64,000 bases of DNA from Corynebacterium sp. (GTDB taxonomy: Bacteria; Actinomycetota; Actinomycetes; Mycobacteriales; Mycobacteriaceae): assembly GCF_030532965.1 (NCBI RefSeq), contig NZ_JAUNKC010000016.1:1-64000 (forward strand), in the 5' to 3' direction. Below the pieces are notes generated by a model that did not search any database, was not told the DNA's origin, and worked only from the letters and a program-made list of their open reading frames with translations. The first letter of the stretch is position 1. Every line of letters begins with the position of its first letter. Positions 1 to 64,000 of this stretch are shown here, in pieces. A program made the position numbers and the translations under genes.

Positions 1-60
1 ACAACCAAAAAAACAAAAGTACATTGGCACACTATTGAGTTCTCAAACAACATGAACATA
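1..60 (-). other. rRNA operon leader (16S gene lies just outside the window)
   Basis: On the minus strand, positions 48 to 24 read GAGAACTCAATAGTGTG with its flanks, followed by a T-rich stretch toward position 1. This motif is a recognised element of actinobacterial rRNA leaders and spacers, and in corynebacteria it sits a few dozen bases before the 16S rRNA gene. I infer that a 16S gene begins just left of position 1 and is read leftward. No mature rRNA sequence is present in the window itself. Confidence 0.72.
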
Positions 61-239
61 CTTAAACAAAACTCTTGATTGGAGAGTGATGTGAAAAGTA
101 ATTCCTGTTCGTCCCGCTTGTTTTCCTCCTGCCATACTCTCACCTTGTGAGGGGCAGTGTCGGTCGCGGCGACTCACATAAAGTTACACATTAACGCGGA
201 ACAAAACAAATCCGCAGGTTAATGCTATATTTTTGTTAA
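61..239 (-). promoter_or_regulatory. Probable rRNA operon promoter region
   Basis: This gene-free stretch lies directly upstream of the rRNA leader motif on the minus strand, so it should hold the rrn promoter or promoters. AT-rich minus-strand patches occur near 190-230, and a short GCGGA/TCCGC hairpin lies around 196-216. I cannot pick out the -35 and -10 boxes with confidence. Confidence 0.4.
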
Positions 240-287
240 GTCCCCGCTGCGCACTGAGCCGTTTATTCAAATGTGCGCAACGGGGAC
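240..287 (-). terminator. Strong hairpin after the ABC permease operon
   Basis: Arms GTCCCCGCTGCGCAC (240-254) and GTGCGCAACGGGGAC (273-287) pair over 15 bases with one mismatch. The hairpin separates the ABC exporter operon from the rRNA leader. There is no clear T-run after it on the minus strand, so termination is likely but not certain. Confidence 0.55.
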
Positions 288-320
288 GGCTTCATATTGC
301 ATCAGAGTATTTTCTCGTTA

Positions 321-1493
321 TTAGGAAACACCCAGCCAAGTCTTTTCCCATTCCTTTCGGCGTGCTTGGAGATTTCGAACATCCCGCATGAGATACCACG
401 CCCACAGCGCATATATAGCCATGGCCAGCGCAACTTGACCAACGCCGGTGACGATTCCAGTGCCGGCAAGCACACCAAGAACCACACATATCGCGATGAG
501 AAGCACTGGGGTTAGCCAGCTTTTGGGTTGGCTAAGGCTGAAGTTTGTCACTACATAACGCAACGGGACTGTTAGCCAAGCAATCACGATTGCTACGTAC
601 ATCAATCTGATTACTTTCTGTTGTTCGGTCAATGTTTGCTGCACCAAGCCGTTTCCAGATAACCAAGCAATGCCCGCACCGAAAATGATTGTGGCCACTA
701 TTGGAAACATGAGGTTAGCCAGTACTGTTGCCTGAGCCCAGGACTTTCGCGTTTTTCCAAATTGCAGCCAGGTAAAGAGCGTGTCCTGCTGACTTGCTGC
801 CAGGTGCGCAACAACAGGGTAGACGACAACCATTCCGATAAAGCCGCTAAAGAACGCCTGTTCATATTGTGCGGGATAGAATGTAAAGAGCAATAACGAC
901 CCAGTCAGCATCAGCACTATTAGCAAACCAACCATAATGGTTACGTGTAAATGCAATACGTAGATAACGGAGTTTGCCAGGTTTTTCTGAGTAAGACGTG
1001 ATTCACCTGGTAGGTAGAACTCCAGGATTTTTCGTATTCGCGGTCCTTGTTTTTGCAAGTCGATGTCTGTTTTAGCTAGTTGTCGCCAACGGTTTCTTCC
1101 GAGAAGTACCGAAAGTCCGTATCCGATTTGTGTCAGGCAGGCGATTGCAGCTACAAAAATCCAACTTGGGGCATATCTTCCAGGGATAACAAAGAAAACG
1201 TGAATAGGTAACCATACCGCTGTCCATAATGTCATCACACAAACAGTTTTTGTTACCATGTGCGCCACATAGGTTCGTGCGCTGAGCCCGTAGCTGACAT
1301 AGACGCTTTTACTGGGGAAGAAGTTACTTGAGAAAAGCACGGTAATGCCTGCATAAATCACGGTGACGAACCGGTTGAATTCCGGGTCAGTCAGTACCGC
1401 AGCAACAAACCATAGGAACACAAACGCCAATGCGTCTCGGCGTCGAAAAGCAAGGCGAAAAAACAGCTGGATCGGGTGCGCAACTTTAGTCAT
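321..1493 (-). CDS. ABC transporter permease (ABC-2 type)
   Basis: This 390-residue protein is very hydrophobic, with about ten predicted membrane segments, and begins MTKVAHPIQLFFRLAFRRRD. It lies 10 bases after the ABC ATPase and shares its operon with a GntR/YtrA-type repressor, which is the usual layout of small regulated ABC exporters. By context it is the membrane half of that exporter. The substrate is unknown. In related YtrA-controlled systems the exporter answers cell-envelope antibiotics, but nothing here proves that role. No recognisable family motif beyond the membrane profile was seen. Confidence 0.75.
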   Translation of the reverse strand: MTKVAHPIQLFFRLAFRRRDALAFVFLWFVAAVLTDPEFNRFVTVIYAGITVLFSSNFFPSKSVYVSYGLSARTYVAHMVTKTVCVMTLWTAVWLPIHVFFVIPGRYAPSWIFVAAIACLTQIGYGLSVLLGRNRWRQLAKTDIDLQKQGPRIRKILEFYLPGESRLTQKNLANSVIYVLHLHVTIMVGLLIVLMLTGSLLLFTFYPAQYEQAFFSGFIGMVVVYPVVAHLAASQQDTLFTWLQFGKTRKSWAQATVLANLMFPIVATIIFGAGIAWLSGNGLVQQTLTEQQKVIRLMYVAIVIAWLTVPLRYVVTNFSLSQPKSWLTPVLLIAICVVLGVLAGTGIVTGVGQVALAMAIYALWAWYLMRDVRNLQARRKEWEKTWLGVS

Positions 1494-1503
1494 GGTTTCA
1501 CTC

Positions 1504-2418
1504 CTAAGTCAGCTCTTCGTATTGCGGTTCGGTTATCGCCAGCACTGCCTTTTCCAGGGTGCATTCGGCAACCCGAACATTGAGACGGCCGGCGCAGGTA
1601 TACAGTTCGTCGACAAGTTTCGGAAACTGCCGCAAGTCGAGGACGAGTTTCGTCGCCCCTGCTTGGTCGCTGCGGTGCCGCACAGCACCCGTGACCCCTA
1701 GTTGACTAATAAGGCGATCGACAGCTTCGGTTGTTCCGGTAATTTCTAAGACCTGTTCCACAATGTCGTCGATAACGCCGTTGAGGACGACCCGTCCGGC
1801 GCCGATAAGCATGACGCGATCAAGCAGCGCCGATATTTCGTTCAGGTGGTGGGTGGAGATAATAAAGGTACGGTCCCCGATCTCCGCGTATTCGGTAAGT
1901 ACTCGGTAGAACTCACCGCGTTTACTGACATCTAATCCCAGGTACGGCTCGTCAAGCAGTACTAACGAGCAGCCAGAGGCGAGCGCGACGATGACTCCCA
2001 CGGCGGAGCGTTGGCCACGGGAAAGCTCACGGTATCGCTTTTCGACGTCGACACCGAAGCGAAGCGCCAAGGTTTCCGCGGCGTCCTGGTCCCACGTGAC
2101 CCACCGATAGCCTCCGGCTTTAAAGATGTGTTTCACGCGCCAATCGCCAGGAAACGGTGAATCAATCCCCGTAAGGATCGTGTGATCCATGTGGTGCTGA
2201 TTATCAAACGGTGAAGCACTACCAACTAAACACTCCCCACGAAAGGCTAATTGGCCTGCAATAACCCTCAGCAATGTGGTTTTTCCGGCACCGTTGGCTC
2301 CGATAAGTCCGAGGATTCCCGGCCCGGCTGGGATCGTGAAATTGAGATCGGATAAAACTATTTCGTTATTTTTATACGCCACGGAAAGATTGGTGGCGTT
2401 AACCAGAGCAGTCGACAT
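1504..2418 (-). CDS. ABC transporter ATP-binding protein
   Basis: This cytoplasmic ATPase subunit of about 304 residues shows Walker A GANGAGKTT, a degenerate signature ELSRGQRSA, and Walker B LVLLDEPYLGLD followed by the switch histidine in STHHL. The start at 2418 (MSTALVNATN) is preferred because GAGGA stands about six bases upstream. An upstream ATG at 2430 would add four residues but has poor spacing. It works with the permease immediately downstream. The C-terminal 80 residues form an extension often seen in ABC-2 exporters. The exported molecule is unknown. Confidence 0.85.
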   Translation of the reverse strand: MSTALVNATNLSVAYKNNEIVLSDLNFTIPAGPGILGLIGANGAGKTTLLRVIAGQLAFRGECLVGSASPFDNQHHMDHTILTGIDSPFPGDWRVKHIFKAGGYRWVTWDQDAAETLALRFGVDVEKRYRELSRGQRSAVGVIVALASGCSLVLLDEPYLGLDVSKRGEFYRVLTEYAEIGDRTFIISTHHLNEISALLDRVMLIGAGRVVLNGVIDDIVEQVLEITGTTEAVDRLISQLGVTGAVRHRSDQAGATKLVLDLRQFPKLVDELYTCAGRLNVRVAECTLEKAVLAITEPQYEELT

Positions 2419-2460
2419 GTTGTTCCTCATAAATCCTTGATTGATAGATATGGCCGGCGC

Positions 2461-2835
2461 TTAGCTATACAAACCGCGACTCTCGGCAACGCGGTCGATA
2501 AGGGTATGCAGATCTGCCCTACTGACATCCAGCTTCACGGCTTCATCGATAAGTGGCGCCAAGTAAGCGGCGGCGAAGTCTTCCCGACGGCGGTTGATAA
2601 TGATGTCGCGGGCGACCTCGGTTACAAACATTCCTAATCCCCTTCGTTTTTCCAAGATTCCTGCTTCCACCAAAATGGTTAAGCCTTTGCGGGCGGTCGC
2701 CGGGTTAATCGAGTGAAACGCCGCCAATTCGTTGGTGCTGGGCGCGCGATCCCCGGCCTTGAGCGAACCGTCGACGATGGCATCCTCCACCAACGTTGCG
2801 ATCTGCCGAAACAACGGTGCTGTTGTGTCATCCAT
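2461..2835 (-). CDS. GntR family repressor, YtrA subfamily
   Basis: The protein has 124 residues: an N-terminal winged helix (PLFRQIATLVEDAI ... STNELAAFHSINPATARKGL) followed by a short C-terminal helical dimer region. This short form is typical of the YtrA subgroup, which controls ABC transporters. The start at 2835 follows a strong GAGGAGG at a spacing of 11; a longer frame to 2877 exists but the family begins near MDDTTAPLF. It is the first gene of the operon with the ABC ATPase and permease, and likely represses it through the palindrome at 2890-2913. Confidence 0.85.
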   Translation of the reverse strand: MDDTTAPLFRQIATLVEDAIVDGSLKAGDRAPSTNELAAFHSINPATARKGLTILVEAGILEKRRGLGMFVTEVARDIIINRRREDFAAAYLAPLIDEAVKLDVSRADLHTLIDRVAESRGLYS

Positions 2836-2889
2836 CTCCGGAAAAACCTCCTCATTTCGACCGAACCGTTCAGCCACACAAACTTCATT

Positions 2890-2913
2890 GGTTAGTTACT
2901 GATGTAACCAACC
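2890..2913 (-). promoter_or_regulatory. Candidate GntR/YtrA operator over the exporter promoter
   Basis: GGTTAGTTAC (2890-2899), TGAT, GTAACCAACC (2904-2913) is a near-perfect dyad with one mismatch between arms. It lies about 55 bases upstream of the GntR start, next to an AT-rich possible -10 (TTATAT on the minus strand, 2914-2919). Position and symmetry suit autoregulation by the GntR protein. Confidence 0.55.
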
Positions 2914-3045
2914 ATATAACTACCCTGTGGTGAAGGTCAAGCTTTTGCAACCAAGAAATTTCAGCCAACGGAAAAGTAAGCACCATAGAACCCGCATTGA
3001 CCTGCGGTTTTTAATCGCGTATCGACTTACGCGACGCAATAAGGC

Positions 3046-4485
3046 ATGCTTGGATTAAGTAACTTATTTAGAAAATTAGTAGCGAAAGTTAAAACAGGAG
3101 CCATGCTTGAACGCACACATATTTACGTCGACACCTCTTATCTGCTTGCGAGTTTCTATAATTCGTGGGAAATCGGGGCACGGGCGCAATTAGAAATCGA
3201 CTTACCCGAGGTTGTTCGGGTGCTTGGATCAATGGTCCAAAACCAGCTTCACCAGCCGGTTCACCGCCAATACTGGTACGACGGAATCCCGGAAACCGGG
3301 CCGCATCGCTACCAGCGCGCACTGCGCACCTGTGACGGGGTTCAATTACGGGCAGGCACGCTCATCGAATGGGGCGAACGCCGCACCCAGAAAGCTGTTG
3401 ATACCCGCCTAGTTGCCGATATGGTTCTCAGTTCTGTGCGCCGCGAAGTCACTGATATCGTGCTGGTTTCCGGCGACGCCGATATGATCCCCGGCGTCCA
3501 GGAGGCAGTTAACCACGGCATCCGTGTGCACCTGTACGGATTCGGGTGGGATTCCATGTCATCGGCGCTGCGTCATGCCTGCGACACCACCGTCATCCTC
3601 GACCCACGGGAAGACTTTGAAGATTGCATGCAACTTCAAGTGCTTGAAGGGCCATTGCCGCCAACCGTGAGGCTGCATGACGACGATTGCCCCGATAACA
3701 ACTCATGCGAGACTGACGAAAAGACCGCCGAAACCTGCTCCGAGATCGTATCCGCCGAACTGGCCACAGCTGTGGAATGCTGTGAGCAGTCGAAGGCGCA
3801 ATCAAACAGCCCAGTCCGGCGGGTACGGCCGGGGGAGCCAGCGCTTTCCGACGACGACCACGAGGTGGAAACCCCACATCCAACCCCGAGCGCTCGGCGT
3901 GTGCAACCCGGGGCGCAGCCCGAGCCACAGCCGACCGAACCGGCGTCGATAAGCACCATCGAAGTAAGCACCACCGCGATCGAAGAGGTGACCAAAAACG
4001 GTCATTCCTACCAACAGACCGACCGCATTTCGGTAACTACCACGACAAATGGGACCTCGCAGGCCGCCCCGTCCGATTCCGACCAGGACACGACACCTGC
4101 CGCTGCGTCCCGCCCCTCCCCGGCCGATGCCCCCGCGAAGCGACCAGCACCAAATCCATCGATGATGGCGCCGCGACGCAAACTGCGGTCGCGCTACGTG
4201 CCGCTTCCCAACGAAGTCTGGACCTCCGCCGGGTTCCTCACCCCGTTTGACGTCGGGCAGCAGTACGCCATCTGGTGGTACGAAAACGCCGCCACCGCCG
4301 AACAACGCGACTCCGCCCACCTACTTTCCGGCGGCGGACTTCCCCCCGAGATCGATCGCCCGCTTTTGCAATTCGCCTGCGAAACCCTCCATGAATACAC
4401 CCTGACTGAAACCCAGCGGGTGAACTTGCGTGACGGTTTCCACTCCGGAATCCGGGGCATTTTAGTCAATAATCAATTCGACTAA
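3046..4485 (+). CDS. NYN domain protein (putative RNase-like)
   Basis: The N-terminal part (IYVDTSYLLASF ... LVSGDADMIPGVQEAVNHGIRVHLYGF) is a NYN/PIN-like nuclease fold with conserved Asp residues at the expected places. NYN proteins are metal-dependent RNases or RNA-binding proteins. Residues about 200-370 are a low-complexity Pro/Ser/Thr/Glu linker, and the last 100 residues form a separate conserved-looking domain ending in RGILVNNQFD. Two starts are possible: ATG at 3046, or ATG at 3103 (MLERTHIYVD) just before the domain with AGGAG only two bases away. Neither has ideal spacing. The gene is monocistronic and ends in a strong terminator. Confidence 0.75.
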   Translation: MLGLSNLFRKLVAKVKTGAMLERTHIYVDTSYLLASFYNSWEIGARAQLEIDLPEVVRVLGSMVQNQLHQPVHRQYWYDGIPETGPHRYQRALRTCDGVQLRAGTLIEWGERRTQKAVDTRLVADMVLSSVRREVTDIVLVSGDADMIPGVQEAVNHGIRVHLYGFGWDSMSSALRHACDTTVILDPREDFEDCMQLQVLEGPLPPTVRLHDDDCPDNNSCETDEKTAETCSEIVSAELATAVECCEQSKAQSNSPVRRVRPGEPALSDDDHEVETPHPTPSARRVQPGAQPEPQPTEPASISTIEVSTTAIEEVTKNGHSYQQTDRISVTTTTNGTSQAAPSDSDQDTTPAAASRPSPADAPAKRPAPNPSMMAPRRKLRSRYVPLPNEVWTSAGFLTPFDVGQQYAIWWYENAATAEQRDSAHLLSGGGLPPEIDRPLLQFACETLHEYTLTETQRVNLRDGFHSGIRGILVNNQFD

Positions 4486-4496
4486 TCCTGATACCT

Positions 4497-4540
4497 AAAA
4501 CCGCCGCTGCCGTGAATCTCCACAACAGCGGCGGTTTTGT
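4497..4540 (+). terminator. Rho-independent terminator of the NYN gene
   Basis: AAAACCGCCGCTG (4497-4509) and CAGCGGCGGTTTT (4526-4538) are perfectly complementary over 13 bases with a 16-base loop and end in TTTT. It may also work on the minus strand, where pspA converges. Confidence 0.85.
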
Positions 4541-4628
4541 TACGCCAAGCCGCGCATACGGAAATCACGTTCCACACGCGCGGCTACCGAGAGCCGTAAG
4601 CGGCAATGGCCGTAAACCTAAACCAGGT

Positions 4629-5642
4629 TTAATTGCTCGTTTTGCCGCCAGTGACGTCGTCTTCGACCACATCGGCGTCTTCAACCTCAGCATCAACCGC
4701 GTCGGCCGCCGAGGTTTCACTATCGTCAGCCACGTCAGCCTCATCGAGGACATCGCTTGCGACTTCCTCCGCCTCCGGTGTCACCGCCGTTTCTGATTCT
4801 TTGGCCACAGCTTCGCTTTGCGACGCTTCCTCCGCCTCCGGTGTCACCGCCTCGGTTGACGATTCCGCAGTTGTCGGCAGCTCACCAGCCGATTCCTGCT
4901 TCTGTTCCAACATGTTATCGCCACGCATCTGCGCCCGAATCTCCTCCAACCGTGCGGAAGCTTTCATGTCGGTGCCAGACATTTCGATCTCAGTCATCCG
5001 CTCACCCATGGAATTCTCCATCAACTCCTGGGCACCCAACGCGTTAGCGTAACGCGATTCGATCTTCGCCCGGACATCATCCAACGTTGGGACATTGCGA
5101 TCCGGGTCGATCTCAGCCATTTCATCCATGGCCTTGGTTGCAGTTTCCTGCATTTGCGCCTGATTCGCCTGACGCAATAACTGCTCCGCCTCAGCCAATT
5201 GCTGGGTCAACCGCGCTTCGGACTGCTGCACTTGGGACTTCGCAGCTTCCGCGTTCTGCGCCGCCTGCACGTGCAGCGCCTTGGTCTCTTCCAGCTGCTG
5301 TTCAACACTTACCAACTGGGTGGCATAGATTTCCGCAGTGGATGTAAATTCCTGGGATTTCGTTTGATCGCCTTCGGCCGCAGCCTTATCCGCAAGTTGG
5401 ATGGCTTGCCGCGCCTTTTCCTGCAAGCCCGCCTGCTCCTTGACCAGGCGATCGAGCTTCATCTCCAACTGGTTCTTATTGCCGATCACGGCCGCCGCCT
5501 GCTGAGAAATCTCTTGGTGCTGCTGCTTTGCTGCCTGAACCGCCTGATTAATTTGGACTTTAGGGTCAGCGTTTTCGTCGATAGCTTGATCTACCGATGC
5601 TGTGAGATACTTCCAGCCTTTGATAAACGGATTCTTCGACAT
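4629..5642 (-). CDS. pspA: PspA/IM30 family protein with acidic tail
   Basis: The protein has 337 residues. It begins MSKNPFIKGWKYLTASVDQAIDENADP and continues as a long Gln/Glu/Ala-rich coiled coil up to about residue 230, which is the PspA/IM30 membrane-stress fold. Such proteins coat and stabilise the inner face of the cytoplasmic membrane. A further 100 residues form a very acidic Ala/Glu/Asp/Val-rich tail with a repeated TPEAEE unit, longer than in the classic family. The gene stands alone, with a 570-base gene-free region upstream that may hold a structured leader. No phage-shock regulator gene is nearby. Confidence 0.82.
   Translation of the reverse strand: MSKNPFIKGWKYLTASVDQAIDENADPKVQINQAVQAAKQQHQEISQQAAAVIGNKNQLEMKLDRLVKEQAGLQEKARQAIQLADKAAAEGDQTKSQEFTSTAEIYATQLVSVEQQLEETKALHVQAAQNAEAAKSQVQQSEARLTQQLAEAEQLLRQANQAQMQETATKAMDEMAEIDPDRNVPTLDDVRAKIESRYANALGAQELMENSMGERMTEIEMSGTDMKASARLEEIRAQMRGDNMLEQKQESAGELPTTAESSTEAVTPEAEEASQSEAVAKESETAVTPEAEEVASDVLDEADVADDSETSAADAVDAEVEDADVVEDDVTGGKTSN
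4763..4851 (-). repeat. 26-bp in-frame direct repeat in the PspA tail
   Basis: The same 26 bases occur at 4763-4788 and 4826-4851, offset by 63 bases (21 codons). They encode the repeated acidic segment around TPEAEE. This can expand or contract by slippage without breaking the frame. Confidence 0.85.
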
Positions 5643-5785
5643 AGTGGTTAGACCTTCGCTTTCTTCTGTAGTCTCATTAACCCGGCCGGGATTACGGCAG
5701 CAATCCCAACTCCATTCCGCCCCAAGTTATCCACGCTTATCTTCGATTCGGAACTCATAGACACTCATAACACTAGAGACCTTAC

Positions 5786-5845
5786 GGGCGACACCCCGAG
5801 GGGAAACGGCTTAAGCGTGAGCCACCAAGGACGGAGGTGTCTCCC
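5786..5845. ncRNA. Candidate structured RNA in the pspA upstream region
   Basis: GGGCGACACC (5786-5795) pairs with GGTGTCTCCC (5836-5845) over ten positions with one mismatch. It encloses a GGCT/AGCC hairpin (5808-5811 with 5820-5823) and the run CCCCGAGGGG. It lies in a 570-base stretch without a gene, about 145 bases upstream of pspA on the minus strand and 370 bases before the next plus-strand gene. I do not recognise a named riboswitch class, and the strand is undecided. Confidence 0.3.
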
Positions 5846-6216
5846 ATTCTAACGATTTGGCCTTAGCAACAGCGTGAGCAAAACCTAAGCGTTATCAAAA
5901 AAGCAGATATGCGGCCACCGGGTTCAGGATAAGCATTAGATAAAAACTCCTCGCTAACCCCGCCTTCGCTTTTGTGCTACGCAGCTTGGATAATTTTATT
6001 TCACACGCCCCAAAACCCCAGGACTGCGCACAATCCCACACCCCAACACCACCTAAACGCCTTATATGGCTTCTTTATAATGACCCCATACGCGGCATTG
6101 ATAGCCGGGATTTTGCCTCCACCAACAGGACGCAACCGAGCATTGGCGCTGGTAACGAAAACCATGCTAGCCGTTATGCTCACGATTCAACCACACTGAC
6201 ATGACCAGGAGAATGA

Positions 6217-6693
6217 GTGAACAGCCTGACGAAACCTACTGTGCAGCGCGGTTTGCTTGTGTCGTCGATAAGCATTCACGCATTGGTCTTTTTCATCATT
6301 TCCGCATACTGGCAGAATCTACCCGCGACGGTGGTAACCCATTACGGGCTGGGCGGTCCCGATCTATATGAGCCCAAAAGCATTGCGTCTGTTTTCTATT
6401 TCAGCATCGTGGCGCTTTCCCTGGAACTGATCCTGCTGTTGGTATGGGGCGCAACCCGAGTCCCAAACATTTTTGCTAACGCGACCCTTATATCCACGCT
6501 AAAAGCATTCCTGCCCGTCTGCATCTTTCTGCTTTCCAGTGTGTGTAGCGCCGTCAACCTCGTCAGCGTATTTCATGTCGCCCCATCACTGCGGACCGCT
6601 ACCGTTGTCGTCTTTGTCGTGGTCTTAGTATTCATTCCTGTGGTGGCATTAACGATCATGAATTTTTCGCAGGAGCCGGAATCAAAAACCTGA
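6217..6693 (+). CDS. DUF1648-type small membrane protein
   Basis: The 158-residue protein has four predicted membrane segments (near residues 12-30, 60-80, 95-115 and 125-148). The segment LPATVVTHYGLGGPDLY between the first two matches the pattern of DUF1648, which has an 'LP..VP.H....G..D.Y..K' element between helices. DUF1648 proteins resemble the SdpI immunity/signalling family, but the function of this one is unknown. The start is GTG at 6217, with AGGAG five bases upstream. It is followed 80 bases later by a DUF7710-like gene on the same strand. Confidence 0.7.
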   Translation: MNSLTKPTVQRGLLVSSISIHALVFFIISAYWQNLPATVVTHYGLGGPDLYEPKSIASVFYFSIVALSLELILLLVWGATRVPNIFANATLISTLKAFLPVCIFLLSSVCSAVNLVSVFHVAPSLRTATVVVFVVVLVFIPVVALTIMNFSQEPESKT

Positions 6694-6773
6694 CGGCGAT
6701 TTACTGCCCACAAAGGTCACAGTGCTGCATGATGAAAACCACCAAACAGATTCTCGTTAGCAATGGAGGTTGC

Positions 6774-7055
6774 ATGGGTGCCGAAGATTTCGTCTGGGTG
6801 TTCCAAGGGGAACGGGCTAGATTCCCCTCGGCCGTATTTTCATCCAAGGAAACAGCCATTGATTGGATAGCACGCCACCGGTTAAGCGGCATGTTATCGA
6901 AGTATCCAGTGGATATACCCGTTTACGAGTGGAGCATCGCCGCCAATTTTTTCACCCCACGACGTGAGGAACACCGAACGCCTGAGTTTATCCAGAGTTT
7001 CTCCAGTGCATGCATCGAGGATTCCCAGTACATAAACGGTGTTGCTATCGATTAA
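6774..7055 (+). CDS. Small conserved protein, DUF7710-like
   Basis: The protein has 93 residues, beginning MGAEDFVWVFQGERARFPSAVF. The pattern 'FVWVFxGERARFPSAVFSS...WI..HRLSG.L..YPVD..VY.W' and the later 'TPEFIQSFSSA' match a small family of unknown function found in many bacteria, from memory DUF7710. GGAGG stands four bases before ATG 6774, so I prefer this to the upstream ATG at 6729. There are no signal peptide or membrane segments. Genes of this family are often solitary, and nothing in the neighbourhood suggests a role. Confidence 0.7.
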   Translation: MGAEDFVWVFQGERARFPSAVFSSKETAIDWIARHRLSGMLSKYPVDIPVYEWSIAANFFTPRREEHRTPEFIQSFSSACIEDSQYINGVAID

Positions 7056-7120
7056 ATCGCGCCAAGGGTACGTGGTGCTGCGAAATCCAGACGCCCTCCA
7101 AGCACCCCGAAGCAGGCACA

Positions 7121-7160
7121 AAAAATCGGTGACGCGCACAAGCGAGCGTCACCGATTATT
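7121..7160. terminator. Bidirectional terminator between DUF7710 gene and thioredoxin gene
   Basis: AATCGGTGACGC (7124-7135) and GCGTCACCGATT (7146-7157) are a perfect 12-base stem with A-rich sequence before and TTATTA after. It lies between convergent genes and can serve both. Confidence 0.85.
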
Positions 7161-7227
7161 AGTGTGATGTAGCTACCGCATGGCTTTACGCAACCTCGCC
7201 GGTAGTTACATCACTCGTGCTTGTGCA

Positions 7228-7596
7228 CTATTCCTGGTTTTCTTGTTCCGCGATCTGGCGGCGGACCTCGTCCATATCGAGAGCATTCGCCTGACTAATG
7301 AGGTCTTCAAACGCATGAGCAGGCAGAGCGCCCGTGTCGCGGTATACCAAGACGCCATCGCGGAAAACCATGATGGTTGGCACTGCCATGATCTGCAGTG
7401 CTGCCCCTAATTCCATTTGCTCAGCGGTATTGAGCTTAGCGAAGGTGGCGTCGGGGTGGTTTTCGGCTGCCTTTTCAAAGACCGGCATGAACTGCATGCA
7501 CGGACGGCAGGTAGGCGACCAACAGTCAACGATGGTTAAACCCGGTTGGGTTACCGTCGCTTCAAAGTTTTCCTTGGTTACGTCAATCAAAGCCAT
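7228..7596 (-). CDS. Thioredoxin family protein with CRPC active site
   Basis: The 122-residue protein has a thioredoxin fold: an early beta strand TIVDCWSPTC, the active-site pair C30-R-P-C33, the cis-proline segment MAVPTIMVF, and a 15-residue charged C-terminal tail. Thioredoxins reduce disulfides in the cytoplasm. The usual active site is WCGPC; here it is TCRPC, with an extra Cys at 25, so its redox potential or partner may differ. The gene stands alone and diverges from copZ-copA, which may mean shared stress conditions. A small hairpin followed by T6 lies in its leader (7627-7642). Confidence 0.88.
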   Translation of the reverse strand: MALIDVTKENFEATVTQPGLTIVDCWSPTCRPCMQFMPVFEKAAENHPDATFAKLNTAEQMELGAALQIMAVPTIMVFRDGVLVYRDTGALPAHAFEDLISQANALDMDEVRRQIAEQENQE

Positions 7597-7626
7597 GGTG
7601 TTTTCTCCTAACTAAATTTCTAAAAA

Positions 7627-7642
7627 ACACGGATTTTCGTGT
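7627..7642 (-). promoter_or_regulatory. Terminator-like hairpin in the thioredoxin leader
   Basis: On the minus strand ACACG-AAAATC-CGTGT is followed by six T residues, about 30 bases before the thioredoxin start and just before its GGAG. The stem is only five pairs. It could end upstream transcription or act as a weak attenuator. Confidence 0.3.
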
Positions 7643-7810
7643 CTTTAATTTAAACAACGCCATCTCCCACCTTATTCCCATTTTGTGGTGTTCGTCATTT
7701 TTTGCCCCGCCGGATCGCATTTGCAGCAGGTTGGCACTACGTTTGAAACCGGTCACCCGTTTTGATCGTGGCCACGGCTGTACAACGTGGAAAGGACACC
7801 CCGAAGCCTC

Positions 7811-8008
7811 ATGATAAAGAACTATGTCGTCACTGGAATGACGTGCCAGCACTGCGTGATGTCAGTAACTGAAGAAATCAGTGAGATTCCTGGTGTGCAG
7901 GGGGTTGACGTCGACCTGGAATCAGGTCGAGTAACGATCACTGGTGAAGATTTTTCCGACTCAAGCGTTTCCGCCGCTGTAACTGAAGCTGGATTCGCCC
8001 TCCAATAA
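7811..8008 (+). CDS. copZ: CopZ-type copper chaperone (HMA domain)
   Basis: The 65-residue single HMA domain has the metal site GMTCQHC and the family ending '...GFALQ'. Such proteins carry Cu(I) in the cytoplasm and hand it to CopA. I chose ATG 7811 (MIKNYVVTGMTC) because the HMA domain starts there; an in-frame GTG at 7787 would add eight residues. The CopA gene follows after 90 bases with a similar N-terminal domain. No CsoR or CopY regulator gene is present in the window. Confidence 0.85.
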   Translation: MIKNYVVTGMTCQHCVMSVTEEISEIPGVQGVDVDLESGRVTITGEDFSDSSVSAAVTEAGFALQ

Positions 8009-8098
8009 TGCTTGTGTAGTCATGGCAGCTGCTTCTTCGTTCGCAAAAAATTCGGCACTATTGAATTTGTCCGGGCTTGTTTGTAAAGTCAGCTAGCC

Positions 8099-10414
8099 AT
8101 GAGCACTAAAATACCGGCGCACCCGTTAGAGAGCACCTTCGGCGTTACTGGAATGACCTGCACGTCGTGTTCGGGTCGAGTGCAACGAAAGCTCAATAAG
8201 GTCGCCGGTGTTTCCGCAACCGTGAATTTCGCCACGGAAACAGCTTCGGTGGCATACGACCCCGAGCAGGTCAGCTCAGCAGAAATTATTCAGGTGATCC
8301 GGGACGCGGGGTTCGATGCTTTTGAAATCATGGGGGATTCAGGCGCGGCGGCGCAGACCGAGGAATCCTCTGCGGAACCGCAGTCTTCCGCCGCGCAGGC
8401 GACAGATCCGGAGATTCAACGCGCCGTCCATGCTGCTGATTTAAAGAAACGGTTGATTATCTCGGCGATTCTTGCATTGCCGGTTTTTCTGCTTTCGATG
8501 GTGCATCAGCTGCAATTCGATAATTGGCAGTGGTTGTGTTTTGCCCTAACCAGTGCGGTTTTCTTCTATGGCGGGAAGCCATTTCACAATGCTGCGTGGA
8601 CGAATCTCAAGCATGGTTCGTTCACGATGGACACCTTGATTTCGCTGGGCACGGGCGCTGCGTATGCGTGGAGTGTATGGGCGCTCTTCTTCGGCGACGC
8701 CGGGGATAACGCCATGCGGATGCATATGAGTTTCTCCGCACATTCGCATCACGGTTCCGATCAGATTTACCTGGAATCGGTCGCGATGGTCACGGTGTTT
8801 TTATTGCTGGGACGGTGGTTCGAGACCCGCGCGAAGGGGCGCAGTTCCGAGGCATTGCGTACCCTGCTGAACTTGGGCGCGGCGGAGGCGGTTGTGCTTG
8901 TCGACGCCGATACGCACCCGAAGGAACAACGCGTCCCGATCTCGCGGTTGCAGGTGGGCGATGTTTTTGTGGTTCGACCCGGGGAGAAAATTGCAACGGA
9001 CGGTGTTGTTGTTTCGGGTCATTCCGCTGTGGATGAGTCGATGCTTACTGGTGAATCAGTGCCGGTAGAGGTCGGCGTCGACGACATGGTCACTGGTGCC
9101 ACGATCAATATGTCGGGTCGGTTGGTGGTGCGTGCCACCCGGGTTGGGGCGGATACCACGTTGGCGCAATTAGGGAAGCTGGTCAGCGATGCCCAGGCGC
9201 GAAAAGCCCCGGTGCAAAAACTGGCCGACCGGATCTCCCAGGTTTTTGTCCCAGCGGTGATCCTGATTGCGATCATCACCCTCGCGGTTCATCTGTGGGT
9301 ATTGGGCAGCTCCGTCACGGATGCTTTCACCGCCGCGGTGGCCGTGCTCATCATCGCCTGTCCGTGCGCCTTAGGCTTGGCGACGCCGACAGCGCTGCTG
9401 GTGGGAACGGGTCGCGGTGCCCAGCTGGGGTTGTTAATCAATGGGCCCGAGGTTTTGGAAAGCACCCGGAGAATTACCACGATCGTGCTGGATAAAACCG
9501 GTACGTTGACCACCGGCGTCATGCAGGTCTCTCATGTGCAACCGCTGCCCGGGTTCTCGGAGTCCGCGGTGCTAGCTGCGGCAGCGGCTGTAGAAAACGC
9601 ATCGGAGCACCCGATCGCGCAGGCGATAGTGGGCGCGGCAAAGGACAAGAAACTCCCGGTGGATACGGTTTCCGATTTCCGAAACGAACCCGGCATTGGC
9701 GTCAGCGGCATTGTGGCGGGCGACCGGGTGAGCGTCGGCAAGCTAAGTGCCGAGGCACCGGAAGAAGCCCGCGACGTTTTCGCCGAAGCTGAGGCAACTG
9801 GTGCCACGGCGGTCGCGGTACGCATCAACGATCAGCTCGCCGGAATCATAGCCGTTACCGATCAACCGAAACCGAGCAGCGCCACAGCGATTGCCACGAT
9901 GAAGGAATTAGGGTTAACCCCCATCGTGTTGACCGGAGACAACGCAGGCGCGGCCGCGCGAGTAGCAGGCGAAGTGGGGATTCATTCTGACAATGTGATC
10001 GCTGGTGTCCTCCCCGAAGGAAAAGTCGATGCTATTGCCGACCTGCAACAACGCGGTGAAGTTGTGGCGATGGTTGGTGACGGAATTAACGACGCTGCGG
10101 CACTAGCCCAGGCGGATTTGGGCATCGCTATGGGCGCGGGCACGGATGTGGCGATTGAGGCATCGGATATCACGCTCATGCACAACGATCCGGTGGGCGC
10201 GGTCGACGCCATTCGGCTTTCGCGTCGAACACTCGCGATAATTAAAGGCAATTTATTCTGGGCGTTCGCTTACAACGTCATTTTGATACCCGTGGCCGCC
10301 TGGGGGTTGCTCAATCCGATGTTGGCTGGCGCGGCCATGGCATTTTCCTCAGTTTTTGTGGTTTCTAATTCGCTTCGGCTGAAGTCTTTTCAACCAAGCA
10401 CCCCCGCCCGGTAG
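8099..10414 (+). CDS. copA: Cu(I)-exporting P1B-type ATPase
   Basis: The protein has 771 residues. The N-terminal HMA domain carries GMTCTSC (Cys21, Cys24). An eight-helix P1B core follows, with TGES in the actuator domain, the metal-binding CPC near residue 422 (ACPCALG), the phosphorylation site DKTGTLT near 464, an HP motif near 502, and GDGIND near 659. CPC plus the TMH7/8 residues fit the Cu(I) group. It pumps Cu(I) out of the cytoplasm, fed by the CopZ encoded just upstream. A His/Met-rich extracytoplasmic loop ([14 protein letters not shown], about 203-216) is unusual and may collect or release copper. Confidence 0.93.
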
Positions 10415-10483
10415 CGGTGCCGCTCTCACCGTTGTAGCTGATGAACAGGGAAAATAGCCGTAGTCGCCGCAGCTGCGACTGTA

Positions 10484-10502
10484 GTTAGTGTAATTTTTAC
10501 AC
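10484..10502 (+). promoter_or_regulatory. Palindrome upstream of the NiaP-like transporter gene
   Basis: GTGTAA-TTT-TTACAC (10488-10502) is a perfect 6-3-6 dyad preceded by GTTAGTG (10484-10490). It lies about 105 bases upstream of the transporter gene in a 190-base intergenic gap. The position fits a regulator site; the regulator is unknown. Confidence 0.4.
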
Positions 10503-10605
10503 CCCCATTCGGCCCGGCATTGGCCGCCCCCTCGGTCAAGCACCTATCATGTGCACCACAAGGTGAGCTGCGCCACGCAACTGCCCAACGAGAGGATTTT
10601 CCGCC

Positions 10606-11949
10606 ATGCATACCAACCCGGGAATCGAACTAAGCCGCAATCAACGCCTGGACCAATTGCCACTGACCGGTAAACATAAGCGAATGCTTATCGGATCCGG
10701 CATCGGCTGGGCTCTTGATGCCATGGATGTGGGGCTGATCTCGTTCATCATGGCCGCATTGGTCGCGCATTGGGGGCTCAGCACAACGGAGACCTCGTGG
10801 CTGGCAGCCATCGGTTTCGTCGGCATGGCGGTGGGAGCGACCTTCGGTGGGTTACTGGCCGATAAATTCGGTCGACGCCAAATTTTCGCCGCCACCCTAT
10901 TGGTGTATGGCCTAGCCACCGGCGCGTCCGCGCTGGCAGGCGGCTTGGCAACCCTGATGGTATTACGGTTTATCGTCGGGCTAGGTTTAGGCGCGGAATT
11001 GCCCGTGGCCTCAACACTCATCTCGGAATTTTCGCCGCGCACAATCCGGGGCCGCATGGTAGTCGCCCTGGAAGCGTTCTGGGCGCTGGGGTGGATCATG
11101 GCCGCCATCATCGGCCGCTTTGTCGTGTCTAGCGGCGATAATGGCTGGCGCTGGGCGCTGGCCTTAGGTTGCGTCCCTGCGCTTTATGCCTTGTTCGTCC
11201 GGTTGAAACTGCCCGAATCCGTGCGTTTTTTGGAAGCACAGGGACGGCATTCAGAAGCAGAAGAGATCGTCGCCAGTTTTGAAGCAGAGGCACCTCCTAC
11301 CCATAACCGCGGCGAGGTCAAGACCGACATAACTGATACCCCCAAAACCGATAATATTGGTGCCCAAACCTCGTTGTGGGCAGCGCCACTACGCCGTCGG
11401 ACTGCCGCATTGTGGATCGTGTGGTTTTGTATCAACCTCAGTTACTACGGCGCATTCATTTGGATTCCATCGTTACTAGTCGCTGATGGTTTCACCCTGG
11501 TGAAAAGCTTCCAGTTCACGCTCATCATCACTCTTGCTCAACTGCCTGGTTACGCCGTGGCGGCATGGCTCATTGAGGTTTGGGGGCGCCGCGCCACCCT
11601 AGCAACTTTCTTGGCGGGTTCTGCCCTAGCCGCCGCTGGCTACGGCTTCGCAGGCTCGGAGGCAACGATCATCCTCGCAGGCTGCCTGCTATCCTTTTTT
11701 AATCTGGGCGCGTGGGGAGCGCTTTATGCCATTGGGCCAGAACTCTACCCCACCTCGATTCGCGGGCGCGGCACTGGCGCAGCAGCTGGTTTTGGCAGAA
11801 TTGCTTCCATCATCGCGCCGCTAATTGTCCCACCGATCATCAGCATCGGCGGGACAGGAACGCTGTTCGGCGTGTTCGGGGCAGCTTTTGCCATCGCAGC
11901 TCTCGCGACCTTAACGCTGCCGGAACAACGCGGCGTGGCCATAAACTAG
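10606..11949 (+). CDS. MFS transporter, NiaP-like
   Basis: The 447-residue, 12-helix transporter of the major facilitator superfamily has the loop motif GGLLADKFGRR between helices 2 and 3 and a central hydrophilic loop of about 70 residues. The segment GWALDAMDVGLISFIMAAL and the later 'IVWFCINLSYYGAFIWIPSLL' and 'SFFNLGAWGALYAIGPELYP' closely resemble Bacillus NiaP/YceI, a niacin/nicotinamide importer. Niacin uptake is therefore the best guess, but related proteins carry aromatic acids. Its stop overlaps the end of the convergent gene by four bases. The palindrome at 10484-10502 may control it. Confidence 0.8.
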   Translation: MHTNPGIELSRNQRLDQLPLTGKHKRMLIGSGIGWALDAMDVGLISFIMAALVAHWGLSTTETSWLAAIGFVGMAVGATFGGLLADKFGRRQIFAATLLVYGLATGASALAGGLATLMVLRFIVGLGLGAELPVASTLISEFSPRTIRGRMVVALEAFWALGWIMAAIIGRFVVSSGDNGWRWALALGCVPALYALFVRLKLPESVRFLEAQGRHSEAEEIVASFEAEAPPTHNRGEVKTDITDTPKTDNIGAQTSLWAAPLRRRTAALWIVWFCINLSYYGAFIWIPSLLVADGFTLVKSFQFTLIITLAQLPGYAVAAWLIEVWGRRATLATFLAGSALAAAGYGFAGSEATIILAGCLLSFFNLGAWGALYAIGPELYPTSIRGRGTGAAAGFGRIASIIAPLIVPPIISIGGTGTLFGVFGAAFAIAALATLTLPEQRGVAIN

Positions 11950-12578
11950 GGGCGTTTCCAGGCAGAAGCCACTCCGTCGGGGCGCACCAGATATACGTAT
12001 CCGGCTTTATCTAGATAGACTTTTGGATCGGAATCGATATACTGCAAGGCCTCCGCATCTTGGGCATCCTGCTGTGGGGAACACCCCATAAGCGTGGTTA
12101 TTCCGGCCTCAGTCGTCTTGAGCACATTGACTTCAAACCACAGGCCTTGGTTTCGATGGTTGCAGCTCGCACCACCATAGAATTCTTGCAGATCAGCGGG
12201 AACCGCACCTGGTGGGAATTCCTCCATGAGGTAGTGCAATTCACTCGGGTTATCGGCCACGTATTCTCGGAACACGATCTTCGTCGATCGTGGTTCTTTG
12301 ACCGCAACCCAGGTTCCCGTTCGGATTTGCCGAAGCTGTTCAGGTGATGCGGGGGTCGCATCATTCGGCAGGGTGGTAGCTAATTCGATTGGTTGTGGAT
12401 CATTCGGCATGGGACTTGCGATAGGTGGTATGTCGGGAAGATAACTGTGGCTTAAATCGCCTGGGAAAGCAGTACTTTCAGAAGATGCATTAGGGATGAC
12501 TTCCGGCACTGGGCCCGTGACTGTGCCTACCAAGTGAAGTATCGTGGCAAGAACCGCAGCAAGCGTTTGGGTCATCAT
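11946..12578 (-). CDS. Secreted protein of unknown function
   Basis: The protein has 210 residues. The N-terminal MMTQTLAAVLATILHLVGTV looks like a signal peptide, followed by a Pro/Ser-rich spacer to about residue 75. A C-terminal domain starts near RTGTWVAVKEP and contains two Cys (GASCNHRNQG and MGCSPQQD) that could form a disulfide outside the cell. The domain looks like a small beta-rich secreted module; I do not recognise the family. The start at 12578 has AAGGAG eight bases upstream, better than the GTG at 12587 that overlaps it. Its 3' end overlaps the NiaP-like gene by four bases. Confidence 0.65.
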   Translation of the reverse strand: MMTQTLAAVLATILHLVGTVTGPVPEVIPNASSESTAFPGDLSHSYLPDIPPIASPMPNDPQPIELATTLPNDATPASPEQLRQIRTGTWVAVKEPRSTKIVFREYVADNPSELHYLMEEFPPGAVPADLQEFYGGASCNHRNQGLWFEVNVLKTTEAGITTLMGCSPQQDAQDAEALQYIDSDPKVYLDKAGYVYLVRPDGVASAWKRP

Positions 12579-12617
12579 CGTTATCACTCCTTTCGATACT
12601 CACGATGGCCGCTACTT

Positions 12618-12632
12618 GTTAGTGACACTAAC
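12618..12632 (-). promoter_or_regulatory. Perfect palindrome upstream of the secreted protein gene
   Basis: GTTAGTG-A-CACTAAC is a perfect 7-1-7 dyad located 40-54 bases upstream of the start at 12578. AACGAA/TTCGTT, a second imperfect dyad, overlaps its right end (12630-12645). Placement suits a repressor operator over the promoter. Confidence 0.5.
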
Positions 12633-12815
12633 GAAGGCTTTCGTTACATATTTTAGTATCGAAGACAAAAACGAAACTGCAGCAGGCTGGCTAGCTGCGC
12701 GATTAGCAAAACGTCACGAATAACTTGGATCCGGTGGGTCTTTTATCCGAGCGCGTCCGCCACGGCTTGCGCATGAAACCTACATCGGCGTGGCGTGACG
12801 CTGGCAGCCACCGCC

Positions 12816-14366
12816 TTACAGCTGGCGCGCCATGTCTTTGAAGCGGGAGAAGTGCAATTGGTGGGCCACTTGCACCGTATCAATGGGGCCACCACGGTGT
12901 TTCGCCAAAATGATGTCCGCTTCGCCAGCGCGGGTATCGTCCTTGTCCTGGCTATCGGGCCGGTACAACAGCATAACCATGTCGGCGTCCTGCTCCAAGG
13001 AACCAGATTCACGAAGGTCGGCGATCTGGGGTCGTTTATCTGTACGCGATTCCGGGCCACGGTTGAGCTGCGAAATGGCGATCAACGGAACATCGAGTTC
13101 CTTAGCCAATAGCTTTAGCTGGCGGGAAAATTCCGAGACTTCCTGTTGCCGGGATTCGGTCTTCTTACCAGAGCTCATAAGCTGCAGGTAGTCCACCACG
13201 ATCATCGACAGGTCGTGTTTTTGTTTCAGCTTGCGCGCTTTGGAGCGAATCTCCATCATAGTCAAGTTCGCCGAGTCGTCAATGAAGATAGGGGCCTGTT
13301 CGATCTGCCCCACCCGGGTGGCAAGCTTGGCCCAGTCTTCATCGGTAAGGCGCCCGGCCCGCATATCGGAAAGTTTGATGTCCGTTTCTGCCGACAGCAT
13401 ACGCATGACGATTTCGCTCTTCGACATTTCCAGAGAGAAAATCACCGCCGCCTTGTTGTGGACAATCGCGCAGGAACGAACGAAATCCAACGCCAAGGTC
13501 GATTTACCCACACCGGGACGCGCCGCCACGATGATCATCTGTCCACCGTGCAGGCCGTTGGTGAGATTATCGAGGTCCTGGAAACCGGTCGGCACACCTT
13601 GTGCCAACCCGCCGTGGAGCGCAATGGCATCCAATTCATCCATGGTGGGTTGAATCAGGTCCCGCAGTACAGCGTAGTCCTCGGCCGTATTTTTCTGGGC
13701 GATGGCGAAAACCTGCTGCTGCGCCATATCGATAACGGCATCGAGCTCCGCACCTTCGGTACCTTCGTAGCCAAGCTGGACGACGCGCGTGCCGGCGTCG
13801 ACAAGCCGCCGTAGGATCGCTTTCTCCGCAACAATCTCGGCGTAGTATCGGGCGTTGGCCGCCGTGGGCACGGAAGAAATAAGCGTATGCAGATACGGCG
13901 CGCCGCCAACGCGTTCTAGATCGTTATTCCGGTCGAGCCGACCGGCCACGATCACCGAGTCGATCTCTTTATTATCGGAAAACAGGTCAATGATGGCCGT
14001 GTAAATCAGCTGGTGGGCTGGCCTAAAGAAGTCTTCCGGCGACAGAGTTTCGATGATATCGACGACGGTATTGGGGCTCAGCAGCATCGCCCCCAGCACG
14101 CCTTGTTCCGCTTCGTTATCGTGTGGCGGTTGTCGATATTCGTCATACGCCCGCCGCGTCGAATCGTAGCGATCCCGTTGTTGTGGGTATCGCGGACGGC
14201 GCGCTGGCGGTTCGGCCGGGCCTTCGGGCGGCTCTGGAAGATCGAGGCTGGAAAAGTCCGCTTCCACCGGCGCGATCGCTGCGGATCCGTCGAAAGAGAC
14301 GCTGTGGGTAGCGGTTCCCACATCAGGTGCATCGTCGAAGCTTTGCGACGAATAATCGCTGCTCAT
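12816..14366 (-). CDS. dnaB: Replicative DNA helicase DnaB
   Basis: The protein has 516 residues. After a Pro/Arg-rich leader of about 70 residues, the DnaB N-terminal domain begins (PPHDNEAEQGVLGAMLLSPN) and is followed by the RecA-like helicase core. That core has Walker A ARPGVGKST near 285, the DnaB-specific SLEMSKSEIVMRML, Walker B MIVVDYLQLM and the arginine-containing AKHRGGP near the end. It is the hexameric 5'-3' helicase of the replisome. There is no intein. It lies downstream of rpsF-ssb-rplI as in other corynebacteria but is separated from them by the GH15 gene and a small membrane gene. Confidence 0.96.
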   Translation of the reverse strand: MSSDYSSQSFDDAPDVGTATHSVSFDGSAAIAPVEADFSSLDLPEPPEGPAEPPARRPRYPQQRDRYDSTRRAYDEYRQPPHDNEAEQGVLGAMLLSPNTVVDIIETLSPEDFFRPAHQLIYTAIIDLFSDNKEIDSVIVAGRLDRNNDLERVGGAPYLHTLISSVPTAANARYYAEIVAEKAILRRLVDAGTRVVQLGYEGTEGAELDAVIDMAQQQVFAIAQKNTAEDYAVLRDLIQPTMDELDAIALHGGLAQGVPTGFQDLDNLTNGLHGGQMIIVAARPGVGKSTLALDFVRSCAIVHNKAAVIFSLEMSKSEIVMRMLSAETDIKLSDMRAGRLTDEDWAKLATRVGQIEQAPIFIDDSANLTMMEIRSKARKLKQKHDLSMIVVDYLQLMSSGKKTESRQQEVSEFSRQLKLLAKELDVPLIAISQLNRGPESRTDKRPQIADLRESGSLEQDADMVMLLYRPDSQDKDDTRAGEADIILAKHRGGPIDTVQVAHQLHFSRFKDMARQL

Positions 14367-14479
14367 CTCTCGCGTTCCTCTCCCCTATAGCCCACCAAAA
14401 AGTAATGAACTCAGTGCCACATATGCAACCTAGGATTCTAGCGCACCAGTCTATCGAAGAAGGCATTGTCAAGAGTACT

Positions 14480-14498
14480 GCCTAGGCTCGGCCTAGGC
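14480..14498. repeat. Palindromic doublet of GCCTAGGC
   Basis: GCCTAGGC occurs at 14480-14487 and again at 14491-14498, giving both a direct repeat and a hairpin (GCCTAGG/CCTAGGC). It lies 30 bases past the stop of the small membrane gene and 110 bases before dnaB on the minus strand. It may be a weak terminator without a T-run or a protein-binding site. Confidence 0.4.
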
Positions 14499-14529
14499 GA
14501 TCGATCCCGCCAACCAGAAAAGCTGGGTA

Positions 14530-14886
14530 CTAGATATTCTTCTCGCCGTCGGTGGAGTTTTTACTCGCAATGGCCTTAATTGCGTCCACCACGGACGTCC
14601 CTGGGTTCTCAACGCGGTATCGACGTACCTCAGCCGGGTCGATCGGCTGGGTAATCTCCACCCCATCAAGCTTTTGTAGCGAGGTTTCGAGCCTGTGCAA
14701 CCATGAAAAGACGAGGGCAAAGAACGCTATCGAAGCTGCTAGATAATTGCCCATTATAACGGCGGCGATCCCGACAGAAACGAAGCCAGCCCACCCTATC
14801 CATTCCATTGCCTTTATGATGCGGATTCGACTCGTTGGTGTTTTCGTCACTGCCGTTGTCTCCAATTCTGTCTTGTATCGTTTCAA
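14530..14886 (-). CDS. Small membrane protein of unknown function
   Basis: The 118-residue protein has two predicted membrane helices (about residues 30-45 and 48-66) with a short loop between them. A basic N-terminus precedes them and a cytoplasmic C-terminal half follows, ending DAIKAIASKNSTDGEKNI. I do not recognise the family. It begins 15 bases after the stop of the GH15 gene, so the two are probably transcribed together; a palindrome follows its stop. Confidence 0.6.
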   Translation of the reverse strand: MKRYKTELETTAVTKTPTSRIRIIKAMEWIGWAGFVSVGIAAVIMGNYLAASIAFFALVFSWLHRLETSLQKLDGVEITQPIDPAEVRRYRVENPGTSVVDAIKAIASKNSTDGEKNI

Positions 14887-14900
14887 GGATGGCGAGGGGC

Positions 14901-16826
14901 TTATTTCCGCGCAGCTTTAGCGGCGCTAATCGCCGCAGCTGCCCTGATTACGCCAATATGCGAAAACGCTTGGGGAAAGTTTCCAGCCAGTCGGCCGTGT
15001 TCCGGGTCGTATTCCTCGGCGAGGAACCCCAATTCGGTAGCGTAGCTTGCCAACTGATTCATCAATTTCTCGGCATCGTCGATCCGTCCGGCAGCGGCAT
15101 ACTGCTCAACGAGCCAGAAATTACAGATGAGGAATGGGTATTCATGGCCGCTAAGCCCATCCACCGCGAGATTACCGGTGCCAGTCGGGTCGGTTCGGTA
15201 CCGGTAGATCAAGCCGTGGCTGTCGCCGTGAATGTCCTTCAGGTCCCGTTCGATTGCGGTGACGGTTCGTTTCATCAGCAGGTCGTCCGCTGCGATGAAC
15301 CCGGTTTGCGGTATTTGCAATAACGAAGCATCCACGGCACGTGGGTATCCTTCGTAGGTTTGCAGAAACGTACCGGTTTTCTCGTCGAATCCGCGCGAAA
15401 TAATCTCCTCCCGCAATTCAATCCGGCGTTGCCGCCACATAGCAATATCGGCGCCGTTCGCCAGCTGCGGGTCGCTTTCCACCGCAGTAATGCCCGCGTT
15501 GAACGCCGCCCACATCATCACGCGGCCGTGGGTGAAATAGTGCAATTCGCCGCGCATTTCCCAAATGCCGTGATCCCGACGCTCAAAATTCGCATCGCAA
15601 TAATCCAGCAGCTTCTTTTGCAGCTCCCAAGACTGCGGGGTTTCCGCAATCCCGAATTCACGCAGTTTGGCCAGCACAAGCATCAACTCACCCGCGACGT
15701 CGGCTTGGTACTGCTCAACCGCGCCATTTCCGATCCGCACGGGCAGTGACCGTTCGTAGCCAGGTAGGTGCGCAAGAATTCGCTCATCTAAGTTCGTTTC
15801 ACCGCGCACACCGTACATGATCCGAAGCTTGTCGACGTCCTCACCGATGACGGCGCACAACCAATCCCGCCAGCGCCGCGCATACCCGGTGGCGTCGACA
15901 AGCCCCATAGTCTGGGCGATGAGCAGCGCCTCAATGCTAAACGCCGAATCACGCAACCAGCAGTAGCGATAGTCCCAGTTACGTTCGCCGCCGAAATCCT
16001 CCGGTAGCGACGCGGTGGGGGCAGCCAAAACCGCACCGTTGGCTAAGCAGAGCGCCTCAAGGGCGGTCACCGATTGTTGTAGAAGCGTCTCCCACTGAGC
16101 TATCCCCTGGGGAATCGATGCGGTAGTTGTGGGTTTCGGCGCCGCTTCGTTAAAACCCGCTGCGAGGTTATTATTGTCTGTTTCGGTGGCATTCAGCAAC
16201 AACTCCCACCGTTCTTCCTCCCCAGCTGAGAGCGTAAATTCCTCATAAAAGTCGCTGGCAATATCGGAGACGAGGATCGGCAGTCGACCGAAAAACGTGG
16301 TTTCCAACTCACCGGCCTCGTTAAAGAACTCGTAGACATCAATCGCATTTTCGTGACGTTGCCAGGCCGGACACTGGAGGCCGTAATTAATGCGGGGCCG
16401 CAGATCATGCTGCACTGTCACCTCTCCTTCGGTGCAGCTAAGTTCGCGGCTGATAATGCTTGCGCCTGTTTCGGCGACAGCCAACCTATCCCGTACCACC
16501 GCAACCCCAGTCGCGGTGGTCCACGTGGTTCTCAGCACCGGATAGTGAGAAGTAGGTTCTTCATACTCCCACTGAATATCTGTCGGCTCTGTTAGGCTGA
16601 TGCGCCAGCAACCGTGATTACTCGTCCCCACCAGTGCCGCAAAGATGGCTTCGCCATCAACCTGTGGGCAAAGCCAATCAATGCTGCCGTACCGCGAGCA
16701 CAAGGCCACGGTACGGTGATTGCTGAGTAGACCGTAGTCCTCAAGGGGAACGCTTTCCCCTTGTTCGTAGTATCGGGCTACGCCATCCAGTACGGGATTC
16801 ATGTATTCTTTTTTACCTGAAAACAT
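14901..16826 (-). CDS. Glycoside hydrolase family 15 protein (glucoamylase/trehalase type)
   Basis: The protein has 641 residues. An N-terminal beta-sandwich region begins LLSNHRTVALCSRYGSIDWL, followed by the (alpha/alpha)6 GH15 catalytic barrel with the hallmark NWDYRYCWLRDSAFSIEAL and the catalytic-region segment GIWEMRGELHYFTHGRVMMW. There is no signal peptide, so it acts in the cytoplasm. Relatives cleave terminal alpha-glucosides; actinobacterial homologues include trehalases as well as glucoamylase-like enzymes, so the exact substrate is open. The start could also be ATG 16802 (MNPVLDGVARYY), preceded by AAAAAAGAA; the longer form is given. The DnaA-box cluster lies upstream. Confidence 0.88.
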   Translation of the reverse strand: MFSGKKEYMNPVLDGVARYYEQGESVPLEDYGLLSNHRTVALCSRYGSIDWLCPQVDGEAIFAALVGTSNHGCWRISLTEPTDIQWEYEEPTSHYPVLRTTWTTATGVAVVRDRLAVAETGASIISRELSCTEGEVTVQHDLRPRINYGLQCPAWQRHENAIDVYEFFNEAGELETTFFGRLPILVSDIASDFYEEFTLSAGEEERWELLLNATETDNNNLAAGFNEAAPKPTTTASIPQGIAQWETLLQQSVTALEALCLANGAVLAAPTASLPEDFGGERNWDYRYCWLRDSAFSIEALLIAQTMGLVDATGYARRWRDWLCAVIGEDVDKLRIMYGVRGETNLDERILAHLPGYERSLPVRIGNGAVEQYQADVAGELMLVLAKLREFGIAETPQSWELQKKLLDYCDANFERRDHGIWEMRGELHYFTHGRVMMWAAFNAGITAVESDPQLANGADIAMWRQRRIELREEIISRGFDEKTGTFLQTYEGYPRAVDASLLQIPQTGFIAADDLLMKRTVTAIERDLKDIHGDSHGLIYRYRTDPTGTGNLAVDGLSGHEYPFLICNFWLVEQYAAAGRIDDAEKLMNQLASYATELGFLAEEYDPEHGRLAGNFPQAFSHIGVIRAAAAISAAKAARK

Positions 16827-16979
16827 CGGACATAAATAGTTGCTAAGGATTTTTCCCCAGACTTACTGAGACGAAAACATCTTTATCTGTTTTCACATCA
16901 GTTTCAACGCCCAGGCCGCCACCTGCCATCACATTCTCTACCACAGATTTTCGGCTTAAACAATTCTAAAATTGCAAAG

Positions 16980-17237
16980 TTATCCACAGGCGCTGTGAAT
17001 AAACCTGTTTATGGACAGTGGAATACTGTGGAAGGCTGTGGATAACTTCCCACCCAACGCCAAAAATCCCCCAGTTTTATCCCAAAACCCCATGTCAAAC
17101 CTAATTTCACCCCTGTGGATAACTTTCATCGCTTCAGTGGAAAACCGCTTCAAGCAGTGCGTTTGACAATGGTGCTTGAGGTAGTTTTTCGGTGTGGAAA
17201 ACCCGCACCGCGTGAGTTTTCCCACAAGTTATCCACA
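16980..17237. other. Cluster of DnaA boxes
   Basis: Four perfect TTATCCACA boxes occur: 16980-16988 (+), 17037-17045 (-), 17114-17122 (-) and 17229-17237 (+). Single-mismatch copies lie at 16994-17002 (TGTGAATAA) and 17193-17201 (TGTGGAAAA). They fall in a 640-base stretch without a gene between the GH15 gene and rplI. An AT-richer patch follows near 17325-17350. This density is far above chance and resembles an origin, or a DnaA-titration or reactivation site, rather than a promoter. Confidence 0.8.
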
Positions 17238-17356
17238 ACCGGCTTGGGATAAATCACAATCGGGGGTGAATCGGTTCAGCGATGTCACTTTCAGGAACCG
17301 AAAATAGCGGAAACCCCACCGAGAAATCTGAAAAATATCTTAATGAGTAAAGAAAC

Positions 17357-17406
17357 GAACGGACCAGCCGCTGCCTGGTAGGAAAGCCAGGCGGGCCGGT
17401 CCGTTC
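17357..17406 (-). terminator. Terminator after rplI
   Basis: GAACGGACC (17357-17365) pairs with GGTCCGTTC (17398-17406), enclosing a second stem CTGCCTGG/CCAGGC. On the minus strand it is followed by a T-rich CGTTTCTTT. It would end the rpsF-ssb-rplI operon. Confidence 0.75.
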
Positions 17407-17463
17407 AATGCTGTTGTCGTTGGGTCACCCACTATGGCGACCGTCGCTGCTTAGTGCCTGTAA

Positions 17464-17916
17464 TTAGGCAGCAACGACCTCGAAGTTCACCGTTGCTGCG
17501 ATGGTGGAGTGCAGCTTAACGTTTACCTTGTATGCACCAGTAGTCTTTACCAAAGACTTGGGCAATTCAATGGAACGCTTGTCCAGGTTCGGGCCACCTG
17601 CTGCCTTAACGGCTGCGGCGATGTCATCTGCGGATACAGAGCCGAAGATCTTGCCCTTCTCAGAGGTGCGCACAGAAACCTTTACACCTTCCAGTGCTTC
17701 CAGCTGTGCTTTTACTTCACGCGCGTGGTCGAGGTCGCGGATAGCGCGAGCCTCCTGGGCACGCTTGATGCCCTCGATCTGCTTCTCAGCGCCGCGGGTG
17801 GCTACGATGGCCAGGCCGCGCGGAAGCAGGTAGTTACGTCCGTAGCCGTCTTTAACCTCAACGATGTCGCCTGCGACACCGAGGTTTTCAACGGCGGCGG
17901 TGAGGATCAGCTTCAT
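17464..17916 (-). CDS. rplI: 50S ribosomal protein L9
   Basis: At 150 residues it has the normal length. The N-terminal domain carries the L9 signature region [21 protein letters not shown], joined by a long helix to the C-terminal domain ending TVNFEVVAA. It binds domain V of 23S rRNA near the L1 stalk. It is the third gene of the rpsF-ssb-rplI operon; no rpsR gene is found between ssb and rplI, as is usual for corynebacteria. Confidence 0.97.
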
Positions 17917-18013
17917 GATCCCTGCCTTTCGTGGTCTTTAGCACCCGAGCTAACTAGTACCTCGGGAAAGTTTTACATCTGTGTTATTGGTTATGTCAGG
18001 TACGCGACGCGAA

Positions 18014-18619
18014 TCAGAACGGAGGTTCGTCGTCGGCACCACCAAATCCACCTGCTGGTGGGGCGCTGCTCCACGGATCGTTCGCAGGGGCAGACTGCTG
18101 CTGGCCGCCACCAAACCCACCTTGGTTTGCTGGTTGGCCGCCGCCAAATCCGCCTTGGCTGTTATTAAACCCGCCGGAATTGCCGCCAAAGTTACCGCCA
18201 GCGTTTCCGCCGCCGAAGTTACCACTGCCGCCGCCTTGGTAGCCGCCTTCACGAGGATTGCGGTTAACCTGTGCGGTTGCGTAGCGCAGGGATGGGCCGA
18301 CTTCTTCGACCTCTAGCTCCATGACCGTCCGCTTTTCCCCTTCACGGGATTCATACGAACGCTGCCGCAACCGGCCGGTAACGATCACGCGCATACCCTT
18401 GGTCAGGGTTTCGGCGACGTTTTCGGCGGCTTGACGCCAGATGTTGCAGGAAAGGAACATTGCTTCACCATCGACCCATTGGCCGGACTGGGAATCGTAG
18501 CGACGTGGGGTAGAAGCCACACGGAATGTAGCTACCGCTGCACCTGTTTGGGTGAAGCGAAGCTCTGGGTCAGCAACTACGTTGCCGACGATCGTGATAT
18601 TGACGTCTCCTTGTGCCAT
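18014..18619 (-). CDS. ssb: Single-stranded DNA-binding protein
   Basis: The protein has 201 residues. The OB fold (about 1-115) begins [20 protein letters not shown], followed by a Gly/Asn/Gln-rich flexible linker and the acidic tip DDEPPF. That tip is the docking peptide for replication and repair partners. It covers single-stranded DNA in replication. The gene lies between rpsF and rplI. Confidence 0.97.
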
Positions 18620-18802
18620 GTTCGTTAGCCTTTCATCTCTGCTCTGGTTTTAGGTATTCGGCGCAACAAGAATCGGTGGATTCTTATAACGCTTGAAGGT
18701 TTGTGGTTTCAACTAGCAACCTTAGTCATTGACACCGACATGAAAATACCCTTTGCTTAAGCTCCCGGTATTTTTCCTGCACAGTGCGCTTATTGACGTA
18801 GA

Positions 18803-19090
18803 TTACTTGTCGTCCCGCTGAACCTTGGTGCGCAGAACATTGTCGTTCAGGTTAAGAACGCGGTCGAGTTCCTGAACGGTGGCTGGCTCACAGTGCAGAT
18901 TGACGACGGCGTAGATGCCTTCGTCTTTCTTGTTGATTGGGTAGGCCAACCGGCGCTTTGGCCAGATGTCAACCTTTTCCACGGTGCCGTTTTCCTTGCG
19001 GACGATCTCCAGGAACTTGTCCAGGGACGGGGCAACAGTGCGTTCATCCTGGGAAGGATCCAGAATGATCATGACTTCGTAGTGACGCAC
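18803..19090 (-). CDS. rpsF: 30S ribosomal protein S6
   Basis: The 95-residue protein begins at GTG 19090 and reads [19 protein letters not shown], as in other corynebacterial S6 proteins. A strong AGGAGGTGA lies eight bases upstream; the longer frame to 19102 would place the start inside this ribosome-binding site. The protein binds 16S rRNA in the 30S platform. It is the first gene of the rpsF-ssb-rplI operon. Confidence 0.96.
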
Positions 19091-19229
19091 GGACCTCATC
19101 ACCTCCTATGGTCTTGTATATAAATCTCGTTTCGGCCACACCCGGAACTGGTTGTGGCAGGAGGGTCGTTGCGTCAGCAACCTGTCAAACATACCCCATC
19201 TGCTGCCGAAAGTCGATTCTTGACCGTCC

Positions 19230-19418
19230 TTAGCGGGGTTCGACGGAAACAAATACCGCCAATACCACCGGAATAACGGTGATGAGCAGGATGGCTACAC
19301 TAAACAGGCCCCAGATTAATTTCGGCGATTTCTTGTACATGAAGCTGGCGAAGGAACCGCCAAAACATAGGAATCCAGCGAATACGCTCGCCATGGTGAG
19401 AATCGTTGTGGCATCCAT
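19230..19418 (-). CDS. Small two-helix membrane protein
   Basis: The 62-residue protein has two predicted membrane helices (about 5-26 and 34-56) joined by a basic loop YKKSPK. It has AGGAG about 12 bases before the ATG, a rather long spacing. It lies between the penicillin-binding protein gene and rpsF on the same strand. The family is not recognised; the strong helix pattern and ordinary codon use suggest a real gene. Confidence 0.5.
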   Translation of the reverse strand: MDATTILTMASVFAGFLCFGGSFASFMYKKSPKLIWGLFSVAILLITVIPVVLAVFVSVEPR

Positions 19419-19582
19419 TTGCCGGTAGCTCTCCTAGAAAGGTTCTCCGAGTTTTCTATCAGTGTAACCCCGCTGCCCGGCCACGCCTTTCGATCCTGCA
19501 CCAGCCACCCCCAGCCAGCGCTATCCATATGCGCAGACCTAACAGATGATGGCATCCAGACACATACACATCCAAACACATA

Positions 19583-19625
19583 CAACGGTGTGCCAATAGT
19601 GTCTCGGACTATCGGCACACCGTTG
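19583..19625 (-). terminator. Terminator after the penicillin-binding protein gene
   Basis: The 18-base arms 19583-19600 (CAACGGTGTGCC...) and 19608-19625 (...GGCACACCGTTG) pair with a single mismatch around a 7-base loop. This is one of the longest stems in the window. It lies about 55 bases after the stop at 19682. Confidence 0.8.
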
Positions 19626-19681
19626 CATGTGGGTCGTCACGTTCCCCAACAACCAGCCGCTAATACTGCTCGCGGCTGCGG

Positions 19682-21802
19682 TTATTCCTCAGTAAGTAGT
19701 TCTCCCGGAATCACAACTCCCGGCAGAATTTCCACTCCTTCTTCTGGAACGGTGACCGCTGGTGGCTGCGGCAACGCCGGTTCGATTGGTGCCTCCACCG
19801 GAGGCGCATCCGGCTGGAAGTTATCGACCGCAGGTGCTTGGGTAGCAATCACCGGGCCGATCGAGCCGCGCCCCTTACTGAAGCCAAATGGCTTAGGTGC
19901 AGGAAATTCTTCGAGATCCCGCCCCTCCAGCGCGCCGTCGAGCACGCCTTTCCAAATGGTGGCTGGTAGATCCGCACCGTACATATTGGCACCCCACTGG
20001 TTCAGCAACGGGGAATTGTCATGGGTGCCGACCCACACTGCGGTTGCCAGTTGCGGAGTCGCGCCAATCATCCATGCATCCTTATTCAACCCCGTATCGC
20101 CTAACTGGGTGGTGCCGGTCTTGGCGGCGGATTCGCGCCCGCCAGCGAGGTCCTTGTAGCCAGACCAACCTGCAATTGGCAGCATTGCTTCCAACACGGT
20201 ATTGGCGACATTGGCCGCGACCCGACGCTCACCTTCGGTTGCGCCGTGCTGATAAAGCACCTGACCATCCGCGGTTTCGACCTTCTCGACGAAATAGGTA
20301 TCATGCCAGACCCCCTCGTTTGCCAAGGTTGCCAGCGCATGTGCCATATCGATCGGCCGGGACTGATACTGACCCAAGATGATGCCCTCGAACGGCTGCT
20401 CACCGTTTTCGGTCAGGGTTTCCTCAATGCCTGGCAACGAGCGCGCCATACCCAGGGCATGCGCCATATCGGCGGTGTCTTGGGTGGTGTTGGCAAGCTC
20501 ATCCTGCAACCGCAGGAACGGGGTGTTCAGGGATTGCTTGAGCGCTTCTTTCATGGTGCAGGCACCGTTGCAGCCACCGCCGGGAACCGTAACACCTGGT
20601 AGCTGGTATGGCGCGGTGGAGATCGTCTGGGTGGTCGGAATACCCTGCTGAACTGCGGCGGCGACGCCGAAGACCTTAAAAGTGGAACCGGTCTGCAGTG
20701 GTGCGTTGGCGTAGTCCCAACCGGTTGCTTCCTCGCCGCCGTAATAGGCACGAACCGCACCAGTACTTGGCTCCACGCTTACAGCCGCAACCCTGATGTT
20801 TTCCTGCTGGTTGCGCATGCTGTCAGTCACCGACTTGGTGGTGGCGTTCTGGGCTTTCATGTCGATGGTGGTGGTCACCCGCAGGCCGCGGGTTTCCACG
20901 TCATCTTGGGTAATGCCTAAGGTTTCCAGTTCCGCCATGACCTGGTTTTTAATCAGGCCATTAGGGCCGGTGGCTTCGGTGTAGGCGCGGTTTAGGGCCG
21001 GGTCGGTGGTCTCTGGGTAGACAAGTCCCGCCCGGGTGCCCTCGTCGAGCCAGCCTTCGGAAACCATGCCGTCAAGCACGTAGTTCCAGCGCTCTTCGGC
21101 TTCCTCCGGGTTAGCCCATGGGTCCAGCTGGGACGGCCGCTGGATTGATGCGGCCAGCACGGCAGCCTGCGCCGCATTGAGTTCCTGTGCCGGGACGTCG
21201 AAGTAGGCGCGGGCGGCGGCATCGATGCCGTAGGCGTTACGGCCGAAGTAAATGGTATTGAGGTACGCCTCTAATACCTGCTCCTTGCTCCATTCGTTGG
21301 CCATTTTGACCGAATAGACCAGTTCTTTCGCCTTACGTTTATAGGAATAGTCGTTACCGACCACCATGTTTTTCACGTACTGCTGGGTAATGGTCGAACC
21401 ACCACCAGCGGAGGTGTTACCGGTGATCTGGCCGATGATGGCACGGGCGAAGCCGGTGAACGAGAAGCCATTATTGGTATAAAACTGCCGGTCCTCGGCG
21501 GCTAGAACCGCGTTGCGAACATCTTCCGGTATTTGATCCAGCGGCACTTCTTGGCGGTTGCCTTCCGCTGGCACGATTCGTGCTAATTCGGTGGTGGAGT
21601 CAGCAGCCATGATGTGGGACACCTGTTTAGTCACCAGTTCTTCTGGCTCTGGCACGTCGGTGACGATGTAGGCCACCATGAATGCCAGCAAGGGTGCAAC
21701 AAACACGGCTAACACCACAGCGATGATGCTGCCTTTAATCCAAGAACGCTTGCGACGAGGCGCAGGCGAGCCTTTGGCTTTTTTACTATTTGTATTTGCC
21801 AC
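19682..21802 (-). CDS. Class A penicillin-binding protein (transglycosylase/transpeptidase)
   Basis: The protein has 706 residues. A cytoplasmic basic tail and one membrane helix (about 23-46) are followed by a GT51 transglycosylase domain with the catalytic EDRQFY and the GGSTITQQYVKN motif. The transpeptidase domain has STFK (Ser near 373), SLN and KTGT (near 560). The C-terminal 60 residues are Pro-rich. It polymerises and cross-links peptidoglycan on the outer face of the membrane and is the target of beta-lactams. It directly follows the DUF5318 gene, with start and stop adjacent. Confidence 0.95.
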   Translation of the reverse strand: MANTNSKKAKGSPAPRRKRSWIKGSIIAVVLAVFVAPLLAFMVAYIVTDVPEPEELVTKQVSHIMAADSTTELARIVPAEGNRQEVPLDQIPEDVRNAVLAAEDRQFYTNNGFSFTGFARAIIGQITGNTSAGGGSTITQQYVKNMVVGNDYSYKRKAKELVYSVKMANEWSKEQVLEAYLNTIYFGRNAYGIDAAARAYFDVPAQELNAAQAAVLAASIQRPSQLDPWANPEEAEERWNYVLDGMVSEGWLDEGTRAGLVYPETTDPALNRAYTEATGPNGLIKNQVMAELETLGITQDDVETRGLRVTTTIDMKAQNATTKSVTDSMRNQQENIRVAAVSVEPSTGAVRAYYGGEEATGWDYANAPLQTGSTFKVFGVAAAVQQGIPTTQTISTAPYQLPGVTVPGGGCNGACTMKEALKQSLNTPFLRLQDELANTTQDTADMAHALGMARSLPGIEETLTENGEQPFEGIILGQYQSRPIDMAHALATLANEGVWHDTYFVEKVETADGQVLYQHGATEGERRVAANVANTVLEAMLPIAGWSGYKDLAGGRESAAKTGTTQLGDTGLNKDAWMIGATPQLATAVWVGTHDNSPLLNQWGANMYGADLPATIWKGVLDGALEGRDLEEFPAPKPFGFSKGRGSIGPVIATQAPAVDNFQPDAPPVEAPIEPALPQPPAVTVPEEGVEILPGVVIPGELLTEE

Positions 21803-22303
21803 TTACAGTTCTTCCTCAAAGCGGGCCACACAGTACGGAACTGTATAGCTTGGTACTTCTTCTACCGCAGACTGGGGTTGCCGCTGGTGGGGAAGGTCCC
21901 ACAGCGTCTGTTCCAGCTTTTCGACGTCAACAGGTGTTCTCGCCGACGGCGCCGCAATGGCGGCCTGCACCAAGTGGTTCCACTTGCAATTGGTGCATAC
22001 CTCCACCGTGTGAACAATAAACTCCCGACCCGATTCCACAAAGTCGTGAATCTCTGCGATGGATCGTGCGCTGCCTGATGCATGACCAAGCTGTTCACCA
22101 TATACCCATAACACATTCCGCAACGTTTTTTCTTCGCAAATAGGGCATGGGTTTGCAGCCGAAACTCCATGGAATTTCGCTGCGGTGAGCAGCAAAAAGT
22201 CGGCGTCACACACTTCGTCGTGCGACTTGCGGCCAGCGCGTACCAAGGAAAGTGTTTTGGCTCGTGCCAGCCGGTGCGAAACCTGACCATGGAATTCAAC
22301 CAT
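21803..22303 (-). CDS. DUF5318 family protein
   Basis: The 166-residue soluble protein has two paired-Cys knuckles, CPIC (about residue 57) and CTNC (about 103), likely a zinc ribbon. The gene of this actinobacterial family sits regularly just upstream of the class A penicillin-binding protein gene, as here with no gap. The biochemical role is unknown; the steady linkage suggests a part in cell-wall synthesis or its control. Confidence 0.8.
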   Translation of the reverse strand: MVEFHGQVSHRLARAKTLSLVRAGRKSHDEVCDADFLLLTAAKFHGVSAANPCPICEEKTLRNVLWVYGEQLGHASGSARSIAEIHDFVESGREFIVHTVEVCTNCKWNHLVQAAIAAPSARTPVDVEKLEQTLWDLPHQRQPQSAVEEVPSYTVPYCVARFEEEL

Positions 22304-22483
22304 TCCACAAGTTTAGCCGCTTAGACATCTAATACGTAGCTCCTTAAGCCGCACCGTCCAGCCGCGCGGGCACAACCGGTTACAATACAACTGTTCACAT
22401 TGAGCAAAACGGAAATATAAACCTGCACGCAAACTGCAAAAAGCACCTCTGCCATACGCGTGAATCGTTAGGTTGCACACAGA

Positions 22484-22969
22484 ATGGATACAATTCAACT
22501 CATGAAATCAAATGCCCATTGGGAATTGGCGAACCGAATTCGGCCAGCACTCACTCGGTTGTATGTGCTTTACTTCCGTATCGCGGAAGCATCGGACCTT
22601 ACTGGGCCGCAGCTGACAATTTTAAGCAGGCTGGCTGAGGAGGGCCCTTGCCGGATCAGCTACATCGCCAAGGTCGAAGGCATCCGTATGCCTACCGCGT
22701 CAAACGCTTTGCACCAATTGGAAGAACGCGGCATGGTCGAACGCATCCGGGAAGAAGCCGACCGGCGCGGCGTAAAAGTGCAATTGACACCGTTTGGCAA
22801 GCAAGAGCTGGAGCGGGTGGGAAACGAACGTACCGATTATTTAGCGCAGATGCTCGCGACGTTGCCCGTCGAAAAGCTCAGCGAAGCCGAAAAAGCCGCC
22901 GATATCATCACCGAACTCGCCGAGGCCTATACTGCGGAACTCATGCAACAACATGAGGCCACTAGCTAA
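22484..22969 (+). CDS. MarR family regulator, MalR-like by position
   Basis: The protein has 161 residues with a MarR winged helix: recognition region SYIAKVEGIRMPTASNALHQLEERGMVERIREEADRRGV, with dimer helices at both ends. It is divergent from DUF5318-PBP and followed by a tandem universal-stress protein. The same neighbourhood in Corynebacterium glutamicum carries MalR, a MarR-type regulator of cell-envelope genes; orthology here is inferred from layout. Starts at 22484 and 22502 are both possible and neither has a clear ribosome-binding site. Confidence 0.82.
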   Translation: MDTIQLMKSNAHWELANRIRPALTRLYVLYFRIAEASDLTGPQLTILSRLAEEGPCRISYIAKVEGIRMPTASNALHQLEERGMVERIREEADRRGVKVQLTPFGKQELERVGNERTDYLAQMLATLPVEKLSEAEKAADIITELAEAYTAELMQQHEATS

Positions 22970-23055
22970 CCCCCGTCGCCACCATAGGTAACGACTCCCG
23001 CGCTAAACTTTAAACCGACATAACCTATAGAAACGATCTGTCACCCGCGTTACCT

Positions 23056-24015
23056 ATGCCTAAGAAAACCCAGCCCGCGCCACGGCTCCACATGCAACAA
23101 TTTCGCATCCTGGTTGCGTGGCAGCCCCAATCCAGCGGCGATGAAGCGCTCGAAGTTGCCGCCTGGCTGGCGCGCACCGCAGACGTGACCGTCCAGTGCG
23201 TCACCACTTTCCTGCGTCCCTGGCCGTCCCCAGCGATGAGCAAGCTCGGCTCCAAGCATAAGAAATGGTTCAAAAAAGAAACCGAACGCTACACCAAAGC
23301 CGTTAGCGCAAAGCTTAACGACGTCGGCATCGACCGCGCCCAATGGGCCAACCCGGTCGCCGTCATCGCCGACGGAACCTCTGAATCCGTCATGCTCACC
23401 CAGGCCGCCCACGACTTCGGGGCCGACATGATCCTGCTCGGATCCAAAGCCGCCGCCCCCAAAGGGCGATTTTTACCCGGCACCACCGCCGACTCCATGC
23501 TGCACTCCTCGCCGCGCCCCCTCCTACTGGCACCCCGATCCCCTAAACTCGCCAAACGCGGCATCACCCGCGTCAATGTCGCATTCATTGGGCAGGACAC
23601 CGACGAATCCGCCACCACCACCGCCGCCGAACTCGCCGCTGCGTGGGGCGTACCGCTGAGGATTCTTGCCCTCTCGCCGGACGGATTCGGGGCACCTCCC
23701 GTTTCGGAATCCATAAAACCTTCCACAGACCTCAGCCACGAATGGCGCGAAAACGCGCTAGCGATTTTGGATCGGCTCCGCAGCAGCGCCCACGCCGCAT
23801 TCCCCCACATCGACATCACCTGTGAGGTTGGCTCCGGCAACGGGTGGCACGGCGCGCTCGACGTACTCAAATGGAAAAAAGGCGACCTACTCTGCTTCGG
23901 TTCCTCCCCGCTCGGTGCCTTTGAACGGGTCTTCATCGGCTCCCAAACCTCCGAAATCTTGCCGCACGTCCAGGTCCCAGTCCTCATGATCCCCACCCGA
24001 GGAAAGGAGCAATAA
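23056..24015 (+). CDS. Tandem universal stress protein
   Basis: The protein has 319 residues in two UspA domains. The first (about 14-160) ends with LLGSKAAAPKGRFLPGTTADSM, the second (about 170-315) with FGSSPLGAFERVFIGSQTSEIL. Both carry the G-x2-G-x9-G-S/T type nucleotide loop in varied form, so ATP binding is likely but not certain. The protein is cytoplasmic. It overlaps the next gene by one base (TAATG), which shows co-transcription with the short-chain dehydrogenase. Confidence 0.85.
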   Translation: MPKKTQPAPRLHMQQFRILVAWQPQSSGDEALEVAAWLARTADVTVQCVTTFLRPWPSPAMSKLGSKHKKWFKKETERYTKAVSAKLNDVGIDRAQWANPVAVIADGTSESVMLTQAAHDFGADMILLGSKAAAPKGRFLPGTTADSMLHSSPRPLLLAPRSPKLAKRGITRVNVAFIGQDTDESATTTAAELAAAWGVPLRILALSPDGFGAPPVSESIKPSTDLSHEWRENALAILDRLRSSAHAAFPHIDITCEVGSGNGWHGALDVLKWKKGDLLCFGSSPLGAFERVFIGSQTSEILPHVQVPVLMIPTRGKEQ

Positions 24016-24671
24016 TGCCCACCGCAGTTGTCACTGGCGCAAGCCAAGGCGTTGGACTCGCCACCACCCGCGCCCTTTTAGAGGCCGGCTACACCGTCTA
24101 CGCACAGTTCCGCAGCTCGCCCGCCGACCTTGACCACCCCAATCTGCACTGGTGGCACGCTGATTTCACAGACACAGTGACGGTACCGGACGAGGTGGCG
24201 CCGCAAAGCATCACCGCGCTGATCCACTGCGCTGGCGTCGCCCAGCTCGGCAGCACCCACGACCAGCCCCGGCGCGACTGGGAACACCACATGGCCATTA
24301 ATCTCCACGCCCCGGTTGAACTGACTCAACACCTTTTGCCGCAGCTTATCCAGTCTTCCGGCCAGGTCATCTACATCAATTCCGGCGCCGGGCACCACAC
24401 TCACCCCATGTGGGGCGCGTATTCAGCCAGCAAACACGCCGCCCGCGCCTGGTGCGAAGCGCTGCGGCAGGAAACACCGGCGATCCGGGTCACCAGTATT
24501 TACCCCGGCCGAATCGCCACCGAAATGCAGCGCGCCATCCGTCACCAGGAAAACCAAGACTACAATCCCGACGATTACATCTCGGCTGATACCATCGCTG
24601 GCACCATACTCAACGTATTGAACACTCCTGCCGACGCCCAGATCCCCGACCTCATCATCCGACCAAGGTAA
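24015..24671 (+). CDS. Short-chain dehydrogenase/reductase
   Basis: The 218-residue protein has the NAD(P)-binding motif TGASQGVG at the N-terminus, the catalytic Ser region INSGAG and the YSASK motif (Tyr-x3-Lys). The substrate is unknown. A clear AAGGAG precedes ATG 24015, which overlaps the stop of the universal stress gene. It is slightly shorter than the classic 250-residue form, lacking part of the C-terminal substrate lid. Confidence 0.85.
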   Translation: MPTAVVTGASQGVGLATTRALLEAGYTVYAQFRSSPADLDHPNLHWWHADFTDTVTVPDEVAPQSITALIHCAGVAQLGSTHDQPRRDWEHHMAINLHAPVELTQHLLPQLIQSSGQVIYINSGAGHHTHPMWGAYSASKHAARAWCEALRQETPAIRVTSIYPGRIATEMQRAIRHQENQDYNPDDYISADTIAGTILNVLNTPADAQIPDLIIRPR

Positions 24672-24676
24672 CGCAC

Positions 24677-25138
24677 ATGGACCACCCCGAAAACGACCTC
24701 AGCTCCGACGCCGACCAGTCCAATCGGTTCCGCCCGCAACCCACCACCTTTGATGAGTTGGCCGATACCCCGGACCCGCTCAAAGAAGCTGAGATGAACA
24801 GGAAGTCGACGAAACAGGCGATCACCTGGGCGTTATTGACCCCCATTGTCACCGGGATTGTTGCCTACATTCTCGCCTGGGTTGCCCGCATCCAAGGCGG
24901 CCCGCTTTGCGACGACGGGCACGCCACGTGGATCTGCTCCCGGCAGGCGGAAATCTGGTGGCCCGCCGCAACCAGCATGGTGCCTATCATCGCCACCATC
25001 GGGTGCGGCGTGATCATGTACCGCAAATATCTCAACTACACCCGCTGGCGCCCATGGATGGGTACGTTTTGGTTCCTCGTACCGTTTGCGATGCTGTGGA
25101 TGGTCACCGTGTTTCAAATGAGCATTGTGGGTCATTAA
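24677..25138 (+). CDS. Membrane protein of unknown function
   Basis: The 153-residue protein has an acidic N-terminal tail (1-45) and three predicted membrane helices (about 50-70, 96-116 and 128-148). Two Cys in the first outer loop (GGPLCDDGHATWICSR) could form a disulfide. It starts five bases after the dehydrogenase stop, so it is the third gene of that operon. The family is not recognised. Confidence 0.65.
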   Translation: MDHPENDLSSDADQSNRFRPQPTTFDELADTPDPLKEAEMNRKSTKQAITWALLTPIVTGIVAYILAWVARIQGGPLCDDGHATWICSRQAEIWWPAATSMVPIIATIGCGVIMYRKYLNYTRWRPWMGTFWFLVPFAMLWMVTVFQMSIVGH

Positions 25139-25351
25139 AACGGGTCATCGATAGCCCTTCATCCCAAACTCGCTTTGGTCCATTGCTTACATTTTCGTTA
25201 CTAAATTATTCGGGGAGCTCTCAAAGTTACGTTACGTCAGCCGCCTGCGAGCTTGTGAAATAAGCAATACACCAATAACTACACTCTTCCGATGATCTGT
25301 TTTGCAGTCCTCATTCTCTATGCCAACCACTTCCGGTTATCCCACAAGCAA

Positions 25352-25391
25352 ACCTCCCAGGCAACCGAGCGTAACTGGATACCTGGGAGGT
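25352..25391 (-). terminator. Terminator of the lanthipeptide two-component operon
   Basis: ACCTCCCAGG (25352-25361) and CCTGGGAGGT (25382-25391) form a perfect 10-base stem with a 20-base loop. On the minus strand it is followed by TTTGCTT. It lies about 40 bases beyond the response-regulator stop at 25430. Confidence 0.6.
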
Positions 25392-25429
25392 GCAATATTA
25401 GTCTGTCAAAGATACGACAAGCCTAAGGA

Positions 25430-26113
25430 TCAGGAGACATTTTCGGGCTTATTGAGCAACGCCACCACTAGATCCAAACGTGATTTCGCTCCGAAATCTT
25501 GCATGAGTGACGAGACTCGTTTCTTGATCGAGGACTCTGAGTACAGCATGTGCGAGGCAATTTCAGCATTGCTCATACCCGAACATAGAAGTTTGAGGAC
25601 TTTCTTCTCTTCAGGGTTCAAAGGCGAATCATCAGCAACCACTTGGTCCAAGAGATTGCGGTGATATCCCTCAAAGTTTTGGACTTTAGGAACCTCCCTG
25701 ATGAGGTTTTCAACAGAAGTCGGGGAGACAACCATTCCGCCATCAACGGCATCCCTGACCGCCTGGATAATGGACTTAGGGGATTGGCTTTTCAGAATGT
25801 ATCCTGCGCCGCCCCGGCCCAACACGCGTATCATGTTGTCATCGTCGTCGATAGAGGTAATGGCAATAAACCTGGGGGGATTCTTGAGTGCAAGAACTTT
25901 CTCAAGGAGGGTGAGACCGCTCATGGCTGGCATGTAAATATCCGATAGGATGACATCGACTTTCTGGTTTTCGATGATCTCGATAACCTCATGACCAGTT
26001 TTCACAACCCCCACAAGGTCAAACTCCTCGGAAGGTGAGAAGTACTTCGTCAGGGTTTCACGTGCCAGACGGTCATCGTCAACGATTACTATCTTGATAC
26101 GCTCGGTGCTCAT
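25430..26113 (-). CDS. NarL/LuxR-type response regulator (lanthipeptide locus)
   Basis: The protein has 227 residues. The receiver domain has the acidic pocket VDDD, the phosphoacceptor Asp58 (LSDIYMP) and the conserved TSI and LKSQS segments. The C-terminal LuxR helix-turn-helix is LNPEEKKVLKLLCSGMSNAEIASHM. The start is ATG 26113, with GAGGAG five bases upstream; a GTG at 26119 overlaps that site. It is the last gene of a kinase-peptide-regulator operon, convergent to nothing and just downstream of the lanthipeptide genes. It probably controls their expression. Confidence 0.85.
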   Translation of the reverse strand: MSTERIKIVIVDDDRLARETLTKYFSPSEEFDLVGVVKTGHEVIEIIENQKVDVILSDIYMPAMSGLTLLEKVLALKNPPRFIAITSIDDDDNMIRVLGRGGAGYILKSQSPKSIIQAVRDAVDGGMVVSPTSVENLIREVPKVQNFEGYHRNLLDQVVADDSPLNPEEKKVLKLLCSGMSNAEIASHMLYSESSIKKRVSSLMQDFGAKSRLDLVVALLNKPENVS

Positions 26114-26144
26114 TCTCACTCCTCAGGCTTATTTCGTCATCGGC

Positions 26145-26306
26145 TTATTTGCACCATTTCAACCAGCTTACATCCTCGCAAGACAAAAAGCCGAGGGGTG
26201 AATTTGACCGAGCGGCAGGCTCCTTTGCATTTGCGATAATCGGGCCCTGCGCTACCAAGGTAGAAGCAATGGCTACGGACAGAAAAACACGAGTGACACG
26301 TTGCAT
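26145..26306 (-). CDS. Small secreted peptide between kinase and response regulator
   Basis: The 53-residue product starts MQRVTRVFLSVAIASTLV, a clear signal peptide with a likely cleavage after ANA (residue 27). The predicted mature peptide of 26 residues is rich in charged and aromatic residues and ends SCEDVSWLKWCK, with two Cys (43 and 52) that could form a ring or disulfide. AAAGGA lies nine bases before the ATG. It is 31 bases from the response regulator and 110 from the kinase on the same strand. A signal for the kinase, or a lanthipeptide-related accessory, is my inference; I recognise no family. Confidence 0.68.
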   Translation of the reverse strand: MQRVTRVFLSVAIASTLVAQGPIIANAKEPAARSNSPLGFLSCEDVSWLKWCK

Positions 26307-26416
26307 AATGTCGATTCCTTTTCGTAAGTAGAAACAGTGACATCTCTATTTTCACGACGCATCTCTCGTTTTCCAAGCAAAATCCCGCTTTTTCTCAAAC
26401 TAGGCACTTTAGTACA

Positions 26417-27508
26417 CTATCTAACTGGGAATTCCCAGGTAGTGACCCAAAGTTCCCCCTTTGATACGCTCTCGAATGAGCCCCCTTCCCTCGTTATTTC
26501 TTCCCGGATTTGAGCCAGCCCAATCCCTGTGCTGAGGTAGCTCGTCGAACGAGTAGCGGCGATCTTGTTGGTAACCGTCACTACGATATCCTCATCGCAA
26601 CGCTCCACCTTTACCAGCACCTCACTATCCGAGGCACCATACTTCAGTACATTCGATGCAAGCTCAGGCATGACCGGCAAAGACAACGGCTCCAGCTTGT
26701 ACGCTCGCGCAAAAATAGAGTCATCCTTTACCACGGTGACGTTAAATCCATGGCTCTCAAGAAGATTCACAAAATACCCAATCTGGTCCGCCAGGTTGGT
26801 TTTAACCGCAGGAAGTTCCAATTCATCTTCATCCAACAAACGGATCAGAGTACGAACCTCCTCAATAGCCCTGCGGCTCTCCTCAGCGATGAGTTCCAGC
26901 TCTTCTTTCTTGTCCTCTGGAATGCCCGGACCAAAGCTAATACCCTCGGCACGCATAACAGCCGAGGTCAAAGATCTCGCTACAGAATCATGAAGGGTCT
27001 TAATGAGGATTTTCCTCTGTCGTTTCTTAGCTTCTTCAGCCCTAAGTTTTTCCTCACGGGACTTGCGTTCCGCCTTGTGTAGATAGGAACCAATCCCGAT
27101 CGTGGAAATGAACATAATCAAGGTAAAAAGCACATTTTCGATGGATTCCGGGACGAAGATACCCTCAAATATCTCAGTAACGGAGATCGCGAAGAACACA
27201 ACCCCATAGGCAATAGCCCATCTGATTCGGCTCATGTACGCCAGAAAACCCGTCACCGCTATCGCGCCGAGGATCGTGATGACGTTGCGTACTTCCCGTT
27301 CATAGGAAAGAACCAGGTAAAGAAACACAAATAGGCAGCACGAGAAGTGAGGATATCGACGCACCATGAAAATGCCAGCGATACTCACCAACACCACTAA
27401 TGTGGACGCGATATCCACCTTTCCCCAGAGGATAAAGGCGACAGACAAAACTGCAAAGACAGAGACAACAGCAGGCGCGACAAAATGGGGCGGGGTGCGG
27501 ACATTCAC
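26417..27508 (-). CDS. Sensor histidine kinase (HisKA_3 type)
   Basis: The 363-residue protein has five or six membrane helices in the first 150 residues with almost no outer domain. A coiled linker KAERKSREEKLRAEEAKKRQR follows, then the HisKA_3 dimer region with phosphoacceptor His173 (LHDSVARSL) and a HATPase domain (MPELASNVLKYG, GIGLAQIREEI). The start is GTG 27508, with AGAGAGGA nine bases upstream; a longer frame to 27538 exists. It pairs with the NarL-type regulator two genes downstream. A membrane-embedded sensor without an outer domain is typical of peptide or membrane-stress sensing. Confidence 0.85.
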   Translation of the reverse strand: MNVRTPPHFVAPAVVSVFAVLSVAFILWGKVDIASTLVVLVSIAGIFMVRRYPHFSCCLFVFLYLVLSYEREVRNVITILGAIAVTGFLAYMSRIRWAIAYGVVFFAISVTEIFEGIFVPESIENVLFTLIMFISTIGIGSYLHKAERKSREEKLRAEEAKKRQRKILIKTLHDSVARSLTSAVMRAEGISFGPGIPEDKKEELELIAEESRRAIEEVRTLIRLLDEDELELPAVKTNLADQIGYFVNLLESHGFNVTVVKDDSIFARAYKLEPLSLPVMPELASNVLKYGASDSEVLVKVERCDEDIVVTVTNKIAATRSTSYLSTGIGLAQIREEITREGGSFESVSKGELWVTTWEFPVR

Positions 27509-27779
27509 GTGACACGATCCTCTCTTACCGGCGCGCACTGCACATCATGCCGGTAGCAGAATTGAAGTTATCTAGCGGCTAATTTTACTCTCCTTCAAGG
27601 TTCGAGTCACCCAGGAAAACACGACAGCCCCACGGTTTCTCGGCATCCCATAGGTGTGCGCCCGAATGAAATAGGCGAAGCGATACGGAAGATAACCTGG
27701 CGGCATTCAGGATTTCTAAAGCACCTGACGTGTCACCTTCCGCCAAGCGTAATTGGTTCCGCTTCCTCAATCTGAAAAG

Positions 27780-27808
27780 GGCGACTAAGGCAGAGTGACT
27801 CAGTCGCC
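27780..27808 (-). terminator. Terminator after the second LanM gene
   Basis: GGCGACT (27780-27786) and AGTCGCC (27802-27808) pair and, on the minus strand, are followed by CTTTTC. It lies 20 bases past the stop at 27829 and separates the biosynthetic operon from the kinase operon. Confidence 0.65.
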
Positions 27809-27828
27809 TCAAGAACGGCGGTTAGTAT

Positions 27829-30660
27829 TTAATGCCAGGGTGCACGGACTACAGCCGAACGGTGCCCTGCCAGCGAAAGTAATAGTTGCCCCACACCCGC
27901 AAGTCCACAGTATAGGCTGGTTGAGTAGTGTTCCTTCGTCAGGCCATCCCCGCACAGATCAGCGACAAGGAGCTCTGAAGCAATCGCACCAGCTTTCCCT
28001 TGGAGTTCTTCATCCTTCGCGAAGTACCCTAGATAATATAAAACTTCAAGTACTCCGATGTACCCGTGGCAAGCAGACATCCCCATATTGTCGACGTTTT
28101 CCATAAGGAAGGGGTGGATAGCTTCAAGTAGCTTCTTCGCTTGCGTTAACGTCGATTCTTCGCGGATAAGGTTGAGTGCAAGTGCTCCCAGACCAGCAGT
28201 TCCATGGCACCACCCCAACGATGGTTGATCTTGGCTAAGCGCCGCGTGAAGGATCGCGTTAATCTGGTGTTCCACTAGTTCGACGCTCACCCGCCGCCTG
28301 GATAAACGCGCACTCGCAACATACGCGTCAAGGATGCCAGCGGAGGAATGAGCAAATCCACCATCGTCAGGAACTTCGTCATTCCTTAGCAGCCATGACT
28401 CCGTGAAAATGCGAACCAGGGTGCTTAGTCGGCCGCAATCTTCACCTAACTCCGCGAGCATCCCAGCGATTTCAACGAACGCCCGGTATTGGCTGGCCAA
28501 CCCGTTAATTGCATCCATATTCAAGGTTGCATCCGGAACTAATCGTTCCTTCGTCATCTGTTCGATCAGCGTCAACATTGCTCGGTGCGCTGCATCCTTG
28601 TACACATCACGGTCTATTCGATCCCACTCAAGTGCATGAGCGCATGCCACCGCAGACAACAACAACCCAATGTTTCCCGTAGCAAGTCCACCAAGTTTCT
28701 TTCCCTGGATGGGGTTGCGCAGCAACACCCTTTGAAAACTCAGAGCGGCCTTGCGCAGCAGTGGTTTCACTGCTGCGTCCGCAGAAAACTTGTAATAGGT
28801 TGCTAGGAAGTATAGTGTTCCCGCCGTGCCGCCGTAGAAATCATCGTTACTCGCCAACACTTGCCAGTTTCGGTCGAAGTCCTCCCCCACCGAGGCGCTA
28901 AGGAAGTCTAGGCCAAAATGCGCATCCGGGTTTTCCCCAACCCGCTCGGTAATATTTTCCACGACATAACTCAGCATTTCCAGAACTGAAGCTTTCGCAG
29001 GCACATTCGTCCCAGACTGAATCCGATTATCCGAATATCTGCCCACAAACGACGCTTCAATCCAATGACATTGTTCCTTCGTCGCGTCTTCGACACGATC
29101 GAGACTCTTTAACTTTTGAAGAACATTATCAATCGCCGTGACTTCAATTACCTCACCTAAGGCTGGAATGGGCAGCTTCTGTCCGTCGAGAAGCACAATA
29201 TCTCGACTGCCCATGGCAACAGAAAAAGCGGGAATATCATCCTGCATAAGTTGCTGCCACTCCGCTTTCCACAATAATTCGTCACCCCAAATCCCAATTT
29301 GTGAACACGCTAGGGCAAAAAGGTAGGGGTCATCAGCGATAACGGGATGACTTGCCGTTGCTTGCACCTGTGCGTACCGATAGGTGGGAGTGACAATAAC
29401 CCTCGTCCGGATACTGTCGTAAGCGTGGAGAATCAGATCCCGAATAGCGTGACGGTTATCCGCCGCCCGTTTTAAAGTCGTGGCGAAAGCCGCCGTGATC
29501 ATGTTCTTCACATTCTCTAACGCCTGAGGTTCTTCCTCCAGGAATACGGTGTTTCCTGGATCCGTTGGAATGGCTTTCTGAATTTCAAAAGAGCGCGTTC
29601 CATCTGGCAGGGTTCGCACGACAGGGGCCGGAAAGGGGTGAATACCGCCTTCGGAGGGGCGGGCTCGCACAAGCCCCACCTCAATAGAGTTCGGGCCATT
29701 GCCGATCTTAAACGGCAATGTTCCCACCGACAGCACAGAATCCGCCCAACGGGTGCCATTTTCTGAATTCGTGCTTTGCAATCCGGGTCTAAAGAGGGTC
29801 TCCAAGTCAATAAGACGAGGAACGTTTCCTTCTACGATGAAATTCTCATTATGAAAATCCACTCCGTTGAGAATGTACCCCAACGCAGTCCACTGCCCCA
29901 CGGCGGAGTAGAACTTCTGCAGGTCTGTTACTTCGCCATCTTCTTGAAGAAACTCGCTCCAACTGTGATCACGTCGATCCCACGCCCTAGGTGGTTGTGC
30001 CATATCCAATAGAGAACAGACTTCGCTGATTAAGTCCCCACTGACCGGACAGTGCGGCCGGTAGATGAGTGTTCGATCAAGAAAATCTAGCCTAGCAACA
30101 GTCTGCAAACCTAAATGAGGATCACCAAGACCAAACGTAACTCGGGTGGGCGGATGCGCAATCCCAAGATAGTCACTGTCCGCCTGTAAGTCTCTTTCAA
30201 GACGGCAGCTGGCTGCCCCAACCCTTTGGTGGGCCCGTAAAAGACGAACTGCTAGGGCTGAGGATCCCGACACTTGGTACCCTGAGGAAACCGCCCGGTC
30301 GTGAAGCCACCGTCCCGCGATATCTGCAACAATTCTTTCCCACTGCTCTGCTGCAGCTGTAGCTATAGCCTCGCTGGTGGGCCATTCCTGCTCGACGATT
30401 TCCCGATAATGCCGATGTAAAATAGCGGCAAAGCTGGTAACAACCGGCGTATCGTAGCTAAGTTCATCTAGCGATGAACGAATCACCTTAGAACTTTCAA
30501 GACGAAGGGCAGCTGGCATGCTGGCCAACATATCCGTTGCGCTCTGTTCGATCTCCTGGGGGTGGAAGCCACTGAAGGTGCCTCCTGCGTCGTTCTGTCT
30601 TGCCTGCAGTCTCCCCATCAACTTACTGGCGATATTGCTCGTTAATTGCGCAGTGACCAT
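27829..30660 (-). CDS. lanM2: Lanthipeptide synthetase LanM (second copy)
   Basis: The protein has 943 residues. The N-terminal DUF4135 dehydratase/kinase-like domain shows GVDFHNENFIV and LIDLETLF, which match the catalytic D-x-H-x2-N and Asp-loop elements of LanM enzymes. The C-terminal LanC-like cyclase has the zinc ligands Cys818 (GWCHGTAG) and Cys864-His865 (SACHGYIG). It dehydrates Ser/Thr of a precursor and closes thioether rings in the cytoplasm. It is the last gene of the biosynthetic operon. Two different LanM enzymes with two precursors is the normal pattern of two-component lantibiotics; which precursor it takes cannot be read from sequence. Confidence 0.93.
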   Translation of the reverse strand: MVTAQLTSNIASKLMGRLQARQNDAGGTFSGFHPQEIEQSATDMLASMPAALRLESSKVIRSSLDELSYDTPVVTSFAAILHRHYREIVEQEWPTSEAIATAAAEQWERIVADIAGRWLHDRAVSSGYQVSGSSALAVRLLRAHQRVGAASCRLERDLQADSDYLGIAHPPTRVTFGLGDPHLGLQTVARLDFLDRTLIYRPHCPVSGDLISEVCSLLDMAQPPRAWDRRDHSWSEFLQEDGEVTDLQKFYSAVGQWTALGYILNGVDFHNENFIVEGNVPRLIDLETLFRPGLQSTNSENGTRWADSVLSVGTLPFKIGNGPNSIEVGLVRARPSEGGIHPFPAPVVRTLPDGTRSFEIQKAIPTDPGNTVFLEEEPQALENVKNMITAAFATTLKRAADNRHAIRDLILHAYDSIRTRVIVTPTYRYAQVQATASHPVIADDPYLFALACSQIGIWGDELLWKAEWQQLMQDDIPAFSVAMGSRDIVLLDGQKLPIPALGEVIEVTAIDNVLQKLKSLDRVEDATKEQCHWIEASFVGRYSDNRIQSGTNVPAKASVLEMLSYVVENITERVGENPDAHFGLDFLSASVGEDFDRNWQVLASNDDFYGGTAGTLYFLATYYKFSADAAVKPLLRKAALSFQRVLLRNPIQGKKLGGLATGNIGLLLSAVACAHALEWDRIDRDVYKDAAHRAMLTLIEQMTKERLVPDATLNMDAINGLASQYRAFVEIAGMLAELGEDCGRLSTLVRIFTESWLLRNDEVPDDGGFAHSSAGILDAYVASARLSRRRVSVELVEHQINAILHAALSQDQPSLGWCHGTAGLGALALNLIREESTLTQAKKLLEAIHPFLMENVDNMGMSACHGYIGVLEVLYYLGYFAKDEELQGKAGAIASELLVADLCGDGLTKEHYSTSLYCGLAGVGQLLLSLAGHRSAVVRAPWH

Positions 30661-30662
30661 GA

Positions 30663-31487
30663 TTACTTCACCCGACCTGTTCGATCAATCTTCCCCTTGT
30701 TGAAGAAGATAACAAACGCTGCCAGCGCAATAGTCACACTGAGGGAATACAGGATGCTTACGGGTTCGCCCCATAGGAACTTAGCGGGATCAGCCTGTTC
30801 AAAAAGGCGAGTAGCATTCTTGAAAGGCAGGAGGCTATAGAAGAATTTAGTGGATGGATCAGAGCCATCGATCATACCTTCCACAACCAAAATCCAAGCA
30901 ACAAGCACGGTCACGGCAGCAGACAAGTTGTTGGCTACGATGCTTACAGCGACCGCGAAGGAGACAGTCACAACAGATATTAAGATCGTGTTTCCAGCCA
31001 AAATGACGTAGGACCCAGCACTGTCACCAACAAACTGATGCCAGTCACGTCCAACAAGCGCCACGGTACCAAGTGTGGCACCGGAACTGAGGACCGTAGC
31101 AGCTAACATGACGCAGGCTCCCACCACCACCAAGCACAACCATTTTGCCGCCCAAATCACTGGGCGGCTCGGCAGGCTGAGTAGCTTGAGCTGCACAAAC
31201 TTAGTTGACTCCTCACGTAAGAGGTTGCGCGCTACCCAGAAGAACAACCCCAGAATCGCCAGCTGGAAAACACCACTAACAGCGGCACGCTCCGAGGGAT
31301 TAGCGTCCTCACTGGAATACCCGGCAAGAAGCGCGCTAAGTCCCACCGACCACGCCACTGCGCCAACAACGGTCACCATCAATATGATGTGGCCTACTTT
31401 GTCGTATTTCAACTGGAGCCACTCAGCCTTCACCGCACGTTGAATGGACTGTGTCAGCGGCAGCTTTGTTGTCGTTATTTCTTTCAC
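30663..31487 (-). CDS. ABC-2 permease, probable lantibiotic self-protection (LanE/G type)
   Basis: The 274-residue protein has six predicted membrane helices and a basic N-terminus. It starts at GTG 31487, overlapping the stop of the ATPase gene by four bases (GTGA), with GAGGTGG seven bases upstream. With the ATPase it forms a LanFE(G)-like exporter, which in lantibiotic producers removes the peptide from the membrane for immunity. Only one permease gene is present rather than the usual LanE plus LanG pair. Confidence 0.78.
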   Translation of the reverse strand: MKEITTTKLPLTQSIQRAVKAEWLQLKYDKVGHIILMVTVVGAVAWSVGLSALLAGYSSEDANPSERAAVSGVFQLAILGLFFWVARNLLREESTKFVQLKLLSLPSRPVIWAAKWLCLVVVGACVMLAATVLSSGATLGTVALVGRDWHQFVGDSAGSYVILAGNTILISVVTVSFAVAVSIVANNLSAAVTVLVAWILVVEGMIDGSDPSTKFFYSLLPFKNATRLFEQADPAKFLWGEPVSILYSLSVTIALAAFVIFFNKGKIDRTGRVK

Positions 31488-32392
31488 CGGAATTCCACCT
31501 CTTTTTCAGAAATCTGTTGGTAGGCCTCGGCAAGGGTTCGCCGCGCCTGTTCTAGGTAATAAAGATCCACACCAGTTTCACTAGAAGCCCGGGATACCAG
31601 CTCAGGGGCCACATTCACCTGTACCTGGTTGTCCGCTTCCGCCAGCATTTCAAAGCCTGGGTGTGTTTTAGTCAGGTGCTGGATGATTTGTTCATTGTTT
31701 TCGGACTGGAAGGAAGCTGCTTGAGCCCCAGCAGTGAGTTCCGACATGAAACCCTGCCATAGGGTCTTTCCTCGGCCAATGATTACCACCCGCGACGCTA
31801 GAAGCTCCGAGTCGGCGAGGAAGTGGCTAGAGATCAGCACCGTTCCACCGGAAGCGCAATGTCGTTTAAGGAGCTTATTCAACCAGGCCATCCCGTCAGG
31901 ATCTAGACCGTTCACTGGCTCATCAAGAATCAGAATTTTCGGGCTCCCAAGCATGGCAGCAGCAATACCACAACGCTGGCGCATACCTAGAGAGAATTGC
32001 GAGACTTTCCGGTCAGCAACGCTGGTCAAACCGCTTTCCGCTAAACAAACCTCGACACGCGATGTATCAATTCCCGCCAGTTCAGCGAATACTTGTAGAT
32101 TCTGTGCTGCTGTCAGATCCGTGTTGAGCCACGTGGCATCCAATAGGGAGCCCACCATTTGGATCGGTTCGTTTAAAGCCCGATAAGGTTCACCTTGAAT
32201 GAGAGCGGAACCGGTATCTGGTTCTTCCAGACCACAGATCATCCGCAAGAGAGTTGACTTACCAGCACCGTTGGGCCCGGCTAAAAGGGTTATTTCCCCG
32301 GCTACGACGTCGAAAGAAACATCGTCGATAACCTTTTTCTTCCCGTATGTCTTAGAAATCCCACGGATTTCAATGGCGTTACTAATACTCAT
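31484..32392 (-). CDS. lanF: ABC ATPase, probable lantibiotic immunity (LanF type)
   Basis: The 302-residue protein has Walker A AGPNGAGKST, signature FSLGMRQR, Walker B ILILDEPVNGLDPDG and the switch His in SSHFL. The ligand-specific C-terminal part is typical of BcrA/LanF-type ATPases. It overlaps lanT by four bases upstream and the permease by four bases downstream. The likely role is to power export of the mature lanthipeptides from the producer's own membrane. Confidence 0.85.
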   Translation of the reverse strand: MSISNAIEIRGISKTYGKKKVIDDVSFDVVAGEITLLAGPNGAGKSTLLRMICGLEEPDTGSALIQGEPYRALNEPIQMVGSLLDATWLNTDLTAAQNLQVFAELAGIDTSRVEVCLAESGLTSVADRKVSQFSLGMRQRCGIAAAMLGSPKILILDEPVNGLDPDGMAWLNKLLKRHCASGGTVLISSHFLADSELLASRVVIIGRGKTLWQGFMSELTAGAQAASFQSENNEQIIQHLTKTHPGFEMLAEADNQVQVNVAPELVSRASSETGVDLYYLEQARRTLAEAYQQISEKEVEFR

Positions 32393-34512
32393 GCTATTCC
32401 TTTCCGCATCAACTGATCGAGATAATCTGGTTCTTCAACCTCGACCCTGCCTGAATCAAGGAAGTGAAGAATCTTGTCTTCATCACCTACCGCTGTGGGA
32501 CGATGCGCAATACTTACCAACGTCATATCTAATTCCCGCAGCGCCTGGGTTATGGCACGCTCAGTTGGAACGTCGATCGCGCTTGTTGCCTCATCCAAGA
32601 TTAAGAGAGATGGACGTGTCACAATTGCCCTGCTCAGCGCAAACCTTTGACGCTGTCCACCAGAGAACGAATTTCCCATCTCCCCTACCGGGGTGTCTAA
32701 GCCAAGAGGTAGTTCGTTCACAACTTCTTCAAGCTGCGCAACCCGAAGAGCCTCCCAGATTTCCTGATCCGTGACGTCTCGACCAAAAGCGATATTGTCG
32801 CGAATACTCCCGGAGATCAAATAGTTTTCTTGCGGGACAAAACCGAAAAGCTGTGCTCGGGATTCAGGTGAGATCTCTGCAATATCAATCCCGTTGATGT
32901 GGACTCTTCCACGTGACGGGCGGTGCAAACCTGTCAGTAGCCGAGCAAAAGTCGATTTTCCGCTACCAGAGGAACCGACGAAGGTATTATGACTGTACCT
33001 ATCAATTCTTAAGTTCACCTGGTCCAAAGATTGCACAGAAGACCCAAGATAACGATAGGAGACATTCTCCGCAGTTATCTGCTCAATAGAGTCCACTCGT
33101 TGAGAACCCTCATATTCCTGAGGGATTTGAAGCAGATCATCTACCTTAGCCATCAGTCCGCGTGCTTCTGTAAGGGAAGTAACCCCATTAAGAAGTTGGC
33201 TCGTCGAGGAAATAAACACCGAGAAGAGGCCACTTGACGCCACCACGGCTCCTAGACCGCTTACTGAATTTGGGAATAGGAGGGAAATGATGATGGGAAT
33301 GAGCGGACCAAAGACAGTTAGTGCTGTGGTGACAGCGGTAATAACCCCAGTCCACACTGTTTTCAGCGTGGTCGAGTGCAAGTGCCGCTCATTTGTTTCC
33401 GCCCACCGGTCAAAGAAATGATCTTTGGTATTTGTCATTTTAATTGCTGCCATCGTAATGATGGTCTCTAACTGTTGACTAGACAATGCCCCACCTGCGG
33501 CTGCCTCTTCGCTGGCGTATTGATTGATGCGCTCAGCTGCTACGAAAAACACCAGGCACAGTACGGCAAGCAAACCGACAAGAATCAAAGCCATCAGTGG
33601 CCAAAGATAAAAAACCACTCCTAGGAGGGTTAGGACGGTAAGCGCGCTGAACACAACTGATGAGCCATTGATAAAGATCGTTGTGGATACGAAGTTAACG
33701 GCCGCGAGGGAATAGACAATGTCGCCTGGTGCATAAGTACTAAAAACATCCAGACGCGAGTCAAGCTTCCGTTTGACCCCAGCAGTACCGAGATCCCGCG
33801 CTGCAACTTTCAACAGGAAAGCTTCAAGGGCTGTTCGTGCCAAACTAACGGCCATAAACAGACCGACGGCAGCAACCAACCCTACAGCCAATACCGTCGT
33901 AGATAATGCTTCCCCGGAGGTAACCGCATCCACGACCGCTGATATCGCTATCGGGGCGGCACCAGAGCCTACAAGCATCAGCAGGCCAACAACTACTGTT
34001 GCCACAAGTAAGGCAGGGTTCGCCTTAAGTGATCTAAGAACAATCCCTAATGCTGGCGAGCGATACATATCACGAAGGTTCAGTTGGATACGTTTCAGTG
34101 CTGACTCGACCCCACGATCCGGGAAGATCCACCACTGTCGGCTGATCTTTTGCTCTGCTTCAAAGCGCGTCAATTTCACCCGACCCCGGCTGGGATCTAC
34201 GATCTTCACCCACCGGTTATCGACGCTTTCTACAAGACAAAAATGGCTGAAATCGAGGTTCACCATCACTTGGGAACCATCGCTCAATTCAGCTGCTATC
34301 TCATCTAACCCACCAGTACCTTCCTTTGATGGAACTCCATAATCAAGTACCAGGTGGCGGATATGTGCCGTTGACATTCCATCACGGCCAACCGGGTATA
34401 GTTCACGTAGTTGGTTAAGGTCAACGTCGACAGCAAGTCGCCGCAGGATCATAGCCGCGCAGACGAGTCCGCACTCCGCAGCTCTAGACTGTAGTAACAA
34501 TTTATAAGACAC
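32389..34512 (-). CDS. lanT: LanT: lanthipeptide exporter with C39 leader peptidase
   Basis: The protein has about 707 residues. The N-terminal C39 peptidase has the catalytic Cys in SRAAECGLVCAAMI, His in DFSHFCLVE and Asp in IVDPSRG. Six membrane helices follow (about 170-430), then an ATPase with GSSGSGKST, SFSGGQRQR and LLILDEATSAID. It removes the leader at a double-Gly-type site and exports the product. I prefer GTG 34512 (MSYKLLLQSR) because AGGA stands nine bases before it and C39 domains begin this way; the open frame runs to 34590 inside lanM1. Confidence 0.92.
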   Translation of the reverse strand: MSYKLLLQSRAAECGLVCAAMILRRLAVDVDLNQLRELYPVGRDGMSTAHIRHLVLDYGVPSKEGTGGLDEIAAELSDGSQVMVNLDFSHFCLVESVDNRWVKIVDPSRGRVKLTRFEAEQKISRQWWIFPDRGVESALKRIQLNLRDMYRSPALGIVLRSLKANPALLVATVVVGLLMLVGSGAAPIAISAVVDAVTSGEALSTTVLAVGLVAAVGLFMAVSLARTALEAFLLKVAARDLGTAGVKRKLDSRLDVFSTYAPGDIVYSLAAVNFVSTTIFINGSSVVFSALTVLTLLGVVFYLWPLMALILVGLLAVLCLVFFVAAERINQYASEEAAAGGALSSQQLETIITMAAIKMTNTKDHFFDRWAETNERHLHSTTLKTVWTGVITAVTTALTVFGPLIPIIISLLFPNSVSGLGAVVASSGLFSVFISSTSQLLNGVTSLTEARGLMAKVDDLLQIPQEYEGSQRVDSIEQITAENVSYRYLGSSVQSLDQVNLRIDRYSHNTFVGSSGSGKSTFARLLTGLHRPSRGRVHINGIDIAEISPESRAQLFGFVPQENYLISGSIRDNIAFGRDVTDQEIWEALRVAQLEEVVNELPLGLDTPVGEMGNSFSGGQRQRFALSRAIVTRPSLLILDEATSAIDVPTERAITQALRELDMTLVSIAHRPTAVGDEDKILHFLDSGRVEVEEPDYLDQLMRKGIA

Positions 34513-34534
34513 TGGTGTTTGTCCTATCTCTTCT

Positions 34535-37177
34535 CTAGAATCCCGCAAAAAGGGGTCGGTGAGTGGGGGCGTCAACCAACTGGAGGGCATGAATTAACCC
34601 GCCAATACCGTTGAGGTACCCCATGTCAAAAATGTTTCCCGGGTAACCGCAGTAGATTTCGGAGGACTCCAAGGTCTTCACAATGGAATCCCGGTATCGG
34701 ACTGGCACGTCTTCTCCGATCAAACCGTATTCTTCGAGCAACCAGAGAGCGCTAAGAATCCCTGCTACCCCATGGCAGAGAGAAACGTCGAGTGGCTGAC
34801 GATGAGTCTGGGCCTTAGCCAACTCCATGAAAGCCAAATCAACAAAAGCCGTAACGAGGTGTGAGTCTTCTCGAAGTTCACCTACGATCGCTAAGGTGCC
34901 AATGATGCCCGATAGACCATTGCACCATGCCAAACGCTTCTCAACCGGTTCATCCTGGACAAGTTTTAGCGCATAAGCTACTAGGTTATCTGCTAGTAAA
35001 TTCATTTTCTGCTCAACCTGCTCTGGCAGCAGGAATTCTTGTGCCTGACAAAATTTACTAAACCCATAAGCAGCAAGTAACGTTCCCGCAGCACCATGAG
35101 CCAGGCCATAATTTTCAGCGCTCAAAGAGGCTTGCATCCGTGGGAGAAGAAACTCACGTGCCTCCTGGTAAAGCAAACGGGCGGTCTCAGATTCAATAAT
35201 TACGTTGAGGTTTCCCAACGCCGCTACTGCGGATTCAACACCGCCGATGAAATCCGAGGTGACCGATTCCTTTCCGAGGGCACCTGTGAGGGCTTCAACT
35301 ACCTGGTGCATTCGTTCCGATTCAGCTGATGTAGAAGGACGGGTCTTATGCGTAACAAGAAGCGCCGTCCCTGGTCCGAAGCCGTGAAAGTTCATGGGCT
35401 CTTCCAGGTTTTGTCCAATATGTACAGACCAACGTTCCTCGGGTGCCCGATTCGAGAATCCGAGGGTGTCGTGCATCAACCAATCGGTGCCGTCGCCCAT
35501 CAGAAACGAACAGGAAAACGCGCCTAGGAATAGTCCTTCTTCCTGGATATCGCTAGACAACCAACGATTATCCATTGATTCATCCAGGTTGGTACGGCGT
35601 GCCTTTACCTCATCCACTAACTCATCCACGCAGATGGGACGGCTAGAGCGAATACCTGTAGCCGCCGCCAGCGCCTGAGCGTTAGCTTTGAGAACTTCGA
35701 TATAGGCGGAACCGTATTCGCCGACGAAATCAGCATGACGTTTACTTGGCAAGGAGAGCCGTTCAGAGAATCGTACTTTCCCACAATGATGTTTATTTCC
35801 GTCGTAGACGTTGCCGAAGAAATCTAGAACAAAGTATGGGACGTCGGCGACAGCGATTTGTTTCCTCTCCGCTACCCCAATTGCTGCCCCATCGGTACCG
35901 CGTGGACCAGAATCAAGAAGTTCCTCTGGACGATCCAACCCTGCGAGGGCTGCTGGCATCAAAGTCGCATCCAATATTGATGCATATACTCCTGTGCTCC
36001 TTAGAACTTGGCGCCAGAAATGTTCTTGCTCTGCTATAGCCAGAAACTCTGCTAGCTCACTACTGCGAGCTACGCTGCGTGCGGAAGCGAAAGAATCGAT
36101 CAGGATCTGGAATGCGTCTGTTAGATCAATGTCGTGCAGCCCATTCGGTGGCATCTTCTTCAGGTGAGGCTTCACCACCCTGCGGAAGGCAACATTGTCA
36201 TGCCCACCATTAACTACATCAAACGTGTCGAATTCGGGCGAGTCTCGTTCAGATTCAATCAACAACCCGCTGAAATACCTCCAGAAGGAGTTATCAGAGA
36301 GAGCCGATGGCACGAGTCCAGACGTCAGGATATCAGAGGCATCTGCGGGTAGTTCATCTGGAATCCGAAATTGAATCGCGGTTTCGCCGTCAATAACCAC
36401 GGGTTTTCCTGTGACCGAGCAAACCACATTATCTGCGTGGAGGTCGGTCGCTCCTAGGATATGACACGCTGCAAGTAAGGTTCCTGCGGCAGTCATATAA
36501 TTTTTCATGTCAACGTCAACGTTCTTCTCGCTAGCGGAGGGAATATATTGTTGCCAGCAGTGGTCGTCTACGTCGATTGTGTGGGCCACAAGCTCAAAAG
36601 GATCAGTTCCTAAAAAACGACATACTTGATCAATGAGTACTTCGCCCTTGCCACTACGTGGCTTATACATAACTTTGCCGTTGTTGGTAGTAACGAGAAC
36701 TGTGGTCTTCCCTTGGTTATGAGTCTCTTCATGGTGAAACCGCAAGGAGTGGATTACGTCAGTCTCCCCCACGCCCAGTTCCTGCAGGATCTGGCGGTCT
36801 TTTTCAAAATCGGAAAAGACCTGGAGCGTATACTCTAGGCTGTTGGAATAAACGGCATCAATAAGCGGCTTTAATCGCGGGTATTGTGCTTCAACTAGTT
36901 TTTCTCGTTGGTCTTCAAATTGGAGAAGTCGATCAAACTCCTCGTGTGCTTGCGTAGAACTAGCAAAGGGTTCTATTCCTTGCTTCTCCCGCCATTGATG
37001 GAAAACCGCAATGAGTGCCCGTTGCGAGATTTGTGTTGCCCTCGACGCGAACCAGCTCTTAACATCTGCAATTACGCTATCCGACGGGTGGAACCTTTCG
37101 CGAACAAATGCTCTGCGTAAATCCTGCTCAAAAGCCGTAAGTTTAGCGTCAAGGTAATTCGGGAATTCGCAATTCAT
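34535..37177 (-). CDS. lanM1: Lanthipeptide synthetase LanM (first copy)
   Basis: The protein has 880 residues. The DUF4135 dehydratase domain has GATDLHADNVV and VVIDGETAIQF, with the MYKPRSGKGEVLIDQ element typical of LanM. The LanC-like cyclase domain has the zinc ligands in AWCNGLSG and the Cys-His of SLCHGVAG. AAGGAG stands four bases before ATG 37177. It is the first large gene after the precursor genes, separated from them by a strong hairpin. It is clearly different in sequence from the second LanM, which suggests that each modifies one of the two precursors. Confidence 0.94.
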   Translation of the reverse strand: MNCEFPNYLDAKLTAFEQDLRRAFVRERFHPSDSVIADVKSWFASRATQISQRALIAVFHQWREKQGIEPFASSTQAHEEFDRLLQFEDQREKLVEAQYPRLKPLIDAVYSNSLEYTLQVFSDFEKDRQILQELGVGETDVIHSLRFHHEETHNQGKTTVLVTTNNGKVMYKPRSGKGEVLIDQVCRFLGTDPFELVAHTIDVDDHCWQQYIPSASEKNVDVDMKNYMTAAGTLLAACHILGATDLHADNVVCSVTGKPVVIDGETAIQFRIPDELPADASDILTSGLVPSALSDNSFWRYFSGLLIESERDSPEFDTFDVVNGGHDNVAFRRVVKPHLKKMPPNGLHDIDLTDAFQILIDSFASARSVARSSELAEFLAIAEQEHFWRQVLRSTGVYASILDATLMPAALAGLDRPEELLDSGPRGTDGAAIGVAERKQIAVADVPYFVLDFFGNVYDGNKHHCGKVRFSERLSLPSKRHADFVGEYGSAYIEVLKANAQALAAATGIRSSRPICVDELVDEVKARRTNLDESMDNRWLSSDIQEEGLFLGAFSCSFLMGDGTDWLMHDTLGFSNRAPEERWSVHIGQNLEEPMNFHGFGPGTALLVTHKTRPSTSAESERMHQVVEALTGALGKESVTSDFIGGVESAVAALGNLNVIIESETARLLYQEAREFLLPRMQASLSAENYGLAHGAAGTLLAAYGFSKFCQAQEFLLPEQVEQKMNLLADNLVAYALKLVQDEPVEKRLAWCNGLSGIIGTLAIVGELREDSHLVTAFVDLAFMELAKAQTHRQPLDVSLCHGVAGILSALWLLEEYGLIGEDVPVRYRDSIVKTLESSEIYCGYPGNIFDMGYLNGIGGLIHALQLVDAPTHRPLFAGF

Positions 37178-37233
37178 TTTTCTCCTTAGTAAGTGTGCAT
37201 TTATCGGGGTGGTTTTAGGATTTGAGTAAGTAC

Positions 37234-37268
37234 AAGTTCGGCCCCTCAGAATCTGAGCGGCCGAACTT
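37234..37268 (-). terminator. Intercistronic hairpin between precursor genes and lanM1
   Basis: AAGTTCGGCC (37234-37243) and GGCCGAACTT (37259-37268) are perfectly complementary and enclose a second stem CTCAG/CTGAG. There is only a weak T-run after it. In lantibiotic operons such a stem acts as a partial terminator or RNA stabiliser, so that precursors are made in excess of the enzymes. Confidence 0.75.
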
Positions 37269-37315
37269 CGAGGTTTAAATTAAGACGCGAAACTAATTTT
37301 TCGCGTTGGTAACTG

Positions 37316-37495
37316 CTATGCTTGCCGTCGTGCGACTGCGTAACCAGCCAAGCCGGTGAAGAAGGACACAACGGCAGCAGTAGTCAGATAGCTGTCAGAA
37401 CCCGTGATCCCGGTAGCCGCCACGCCAAGGCCACTGGCAATTCCTATCGCGACACCAATCAGGGTGTAAATGGTCTCTTTAGTAAACTGAGACAT
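37316..37495 (-). CDS. Small two-helix membrane protein, possible immunity peptide
   Basis: The 59-residue product begins MSQFTKETIYTLIGVAIG and ends YAVARRQA. It has two predicted helices (about 9-28 and 36-54) with a short outer loop GITGSDSY and a basic tail on the inside. It has no Cys, so it is not a lanthipeptide precursor. It lies directly between the beta precursor gene and lanM1, with AAGG about ten bases before the ATG. An immunity role in the producer membrane is my inference from position and size. I do not recognise the family. Confidence 0.7.
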   Translation of the reverse strand: MSQFTKETIYTLIGVAIGIASGLGVAATGITGSDSYLTTAAVVSFFTGLAGYAVARRQA

Positions 37496-37547
37496 GGAGG
37501 TTCACCTTTCATTTTCTACTAGTTACACTGGGACAAAGCCTGAAGGC

Positions 37548-37709
37548 TTAGCTGCAGCGTTTCGAGCACTTGGTGGTAGGGCACAGTGCAAGGGAAACTG
37601 GGACTATGGTGGTCCAGGTACCGCCATGTTGGGCTTGCTCGTTGTCGATCATTTCGCGCAGATCCTCACGTGCGTACCCCTCGACAAATCCGAAGTCTTT
37701 CTTAGCCAT
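37548..37709 (-). CDS. lanA2: Two-component lanthipeptide beta precursor
   Basis: The 53-residue product begins MAKKDFGFVEGYAREDL. The leader ends QAQHGG, a double-glycine site at 29-30, so the core starts at Thr31. The core ends SLALCPTTKCSKRCS, nearly the same as the C-terminus of haloduracin beta (...ALCPTTKCTSQC). Likely rings by analogy are Ser39-Cys43, Thr45 or Thr46 with Cys48, and Ser49-Cys52. The N-terminal Cys of haloduracin beta is absent. AAAGGAA precedes the ATG at good distance. It is transcribed between the alpha precursor and the small membrane gene. Confidence 0.92.
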   Translation of the reverse strand: MAKKDFGFVEGYAREDLREMIDNEQAQHGGTWTTIVPVSLALCPTTKCSKRCS

Positions 37710-37751
37710 TTTGAGTTCCTTTCAGTAAAGAATCGATATTGATTAGGTTGC

Positions 37752-37922
37752 TTAGTTGCAGCTTGGCATGCATTCCTTGGTAATAGTGCAGAATCCACCT
37801 CGATTACCAAGGAGGCGGCTCAGCCACATGTCGGCTTCGTAGGATTCGGTCATCTGAAGGTCGAGTTCCTGGTCCAACTCGTCCAGGATCTGATTGTCGG
37901 AAACATTGCTTGCAGTTGACAT
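37752..37922 (-). CDS. lanA1: Two-component lanthipeptide alpha precursor (lipid II-binding type)
   Basis: The 56-residue product begins MSTASNVSDNQILDELDQEL, an acidic leader. The C-terminal core holds SRLLGNRGGFC followed by CTITKECMPSCN, which matches lichenicidin alpha (...LCTVTKECMPSCN) and haloduracin alpha, including the CTxTxEC lipid II-binding motif. Predicted rings by analogy are Ser35-Cys45, Thr46-Cys51 and Thr48-Cys55. Unlike haloduracin alpha it has no N-terminal Cys pair. The leader-core border is unclear: the only GG (42-43) lies inside the conserved ring region. AGGAG stands six bases before the ATG. It is the first gene of the operon. Confidence 0.93.
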   Translation of the reverse strand: MSTASNVSDNQILDELDQELDLQMTESYEADMWLSRLLGNRGGFCTITKECMPSCN

Positions 37923-38614
37923 CTAGTTCTCCTGTCTACTCACTGCAAAATCGGATAGATGGACTTGTGAAAATTCAAAGAACAATTCTCATGAGGTTGC
38001 GGCGCTACTTGCTCCGTGGATGTTCACGTTTTCGAGCGTAACAACGGGAAAACTAGCGATTCAAGGAACTTTCGAACCCTCTCCACAGCAAAGAAAATGC
38101 TTAGATTTAAATAGGAAATCTATAAAAACAAAATAGGGATCCTGTTGATGTAAAAAATTCACAACCGCACTGTACAAGGCCATAAATGCGGCTTTAGGGC
38201 GCCCGCTCAAACAATCCAAAGTCACCAAATGGCAACCATAATCATCTTCATTTCCAGGCAAATCACTTATGCTACTCTTACCTACTGATCTACTTTAGTT
38301 ACCTACCAGACACAGGTTTTGAGTACCGGTATCCCGGGTTTGCGATACGGTCCGCAGCGGGACTACTAGGCCCCGTGGCCTAACTTTCGTTAGCGGTTGT
38401 TGTGGGTTGTGACTGTGCACATGTCGTCGTGACCGATAAAGATACGGTTCAACCTATTTGACAGACGTTAACACTAAACATGCAGGTGAGAGGGTTTTTA
38501 CCGCCCCGGTTGGATTGGCATATTTTGTTTGTTTATATAACACTGCGCGGCTGGTGGGGCGTCGTAAAGCAAAGTGCACGAGTGACGTTTGCGCTGTATT
38601 CGTTCTTCCCACGG
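37923..38614. other. Gene-free region between lanthipeptide and aromatic-acid loci
   Basis: The lanA1 promoter must lie in the left part on the minus strand and the mhp promoter to the right on the plus strand. AT-rich patches occur near 38100-38160 and 38515-38550 (a possible plus-strand TATAAC near 38536). No open frame here has a ribosome-binding site and protein-like composition. I could not locate either promoter with confidence. Confidence 0.5.
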
Positions 38615-38643
38615 TCACGTGTTCCGACCAGCGGAACACGTGA
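38615..38643 (+). promoter_or_regulatory. Candidate IclR operator, site 1
   Basis: TCACGTGTTCCG-ACCAG-CGGAACACGTGA is a perfect 12-5-12 palindrome about 100 bases upstream of the hydrolase gene. Its core GTTCC-N7-GGAAC (38621-38637) is repeated at 44616-44632 and, with one change, at 51586-51602. Confidence 0.7.
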
Positions 38644-38745
38644 TAGTAAGCCAAGGTGTAGCACCTTACCATCATGATTTAAACAACCAATCTTGTTTTC
38701 TGGGGTTTTAGCCGCCCAGTTCTTCGCGGTTCATGAAGGAGGAAA

Positions 38746-39615
38746 ATGTCCGATAAACAATACACCAGCGTCTGGGATGATCTGGCTGAGGTCGAGTTCA
38801 GCCAAGGATATATCGAGGCAGGGGGATACCGGACCCGTTATCTTCATGCCGGCACTCCTGATAAACCAACGTTGTTTATGCTTCACGGTGTCACCGGTCA
38901 CGCCGAAGCTTATGTGCGTAACCTTGCTGCGCATGCTGAACATTTCAATGTGTATGCCATTGATTTCATCGGGCATGGGTATTCCACGAAACCTGAGCAT
39001 CCGCTAGAGATCAAGCATTATGTGGATCAAGTTCTCGCGATCATGGATGAGCTTGGGGTTGAGAAGGCATATTTCTCCGGTGAATCCCTTGGCGGCTGGA
39101 CGACCGCGCGTGTGGCGCAGCTTTATCCCGAGCGGGTGGAACGCATTGTGCTCAACACAATGGGCGGGACGATGGCGAACCCGCAGGTCATGGAGCGTCT
39201 GTATACCCTTTCTATGGAGGCTGCGAAGGATCCTTCTTGGGAGCGGGTCAAAGCCCGGTTGGAATGGCTCATGGCAGATCCAACGATGGTTACCCCGGAC
39301 CTCATCCGCACTCGGCAGCGGATTTTTGAACAGCCTGATTGGCCTATGGCATGCGAGATGAATATGGCGTTGCAGAATCTTGAGATCCGTAAACGCAACA
39401 TGCTTTCCGACGACGACCTGCGCGCCATCCAAGCACCAGCGTTAGTGCTGTGGACAACCAAGGATCCATCTGGTCCGGTAGATGAAGGCCGCCGTATTTC
39501 CGAGTTGATACCAAACGGGCAATTGGCGGTCATGGAGAATTGTGGTCACTGGCCGCAATATGAGGACACCGAGACGTTCAACAAGATTCACCTCGACTTC
39601 CTCCTGGACCGATAG
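38746..39615 (+). CDS. mhpC: Alpha/beta hydrolase for meta-cleavage product (MhpC type)
   Basis: The 289-residue alpha/beta hydrolase has the nucleophile elbow SGESLGGW, the acid in WTTKDPSGP and the base in NCGHWPQYE. The oxyanion segment LHGVTGHAE is at the N-terminus. By context it splits the C-C bond of the ring-opened product made by the extradiol dioxygenase encoded next (2-hydroxy-6-oxonona-2,4-dienedioate in the phenylpropionate route), giving 2-hydroxypentadienoate and succinate. It is the first gene of the mhp operon, preceded by GAAGGAGG. Confidence 0.88.
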   Translation: MSDKQYTSVWDDLAEVEFSQGYIEAGGYRTRYLHAGTPDKPTLFMLHGVTGHAEAYVRNLAAHAEHFNVYAIDFIGHGYSTKPEHPLEIKHYVDQVLAIMDELGVEKAYFSGESLGGWTTARVAQLYPERVERIVLNTMGGTMANPQVMERLYTLSMEAAKDPSWERVKARLEWLMADPTMVTPDLIRTRQRIFEQPDWPMACEMNMALQNLEIRKRNMLSDDDLRAIQAPALVLWTTKDPSGPVDEGRRISELIPNGQLAVMENCGHWPQYEDTETFNKIHLDFLLDR

Positions 39616-39744
39616 TTTCCACCTGTTTCTTATCTGTATTTTCCGGATCATCAGTGTTTTCGCCTGAACCTGATGATTCGGTCTTACCCCTATCATTTTG
39701 CTTCGTCTACGACGATGGAAGCTTTAATTTTCAAGGAAAACATC

Positions 39745-40689
39745 ATGGCTCAATTTGCGCTTTTGGCTATGTCCCATAGCCCCTTACTTGGGATCAATGA
39801 TCCGGGTGATGAGGTCACAGCCAGCTTAAACGACGCGTTTTCACACGTTCGTTCTTTCGTTAACGATTTCGACCCCGAACTGATTGTCACGATCGCCCCG
39901 GATCACTACAACGGATTCTTTTATGATCTGATGCCACCCTATTGCATCGGATACGAAGCTTTGAGCGTCGGCGATTACGACTCAATTGAGGGGCCGCTTT
40001 CCGTTCCAACCGAGATCAGCGAGGAAATGGCACAGTTTGTCATTGACAAGGGGATAGATATCGCCATTTCCCGTCGTATGGAAATCGATCACGGAGCAGT
40101 GCAGCCCATTGAATTGCTATACGAATCTTTGACCGCAAAACCCACGGTACCGGTATACGTTAATGGCGTTGCCCGCCCGTTTGTCCCCATGGAGCGAGTT
40201 CGAAAGATGGGGCAGGCAATCGGTGAGTACTTAGCTGGACGAGATGAACGCATCCTCTTGATTGCCTCCGGTGGGCTTTCGCATGATCCGCCTGTGCCGC
40301 AATGGGCTACCGCCACCGATGAGCAGCGACAACTTCTGCTCAACGGACGTCATCCTACGGAAGAAGCGCGCAATAATCGGCAAATGAATGTCATCAACAC
40401 CGCTAAAGCATTCGCTCGCGGAGAGGCAGAAATTCTTGATCTGAACCCGGAGTGGGACCGGAAATTCATGGATGATTGCGCTTCCAATGACCCCACCAGG
40501 TTCGATGCATATCACGCCGATGACATGGATGAGCAGGCTGGCCATTCTTCCCACGAAGTGCGGTCCTGGGTGGCGGCGTTTTCCGCGCTGCATAGTGCGG
40601 CGGGCGCGTATTCAGTGGATTTTGAATATTACAAACCCATCCGGGAGTACATTGCTGGGTTTGGCATCATGATCGCCACTCCGAACTAA
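39745..40689 (+). CDS. mhpB: 2,3-dihydroxyphenylpropionate 1,2-dioxygenase (MhpB type)
   Basis: The 314-residue protein belongs to the LigB-type class III extradiol dioxygenases: MSHSPLL near the N-terminus, APDHYNGFFYDLMPPYCIG, EIDHGAVQPIELL, and SGGLSHDPP with a likely catalytic His. It uses Fe(II) and O2 to open the catechol ring. The start is ATG 39745, with AAGGA seven bases upstream; the frame is open upstream to 39673 but without a site. The overall pattern is that of MhpB from E. coli and Rhodococcus. Confidence 0.92.
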   Translation: MAQFALLAMSHSPLLGINDPGDEVTASLNDAFSHVRSFVNDFDPELIVTIAPDHYNGFFYDLMPPYCIGYEALSVGDYDSIEGPLSVPTEISEEMAQFVIDKGIDIAISRRMEIDHGAVQPIELLYESLTAKPTVPVYVNGVARPFVPMERVRKMGQAIGEYLAGRDERILLIASGGLSHDPPVPQWATATDEQRQLLLNGRHPTEEARNNRQMNVINTAKAFARGEAEILDLNPEWDRKFMDDCASNDPTRFDAYHADDMDEQAGHSSHEVRSWVAAFSALHSAAGAYSVDFEYYKPIREYIAGFGIMIATPN

Positions 40690-40761
40690 GTATGTAGCAT
40701 CACTGCGGTGGATAGTATCGCGTTTTCTTATCCACCCAAAAGCCAAGAAAGTATCCTCCGC

Positions 40762-41544
40762 ATGAGCAAAACCATTTCCTACCAAACGATTGCCGACCAG
40801 CTTAAAGGTGCGTATGTAACCAGACAGCCAGTTTCGCCGCCGCGGTTGCTTGTCGACGATTTAGACGTTGCAGGCGCGTACCGTATCCAGCAATTGCAGG
40901 AAGAAGCGTTTATCGCAGAGGGCCACCAGGTTATTGGCCGCAAAATTGGTTTGACCTCGGTGGCGATGCAACAACAATTGGGAGTCGATAGTCCTGACTT
41001 CGGGTTCTTCACGGAAAACATGCTTTTTGAGGCAGATTCCGACATACCAGTGTCGCGATTCATTTCCCCCAAGGTAGAACCAGAATTGGGTTTTCGGCTA
41101 GGTTCTGACCTCCAGGCAGAGGCCACGCTGGCTGATGTCGAAGCCGCTATCGATTCCGTTTATCTCGCGGTCGAAATCATCGATTCGCGGGTACGCGATT
41201 GGGATATCCGGCTCGTGGATACCATCGCCGATAATGCCTCCTGCGGCGCAATTATCTTATCGGCGCAGCCGGTCGATATCGCTTTTACCGAATTGCCGAA
41301 CGTTGGCGCGCGGATGACCATCGACGGCATAGACGCAGGTGAAGGTACAGGTTCCGCAGTGATGGGGCATCCGGTCACTCCGATTGTGTGGTTGGCACAC
41401 ACCCTTGCCGAACAAGGAGTTCAGTTGAAAGCTGGGGACATTATTTTGTCTGGCAGTTTCTGCGCTGCCGCGCCGGTCATTCAGGGCCAATCATTATCCG
41501 TGGACTACGGTGCTCTCGGATCCCTCAACGTTCGATTTGTTTAA
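40762..41544 (+). CDS. mhpD: 2-keto-4-pentenoate hydratase (MhpD type)
   Basis: The 260-residue protein of the fumarylacetoacetate hydrolase superfamily shows GRKIGLTSVAMQQQLG, the metal-binding KVEPELGF and the family ending 'LSGSFCAAAPVIQGQSLSVDYGALGS'. It adds water to 2-hydroxypenta-2,4-dienoate to give 4-hydroxy-2-oxovalerate. ATG 40762 (MSKTISYQTIAD) is chosen because the family starts there; its ribosome-binding site is weak (AAGAAAG). It lies between mhpB and mhpF. Confidence 0.92.
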   Translation: MSKTISYQTIADQLKGAYVTRQPVSPPRLLVDDLDVAGAYRIQQLQEEAFIAEGHQVIGRKIGLTSVAMQQQLGVDSPDFGFFTENMLFEADSDIPVSRFISPKVEPELGFRLGSDLQAEATLADVEAAIDSVYLAVEIIDSRVRDWDIRLVDTIADNASCGAIILSAQPVDIAFTELPNVGARMTIDGIDAGEGTGSAVMGHPVTPIVWLAHTLAEQGVQLKAGDIILSGSFCAAAPVIQGQSLSVDYGALGSLNVRFV

Positions 41545-41586
41545 TCTCACCATTTTGCTTTCCCATTGCCTTAATAAGGAACACCC

Positions 41587-42516
41587 ATGACTTCTAAACT
41601 CACCGCCGCCATTATTGGCCCCGGCAACATCGGCACTGACTTGCTGATGAAGCTGCTGAAAAACTCCCGCAATATTGAACCTGTATACATGATTGGGGTC
41701 GATCCCGAATCCGATGGTCTTCGGCGTGCCGAAAAACTCGGGGTGACCGCTTCGGCGGGCGGCGTCGATTGGCTGTTAGCACAGACAGACCTGCCGGATT
41801 TCGTCTTTGAGGCCACCTCCGCCTATGCGCATAAAGTCAACGCACCGCGATTTGAAGCCGCTGGTATTCGAGCCATCGACCTCACCCCCGCCGCCGTTGG
41901 CCCTTATGTGTGTCCCTCGGTGAATCTTGACGCCCTCACCACAGTGAAGAATGTCAACATGATTACCTGCGGTGGCCAGGCGACCACGCCGATTGTGGCT
42001 GCGGTTTCGCGGATCGTTCCGGTCGAATATGCCGAAATCGTCGCTTCCATTTCCTCCCGCTCCGCAGGTCCAGGTACCCGCGCCAATATTGATGAGTTCA
42101 TGCAGACAACGTCAGCAGCTTTGGAAAAGGTCGGCGGAGCCACGTCCGGAAAAGCCATCCTGATTCTAAACCCGGTTGAGCCGCCGATGCTCATGCGCAA
42201 TACAGTGTATTGTTCGCTTCCGCCAGAGGCAGCCGAGCCTGGGGAACTTCAGGATCAGATCACTCATTCAATCATGCACATGGTGGAAACTGTGCAGGCA
42301 TACGTACCGGGATACCACCTGACAGCGGCGCCGCAGTTTGATACCGCCCGTCCTGAATGGAACGGCTGGGGTCGCGTAACGGTTCTAATTGAGGTTCGAG
42401 GAGCAGCTGATTATTTGCCAGAGTACGCCGGAAATCTCGACATCATCACCGCCGCAGCGGTTGCCACAGCTGATAAATACGTTGACTTACTGCGTTCGAA
42501 TTCGGGCAGTGACTAA
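41587..42516 (+). CDS. mhpF: Acetaldehyde dehydrogenase (acylating)
   Basis: The 309-residue protein has the NAD-binding loop [10 protein letters not shown] at residues 11-20 and catalytic Cys128 in [11 protein letters not shown]. It turns acetaldehyde plus CoA and NAD+ into acetyl-CoA. It forms a channelled complex with the aldolase encoded immediately downstream (14-base gap). AAGGA lies before the ATG. The length matches the MhpF/BphJ family. Confidence 0.95.
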
Positions 42517-42530
42517 CCCAAGGAATAATT

Positions 42531-43532
42531 ATGACTAACATTCGGATCAATGACACCACGTTACGTGATGGCTCCCATGCTATTCGCCATCAATACACTG
42601 AAGACCAAGTGCGCGCGGTGGTACGTGCCCTCGATGACGCCAATGTTGAAATGATTGAAGTCACCCATGGCGACGGTCTTGGTGGTTCGTCGTTTAACTA
42701 CGGGTTCTCTAAAGTAAGCGATTTACAGCTCATTGAAGCAGCCGTTGACGAGGCTAAAAACGCGAAAATCGCCTGTTTGCTTCTGCCTGGCCTGGGCACC
42801 GTCGCGGATCTTGCCGAAGCCCACAAGCGCGGCGCAGCTATGGTTCGTATTGCCACCCACTGCACGGAAGCGGACGTTTCCATCAAGCATTTCGAGGCCG
42901 CCCGGGAAATGGGTATGGAGACTGGTGGTTTTCTCATGCTTTCCCACCGGATTTCGCCTGCTGAGTTAGCGGCGCAGGCTCGGATCATGGTTGATGCTGG
43001 CTGTCAATGCGTTTTTGTTGTCGACTCAGCAGGATCGCTCATCATGGAAGAAGCCAGCGATCGGGTCACGGCCCTAATAGATGAAATTGGCGACGAAGCC
43101 CAGGTAGGGTTCCACGGCCACCAGAATTTGTCGTTCGGCGTTACCAATTCAGTTTTAGCCGTTCGCGCTGGTGCTCGTCAGATTGATGGTTCATTGGCTG
43201 GTCTTGGGGCTGGCGCTGGCAATTCTCCCACAGAGGTGTTAACGGTCGCGTTTGATCGGCTCGGCATCAGGCATGGAGTAGATGTGGCCGCAATCTTGAG
43301 CGCTGCCGAAGACGTGCTCAAGCCCATGGTTGATCGTCTTCCGATGATGGATCGCGGTTCAATCGTGCAAGGCCAGATGGGGGTTTATAATTCCTTCCTG
43401 TTGCACGCCGAGCGGGCCGCGAAGCGTTACGATGTCCCGACCGCCGAGATTCTGCGCGAGATTGGTCGGCGCGGTTACGTCGGTGGTCAGGAAGACATGA
43501 TTATCGACGTGGCGGTTGCGTTACGCGGCTAG
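42531..43532 (+). CDS. mhpE: 4-hydroxy-2-oxovalerate aldolase
   Basis: The 333-residue DRE-TIM family enzyme has DTTLRDGSHAIRHQY at the N-terminus, with the Arg-Asp pair that binds substrate and metal, and the metal ligands in GFHGHQNLS. It splits 4-hydroxy-2-oxovalerate into pyruvate and acetaldehyde, which MhpF converts. It is the last gene of the mhpCBDFE operon; a terminator follows that it shares with the convergent IclR gene. Confidence 0.95.
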   Translation: MTNIRINDTTLRDGSHAIRHQYTEDQVRAVVRALDDANVEMIEVTHGDGLGGSSFNYGFSKVSDLQLIEAAVDEAKNAKIACLLLPGLGTVADLAEAHKRGAAMVRIATHCTEADVSIKHFEAAREMGMETGGFLMLSHRISPAELAAQARIMVDAGCQCVFVVDSAGSLIMEEASDRVTALIDEIGDEAQVGFHGHQNLSFGVTNSVLAVRAGARQIDGSLAGLGAGAGNSPTEVLTVAFDRLGIRHGVDVAAILSAAEDVLKPMVDRLPMMDRGSIVQGQMGVYNSFLLHAERAAKRYDVPTAEILREIGRRGYVGGQEDMIIDVAVALRG

Positions 43533-43547
43533 TCACATCTTCGAGCT

Positions 43548-43571
43548 AAGTGGGGTGTTACTGCCCCACTT
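43548..43571. terminator. Bidirectional terminator between mhpE and the IclR gene
   Basis: AAGTGGGG (43548-43555) and CCCCACTT (43564-43571) pair with an 8-base loop and are followed by TTT on the plus strand. The stem overlaps the 3' end of the IclR coding sequence. Confidence 0.7.
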
Positions 43572-44376
43572 TTCGACGTTCTTCCTGCGCCCGTTGGAAC
43601 GTCACAGCTGCCTTTCCAGCCGCTTTGCAGGTTCGTCGCAAAGCTTGAATGTACATTTCTGGATTAAAAGTCGCAGTCGGCCCGCTAACGCTCATTGCCG
43701 CAATCGGCACGTTGTTTCGACCAAAAATTGGCGCGGCAACGCACGTTAAGCCGGGCGTAATTTCTTCCCGATCGTAGGCGACCCCTTCTACCCGGACCCG
43801 GACCAATTCTTCCCGCAGTTTATCCGGATCGACAATCGTGTTCTCGGTCCAGGATGTCAAACCTGCCTTAATTACGGATTCCGTGCGTTCATAATCCCAA
43901 GCCAACATCGCTTTACCCACGCCTGTGCAATAGGCCGGTGCACTGCCACCGATTCGCGAAGGTGCCGGAATGCGTTTGACCGAAAACAACTTGTTCACGT
44001 ACACCACCTGGGTTCCCTGCAAGAAGGCCAAATGAACCGTTTGCCGCGTCTGCTCAAAAAGCGCCGCTAGATAAGGCGTAAGCACTTCGCCCACGACTTC
44101 TTTCTTCAACGAGCCCGTCGTATGGGTTAGCTCGAAACATAGGGGTCCAAGACGATATACGTCGCCGGCTCGCTCAATCGCCCCATTTGCAACCAAAATT
44201 GCGAGGATACGATGACATGTTGTTTTCGACATCTGCGCCCGGCGCGCCAGTTCACTGACCCCAATTCCATTGACATCGTGATCGCCAAAACAACGCAAAA
44301 GGCTAAAAGCTTTGTCCACGGCACCGCGATTGTCGATTGGTTTTTCTGCCCCTGGAACCTTCAGTTTGTCAGTCAT
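43558..44376 (-). CDS. IclR family regulator of the aromatic-acid cluster
   Basis: The protein has about 272 residues. The N-terminal winged helix (AVDKAFSLLRCFG ... VSELARRAQMSKTTCHRILAIL) is joined to an IclR effector domain ending ALRRTCKAAGKAAVTFQRAQEE. ATG 44376 follows GGAGAGGAG at a spacing of nine; an upstream in-frame start at 44517 would add 47 residues without a site. It lies between the mhp and hca operons and is divergent from hcaE. It probably senses the aromatic acid or an intermediate and acts through the GTTCC-N7-GGAAC sites. Confidence 0.9.
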   Translation of the reverse strand: MTDKLKVPGAEKPIDNRGAVDKAFSLLRCFGDHDVNGIGVSELARRAQMSKTTCHRILAILVANGAIERAGDVYRLGPLCFELTHTTGSLKKEVVGEVLTPYLAALFEQTRQTVHLAFLQGTQVVYVNKLFSVKRIPAPSRIGGSAPAYCTGVGKAMLAWDYERTESVIKAGLTSWTENTIVDPDKLREELVRVRVEGVAYDREEITPGLTCVAAPIFGRNNVPIAAMSVSGPTATFNPEMYIQALRRTCKAAGKAAVTFQRAQEERRKVGQ

Positions 44377-44615
44377 CGGTGGATACTCCTCTCCTTCTGG
44401 TCGAAAATCCACATTTAGCATTTCGATGTGTCGTGTGGTTGCTAAAAGAAAACGTGCAGCGAAATTAGTTGACCCATCAATCAAAATGGTGAACCTGTAG
44501 TAAACAATGAGATTCACCCATCGGTTTCACCTGCGAGTAATGGGTTGAATATTACTCCGGGTTCTCGGTGTTACTGCCCACGATAACCGCATACCACCTT
44601 TGCTTTAATATTTTC

Positions 44616-44632
44616 GTTCCACTCAACGGAAC
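44616..44632. promoter_or_regulatory. Candidate IclR operator, site 2
   Basis: GTTCC-ACTCAAC-GGAAC has the same half-sites and the same 7-base spacing as site 1. It lies in the divergent region between the IclR gene (240 bases) and hcaE (142 bases), so it could control both. Confidence 0.65.
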
Positions 44633-44773
44633 AACGATTAGAACCTTTTCAGGTGTGACGGCACAGTATAGAGAAACTAAATGTGAACCAGCCTACAAAA
44701 AGGGGTTGCGCGTACCACCCAAACCGCTACCTCTCAGGCACCCTCATCTTTATTTCAACTTTAGGAGAGTTCA

Positions 44774-46162
44774 GTGTCTACCCCTGACAACCCAATGCCA
44801 CGTGGCGGACTGACCCGGCCACCCAACCTCGACGTCAACCTAGATGTCAGCGGCATGGTCGATCCAGATGGCGGCCTCGTCGATCGTCGAATCTTCTCGG
44901 ATAACCAGGTGTACCGACAGGAAATGCGCCGCATCTTCGCTCGGAGCTGGCTGTTCATCGCCCATGAAGATCAATTCAAAAAGCCAGGCGATTTCTTCCA
45001 AACGTATATGGGCGAAGATCCAGTCATTGCGGTTTTAAACAAGAAACGCGAAATCCGCGTCCTGTTAAACAACTGCCGCCATCGCGGGGCACGTGTCTGT
45101 CGGGCAGATATGGGTTCGACCAAAAACTTCACCTGCACGTACCATGGCTGGTCATTTGACCTTGATGGAAATCTGGCGAATGTTCCCGCCCAAGAAGCCT
45201 ACGGCGAAAATTTCAACCCAGCAGATTGGGGGCTGGTTTCTGCCCCTCGTGTTGAAAGCTACAAAGGACTGATCTTCGCCAACTGGGACGAAAACGCGGA
45301 GCCATTGGAAGACACCCTTGGCGATATGCGGTGGTACATCGATGCGTTTATGGATCGGGACCCGGAAGGCACCTGCGTTGTCGGTGGCGTAACGAAGTGG
45401 GTTTTGGAGGGTAACTGGAAACTCGCAGCGGAACAGTTCGCCACGGACTGGTATCACGTGAACATGTCTCACGCTTCCGCCCTGATGGTGATGTCGCCGA
45501 CCGGTAGGGGTCCGAAGAAAGAAATCGCTATGCGCACCGGTCGGCAGTACTCTGACGAATACGGCAATGGTGCAGGCTTTCCAGTCCACCCGCGTAATAG
45601 GTTTGATGCCCAGCCAGTTCACGAATACTACGACTATGACTTCCTGAGGCAACGGCTGTCACCGGAGCAAGTGATGGGGCCGCTAACCAATGGCCACGCG
45701 ACCGTCTTCCCTAATTTCTCTTACCTGCCGGTAAACGGTTCCATCCGGGTATGGCACCCAAAGGGGCCAAACAAGATGGAGGTGTGGAGCTGGACGGTGT
45801 TGGACAAATCAATGCCGGAAGACGTTCGCCATGCACAGCGTCTCTATAATCTTCGCACCTTCGGCCCGTCTGGCATTTTCGAACAGGACGACGGCGAAAA
45901 CTGGTCGGAATGCCAGGCCAATGCTCACGCATTCATGGTCGGAAACACGGCACTGAATTACCAAATGGGGCTTGGAGACTTACGGGAGGAACCTGGTTTC
46001 CCGGGTCAAACCTCCAGCTTGTATTCCGACGCCGCAGGTCGTGCCGTGTATCGCCGGTGGCGCGAGCTGATGGGCACCCCAGCCTGGCACGAGTTGCGCA
46101 ACGCAGATGGAGACTCAACACATTCGAATGCTGATTGTAACGGAGGATGCACTCATGATTGA
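44774..46162 (+). CDS. hcaE: Ring-hydroxylating dioxygenase, large (alpha) subunit
   Basis: The protein has 462 residues. The Rieske [2Fe-2S] domain has CRHRGARVC and CTYHGWSFD, and the catalytic domain has the Fe(II) ligands DWYHVNMSH plus an Asp near EQDDGENW. It adds both atoms of O2 to the aromatic ring, giving a cis-dihydrodiol. The gene set around it points to 3-phenylpropionate or cinnamate as substrate. GTG 44774 has AGGAGAG six bases upstream. The unusual C-terminal tail CNGGCTHD overlaps the ferredoxin gene by eight bases and has no known role. Confidence 0.92.
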   Translation: MSTPDNPMPRGGLTRPPNLDVNLDVSGMVDPDGGLVDRRIFSDNQVYRQEMRRIFARSWLFIAHEDQFKKPGDFFQTYMGEDPVIAVLNKKREIRVLLNNCRHRGARVCRADMGSTKNFTCTYHGWSFDLDGNLANVPAQEAYGENFNPADWGLVSAPRVESYKGLIFANWDENAEPLEDTLGDMRWYIDAFMDRDPEGTCVVGGVTKWVLEGNWKLAAEQFATDWYHVNMSHASALMVMSPTGRGPKKEIAMRTGRQYSDEYGNGAGFPVHPRNRFDAQPVHEYYDYDFLRQRLSPEQVMGPLTNGHATVFPNFSYLPVNGSIRVWHPKGPNKMEVWSWTVLDKSMPEDVRHAQRLYNLRTFGPSGIFEQDDGENWSECQANAHAFMVGNTALNYQMGLGDLREEPGFPGQTSSLYSDAAGRAVYRRWRELMGTPAWHELRNADGDSTHSNADCNGGCTHD

Positions 46163-46505
46163 CCCAGTAAAAGTTGCCCATGTTGATGACATCGAGCAGG
46201 AAGAAGGCGCTGTCTTCGAATCAGATGTCACTGGCTATGACGCCCCCATCGCCGTGTTCCGAACCGAAGACGACGAATTCTTTGCGCTTGATGATATCTG
46301 CACCCATGGTAATGCGTCGCTTGCAGATGGCTGGGTAGAAGGCACAGAAGTTGAATGCCCGTTGCACTCCGGAAAGTTCTGCTTAAAGTCCGGAAAGGTA
46401 TTGTGCATGCCAGCGGTTGAGGATACCAATACCCACAAGATTGAGGTTCGTGGCGATGAGGTTTGGCTGTATCCAGGCACCCCATTGGAGGCCGTCGATG
46501 ATTAA
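46155..46505 (+). CDS. hcaC: Rieske ferredoxin of the dioxygenase
   Basis: The 116-residue protein has the Rieske motifs CTHGNAS (C-x-H) and CPLHSGKF (C-x2-H). It carries electrons from the reductase to the dioxygenase. ATG 46155 follows GGAGGA at a spacing of seven and overlaps the end of hcaE. Its stop overlaps the start of the reductase gene (ATGATTAA). Confidence 0.93.
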   Translation: MIDPVKVAHVDDIEQEEGAVFESDVTGYDAPIAVFRTEDDEFFALDDICTHGNASLADGWVEGTEVECPLHSGKFCLKSGKVLCMPAVEDTNTHKIEVRGDEVWLYPGTPLEAVDD

Positions 46506-47706
46506 TACCGTTATCATTGGTGGCGGAATTGGTGGATTTACCTTAGCGCGCGAACTGCGTTCGTTAAATGATGGCGTTTCCATCGCCATCATTGATCCAG
46601 AGGGGCTGCCATACGACCGGCCACCGTTAAGTAAAGAAATTCTTAATGGGACGAAAACCACCGAGCAAATTCTGCTGGCACCTGCGGAATTTTACGAAGA
46701 AAACAACATTGAAATCATCACCGGCCGCGCCAGAAGTATTGACGCTCAGGCCAAGGTAGTGCATCTTAGCAATGGTCGGACCATCGAATACGAAAATCTC
46801 GTTCTCGCAACCGGTGGTGTACCTCGCAGCCTCCCAACACCGGGGTTTGATGACCCAGACGTATGGGTTCTACGCACCGCAGCGGATTCCCTGAAGCTCA
46901 AGGAATCCCTGACGCCCCAAACGAGGCTTGCCATCATTGGCGCTGGGTTGATTGGCGCTGAAGTTGCATCCTCCGCCCGCGAGCGCGGTGCCGAAGTGAC
47001 GTTGATTGACCCCCAACCGGTGGCATTAATTCCCGCCGTTGGTGAAGAGATCGCGCACCGTCTGCATTCATTGCATGCAGAAAACAACGTCGAATTCATA
47101 AATGGCATCGTGACAAGCATTAACCGTGATGGTGCTGGTTTCATCGTGCACGTTGATGGACACGACACGGTATCCGCGGATCACGTGTTGATCGCGGTTG
47201 GGATCGTACCGGAGGAAAACTTGGCTTCCAGTGCCGGGCTCGATTGCGACAATGGGGTTTTGGTTGATGCTTCCCAGCGAACCTCCAATCCGCATATTTG
47301 GGCAATCGGTGACTGCGCCCGGCACCGCAATCCCGATGGTTCATTGGAACGCCGCCATGAACACTGGGAATCTGCTGTTTTTGATGCCCAAGTCGCAGCA
47401 GCCGCGATTAATCTTTCCGAACTTCCTGACCGTAGCTCGTCATGGTTCTGGACCGATCGCTACAACGTCCATGTTGAAGGCGTGGGCTCCATGTCATCTG
47501 ACGGCACCACCATCATTCGGCCTGATGCTGAAGGTCAGCCGCAGATTGCGTTCCGCATGAACGACGACGGAACCATGGCTGGCTGTGCCGCGATAGACGC
47601 TGGAATGGCTGTCCGGGCGGCCCGTCGAATCATTGATCGGAAAATCGTGGTCGACCATGACCAACTAGCCGATCCAACCGTCAATCTAAAAAAGCTAGCC
47701 CGTTAG
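46498..47706 (+). CDS. hcaD: Ferredoxin-NAD(P)+ reductase of the dioxygenase
   Basis: The 402-residue flavoprotein has the FAD loop IGGGIGGF at the N-terminus, an NAD(P)H loop IGAGLIGAEVASSA near residue 145, and WAIGDCARH near 265 for the second FAD contact. It passes electrons from NADH to the Rieske ferredoxin. ATG 46498 has GGAGG six bases upstream; the frame is open further upstream inside the ferredoxin gene. Confidence 0.93.
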   Translation: MINTVIIGGGIGGFTLARELRSLNDGVSIAIIDPEGLPYDRPPLSKEILNGTKTTEQILLAPAEFYEENNIEIITGRARSIDAQAKVVHLSNGRTIEYENLVLATGGVPRSLPTPGFDDPDVWVLRTAADSLKLKESLTPQTRLAIIGAGLIGAEVASSARERGAEVTLIDPQPVALIPAVGEEIAHRLHSLHAENNVEFINGIVTSINRDGAGFIVHVDGHDTVSADHVLIAVGIVPEENLASSAGLDCDNGVLVDASQRTSNPHIWAIGDCARHRNPDGSLERRHEHWESAVFDAQVAAAAINLSELPDRSSSWFWTDRYNVHVEGVGSMSSDGTTIIRPDAEGQPQIAFRMNDDGTMAGCAAIDAGMAVRAARRIIDRKIVVDHDQLADPTVNLKKLAR

Positions 47707-47723
47707 ATAAGGGGTGAGAGAAA

Positions 47724-48284
47724 ATGACCGACTACTTACGACGTGAAGACATCACGGTTGGCGAACGTGTCGACAGTGAAACTTATTATGAGATTCAAAA
47801 CCTCTACTACGATGAGGCGGATCTCTTAGACGAAGGCCGCTACGTTGACTGGCTGGAACGGTTTGACGACGACCTCTACTACTGGTCCCCCACCCGAACC
47901 AACCGGCTACGCAGGCAGCAAGCACTTGCTATTGCCGCCCCAGACGAAGCCGCATTTTACGACGAGACAAAAGACTCGTTGGCATGGCGGATCCGACGGT
48001 TCGATTCTGGAATGGCATGGGCCGAAGATCCCCCCTCGCGAACTCGCCATCTCATTACCAATATTTCGGTGCGTCACGCCGAAGACCCAGACGGAAATCA
48101 GCTTCTTGAAGTTCGTTCGAACTTCCTTGTGTGGCGCACCCGACTGGAAAACGAACGCGATATTTTCGCTGGTACCCGCACCGACCTGCTGCGCAAAACG
48201 GAAGCCGGATACAAGATCTTCGATCGCCGCATCTTGCTCGATATCAATGTTCTCCCCTCCAAAAACATCTCAACATTCTTTTAG
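47724..48284 (+). CDS. hcaF: Ring-hydroxylating dioxygenase, small (beta) subunit
   Basis: The 186-residue protein has the small-subunit fold (cystatin/NTF2-like): EIQNLYYDEADLLDEGRYVDWLERFDDDLYYW near the start and RTDLLRKTEAGYKIFDRRILLD near the end. It forms the alpha3beta3 hexamer with HcaE. The gene lies after ferredoxin and reductase rather than next to the large subunit, unlike the E. coli order. AAGGGGTGAGAG precedes the ATG. Confidence 0.92.
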   Translation: MTDYLRREDITVGERVDSETYYEIQNLYYDEADLLDEGRYVDWLERFDDDLYYWSPTRTNRLRRQQALAIAAPDEAAFYDETKDSLAWRIRRFDSGMAWAEDPPSRTRHLITNISVRHAEDPDGNQLLEVRSNFLVWRTRLENERDIFAGTRTDLLRKTEAGYKIFDRRILLDINVLPSKNISTFF

Positions 48285-48296
48285 GAGGTGCCCGAC

Positions 48297-49112
48297 ATGA
48301 TTGCAGGACAAACTGTTTTCATCACGGGAGCCGGATCTGGTCTCGGCGCTGCACTCAGCCGTCGGTTCATTTCGGAAGGAGCCAACGTTGCCCTGGTCGA
48401 TGTGGACCAGGATCGCGCACAAGCCATTGCGCAGGAATTCGATCCCGACAAAGTACTCGCTCTTGGTGCAGATGTCCGCGACTCAACCGCACTCCATGCT
48501 GCCGTTACTGCGACGTTAAAAAAGTTCCATCAGCTAGATACGGTCATTCCCAATGCGGGTATCTGGGATTACAACCGCTCGGTTACCCGCCACAACGGCG
48601 ATGAGCTATCTCACATCTTTGACGAAATCTTTTCCATCAACGTCAAAGGCTACCTGCTTACCGTTGAAGCAACATGGCGGGAACTGGTAAAAACCCGTGG
48701 TTCCATCATCATGACCTTGTCTAACGCAGCGTTTTACGCAGCTGGCGGCGGGCCAATCTACACCGCCAGCAAATTCGCGGACCGTGGCCTGATGTTGGAA
48801 TTCGCCTACGAACTCGCACCCAAAGTCCGGGTGAATGGAGTCGCGGTTGGCGGCATGCGCACCGATTTACGTGGTCCGGCAGCCATCGGACTGGAAACCC
48901 GTAGTTTCGCTGATTCGCTTGACCGATGGTCAGCATCCAACCCATATATCCCGCTTCACGATATTTCTACAGACCCTGCTGCTTTTACTGGTCCGTTCGT
49001 GATGCTTGCTAGTCCTACCAATGCCGGAAATATCACCGGCACCATTATTAACGCAGATGGCGGAATCGCCGCTCGTGGATTCCGAACTGCCGCTGGAGGT
49101 GATGAATTGTGA
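48297..49112 (+). CDS. hcaB: cis-Dihydrodiol dehydrogenase (SDR)
   Basis: The 271-residue short-chain dehydrogenase has TGAGSGLGAAL at the N-terminus, NAGIWDYN, the catalytic Ser region and YTASKFA. It re-aromatises the cis-dihydrodiol to the catechol with NAD+. AGGAGGT lies seven bases before ATG 48297; a GTG at 48288 would overlap that site. The stop overlaps the next gene by four bases (GTGA). Confidence 0.9.
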   Translation: MIAGQTVFITGAGSGLGAALSRRFISEGANVALVDVDQDRAQAIAQEFDPDKVLALGADVRDSTALHAAVTATLKKFHQLDTVIPNAGIWDYNRSVTRHNGDELSHIFDEIFSINVKGYLLTVEATWRELVKTRGSIIMTLSNAAFYAAGGGPIYTASKFADRGLMLEFAYELAPKVRVNGVAVGGMRTDLRGPAAIGLETRSFADSLDRWSASNPYIPLHDISTDPAAFTGPFVMLASPTNAGNITGTIINADGGIAARGFRTAAGGDEL

Positions 49113-50710
49113 TTGTTCAAGGCGTTTCACACACTGCCGATAAAGTGGACATTAATCCGTGCTCGCAGATTGCGCGGCATGCGAAATATCAACCCAATCT
49201 CGTCGCATTGAATTACGAAGGCGACGAAATTACCTACGCTGAGCTCAAAGACATCATCATGCAGTGGGCGCAGCACCTCGACGAAGCTGGTGTCCGCCAA
49301 GGTGATCGGGTTGCTTATTTAGGAATGAATTCGCAGTCATTCATTTTCACCATGCTGGCTGCCTGGTGGCTCGGCGCGACGTTCATGCCCTTTAATTTCC
49401 GGTTATCGGCTCCGGAGATCTCCCAATTACTTATGCAGGGCACACCACACACCATCGTTGTCGAAGGCCCCTACTTACCCCAGGCCAAGCATATTTACGG
49501 AATTGAACGGCACCACGTCGTTGTTGTTGACGATGATCAGCATGCTCCTGTCGACGGGCGAGTACCACTCTACTGGCAAGCAACGTCGAATATCGCCCCA
49601 CTTGGTGATGCTCAATTAAAACCACGGCCCATGTCCATGACGGATCTGGCACTGCTGCTATTCACCTCTGGCACGACTGGACTGCCCAAGGGAGTGCAGT
49701 TAACCTTCGGAAATCTGTGGTGGAATTCCATCAATGTGGACACGATGGTCGATACTCGTCCAGGCGACGTAACCTTGGCAACCGCACCGCTATTTCACGT
49801 CGGTGCACTTAATTCCTTCGCAATTCGGGCGTTGGTTCGGGCCAACACGTTGTTAATCCACCGCCACTTCGATCCGGAACGAGTGCTGGCTGATATTGAA
49901 CAGCATCAGATCGGTTCAACGTTCATGGTTCCCGCCCAGTTGGAGGCGCTTTACAGCCACCCGCACTTCACCACGGCGAAGCTCGACTCCATGCGAGCCA
50001 CCATCTGCGCTGGGGCACCAGTACCACCAGTATTGATTCGGCGATACATGGAAAAAGGAATCAACGTTCAACAAGCGTGGGGGCTTACGGAAACAGCCCC
50101 ATTTGCCACCTACCTACCGCCACACATGACGGCTGAAAAAGCTGGCTCCTGCGGCATCCCCATGCCGTACACCGAAGTGAGACTCATCGACCCAGACTCA
50201 GGAGAAGAGGTAAAAGAGTCCGGGGTGACCGGCGAGTTGTGGGTACGGGGCCCAAATGTTGCCACTGGTTATTGGAATAATCCCGAAATAACTCAAAAGT
50301 CCTATACCGCTGGCTGGTTCCACTCCGGCGATCTAGGGCACCGCGACGATGACGGCTACTATTACATCGTCGACCGGCTCAAAGATCTTATCATCACTGG
50401 TGGGGAGAACGTGTACCCCGCTGAAGTCGAACGAGTCATTGCCGAATTTGACGGTGTGCGCGGAAACGCGGTCATCGGCCTACCAGACGAAAAATGGGGC
50501 GAAATCGTCGTTTCTGTCATTCAACCCGATCCGGGAGCCGAGATCACCATTGATCTGCTGAGGGAACACTGCGAACGCCACCTGGCACGCTATAAGCTCC
50601 CCAAGAAATTGGTTGTTGTTGACGAAATAACTCGAAATTCAGCCGGAAAGATAGACAAACTAGCCATCAAGCAGATGGTACGAGAGATGTTGGAAGAGGA
50701 GGTTTGCTAA
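49109..50710 (+). CDS. Acyl-CoA synthetase (AMP-forming)
   Basis: The 533-residue protein of the ANL superfamily has the P-loop LLFTSGTTGLPKG, GLTET, the hinge region GWFHSGDLGHRDDDGYYYIVDRLKD, and the C-terminal Lys in NSAGKIDK. It activates a carboxylic acid to its CoA thioester. In this operon the likely substrate is an aryl-propanoate, acrylate or related acid, but the dioxygenase route itself does not need CoA. It may therefore serve a side branch, such as beta-oxidation of cinnamate-like acids. The start is GTG 49109 (GTGA overlap). Confidence 0.9.
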   Translation: MIVQGVSHTADKVDINPCSQIARHAKYQPNLVALNYEGDEITYAELKDIIMQWAQHLDEAGVRQGDRVAYLGMNSQSFIFTMLAAWWLGATFMPFNFRLSAPEISQLLMQGTPHTIVVEGPYLPQAKHIYGIERHHVVVVDDDQHAPVDGRVPLYWQATSNIAPLGDAQLKPRPMSMTDLALLLFTSGTTGLPKGVQLTFGNLWWNSINVDTMVDTRPGDVTLATAPLFHVGALNSFAIRALVRANTLLIHRHFDPERVLADIEQHQIGSTFMVPAQLEALYSHPHFTTAKLDSMRATICAGAPVPPVLIRRYMEKGINVQQAWGLTETAPFATYLPPHMTAEKAGSCGIPMPYTEVRLIDPDSGEEVKESGVTGELWVRGPNVATGYWNNPEITQKSYTAGWFHSGDLGHRDDDGYYYIVDRLKDLIITGGENVYPAEVERVIAEFDGVRGNAVIGLPDEKWGEIVVSVIQPDPGAEITIDLLREHCERHLARYKLPKKLVVVDEITRNSAGKIDKLAIKQMVREMLEEEVC

Positions 50711-51030
50711 TGCACGCGATTCCCATTGAGTCTTCTCCCCTACGGCATACCTACCCCTACGGGAAAAACGACCTGGAACTCCCCTTTGGCACAGCCAGTG
50801 AAATGAAAGGAGACGTCGCGGAGATTTTCGCACGCCAACCAGAGTGCCGTCGCATCGTCGTCGCCGTTGAAGAGGGCGACATTGAAGCGATCCGTGAATG
50901 CGAAAAAGCTGGACTCCGGTACGTCCTTGATGTCCAGCTACGTGACGGTAAAGATCTATCGCTCATGGTTGCTGAACCTGATTGGGTAACCGAAATGAGT
51001 GAAGACATCGAAGGACTGAAACTGACATGA
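50710..51030 (+). CDS. Small GNAT-like protein
   Basis: The 106-residue protein has a segment RRIVVAVEEGDIEAIRECEKAGLRYVLDVQL that resembles the C-terminal half of an N-acetyltransferase fold (beta4-alpha4-beta5). It lacks the usual N-terminal half. ATG 50710 follows AGGAGG at a spacing of seven and overlaps the ligase stop (TAATG). It overlaps the thioesterase by four bases. Its steady coupling in the operon suggests an accessory to the ligase, perhaps a regulatory or acyl-carrying role; this is a guess. Confidence 0.7.
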   Translation: MHAIPIESSPLRHTYPYGKNDLELPFGTASEMKGDVAEIFARQPECRRIVVAVEEGDIEAIRECEKAGLRYVLDVQLRDGKDLSLMVAEPDWVTEMSEDIEGLKLT

Positions 51031-51443
51031 ATTTTAAAGAGCAATGGGAAAACTTCTATTCCCGCGTCGACGACGTCGCCATTACGTTGAAGCTATACCC
51101 AATCTCAGGCGACAAAGACCACGTCACAGTAGGAATGCCCCTGCATAAGGCAATAACCCAACCTGCCGGAATGTTCTCCGCTCCCTCACTTTTTGGACTC
51201 GCCGACATCACTGGAACATGGTTGGCGATGCAACAAGTAGAACCAGGAACCTTCCCGTTGGCGGTGAGCTCCTCGGTTAACGTTGTCTCCAATAAAAAAT
51301 CCGGCGATGCGATTGCCACTGCAACAATCGTTCGCGCCGGGAGAACCATCATCGTGACTGATACAACAGTTGTGTCCTCAGAAGACGATTCAGTGTTGGC
51401 GAAAGTCGTTACGACATATACGGTCCCGCCTCGCAAGACGTAA
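51027..51443 (+). CDS. PaaI-type hotdog thioesterase
   Basis: The 138-residue protein has a hotdog fold with LFGLADITGTWLAMQQ in the central helix and SSSVNVVSNKKSGDAIATATIVRAGRTIIVTDTTVV in the sheet. This pattern fits the 4HBT/PaaI group, which hydrolyses aryl- or acyl-CoA. It is the last gene of the hca operon, overlaps the GNAT-like gene by four bases, and is followed by a strong terminator. It could undo the work of the ligase when CoA is short. Confidence 0.82.
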   Translation: MNFKEQWENFYSRVDDVAITLKLYPISGDKDHVTVGMPLHKAITQPAGMFSAPSLFGLADITGTWLAMQQVEPGTFPLAVSSSVNVVSNKKSGDAIATATIVRAGRTIIVTDTTVVSSEDDSVLAKVVTTYTVPPRKT

Positions 51444-51461
51444 AACTTCTCTTATTCATTC

Positions 51462-51501
51462 TCCGCCTCAGATCGCCACTGCCATCTGAGGCGGATTTTT
51501 G
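51462..51501 (+). terminator. Terminator of the hca operon
   Basis: TCCGCCTCAGAT (51462-51473) and ATCTGAGGCGGA (51484-51495) are a perfect 12-base stem followed by TTTTT. Confidence 0.9.
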
Positions 51502-51585
51502 TTCCCGTTGACAACTCCTCACTATCGCACCACTCCCCCAGTTGACCTGCAATAAACCCGCATTTCACATCGCATTTTTACCCTT

Positions 51586-51602
51586 GTGCCATTGGGCGGA
51601 AC
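51586..51602 (+). promoter_or_regulatory. Candidate IclR operator, site 3 (one change)
   Basis: GTGCC-ATTGGGC-GGAAC differs by one base from the GTTCC-N7-GGAAC form found at the other two promoters. It lies 78 bases upstream of the transporter gene. Confidence 0.5.
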
Positions 51603-51679
51603 GACTTTTCTGTTCGCAGGGAAACAGGCATTACCCTCACATTAATTATGTAGTCCAGATCACACTTTAAGGATGTGTT

Positions 51680-53104
51680 ATGTCTGCCCAATCGCAAGAT
51701 TTAGAACTCAATCCCCACGGTCCCGCCAGTGGGTCTACCGTCATCGTCGGTAGCGATGACCCCAAAGAACGCCGTCGTGCGGTCTTATCAAGCTTCCTCG
51801 GTTCCACTGTCGAATACTACGATTTCTTGCTCTACGCTGCCGCCGCGGGATTGGTGTTTCCGCAGCTTTTCTTCGGTAATCTCTCTCCCACCATGGGCAC
51901 CACTTTGTCCTTCGCCATCCTTTTGATCGGCTATATCTCACGCCCAATCGGTTCGATGGCCTTCGGGCACTTCGGCGACAAGTATGGTCGCAAGAATGTC
52001 TTGGTCATCACCCTGCTCACCATGGGGATCGTCTCTGTAGCTATCGGATTAATGCCTTCTGCCCAATCAATTGGCATCGCCGCCCCCATCATGCTGGTGG
52101 TGCTAAGGACCGTGCAAGGTCTCGCCGTGGGCGGCGAATGGGCTGGCGCAACGCTGATGGCGATGGAACATTCCAAGGAAGAAAACAAGGGTTTTGGTGC
52201 TTCTTTAGCCATCGCCGGTGGCCCAGCTGGCGCGGTTCTCTCTACCCTGGTGCTTTCCGTATTCTCCATTATTTCCGGTGACAATTTCGCCAATCCGGAG
52301 CAGTATTTCATAACCGACTGGGGTTGGCGGGTACCATTCCTGTTCTCCGCTGGCATCGTTATCTTCGGCCTCTACCTGCGCTCCCGCGTCACTGAATCTC
52401 CCGAATTTGAAGCTGCACGTCAACGCGGCGAGGTGCATACTGGCGTTCCCCTTGTCAAAATGTTGAAGGATTCACCGAAAGAACTGGTACTGGGTTCTCT
52501 TGCAGGAATGGCTGGTCTGTTTATCCAGGGACTTCAAGCTTCGTTTATGGTGCCGTATATCGTGAAAGCAACCGAAAACTCTGCTGCACCTATTTCACGG
52601 GCAGATGGTTTGATGATGGTCACCATCGGCTCCTTCATAGCCATCTTCGTCATGCCATACCTGGCCTTTTTATCCGATAAATTCGGACGACGGCGCGTCA
52701 TGCTCGCCGGTGGCATTATTTCTGTGGCGGGACTGTGGATTGTTATTAACATGATCGAATCGGGAAATCCGACTTTGATCTGGCCCGGCCTCATTTTGAT
52801 GGTGTGTGTCGTCCAACCTGCGCAATACGGCCCCATCGGCGCGTTCCTTTCCGAGAAATTCGACGCCGCGCACAGGTACACCGGTGCCGGAATTTCCTTC
52901 CAGGTTGCTTCGATTCTGGGTGCTGGCACCGCCCCGTTAATTGCTAATCGCCTCGTTTCTGAAACGTCAGGGCTCACCCCTGTCGCAATTTATGCCACCG
53001 TGCTGTTTGTCATTTCCTCCGCCGCAATTTGGTTATCGAAAGAAACAGCGCACGTTGAAACACATGAGGAACGTTTCCAAGAAACGTCCGTATTCAAGGC
53101 ATAG
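51680..53104 (+). CDS. MHS-family MFS transporter for the aromatic acid
   Basis: The 474-residue protein has 12 predicted helices. STVEYYDFLLYAAAAGLVFPQLFF, GHFGDKYGRKNVLV and RTVQGLAVGGEWAGATLMAMEH are signatures of the metabolite:H+ symporter group (ShiA/KgtP-like). It is likely the proton-driven importer of the substrate of the cluster, judging by its position directly after the hca operon and the shared operator. It has its own promoter region of about 230 bases. Confidence 0.88.
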   Translation: MSAQSQDLELNPHGPASGSTVIVGSDDPKERRRAVLSSFLGSTVEYYDFLLYAAAAGLVFPQLFFGNLSPTMGTTLSFAILLIGYISRPIGSMAFGHFGDKYGRKNVLVITLLTMGIVSVAIGLMPSAQSIGIAAPIMLVVLRTVQGLAVGGEWAGATLMAMEHSKEENKGFGASLAIAGGPAGAVLSTLVLSVFSIISGDNFANPEQYFITDWGWRVPFLFSAGIVIFGLYLRSRVTESPEFEAARQRGEVHTGVPLVKMLKDSPKELVLGSLAGMAGLFIQGLQASFMVPYIVKATENSAAPISRADGLMMVTIGSFIAIFVMPYLAFLSDKFGRRRVMLAGGIISVAGLWIVINMIESGNPTLIWPGLILMVCVVQPAQYGPIGAFLSEKFDAAHRYTGAGISFQVASILGAGTAPLIANRLVSETSGLTPVAIYATVLFVISSAAIWLSKETAHVETHEERFQETSVFKA

Positions 53105-53113
53105 GTTATGTTC

Positions 53114-53170
53114 ACGCTTTTCGACGCCTTATGCCGCAGGCCATTCCACCCTGCCAGCGTCGAAAAGCGT
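53114..53170. terminator. Terminator between transporter and a convergent gene
   Basis: ACGCTTTTCGACGC (53114-53127) and GCGTCGAAAAGCGT (53157-53170) form a perfect 14-base stem with a 29-base loop that can itself pair. It reaches the stop codon of the minus-strand gene at 53170. Confidence 0.75.
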
Positions 53171-53547
53171 TAGAAATCCTCATAACTAATCTGCACGTTG
53201 GTGTGGTTAATCGTCTCAATCGCCGCTTCTATGCTGGGCAATTCCACCCACCATGTATGTTCGGCCATGACAACAGTGGCACAGAGTGTGACCTTTCTAC
53301 GTGCCATTTCGTTGATAAGCCGCCACCACGCCTCGGCGGGTCGGTGCGCCAGCGTAGCTATCGGGCAGCCATCGAAAGCCACTGCCACTTCCCCGCCTGG
53401 TTCCACTCGCAATTCCATTTCCGCACACGAGGTTCCGCGTTTTGCAGCCGCGAGTGTGCGGCGAACACGTCGGCTGATTCTCGGGAAGTCTTTCCGCGCC
53501 AGGAGGTATCGTTTCGTGTCAGTGCATTCCGAAATGATGATTTTCAT
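53170..53547 (-). CDS. Hypothetical protein
   Basis: The 125-residue soluble protein begins MKIIISECTDTKRYLLARKDFP and has an Arg-rich helix RISRRVRRTLAAAKRG. It ends WWVELPSIEAAIETINHTNVQISYEDF. The family is not recognised. ATG 53547 has AAGGG four bases upstream. The plus-strand frame across the same bases has no ribosome-binding site. The gene is divergent from the next hypothetical gene. Confidence 0.55.
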   Translation of the reverse strand: MKIIISECTDTKRYLLARKDFPRISRRVRRTLAAAKRGTSCAEMELRVEPGGEVAVAFDGCPIATLAHRPAEAWWRLINEMARRKVTLCATVVMAEHTWWVELPSIEAAIETINHTNVQISYEDF

Positions 53548-53628
53548 GTTTCCCTTCGTGCCCAACTATCAATTGTGTATTGTTCCCAGTATCCAAGCAA
53601 AAAGCTGAATGAGCGGGAGAAAAAGTCG

Positions 53629-53946
53629 ATGGCACCGATTATTTGTCATGAGGGGCAAAATGATGCCACCGTTGAGCGGTTTCTGGCGGGAATGAACCTG
53701 AACGGATTTATGCGTTCAGTGGCAGTGGAGGTCAACGAGGCCTGTTATTGCCAGTCCGATTACGTGCCGACGGAAAAAGACCACGACGAATTAGCAGCAG
53801 ACCTGCGGGTTGAGAAGATCGAGGCGTGGCCGGAGGATGTTGTTTTTATTATCCTCTCGCCCACGTTCCTGCCGGATATGTACTTATCCGTGCAGGTTAT
53901 GCTTGACGACGCCACCACCGGGGAGGTTGAGATCCACGCGAAGTAG
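53629..53946 (+). CDS. Hypothetical protein
   Basis: The 105-residue soluble acidic protein begins MAPIICHEGQNDATVERFLAG and ends with a beta-rich stretch VVFIILSPTFLPDMYLSVQVML. GGGAG lies nine bases before ATG 53629. A longer open frame to 53131 runs over the divergent gene and has no site. The family is not recognised. Confidence 0.55.
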   Translation: MAPIICHEGQNDATVERFLAGMNLNGFMRSVAVEVNEACYCQSDYVPTEKDHDELAADLRVEKIEAWPEDVVFIILSPTFLPDMYLSVQVMLDDATTGEVEIHAK

Positions 53947-53978
53947 AACGCACCGGGTCGGCGTCGACAAGCAATCGG

Positions 53979-54905
53979 CTACACGGCGGCTGCCGCCTGC
54001 GCCACCGCGATGCATTCTTCACGCCCGCAGTGACGGGTTGCGACGTTCTCGTAGCACTCTGGGCACATCAACACCAATTCCCGGCAGTGATCCTCGTTGA
54101 TGCAATGCTCGAATTTATTGGTCGGTTGACCGCATTTGCAGTGCCCTAATTGGATGAAACCTGGGTCGTCGACGCCGGCGCCGAATTCCATGTGCATCCG
54201 ACGGTCGAACACATACAGCGAGCCTTCCCATAGCCCATCGTTGCCATATTTTTCGCCGTAACGAACAATGCCGCCGTCGATCTGGTAGACCTCTTTAAAA
54301 CCCCGATTAAGCATGAGCGACGATAGAATCTCACACCGAATTCCGCCCGTGCAGTACGACACGACGGGCTTATCTTTCATCCAGTCGTACTTGCCTGATT
54401 CCAGCTCCTTGATGAAGTCGTGGGTGGTACGAACATCAGGTACGACGGCATTCTTAAACTTGCCAATCTGCGCTTCCATCGCGTTGCGCCCGTCGAAGAA
54501 TACAACCTCATCGCCGCGCTCCTCAACCAGCTTGTTCACATCTTCCGGCTTGAGGTGAACGCCGCCGCCAATCACGCCTTTTTCGTCGACCTTCAGCTCC
54601 CCCGGCGCGCCGAACGCCACGATCTCGTCGCGGACTTTGACGCTGAGTTTGGGGAAGTCCTCAGCTCCGCCTTCCGACCACTTGAACTCGGTGCCCCTAA
54701 ACCCTGGGTATTCCCGGAATTTCCGGATGTATTTTTTACAGGCTTCCATGGAGCCGCCGACGGTGCCGTTGATGCCGTGTTCCGAGATGAGGATACGGCC
54801 CTTTAGCCCCAAGAGTTCGCACAATTCACGCTGCCAGAGCATGACTGCCTTGGGGTCAGAAATAGGAGTGAACTTGTAATAGAGGAGGATTTTGCCAACG
54901 GTCAT
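53979..54905 (-). CDS. trhO: tRNA uridine(34) hydroxylase TrhO (rhodanese domain)
   Basis: The 308-residue protein has an N-terminal acylphosphatase-like domain with [10 protein letters not shown], a rhodanese domain with the active Cys in [10 protein letters not shown], and a C-terminal Cys-rich zinc region (CKCG ... [13 protein letters not shown]). TrhO makes 5-hydroxyuridine at the wobble position of tRNA using O2. The length and order match the family. The gene stands alone. Confidence 0.93.
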
Positions 54906-55030
54906 GATTGTTAGCCTAGTGCGCTGATATTAAAGTGCCTAACCGGCGGATTGCACCCCATTTGATAGGGAGCAGGTAGCCATGAATACAAAATCAAGAC
55001 GGGCTCACCCCTTATCGGTATATAAATATT

Positions 55031-55112
55031 TTTGCATGACGACATGTAGCCAGTAGCAAACATGACCACCTGCAAATAAATATATTTACAAACGCTACAT
55101 GTCGTCCATATT
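55031..55112. repeat. 82-bp flanking repeat, left copy
   Basis: This 82-base element begins TTTGCATGACGACATG and ends GTCGTCCATATT. Its ends form a perfect 13-base inverted repeat, GACGACATGTAGC (55038-55050) with GCTACATGTCGTC (55094-55106). It matches the right copy at 56262-56343 without gaps and with 15 differences (about 82 percent identity). Confidence 0.88.
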
Positions 55113-55209
55113 GAATCCGAATAATTTTAGGCCAATTAATAGGGAATAGCAGGATCTCCACACCACCCCCACGCATGCAAATCTTTGCTGCAGAAAGCAT
55201 AATTAATAC

Positions 55210-56199
55210 ATGAACCATCCCGCTAAATCCCTCAGCTCTACCTACCCGATAATTGACTTAAGATCCCTCGCACGCAGTAATGCTGACGCTATTAAAAAAC
55301 TGCCAGATAACGTCAATTACGTACGATTAAGCGCAACACATATCATTGACCAAGAAGCATTCGCCGATATACCTCCATGGGAACGACTTAGACTACGTGC
55401 ACTCCTAATCGCCTCATCCCGCAAAACAGCCGTAATGGGAACTCACGGGGCAGCAGCTATACTTGGCATCCCGTTCCTAGGCAAAGCAAAGGGGATGGAA
55501 AAGTTTGACATTTTTCTGCGTGGTGCCACCCGCCCTACCGCACGCAGCCGTTGGCCATTGGGCACAACCATGAGGTCGGGCATTCTGCCAGAGAAAAACA
55601 TCATGTTTTGCGACGGAATCGCAATTACAGCACCCGCTCGCACCTTTGTGGATCTATGCCGTTTTTATGGCCCCGCAGAAGGGCTAGCCTTCGCCGAGGC
55701 AGCTATCCAGTCCCAGTTATTATCTACACGAGGGATTTCTGCGGACTACTTTCGACTAGCCACTGCCGACATGCCACGGCTGCGAGGAATCCCAACAGCG
55801 CATTTAGCATTGGAACATCTAGAGGTTGGTGCGCAAAGTGTGCACGAAACACACGCACGCTGGCTATTAGTTCAAGCCAAAATTCGAGGTGAAGCCCCTC
55901 AAATAAAGAGCATCGAGATCCAAAAGCGGATCAACACTTCCGAGGGTCCGAAATACCCAGACATTCTCATTAACGGTTGGTGCATTGTCGAAATCGATGG
56001 AGACTCAAAGTACATCTACAAAACCCAACATACCCTCATGGCAGAACGCCGGAGGGAACGGCTGTTACAACGACAAGGGTTTACATTTTTACGGTTTCGA
56101 CCCACAGAAATCGGAGCAGGAATGGTGCGTGAGATAATCGCAAACCTGGAACGTAGATCCCAACCAACCTCCACCCCAGTTAGAAACGAAGCCGCCTAA
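55210..56199 (+). CDS. AbiEi-like regulator with DUF559-type C-terminal domain
   Basis: The protein has 329 residues. The first 200 resemble the actinobacterial AbiEi-type antitoxin/regulator family (TAVMGTHGAAAILGIPFL, ITAPARTFVDLCRFYGPAEGLAFAEAAI). The C-terminal 90 have the layout of a DUF559/Vsr-like nuclease fold: YPDILINGWCIVEIDGDSKY, then RRRERLLQRQGFTFLRF. No partner toxin (AbiEii) gene is adjacent. The gene is more AT-rich than its neighbours and lies between two 82-base direct repeats, which suggests transfer as a unit. Whether it acts in defence or gene control is open. Confidence 0.72.
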   Translation: MNHPAKSLSSTYPIIDLRSLARSNADAIKKLPDNVNYVRLSATHIIDQEAFADIPPWERLRLRALLIASSRKTAVMGTHGAAAILGIPFLGKAKGMEKFDIFLRGATRPTARSRWPLGTTMRSGILPEKNIMFCDGIAITAPARTFVDLCRFYGPAEGLAFAEAAIQSQLLSTRGISADYFRLATADMPRLRGIPTAHLALEHLEVGAQSVHETHARWLLVQAKIRGEAPQIKSIEIQKRINTSEGPKYPDILINGWCIVEIDGDSKYIYKTQHTLMAERRRERLLQRQGFTFLRFRPTEIGAGMVREIIANLERRSQPTSTPVRNEAA

Positions 56200-56261
56200 A
56201 ACCAGGGCCCCCTTTGCCGAGCGAGAAAGCTGATGACACATACAGCAAAAACAAAAGGAAA

Positions 56262-56343
56262 TTTGCATGACGACATGCAGCGTGTAGCAAAAGCGACCAA
56301 ATGGGGATAATTATATTCAAAAACGCTACACGTCGTCCATATT
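56262..56343. repeat. 82-bp flanking repeat, right copy
   Basis: This copy has the same orientation and length as the left one. It keeps the terminal GACGAC and GCTACACGTCGTC arms (56325-56337) and the identical end GTCGTCCATATT. The middle has diverged most. Confidence 0.88.
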
Positions 56344-56404
56344 TCTTCCTTATAGCCAATTCGGCATTGATAGGCTGACTCCCGGGTTGAATTTCAGAGC
56401 TGAG

Positions 56405-57406
56405 TTATCCCCACGTAACAAGCTTTCCGGTCTTCGGCGGCATTCCGTGTTCGTTCATTTCATCGCCTAGATTGACAAAGGCTTCGCCGTTCTGGAATTT
56501 CCGCATGAAGGTGTCACCCTCGCGCTGAATGTCGCTTTCGATTTCCCCCAAATCAATGTCGGGAAATAGCGGAATTCCGTTGTATTTATCGTGACCGGTG
56601 GCGCTGACAGCTATGTCGCGATGGGGGAGGAATACCCATGCGGCGGCGAAAGCAAGCCGCAGGTGGTGGGTGTAATTCTTGGTGGAGCCGGGAACACGGG
56701 CGATGATCAGCCCGTCGTCATCCATGGCGGCTACTTGGTCCAGGCAGTGGTCCACGCTGAGCCAGCCGTCGCCGGAGCTGCCCCATCCCAGCCAGCATTC
56801 CTCATAGCCGCCGCCGTATCGGGAGTGTCGGTGCCAGCGACCTTCTTGCATCCGGGATTCCGCAATATTGGGCACGAGTATTTTTCCCTGCTCATTGAGC
56901 GCGGTTCCCGCCTGGTTGATGATGGTTTCTAGCCCGGCGCGGGTTTGGTCCATGTCGAGGCCGTGCCCGTAGTAGTCTTCCCATACGTCGTTATCCGCCA
57001 TGACGCCATCGAAGGGGCTTGCGGCTATCTCCGTTACGACGCTGTCGACCCATGCTTGTTGGTAGGTGGGGTTCCATACCTGTTGCTGGTTATGGCCGCC
57101 GTAGCCTTCCCAGTCGGCGACACCGGCAGTAGTGCCTAGTTCGGTGGCTTGCGCAGGGCTGATTCCGGAGGAATACACCGGGCCTGGTTCGTAGTCGCGG
57201 ACAGAGGAGAGGCACTTGTAGGCGAGCACGGTCATCGCCGGATCGGCTTGTTTAAGCTTCTCGGCGATCTGCGTTTCCCAGGGTTGAAGTATGGCAACCC
57301 GGAAGTTTCCGACTGCGCGTTTGAGTTGCCAGTCGGAAATGGGAAATCCGTATCGAATCCACGCCAGGCGGGGGCGCGGTTTAGGCTCGTTGATAACCAC
57401 CACCAC
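56405..57406 (-). CDS. Putative glycoside hydrolase (TIM-barrel) of the pel-like operon
   Basis: The protein has about 333 residues. The pattern resembles small TIM-barrel glycoside hydrolases of the GHL/GH114-like kind: PRLAWIRYGFPISDWQLKR, LAYKCLSSVRDYEPG, the acidic SPFDGVMADNDVWEDYYG and the ending NGEAFVNLGDE. It follows pelF, and Pel operons elsewhere include a hydrolase (in PelA) that trims the polymer. The start is uncertain: a run of GTG codons at 57406-57400 overlaps the pelF stop region by about 20 bases. The frame is open to 57529. No signal peptide is visible, so it may act inside the cell or leave by another path. Confidence 0.7.
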   Translation of the reverse strand: MVVVINEPKPRPRLAWIRYGFPISDWQLKRAVGNFRVAILQPWETQIAEKLKQADPAMTVLAYKCLSSVRDYEPGPVYSSGISPAQATELGTTAGVADWEGYGGHNQQQVWNPTYQQAWVDSVVTEIAASPFDGVMADNDVWEDYYGHGLDMDQTRAGLETIINQAGTALNEQGKILVPNIAESRMQEGRWHRHSRYGGGYEECWLGWGSSGDGWLSVDHCLDQVAAMDDDGLIIARVPGSTKNYTHHLRLAFAAAWVFLPHRDIAVSATGHDKYNGIPLFPDIDLGEIESDIQREGDTFMRKFQNGEAFVNLGDEMNEHGMPPKTGKLVTWG

Positions 57407-59078
57407 CAGAGTTCTTCTTGAATTGGTGTTGCCTAGGATACTTATCCCATACCCACTCGGCAATGTCGTGGATGTCTTCTGGCCCGCGTGCGAGGTCAGC
57501 GGTGCGAACGCCGCTGGTGCCAGCCCCAAGTCGCCGGTAGATAGCGTTGTAGCGTGCCATTACTTGCGGCATGAGGAAGATGGTTTTGATCCGTTCGAGG
57601 GCATTGTGGTGCCATTCGAGATAGGTCTTCGGATTTTGGGTCAGCCGAACCATCATTTCGGCTAATCCTTGGCTGTCGCCGGGTTGCACCAGGTCGCCGC
57701 AGGGGAGGATGTCGTTTCCGTTTTCGTCGGTAAGTATGTCAGTCACAAGTTGATCCATGCCGCCGACCAGCGTGCCGATTACAGGCAGGCCGATCACCAT
57801 GGATTCCAAAACCACGATGGGTTGGCCCTCGTTGAAGCTTGAGAGGACAAGCGCATCGTAATCGTGCAGGACGTCACGGACGTTCACGGTTCCGCGCAGC
57901 ACCACGCGGTCTTCCAAATCTAGTTCTTTAATGTGCGCTAGGCAGCGTTGATAGTATTTGGGCAGGTGATCGGTGGGGCCGAGGACGTCGACTTTGATGT
58001 TGTCGTAGCCGTTGTCTTTGAGGATTTTTACGGCGTCGATAAGCTCGATGATGCCTTTAATCGGCACAACCCGGGCGATGCAGGCAAAGCGCCAGATAGC
58101 CTTGGTGTCGAGGTTGGCATTTGCTTCTTTTCGACGATTCCTGGGGTACTCGAATTCCTCCCACACGATTCCGTTGGGCAGAATTTCCGACTTTGACCGA
58201 TCGCCCGCGAGGTCTTGAGCTTCGGTGACCGCCTGTGGATACAGGTAGGTGATGTGCGCGGCCTCGGTGTAAAGCATGGCACCTAATTCCACCCACCACC
58301 TGGACCAGAACCGTTCAAAGGTATTGGTGGCCAGTTCCCGAGGGGAGTTCATGGTCACCGGCAGATTCATGTCGCGTTGCAATAAGTCGTTAACGGTGTC
58401 GCGCACGTATAGGTTGTGTTCGGTCAGGAAGAACTTGCCACCGTTTTGGATTGCGGCGGTAGCCCCCACCAGCGACGCATAACCAGTGGTGTGTGCGTGG
58501 TACACCTTGGCTGGCGGATTGATCCGGTCAAGCAGGGTATAGGCAAGCGAGAATAGATCGCGGATAAGCCAGAATAATTCGCCAAGCGTGATGTCGTCGG
58601 TGTCGCCTGCGGCTTCTACTGCGGCGCGCATTAAATCCCGGTGGCTGAGCACTGACCACAGGCGCCATTTGCGGGATTGGGGGTTCATTGCGTCGTCGTA
58701 AAGCTGGCGCATCGGCGCATAATCGCCGGCGATGGTGGACCGGATGGCGTCGACAAGCTGTTTGACCTGCTTGGAGGATACCGGATCGTTGCATGCTTGC
58801 TTGAAGTCTTCGATGGTTTCTTCCAGCGAGAGGTACATCATGTCAACCCATTTGACGTTTTCTGGGACACCATAGAGGTCTTCGCTGGGGGATTTGGAGT
58901 CCCACGCGATGTGCAGAATGCCGAAACTGAGGTCGGGGTTGTGGGTGATGATGTCGTGCACCACTGCCGACACCCCGCCTTTGAGGTACGGGTAGGTTGA
59001 TTCCATCACGATGGCGACATCGACCATCTCGAGTGGTTTGTCTTCGCCGGGGAAACGATAAATGGTTGAGCTCACCAA
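57381..59078 (-). CDS. pelF: PelF-type glycosyltransferase (GT4)
   Basis: The protein has 565 residues. The N-terminal PelF region (VDVAIVMESTYPYLKGGVSAVVHDII ... GILHIAWDSK) leads into a GT-B fold. The GT4 donor site is present: FACIARVVPIKGIIELIDAV, then SSFNEGQPIVVLESMVIGLPVIGT with the E-x7-E pattern. In Pel systems this cytoplasmic enzyme uses UDP-GalNAc/GlcNAc to build the polymer. It overlaps pelG by seven bases. Confidence 0.9.
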   Translation of the reverse strand: MVSSTIYRFPGEDKPLEMVDVAIVMESTYPYLKGGVSAVVHDIITHNPDLSFGILHIAWDSKSPSEDLYGVPENVKWVDMMYLSLEETIEDFKQACNDPVSSKQVKQLVDAIRSTIAGDYAPMRQLYDDAMNPQSRKWRLWSVLSHRDLMRAAVEAAGDTDDITLGELFWLIRDLFSLAYTLLDRINPPAKVYHAHTTGYASLVGATAAIQNGGKFFLTEHNLYVRDTVNDLLQRDMNLPVTMNSPRELATNTFERFWSRWWVELGAMLYTEAAHITYLYPQAVTEAQDLAGDRSKSEILPNGIVWEEFEYPRNRRKEANANLDTKAIWRFACIARVVPIKGIIELIDAVKILKDNGYDNIKVDVLGPTDHLPKYYQRCLAHIKELDLEDRVVLRGTVNVRDVLHDYDALVLSSFNEGQPIVVLESMVIGLPVIGTLVGGMDQLVTDILTDENGNDILPCGDLVQPGDSQGLAEMMVRLTQNPKTYLEWHHNALERIKTIFLMPQVMARYNAIYRRLGAGTSGVRTADLARGPEDIHDIAEWVWDKYPRQHQFKKNSGGGGYQRA

Positions 59079-60454
59079 GCCACCGCCTTCTGCCAGAAGA
59101 GTTCATAAGGAGCATCCGCGACGCTCTTGACGACGCGACGCACTGCAAGGACTGCCGCGACTGCGGAAAACACCATCGCGATAATGAGTGCCACTACTTG
59201 GTTAAACAGCACGAATCCCATTGCTACAAACAAAACATAAATGCCACCGCACATAGCCGCATCGAAGGTGCGTTGCATCTGGGACAGCTGCATCGTTCCC
59301 AAATACAAGCTCAAAAGCATGGGGGGAAGCAGGAACAGTAACAAGCTTTCTAGATTGTGCTGCAACCCCAACGCTGGGCTGAGCAACATGATTCCAAGAC
59401 CGGTGACCGTGCTGACGCAAATCGTCCCGACCGCCGATACCGCCAGGTTGCGCTGCGCGATGACGATATCGGTATCGAGTTTATTAAGCGGCGTTTCGTT
59501 GACCCCTCGGATGAGGCGTTGAAAGCTGCTTTCCAGCACCGGGTACTGGGTGGTGTAGTACATCGCCAAGGCCACAACAATCGGCACGAGGGCGACATAC
59601 ACCATGAAAATGTCAATCTCAGTTGGGTGCAATGCGATTAAAAAGAACTTGTCTGCCCACAGCACGCTACCGATGAGGAAGCCATAAATCGTCTGCACCA
59701 ATGCCAATTTTGGATCCATGCGCATCGGGCGAAACAGGCCGGATAGCTGCCGTCCCATCAACACCAACTGCGGAATAACGCCCATGAGCGGCACGACAAA
59801 CCAGAGGTGCGGGAACAGGAATAGGCCCGCCGCGTAGGCAAACCACCCCGCGAAAACGAAGCTGTACCGGCGGGTTTCCTGTGCTGGGATAAGCGAATGC
59901 GCGAAGATGAGATTCGAGAGCAGGCCAACGATATAGAGCCAGATTTTATCGAATCCCCAACCGGTGATTCCCGACATGACCGTGGTGAAAAACACCAGGG
60001 GGATCAACGACACAATGGTGACGGTTGGCCACAATCTGGCGAATGCTTTGTAGAAGGCAGGGCGATCGTCGCGGCTGTAGCGCACCAGCGGTTCGTAAAC
60101 CGGCATCACCGCCGCGCTACTAGCCCACGGGACGGTAACTGCGACCATCAAGACGATGATGATTTGTTGCCCTAGCTGCTGCAAAATGATGGGGAATACG
60201 ATCATCAACAACGCGGTGGGGGACATATTCACCAACATTTGCCAGGGTTTGCCTTGGGAAAATACCCCAATGGCTACGACAATTAACAACACGATGCCAA
60301 GGATCACCGGCACGGTGGTGTCTGCCCCTGAGTCATTCGATGCGCTGGTGGTTAACCAGCCCCATACCGCTGCCATGGCAGCCATCGACACAATGGTGAT
60401 GGCCGCGTAGGCACCTAGCGGTAATCGAATACGTGGGCGTTGTTGTGTTGACAC
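59072..60454 (-). CDS. pelG: PelG-type polysaccharide transporter
   Basis: The 460-residue protein has twelve predicted membrane helices and the MOP/flippase-like pattern of PelG, including YGFLIGSVLWADKFFLIA. It would pass the growing polysaccharide through the cytoplasmic membrane together with PelF. It is the first gene of the pelG-pelF-hydrolase operon. No pelD, pelE or pelA deacetylase gene is seen, so this is a reduced version of the Gram-positive pel locus. Confidence 0.88.
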   Translation of the reverse strand: MSTQQRPRIRLPLGAYAAITIVSMAAMAAVWGWLTTSASNDSGADTTVPVILGIVLLIVVAIGVFSQGKPWQMLVNMSPTALLMIVFPIILQQLGQQIIIVLMVAVTVPWASSAAVMPVYEPLVRYSRDDRPAFYKAFARLWPTVTIVSLIPLVFFTTVMSGITGWGFDKIWLYIVGLLSNLIFAHSLIPAQETRRYSFVFAGWFAYAAGLFLFPHLWFVVPLMGVIPQLVLMGRQLSGLFRPMRMDPKLALVQTIYGFLIGSVLWADKFFLIALHPTEIDIFMVYVALVPIVVALAMYYTTQYPVLESSFQRLIRGVNETPLNKLDTDIVIAQRNLAVSAVGTICVSTVTGLGIMLLSPALGLQHNLESLLLFLLPPMLLSLYLGTMQLSQMQRTFDAAMCGGIYVLFVAMGFVLFNQVVALIIAMVFSAVAAVLAVRRVVKSVADAPYELFWQKAVAW

Positions 60455-61107
60455 AATAATCTCCTCATAAAAACAAGAAGCGCCAAACGACGGCTAAATG
60501 CATATAAAAATCTTTGCTTAATTGGCAAAAGTTACCGTTTTGCGATTTTTTTAATTACGGCTTCCTGTCCAAAATTATAACAATGAGCTGCGGATTCACG
60601 ACATTAGCCCCTGGGCAATCGGGATTAATGCAAAGATTTCAGCAAATGGAAAATATGGAAAAACTAAGAAAAATCCCGCAACCTCGCATGCGTTCCCCTC
60701 TATGTGATTAGCCCCTCACCGACACACCGACTACCCCCACATTTTAACCCCGCTCCGGCTGCACTGGATTGGCAAAAGATACTTTAGTGCCGGTCATTCC
60801 CCAATTTTGCCGCAGCCACACAATCGGATATCCCGCCACATAGGTGCACAGTGATTTTTCCCATCTTCTACAACTTGTATGCAGAAATCATGACTTTAAA
60901 ACCGATGTAATGGCCAAAATTTCAATCGGTAAATTTGCTATTGGAAAAATTTTTTTAAAATACTTATAAATCCCCCTTTTTAATCATCTGGTTAATTAAG
61001 TTGTAATAGTTTTATTCACGTTTTGACCGGAGGCGGCAACCCGGAAATCCGCACCTCCAATTCCTCACCTTCCCACATCTTCCATCGACCCGCTACACTT
61101 AACCACC
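60455..61107. other. Gene-free region between pelG and nei
   Basis: The stretch is AT-rich in parts (60520-60570, 60930-61020) and must hold the pelG promoter on the minus strand and the nei promoter on the plus strand. No open frame with ribosome-binding site and protein-like composition was found, and I see no strong palindrome. Confidence 0.5.
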
Positions 61108-61914
61108 ATGCCCGAAGGCCATGTCATTCACCGTCTTGCCCGTGATCTGAACGCGGCATTTACCAACACCGCGCCAACTGTTAGTTCGCCACAAGGCCGG
61201 TTCGCTACCGAAGCAGCCCGCCTTGATGGCAGCGACTACGACACGGCAACTGCGGTGGGTAAGCACCTTTTCGTCGCCTTCGCCAACCCTTCACCGTTTC
61301 ATATCATCCACATTCACCTGGGCCTTATCGGGAGTTTTCGGTTCGGATCACCCGCCGATACCACGGGAATTATCCGGTTGCGGATCGCCACCGACGCAAT
61401 CGCAGCCGACTTGCGCGGACCCCAGTGGTGTCGGCTTATAACGGAGGAGGAACAGCAGGCGGCTATCGCCAAGCTCGGGGCCGATCCGCTGCGTGCAGAT
61501 GCCGATCCAAGCGGAGTGTTCGAACGGGTAGGGAGGTCGTCGAAAAGCATCGCGGCGCTATTAATGGATCAGTCGCTTTTCCCAGGCGTTGGCAATATCT
61601 ACCGCGCAGAAACCTTGTTCCGATTGGGAATCAACCCCGAGCTTCCGGGGCGTGACTGCACGCAGCTGCCGGAGATCTGGGCGGATTTGGTGGCGCTTAT
61701 GGCAGAAGGCGTTGATTCGGGCCGTATCGACACCGTGCGGCCCGAGCACACCCCGGAGGCCATGGGTCGGCCACCCCGGAAAGACGACCACGGCGGGGAA
61801 GTGTACGTCTACCGGCGCGCGGGGCAACCGTGTTACATCTGCGGCACGCCGATTGCGGCCACCGAGCTAGCGGGCCGGAATCTTTTTTGGTGTCCAACCT
61901 GCCAGAAGGGTTAA
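61108..61914 (+). CDS. nei: DNA glycosylase of the Fpg/Nei family
   Basis: The 268-residue protein has the catalytic Pro2-Glu3 (MPEGHVIHRLARDLN), the HLG segment HIHLGLIGSFRFG, the helix-two-turn-helix LLMDQSLFPGVGNIYRAETLF, and the C-terminal zinc finger CYICGTP...FWCPTCQ. It removes oxidised bases and nicks the strand. The pattern is closest to the mycobacterial Nei enzyme that begins MPEGHTLHRLA. It is followed 18 bases later by the NAD(P)HX repair gene. Confidence 0.93.
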   Translation: MPEGHVIHRLARDLNAAFTNTAPTVSSPQGRFATEAARLDGSDYDTATAVGKHLFVAFANPSPFHIIHIHLGLIGSFRFGSPADTTGIIRLRIATDAIAADLRGPQWCRLITEEEQQAAIAKLGADPLRADADPSGVFERVGRSSKSIAALLMDQSLFPGVGNIYRAETLFRLGINPELPGRDCTQLPEIWADLVALMAEGVDSGRIDTVRPEHTPEAMGRPPRKDDHGGEVYVYRRAGQPCYICGTPIAATELAGRNLFWCPTCQKG

Positions 61915-61932
61915 TCGCAGTAGGCTAAGGGT

Positions 61933-63456
61933 ATGCACCCTTCGATTCATACCGCCTATTCCGTTTCCGCCATCCGCGCCGCCGAAGAACCCGTGGTCGC
62001 TACCGCCGAGCGCGCAAAGCCGGACGGGTTGATGCAGCAAGCCGCCCGCGCCGTCGCCGACGTTGCGCTGAGCCTGGTGTCGGGGATCGCCGCGCCGCGT
62101 GTGCTCATTCTCGCTGGTTCCGGCGGGAACGGTGGCGACGGCTTGTACGCGGGTGCGTTTCTCGCCGAAGCTGGTGTGCAGGTCGAGGCGATGGCGACCA
62201 GCCCGTCGGGTTCGACGTTGCCGCGCGCCACTGAAGCGTTCCACGCCGCTGGGGGAGTGCTTGTCGACGCCCCCACATCGCCGGTGCATGTCGTGATCGA
62301 TGCTATTGCGGGACTGGGGCTATCGACAGGACTAGCACCCGAATTGGCTGGCGTGGTCGACGCCATGGTTGCGGCAGGCGCTAAGGTACTCGCGGTTGAT
62401 GTCCCCAGTGGCATTTCCCCCGATACTGGCGATCCATTTGGGCCGCATATCACCGCTGATGTGACCGTCACGTTTGGGGCGCTACGGTTTGCCCATACCG
62501 TCTCAGCGTATTGTGGCGACGTGGTTGTGGCTGACATCGGGATCGCCGAATCATTGCACGCAATGGACGGTCCGCGGGTGTATGCATACCGCGCGGTACC
62601 GGCGGCCCACGCATGGCCCGATACCGTGGCCCCCATTCCTACCATCCCTCCAATCGGCTCGATGGAGCCCCAACCGACGGATCATAAGTACAGCGGGGGA
62701 GTGGTGGGACTTTTAGCAGGCAGCGAGCTATATCCGGGCGCGGGCGTTTTGTGTGTTGCCGGTGCGGTGTGTGCTACACCTGCCATGGTGCGTTACGTCG
62801 GCGCGGCGCGTGAGTTCGTATTGCATGCAATTCCCGAGGTGATCGCCAGTAGCCTCGCCACCGCTGGTAAAGTCCAGGCGTGGGTGGCTGGGCCCGGCGG
62901 AGCGACTGAAACCGAATTATTAGACCTGATTCGCCGCCCGATTCCGCTGCTTATCGACGCCGATGGCATACGGTTATTAGCTAAAAGCACTCAGCTTATC
63001 GACGCCCTGCGGCACCGGGAGCACCCAACAGTGCTCACCCCACACGACGGCGAATTCGCCACCCTGGTGGCGGCTATCGGTATTCCAGAACCGGCCACCA
63101 CCAATCGACTCGCCGCATGTCACGAAGCGGCGCAGGCGCTCGGCGTAATCATTGTTCTTAAGGGACGCCGCACCCTCATCGCCCCGCCACATGGGCCAAT
63201 CACCAGCATCGACGCTGGGCATTCGTGGTCGGCAACTCCTGGTAGCGGCGATGTCCTGGCTGGCGTGATGGGGGCGTGGCTGGCCCGCCATGCCGCCCAG
63301 GGCAAACCGTTGGCGGAAGCGATTGCCATCGCGGTTCACTTATGCGCCGATGCCGCTTGGCTATCCGCCCACACTGAATTCGGCGTCGCGCCCACTTCCG
63401 CCTCCCGCATCGCTTCGGCCATCCCGGCGGCGACTGCCCGACTAAGCAATCGGTAG
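61933..63456 (+). CDS. nnr: Bifunctional NAD(P)H-hydrate epimerase / ADP-dependent dehydratase
   Basis: The protein has 507 residues. The N-terminal NnrE domain (1-215) has AGSGGNGGDGLYAGAFL and DVPSGISPDTGD. The C-terminal NnrD domain (225-507) of the ribokinase-like type has VLTPHDGEFATLV, VVLKGRRTLIAPP-like strands and the ATP-site ATPGSGDVLAGVMGAW. It repairs hydrated NADH and NADPH. The fused form is common in actinobacteria. No UvrD, alr or tsaE genes lie near it within the window. Confidence 0.94.
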   Translation: MHPSIHTAYSVSAIRAAEEPVVATAERAKPDGLMQQAARAVADVALSLVSGIAAPRVLILAGSGGNGGDGLYAGAFLAEAGVQVEAMATSPSGSTLPRATEAFHAAGGVLVDAPTSPVHVVIDAIAGLGLSTGLAPELAGVVDAMVAAGAKVLAVDVPSGISPDTGDPFGPHITADVTVTFGALRFAHTVSAYCGDVVVADIGIAESLHAMDGPRVYAYRAVPAAHAWPDTVAPIPTIPPIGSMEPQPTDHKYSGGVVGLLAGSELYPGAGVLCVAGAVCATPAMVRYVGAAREFVLHAIPEVIASSLATAGKVQAWVAGPGGATETELLDLIRRPIPLLIDADGIRLLAKSTQLIDALRHREHPTVLTPHDGEFATLVAAIGIPEPATTNRLAACHEAAQALGVIIVLKGRRTLIAPPHGPITSIDAGHSWSATPGSGDVLAGVMGAWLARHAAQGKPLAEAIAIAVHLCADAAWLSAHTEFGVAPTSASRIASAIPAATARLSNR

Positions 63457-64000
63457 TACCGCCGAATTACTTTAGCGTTTTCCCTCCGCATTTCTCGTGT
63501 CTAAACAATCCATTTATTAGCATAAATAGATTTAACACGAGCATGCGGCAGCGAAGAATTACCTACCGTCACCCGTCGGAGATGATGCGCATTAAAAAAT
63601 AGCCAATCGAAAAAATTATGACGAAAAGACGTGATTAGATAACAAACCAACCACTCAAAAGTCGGATTCACAATCGTTCGCAATCGAATCACATCTGCAA
63701 CAATAACCTCAGAGATTTCCCCGAACCAGCGAGATTCGACCGTATTTTTCCATTTATCCCCATGGAAATCCCATAGCTTTTCACCCCCGGCAACAATAAC
63801 GTCCGTCGCACAGTTGCTAACGTCAACCGCTCCAGATAGTGAAATTCATTCACCTAAGGATTCCATTCAGCTAATGCCGGAAAAACCCCGAAATTTCACG
63901 ATTTATCCAGTTCGTGTCAGCTGAGGTTTTATTACTCACGTTGGTGTAATTTCACGACGGATTTAGCGTGGTATTTTTTCCGGTTGTAAACGATTTTTTA
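63457..64000. other. AT-rich gene-free right end
   Basis: No open frame here has a ribosome-binding site and protein-like composition. AT-rich plus-strand blocks at 63880-64000 look like a promoter region for a gene beyond the right edge. A short CGGTA-G-TACCG dyad (63451-63461) overlaps the stop of the previous gene. Confidence 0.4.

What the first reader, a model, noticed from the sequence alone, without database searches (positions are those of the whole stretch)
37548..37922. Two unannotated lanthipeptide precursors form a two-component lantibiotic in a Corynebacterium
Two minus-strand genes of 56 and 53 codons read out as an alpha and a beta precursor. The alpha core holds CTITKECMPSCN, matching lichenicidin and haloduracin alpha; the beta core ends LCPTTKCSKRCS, matching haloduracin beta. 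Two LanM enzymes, LanT, an ABC immunity pair and a two-component system surround them. Two-component class II lantibiotics are known mainly from Firmicutes; I know of few from corynebacteria.
Basis: partly seen in the sequence, partly recalled or inferred. Interest (0 to 1): 0.93.

Follow-up and report, generated by a model that had tools for sequence, protein, structure and literature searches.

The report
Two-part Corynebacterium lantibiotic, unusual alpha leader
A genome that is most likely a Corynebacterium carries a gene cluster predicted to make a two-part lantibiotic, an antibacterial peptide pair of a kind known mainly from Bacillota, and its alpha precursor has no double glycine at the predicted end of its leader, so that half is likely matured by a different route from its partner.

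Summary
Minus-strand genes at 37752-37922 and 37548-37709 encode an alpha precursor (Pfam Lantibiotic_a, 50.7 bits, cut-off 27) and a beta precursor (NCBIfam LchA2/BrtA2, 38.9, cut-off 26). With them stand two LanMs, a C39 LanT, an ABC pair, a small hydrophobic protein and a two-component system. It is not unique: 6 of 242 genomes of the genus have an alpha match, 5 above cut-off; four of them share its core genes; one NCBI record already reads 'lichenicidin alpha family lanthipeptide [Corynebacterium phocae]'; a 2020 survey reported such actinobacterial pairs. (1) In 20 of 21 anchored alphas of this type no GG/GA/GS/AG precedes the core, where a conserved Met stands; the 30 other anchored relatives have one, and 6 of 6 betas keep GG or GA. 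(2) LanM2 has Arg at the catalytic-Lys position in 6 of 6 rows, against Lys in 14 of 14 others. (3) LanM1 groups with lacticin's second LanM, LanM2 with its first, on long branches. No product or activity has been shown.

The parts
37752..37922 (-). alpha precursor, 56 aa; predicted leader MSTASNVSDNQILDELDQELDLQMTESYEADM, predicted core WLSRLLGNRGGFCTITKECMPSCN
   Evidence: PF14867 and NF000539 above cut-off; alignment A2; boundary inferred from the conserved Met
37548..37709 (-). beta precursor, 53 aa; leader ends ...QAQHGG, predicted core TWTTIVPVSLALCPTTKCSKRCS
   Evidence: NF038161 above cut-off; alignment A3
37316..37495 (-). 59-aa hydrophobic protein, conserved next to the beta gene; predicted immunity or accessory peptide
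   Evidence: blastp matches at the same place in G154, G205, G207; a weaker counterpart (27% identity) found by eye in G169; no Pfam or NCBIfam match; function inferred
34535..37177 (-). LanM1, 880 aa, predicted to modify the beta precursor
   Evidence: DUF4135 + LANC_like; catalytic and zinc residues present, Glu at the CylM D252 position; trees and AU test
32389..34590 (-). LanT, peptidase C39 + ABC exporter; longest ORF 733 aa, start more likely GTG at 34512
   Evidence: PF03412, PF00664, PF00005; start inferred from alignment with the LanTs of G154, G205, G207
31484..32392 (-). ABC ATPase, predicted self-protection (LanF-like)
   Evidence: PF00005; best NCBIfam match TIGR03740 lantibiotic protection ABC, below its cut-off
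30663..31487 (-). ABC permease, predicted self-protection
   Evidence: PF12698 weak, below cut-off; counterparts at the same place in G154, G205, G207, G169
27829..30660 (-). LanM2, 943 aa, predicted to modify the alpha precursor; Arg in place of the catalytic Lys (YRP for YKP)
   Evidence: DUF4135 + LANC_like; residue table; trees
26417..27538 (-). sensor histidine kinase, predicted regulator
   Evidence: PF07730; a kinase/regulator pair also flanks the clusters of G205 and G207, not matched in G154, G169 or G265
25430..26119 (-). LuxR-type response regulator
   Evidence: PF00072 + PF00196

Best explanation
This is a gene cluster predicted to make a two-component class II lantibiotic whose alpha precursor, unlike its beta partner, has no double glycine at the predicted end of its leader and is therefore likely freed of that leader by a protease other than the LanT that is predicted to cut beta. 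Mechanism, step by step. Shown by sequence: the two precursors, two LanMs with dehydratase and cyclase residues, LanT with its C39 triad, the ABC pair and the two-component system. Inferred: LanM1 dehydrates and cyclises beta, LanM2 does so for alpha. Inferred: LanT exports both and cuts beta after HGG. Inferred: alpha leaves with its leader on and is cut at the conserved (Asp/Glu/Gln)-Met boundary by a protease that is not a constant part of the cluster, giving a 24-residue core. Inferred from the family: mature alpha binds lipid II through its CTxTxEC ring, and beta then joins to form a pore in the target membrane. Inferred: the ABC pair and the 59-aa protein protect the producer, and the kinase/regulator controls expression.
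For: Precursor families above curated cut-offs; PDB match to lichenicidin A1. The order alpha-beta-small-LanM1-LanT-ABC-ABC-LanM2 is kept in G154, G205 and G207; G169 has these genes with a second beta. Purifying selection between G205 and G207: dN/dS 0.05-0.19 for alpha, beta, LanM1, LanT, ABC ATPase and LanM2, no amino-acid change in the small protein (permease and regulators not computed). GG-like motif within 22 residues before the LGN anchor: absent in 20 of 21 anchored rows of the corynebacterial type, present in the 30 other anchored rows. The only GG in the window's alpha lies inside the ring segment LGNRGGFC; relatives have LGNQGE, LGNNGR, LGNEGK there. Beta leaders end in GG (5) or GA (1) in 6 of 6. 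LanT keeps Cys, His and Asp. No leader protease is a constant neighbour: no S8 peptidase lies in any of the six clusters, and S41 is beside the cluster in G154 alone. LanM assignment: split of LanM1+LtnM2 from LanM2 plus alpha-type enzymes 100/99; holding LanM1 with the alpha-type enzymes is rejected, p-AU 0.001.
Against: No transcript, mass or activity exists. No sigma-70-like promoter was found in 37100-38750 (0 found, 1.5 expected). The LanM assignment rests on long branches: itself warns that LtnM2 and the LanM1 rows are long branches that meet, the tested group was named after the first trees were seen, and LicM2, recalled as the lichenicidin beta enzyme and present only as a 375-residue fragment, moved from the beta side to the alpha side. 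A C39 peptidase with looser specificity would fit the leaders as well as a second protease does. Only 30 neighbouring or cluster proteins were profile-scanned; two besides LanT match peptidase-type families: the S41 gene of G154 about 2.7 kb upstream of alpha, and the hydrolase at window 38746-39615, which matches Hydrolase_4 (serine aminopeptidase S33) as well as Abhydrolase_1. Arg at the catalytic Lys of LanM2 could mean reduced dehydratase activity. One row of the type, P0015, has AG at the boundary, and P0020 has GA 22 residues before it.
Confidence: 0.6

Rival explanations
1. An ordinary two-component lantibiotic: LanT's C39 domain cuts both leaders, and its specificity in this clade has widened to accept (Asp/Glu/Gln)-Met in alpha beside GG in beta.
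For: One LanT per cluster and no leader protease that is a constant neighbour; its C39 domain differs, by eye, from six other LanTs by a short insertion and by loss of a Gln three residues before the catalytic Cys; the [DE]L of the alpha leader lies 12-14 residues before the boundary, close to the 14 residues counted by eye from the helix Leu/Ile to the end of the beta GG.
Against: C39 peptidases remove leaders at GG sites (PMC7268733, passage read); by the (E/D -8)(L/M -7) rule of class II leaders in the same passage the LanT site would fall 5-6 residues earlier, at TE in the window, with no GG there.
Confidence: 0.28
2. The locus is a decaying or silent cluster: alpha lost its cut site and LanM2 its catalytic Lys, so no active pair is made.
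For: Two normally conserved features are missing; no consensus promoter was found.
Against: Both changes are shared by G000, G154, G205 and G207, whose LanM2s are 35-46% identical apart from the close pair G205/G207; frames are intact, the remaining catalytic and zinc residues are kept, and dN/dS is 0.05-0.19 between G205 and G207.
Confidence: 0.08
3. Two independent one-component lantibiotics that share an operon and do not act together.
For: Two LanMs, one for each peptide, would allow separate products.
Against: The alpha and beta types are those of known synergistic pairs, and the pair stays together in five genomes.
Confidence: 0.04

Closest known systems
Lichenicidin / haloduracin (two-component class II lantibiotics)
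   Same: Alpha core pattern S-x(3)-GN-x-G-x(2)-CTxTxECMPSCN, the Ser-to-Cys distance of 10 kept in the 51 anchored rows, and a PDB match to lichenicidin A1; beta of the LchA2/BrtA2 model; two LanMs and a C39 LanT.
   Different: No GG-like site at the end of the alpha leader; both cores have three Cys only, without the extra N-terminal Cys of haloduracin and lichenicidin (their full sequences recalled; P0037/P0039 show the extra Cys for lichenicidin alpha); Arg for Lys in LanM2.
Lacticin 3147 (Lactococcus plasmid pMRC01, L042) and the Streptomyces sp. NBC_01431 cluster (L041)
   Same: alpha-beta-LanM-LanT-LanM gene order.
   Different: LanM1 of the window sides with their second LanM and LanM2 with their first, so the enzyme order appears swapped; their alpha leaders keep GA; they carry an oxidoreductase gene after the second LanM, and none was matched among the window's cluster genes.
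Actinobacterial lichenicidin-alpha-like pairs, families II 4 / II 49 (Walker et al. 2020, PMC7268733)
   Same: Alpha of lichenicidin type with an actinobacterial beta partner, reported from genome mining (passages read).
   Different: Corynebacteri* does not occur in that main text; whether the window's relatives are among its sequences was not tested; the leader peculiarity is not mentioned in the passages seen.
Roseocin family (PMC10027976)
   Same: Two-component lantibiotic of an actinomycete.
   Different: Single LanM, NHLP leaders, alpha without CTxTxEC (passages read).

Membership tests
Two-component class II lantibiotic (lichenicidin/haloduracin type) | alpha precursor with the lipid II motif CTxTxEC | tested here: met
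   CTITKEC; PF14867 50.7 bits, cut-off 27
Two-component class II lantibiotic (lichenicidin/haloduracin type) | beta partner of a known beta family encoded next to it | tested here: met
   NF038161 38.9 bits, cut-off 26; 42-base gap
Two-component class II lantibiotic (lichenicidin/haloduracin type) | LanM enzymes with dehydratase residues and LanC zinc ligands | tested here: met
   Both LanMs of the window keep D347, H349, N352, D364, H254, T512 and Cys-Cys-His; LanM2 has R for K274, LanM1 has E for D252 (CylM numbering). Pfam cut-offs passed, but both score below the TIGR03897 LanM cut-off (208 and 266.6 against 304)
Two-component class II lantibiotic (lichenicidin/haloduracin type) | LanT exporter with an N-terminal C39 peptidase | tested here: met
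   PF03412 58 bits, cut-off 22; catalytic residues aligned
Two-component class II lantibiotic (lichenicidin/haloduracin type) | typical but not defining: GG/GA-type cut site at the end of both leaders | tested here: not met
   Beta HGG; alpha none
Two-component class II lantibiotic (lichenicidin/haloduracin type) | thioether rings in the products | not testable with these tools
   Needs mass spectrometry
Two-component class II lantibiotic (lichenicidin/haloduracin type) | synergistic killing by the two peptides | not testable with these tools
   Needs an assay
Roseocin family | single LanM for both precursors, NHLP leaders | tested here: not met
   Two LanMs; no leader-family profile among the NCBIfam matches of either precursor at E up to 0.1

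The most novel reading that the evidence does not exclude
A corynebacterial lineage of two-component lantibiotics has split maturation: beta is cut by LanT at double glycine, while alpha has lost that site and is cut at a conserved acidic-Met boundary by another protease, so the pair becomes active only where both proteolytic routes are present. On the same alpha branch the modifying LanM works with Arg in place of the catalytic Lys.
Probability: 0.45. Interest if true: 0.62.

Novelty: new variant of a known kind. Interest (0 to 1): 0.42.

Why it matters
It gives a defined clade of lantibiotics, under purifying selection in the one pair of genomes tested, in which the two halves of a synergistic pair appear to be matured differently. 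That makes two questions testable by co-expression in laboratory E. coli: what a C39 LanT really requires at its cut site, and whether a LanM dehydratase can run with Arg at the position of the invariant kinase Lys. If active, the peptides would be candidate antibacterials from a genus known (recalled) from skin and mucosa.

Tried and rejected
Genome-contig scans with LanM1 and with alpha confirmed no relative, so organism names could not be read from there. The window's genome gave no 16S match, so the genus rests on kinship plus the C. phocae alpha. Plasmid searches: full alpha no match; alpha core only Streptomyces sp. NBC_01431; window 1-24900 no match. Order-wide PF14867 search: 1 of 397, the window's own genome, drawn evenly from a larger group, so it samples the genus thinly. 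A leader protease was sought as Peptidase_S8: 7 hits in 6 genomes, none in a cluster; the window genome's hit scores 276.3 against a cut-off of 278.75 for T7SS mycosin, beside an EccD gene, so it was rejected as a cluster protease, though not excluded as the cutter. Peptidase_S41: 2 of 6 genomes, near the cluster in G154 only and on another contig in the window's genome, so it is not a constant partner. The AlphaFold model of LanM2 had pLDDT 62.2 from 5 sequences; too weak, no fold search was run. The RGG inside the window's alpha as the cut site was rejected: other species lack GG there, and a cut there would open ring B. In the residue table my column 'R506' was a mislabel; CylM R506 is the first Arg of RNVIRPT, and the aligned residue is Arg in all 20 rows printed. 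Trees: G169_M2 and G195 were dropped, and six long rows (G221, G265_M1, G265_M2, G000_C4, G169_M1, Strep_M2).

Full report
Observation. The two ORFs are present as described. Alpha passes the Pfam Lantibiotic_a cut-off and the NCBIfam plantaricin C model, and its core aligns to lichenicidin VK21 A1 in the PDB. Beta has no Pfam match but passes the NCBIfam LchA2/BrtA2 model. Two core patterns, written after the sequences were seen, occur once each in the window and never in 100 resamples.

Cluster. All genes are on the minus strand: alpha, 42 bases, beta, 52 bases, a 59-aa protein, 138 bases, LanM1; then LanT, ABC ATPase, ABC permease and LanM2 close together, and a histidine kinase and response regulator after 290 bases. 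The longest LanT ORF overlaps LanM1 by 56 bases, but alignment with the LanTs of G154, G205 and G207 points to a GTG start at 34512. Upstream of alpha lies a 0.8-kb stretch whose longest minus-strand ORF has 73 aa, then a plus-strand operon of meta-cleavage type (hydrolase, LigB dioxygenase, FAA hydrolase, acetaldehyde dehydrogenase, aldolase); downstream lie a universal stress protein and a short-chain dehydrogenase. I read these as ordinary chromosomal neighbours.

Organism. The tools withhold the name. Genome G169 belongs to the same GTDB genus; its alpha is identical to P0013, labelled Corynebacterium phocae by NCBI. So the genus is most likely Corynebacterium.

Distribution. PF14867 matches 6 of 242 genomes of the genus at E up to 0.001, 5 of them above the cut-off (G265 is below, 22.9 bits); DUF4135, the LanM dehydratase domain, is found in 9 of 242. 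All six alpha genomes have two DUF4135 genes near alpha. In G154, G205 and G207 the order alpha-beta-small-LanM1-LanT-ABC-ABC-LanM2 is kept; G169 has beta1-small-alpha-beta2 and then LanM1-LanT-ABC-ABC-LanM2, its LanM2 cut by the contig end; in G265, a more distant type, no beta, small protein or permease was matched. G205 and G207 also have a kinase/regulator pair, placed upstream. Between G205 and G207, dN/dS is 0.06 (alpha), 0.08 (beta), 0.19 (LanM1), 0.05 (LanT), 0.18 (ABC ATPase) and 0.17 (LanM2), and the small protein is unchanged at amino-acid level. The system is therefore kept by selection, at least in that pair.

Leader peculiarity. A profile search with eight alphas gave 51 proteins. 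Of 55 rows examined (49 of those 51, the partial P0026 and P0028 under 40 aa dropped; four genome alphas; two Streptomyces peptides, one of them a beta), 51 had the ring anchor: 31 with a GG/GA/GS/AG motif in the 22 residues before it and 20 without; four rows had no anchor (P0005, P0021, P0051 of the same type, and the Streptomyces beta). All 20 without the motif are of the corynebacterial type; the 31 with it are 30 other alphas and one row of the type, P0015, where AG sits at the boundary itself. Lacticin 3147 alpha, translated later, has GA before its core. Rows are not independent: leaving out P0005, P0011, P0015, P0021 and P0051 (insert, odd tail or truncation), 16 complete sequences of the type make 10 groups at 80% identity. 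At the boundary stands (E/D/Q)M before W, F or G in 15 of these 16, the other being P0009 (EL). The class II motif (E/D -8)(L/M -7), given in PMC7268733 (passage read), lies at -14/-13 from the boundary (-13/-12 in five of the 16), so a canonical LanT site would fall six (or five) residues earlier. That is the layout of two-step precursors such as P0029 and P0030, FGAGEGDVTPE-GLSSWLGN (that those are cut in two steps is recalled for their family), but with the GG position filled by, for example, TE, IK, LT, IG or VG. The beta leaders end in GG (5) or GA (1) in 6 of 6. I take this to mean that LanT cuts beta and that something else cuts alpha; a widened LanT specificity is the main rival.

Search for the cutter. 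Twenty window proteins and ten neighbours of the G154, G205 and G169 clusters were scanned against Pfam. Besides LanT, two match peptidase-type families: an S41 gene in G154 (L015:11285-12535, about 2.7 kb upstream of alpha) and the window's 38746-39615 hydrolase, which heads the meta-cleavage operon and also matches the S33-type Hydrolase_4. S41 is present in 2 of 6 genomes, in the window's genome on another contig; S8 is present in 6 of 6, never in a cluster. So there is no constant partner protease, and the cutter, if it is one, is unidentified. Smaller or farther ORFs were not scanned.

Enzymes. CylM mutagenesis covers K274, D347, H349, N352, D364 and elimination residues; K274A kept a little activity (PMC4550811, passages read). 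In the 20 LanMs aligned here all keep D347, H349, N352 and D364. LanM2 has Arg at K274 in 6 of 6 rows (G000, P0053, G154, G205, G207, G169; not independent), while the other 14 rows have Lys. P0054 also has Arg and P0055 Lys. LanM1 has Glu at D252 in 5 of 5 rows, the other 15 rows Asp. Zinc ligands are kept in LanM1 and LanM2 rows, apart from the truncated G169 LanM2; G195, not part of such a cluster, lacks them in the frame aligned. In trees LanM1 sides with LtnM2 and the Streptomyces second LanM (96/96, 85/90), LanM2 with LtnM1 and the Streptomyces first LanM, and more loosely with two Priestia enzymes that sit beside single alpha-like peptides. With six long rows left out the split has 100/99 support and the opposite grouping has p-AU 0.001, but that call also warns of long branches that meet, and the group was named after the trees were seen. 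That LtnM1 serves alpha and LtnM2 beta is recalled. LicM2 changes side, which lowers my confidence. If the assignment is right, both peculiarities, the missing cut site and the Arg, lie on the alpha branch.

Known or new. Two-component clusters in actinobacteria have been in print since 2014 (PMC3951391, passages read), and lichenicidin-alpha-like actinobacterial pairs since 2020 (PMC7268733, passages read). A 2025 survey of respiratory Corynebacterium counts 6 lanthipeptide clusters without detail in the passages seen (PMC12188740). A survey of aerodigestive-tract genomes (PMC8549736, passages read) showed none of this type in what I saw. Seven library searches on the subject listed no paper whose title or abstract start describes a corynebacterial two-component lantibiotic or a GG-less alpha leader; the library holds open-licence papers only, and most listed papers were seen as listings. 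I file it as a new variant of a known kind: membership rests on LanM-modified alpha and beta precursors, met by sequence; the leader site is typical, not defining, and is not met in alpha.

Limits. Nothing here shows expression, modification, export or killing. No consensus promoter was found before alpha. The LanM2 structure model was too weak to use.

Noticed in passing
L043 (G000:C4:8000-24409), 11603-16371, minus strand: A second class II locus in the same genome: a third LanM (888 aa) followed by a C39 LanT at the contig end, with ORFs that look like transposase remains beside it (by eye); the precursor may lie beyond the contig end.
   Followed up: partly
L019:16566-17333: G169 (C. phocae-like) has two beta genes around alpha; the first has a fourth Cys and a GA leader end.
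   Followed up: partly
P0005: An alpha of this type, from an unnamed source, carries an in-frame insert between the LGN ring and the CTITKEC ring.
   Followed up: no
L033 (G220:C96:25717-26373): A LanM dehydratase domain in another genome of the genus has an in-frame TAG; it looks broken.
   Followed up: no
L023:12949-13182: G265 has a different alpha type with AAGQG in its leader and two long LanMs; no beta was found by similarity.
   Followed up: partly
window 38746-44517: A meta-cleavage aromatic degradation operon with an IclR regulator lies next to the cluster, divergent from it.
   Followed up: partly
L015:11285-12535: In G154 a Peptidase_S41 gene lies about 2.7 kb upstream of alpha in the same direction; a possible cutter there, but no S41 match was found in four of the six genomes.
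   Followed up: partly
L019:19833-22028: The G169 LanT has Pro where other C39 domains have the Gln six residues before the catalytic Cys, counted by eye in the alignment (its oxyanion-hole role is recalled).
   Followed up: no
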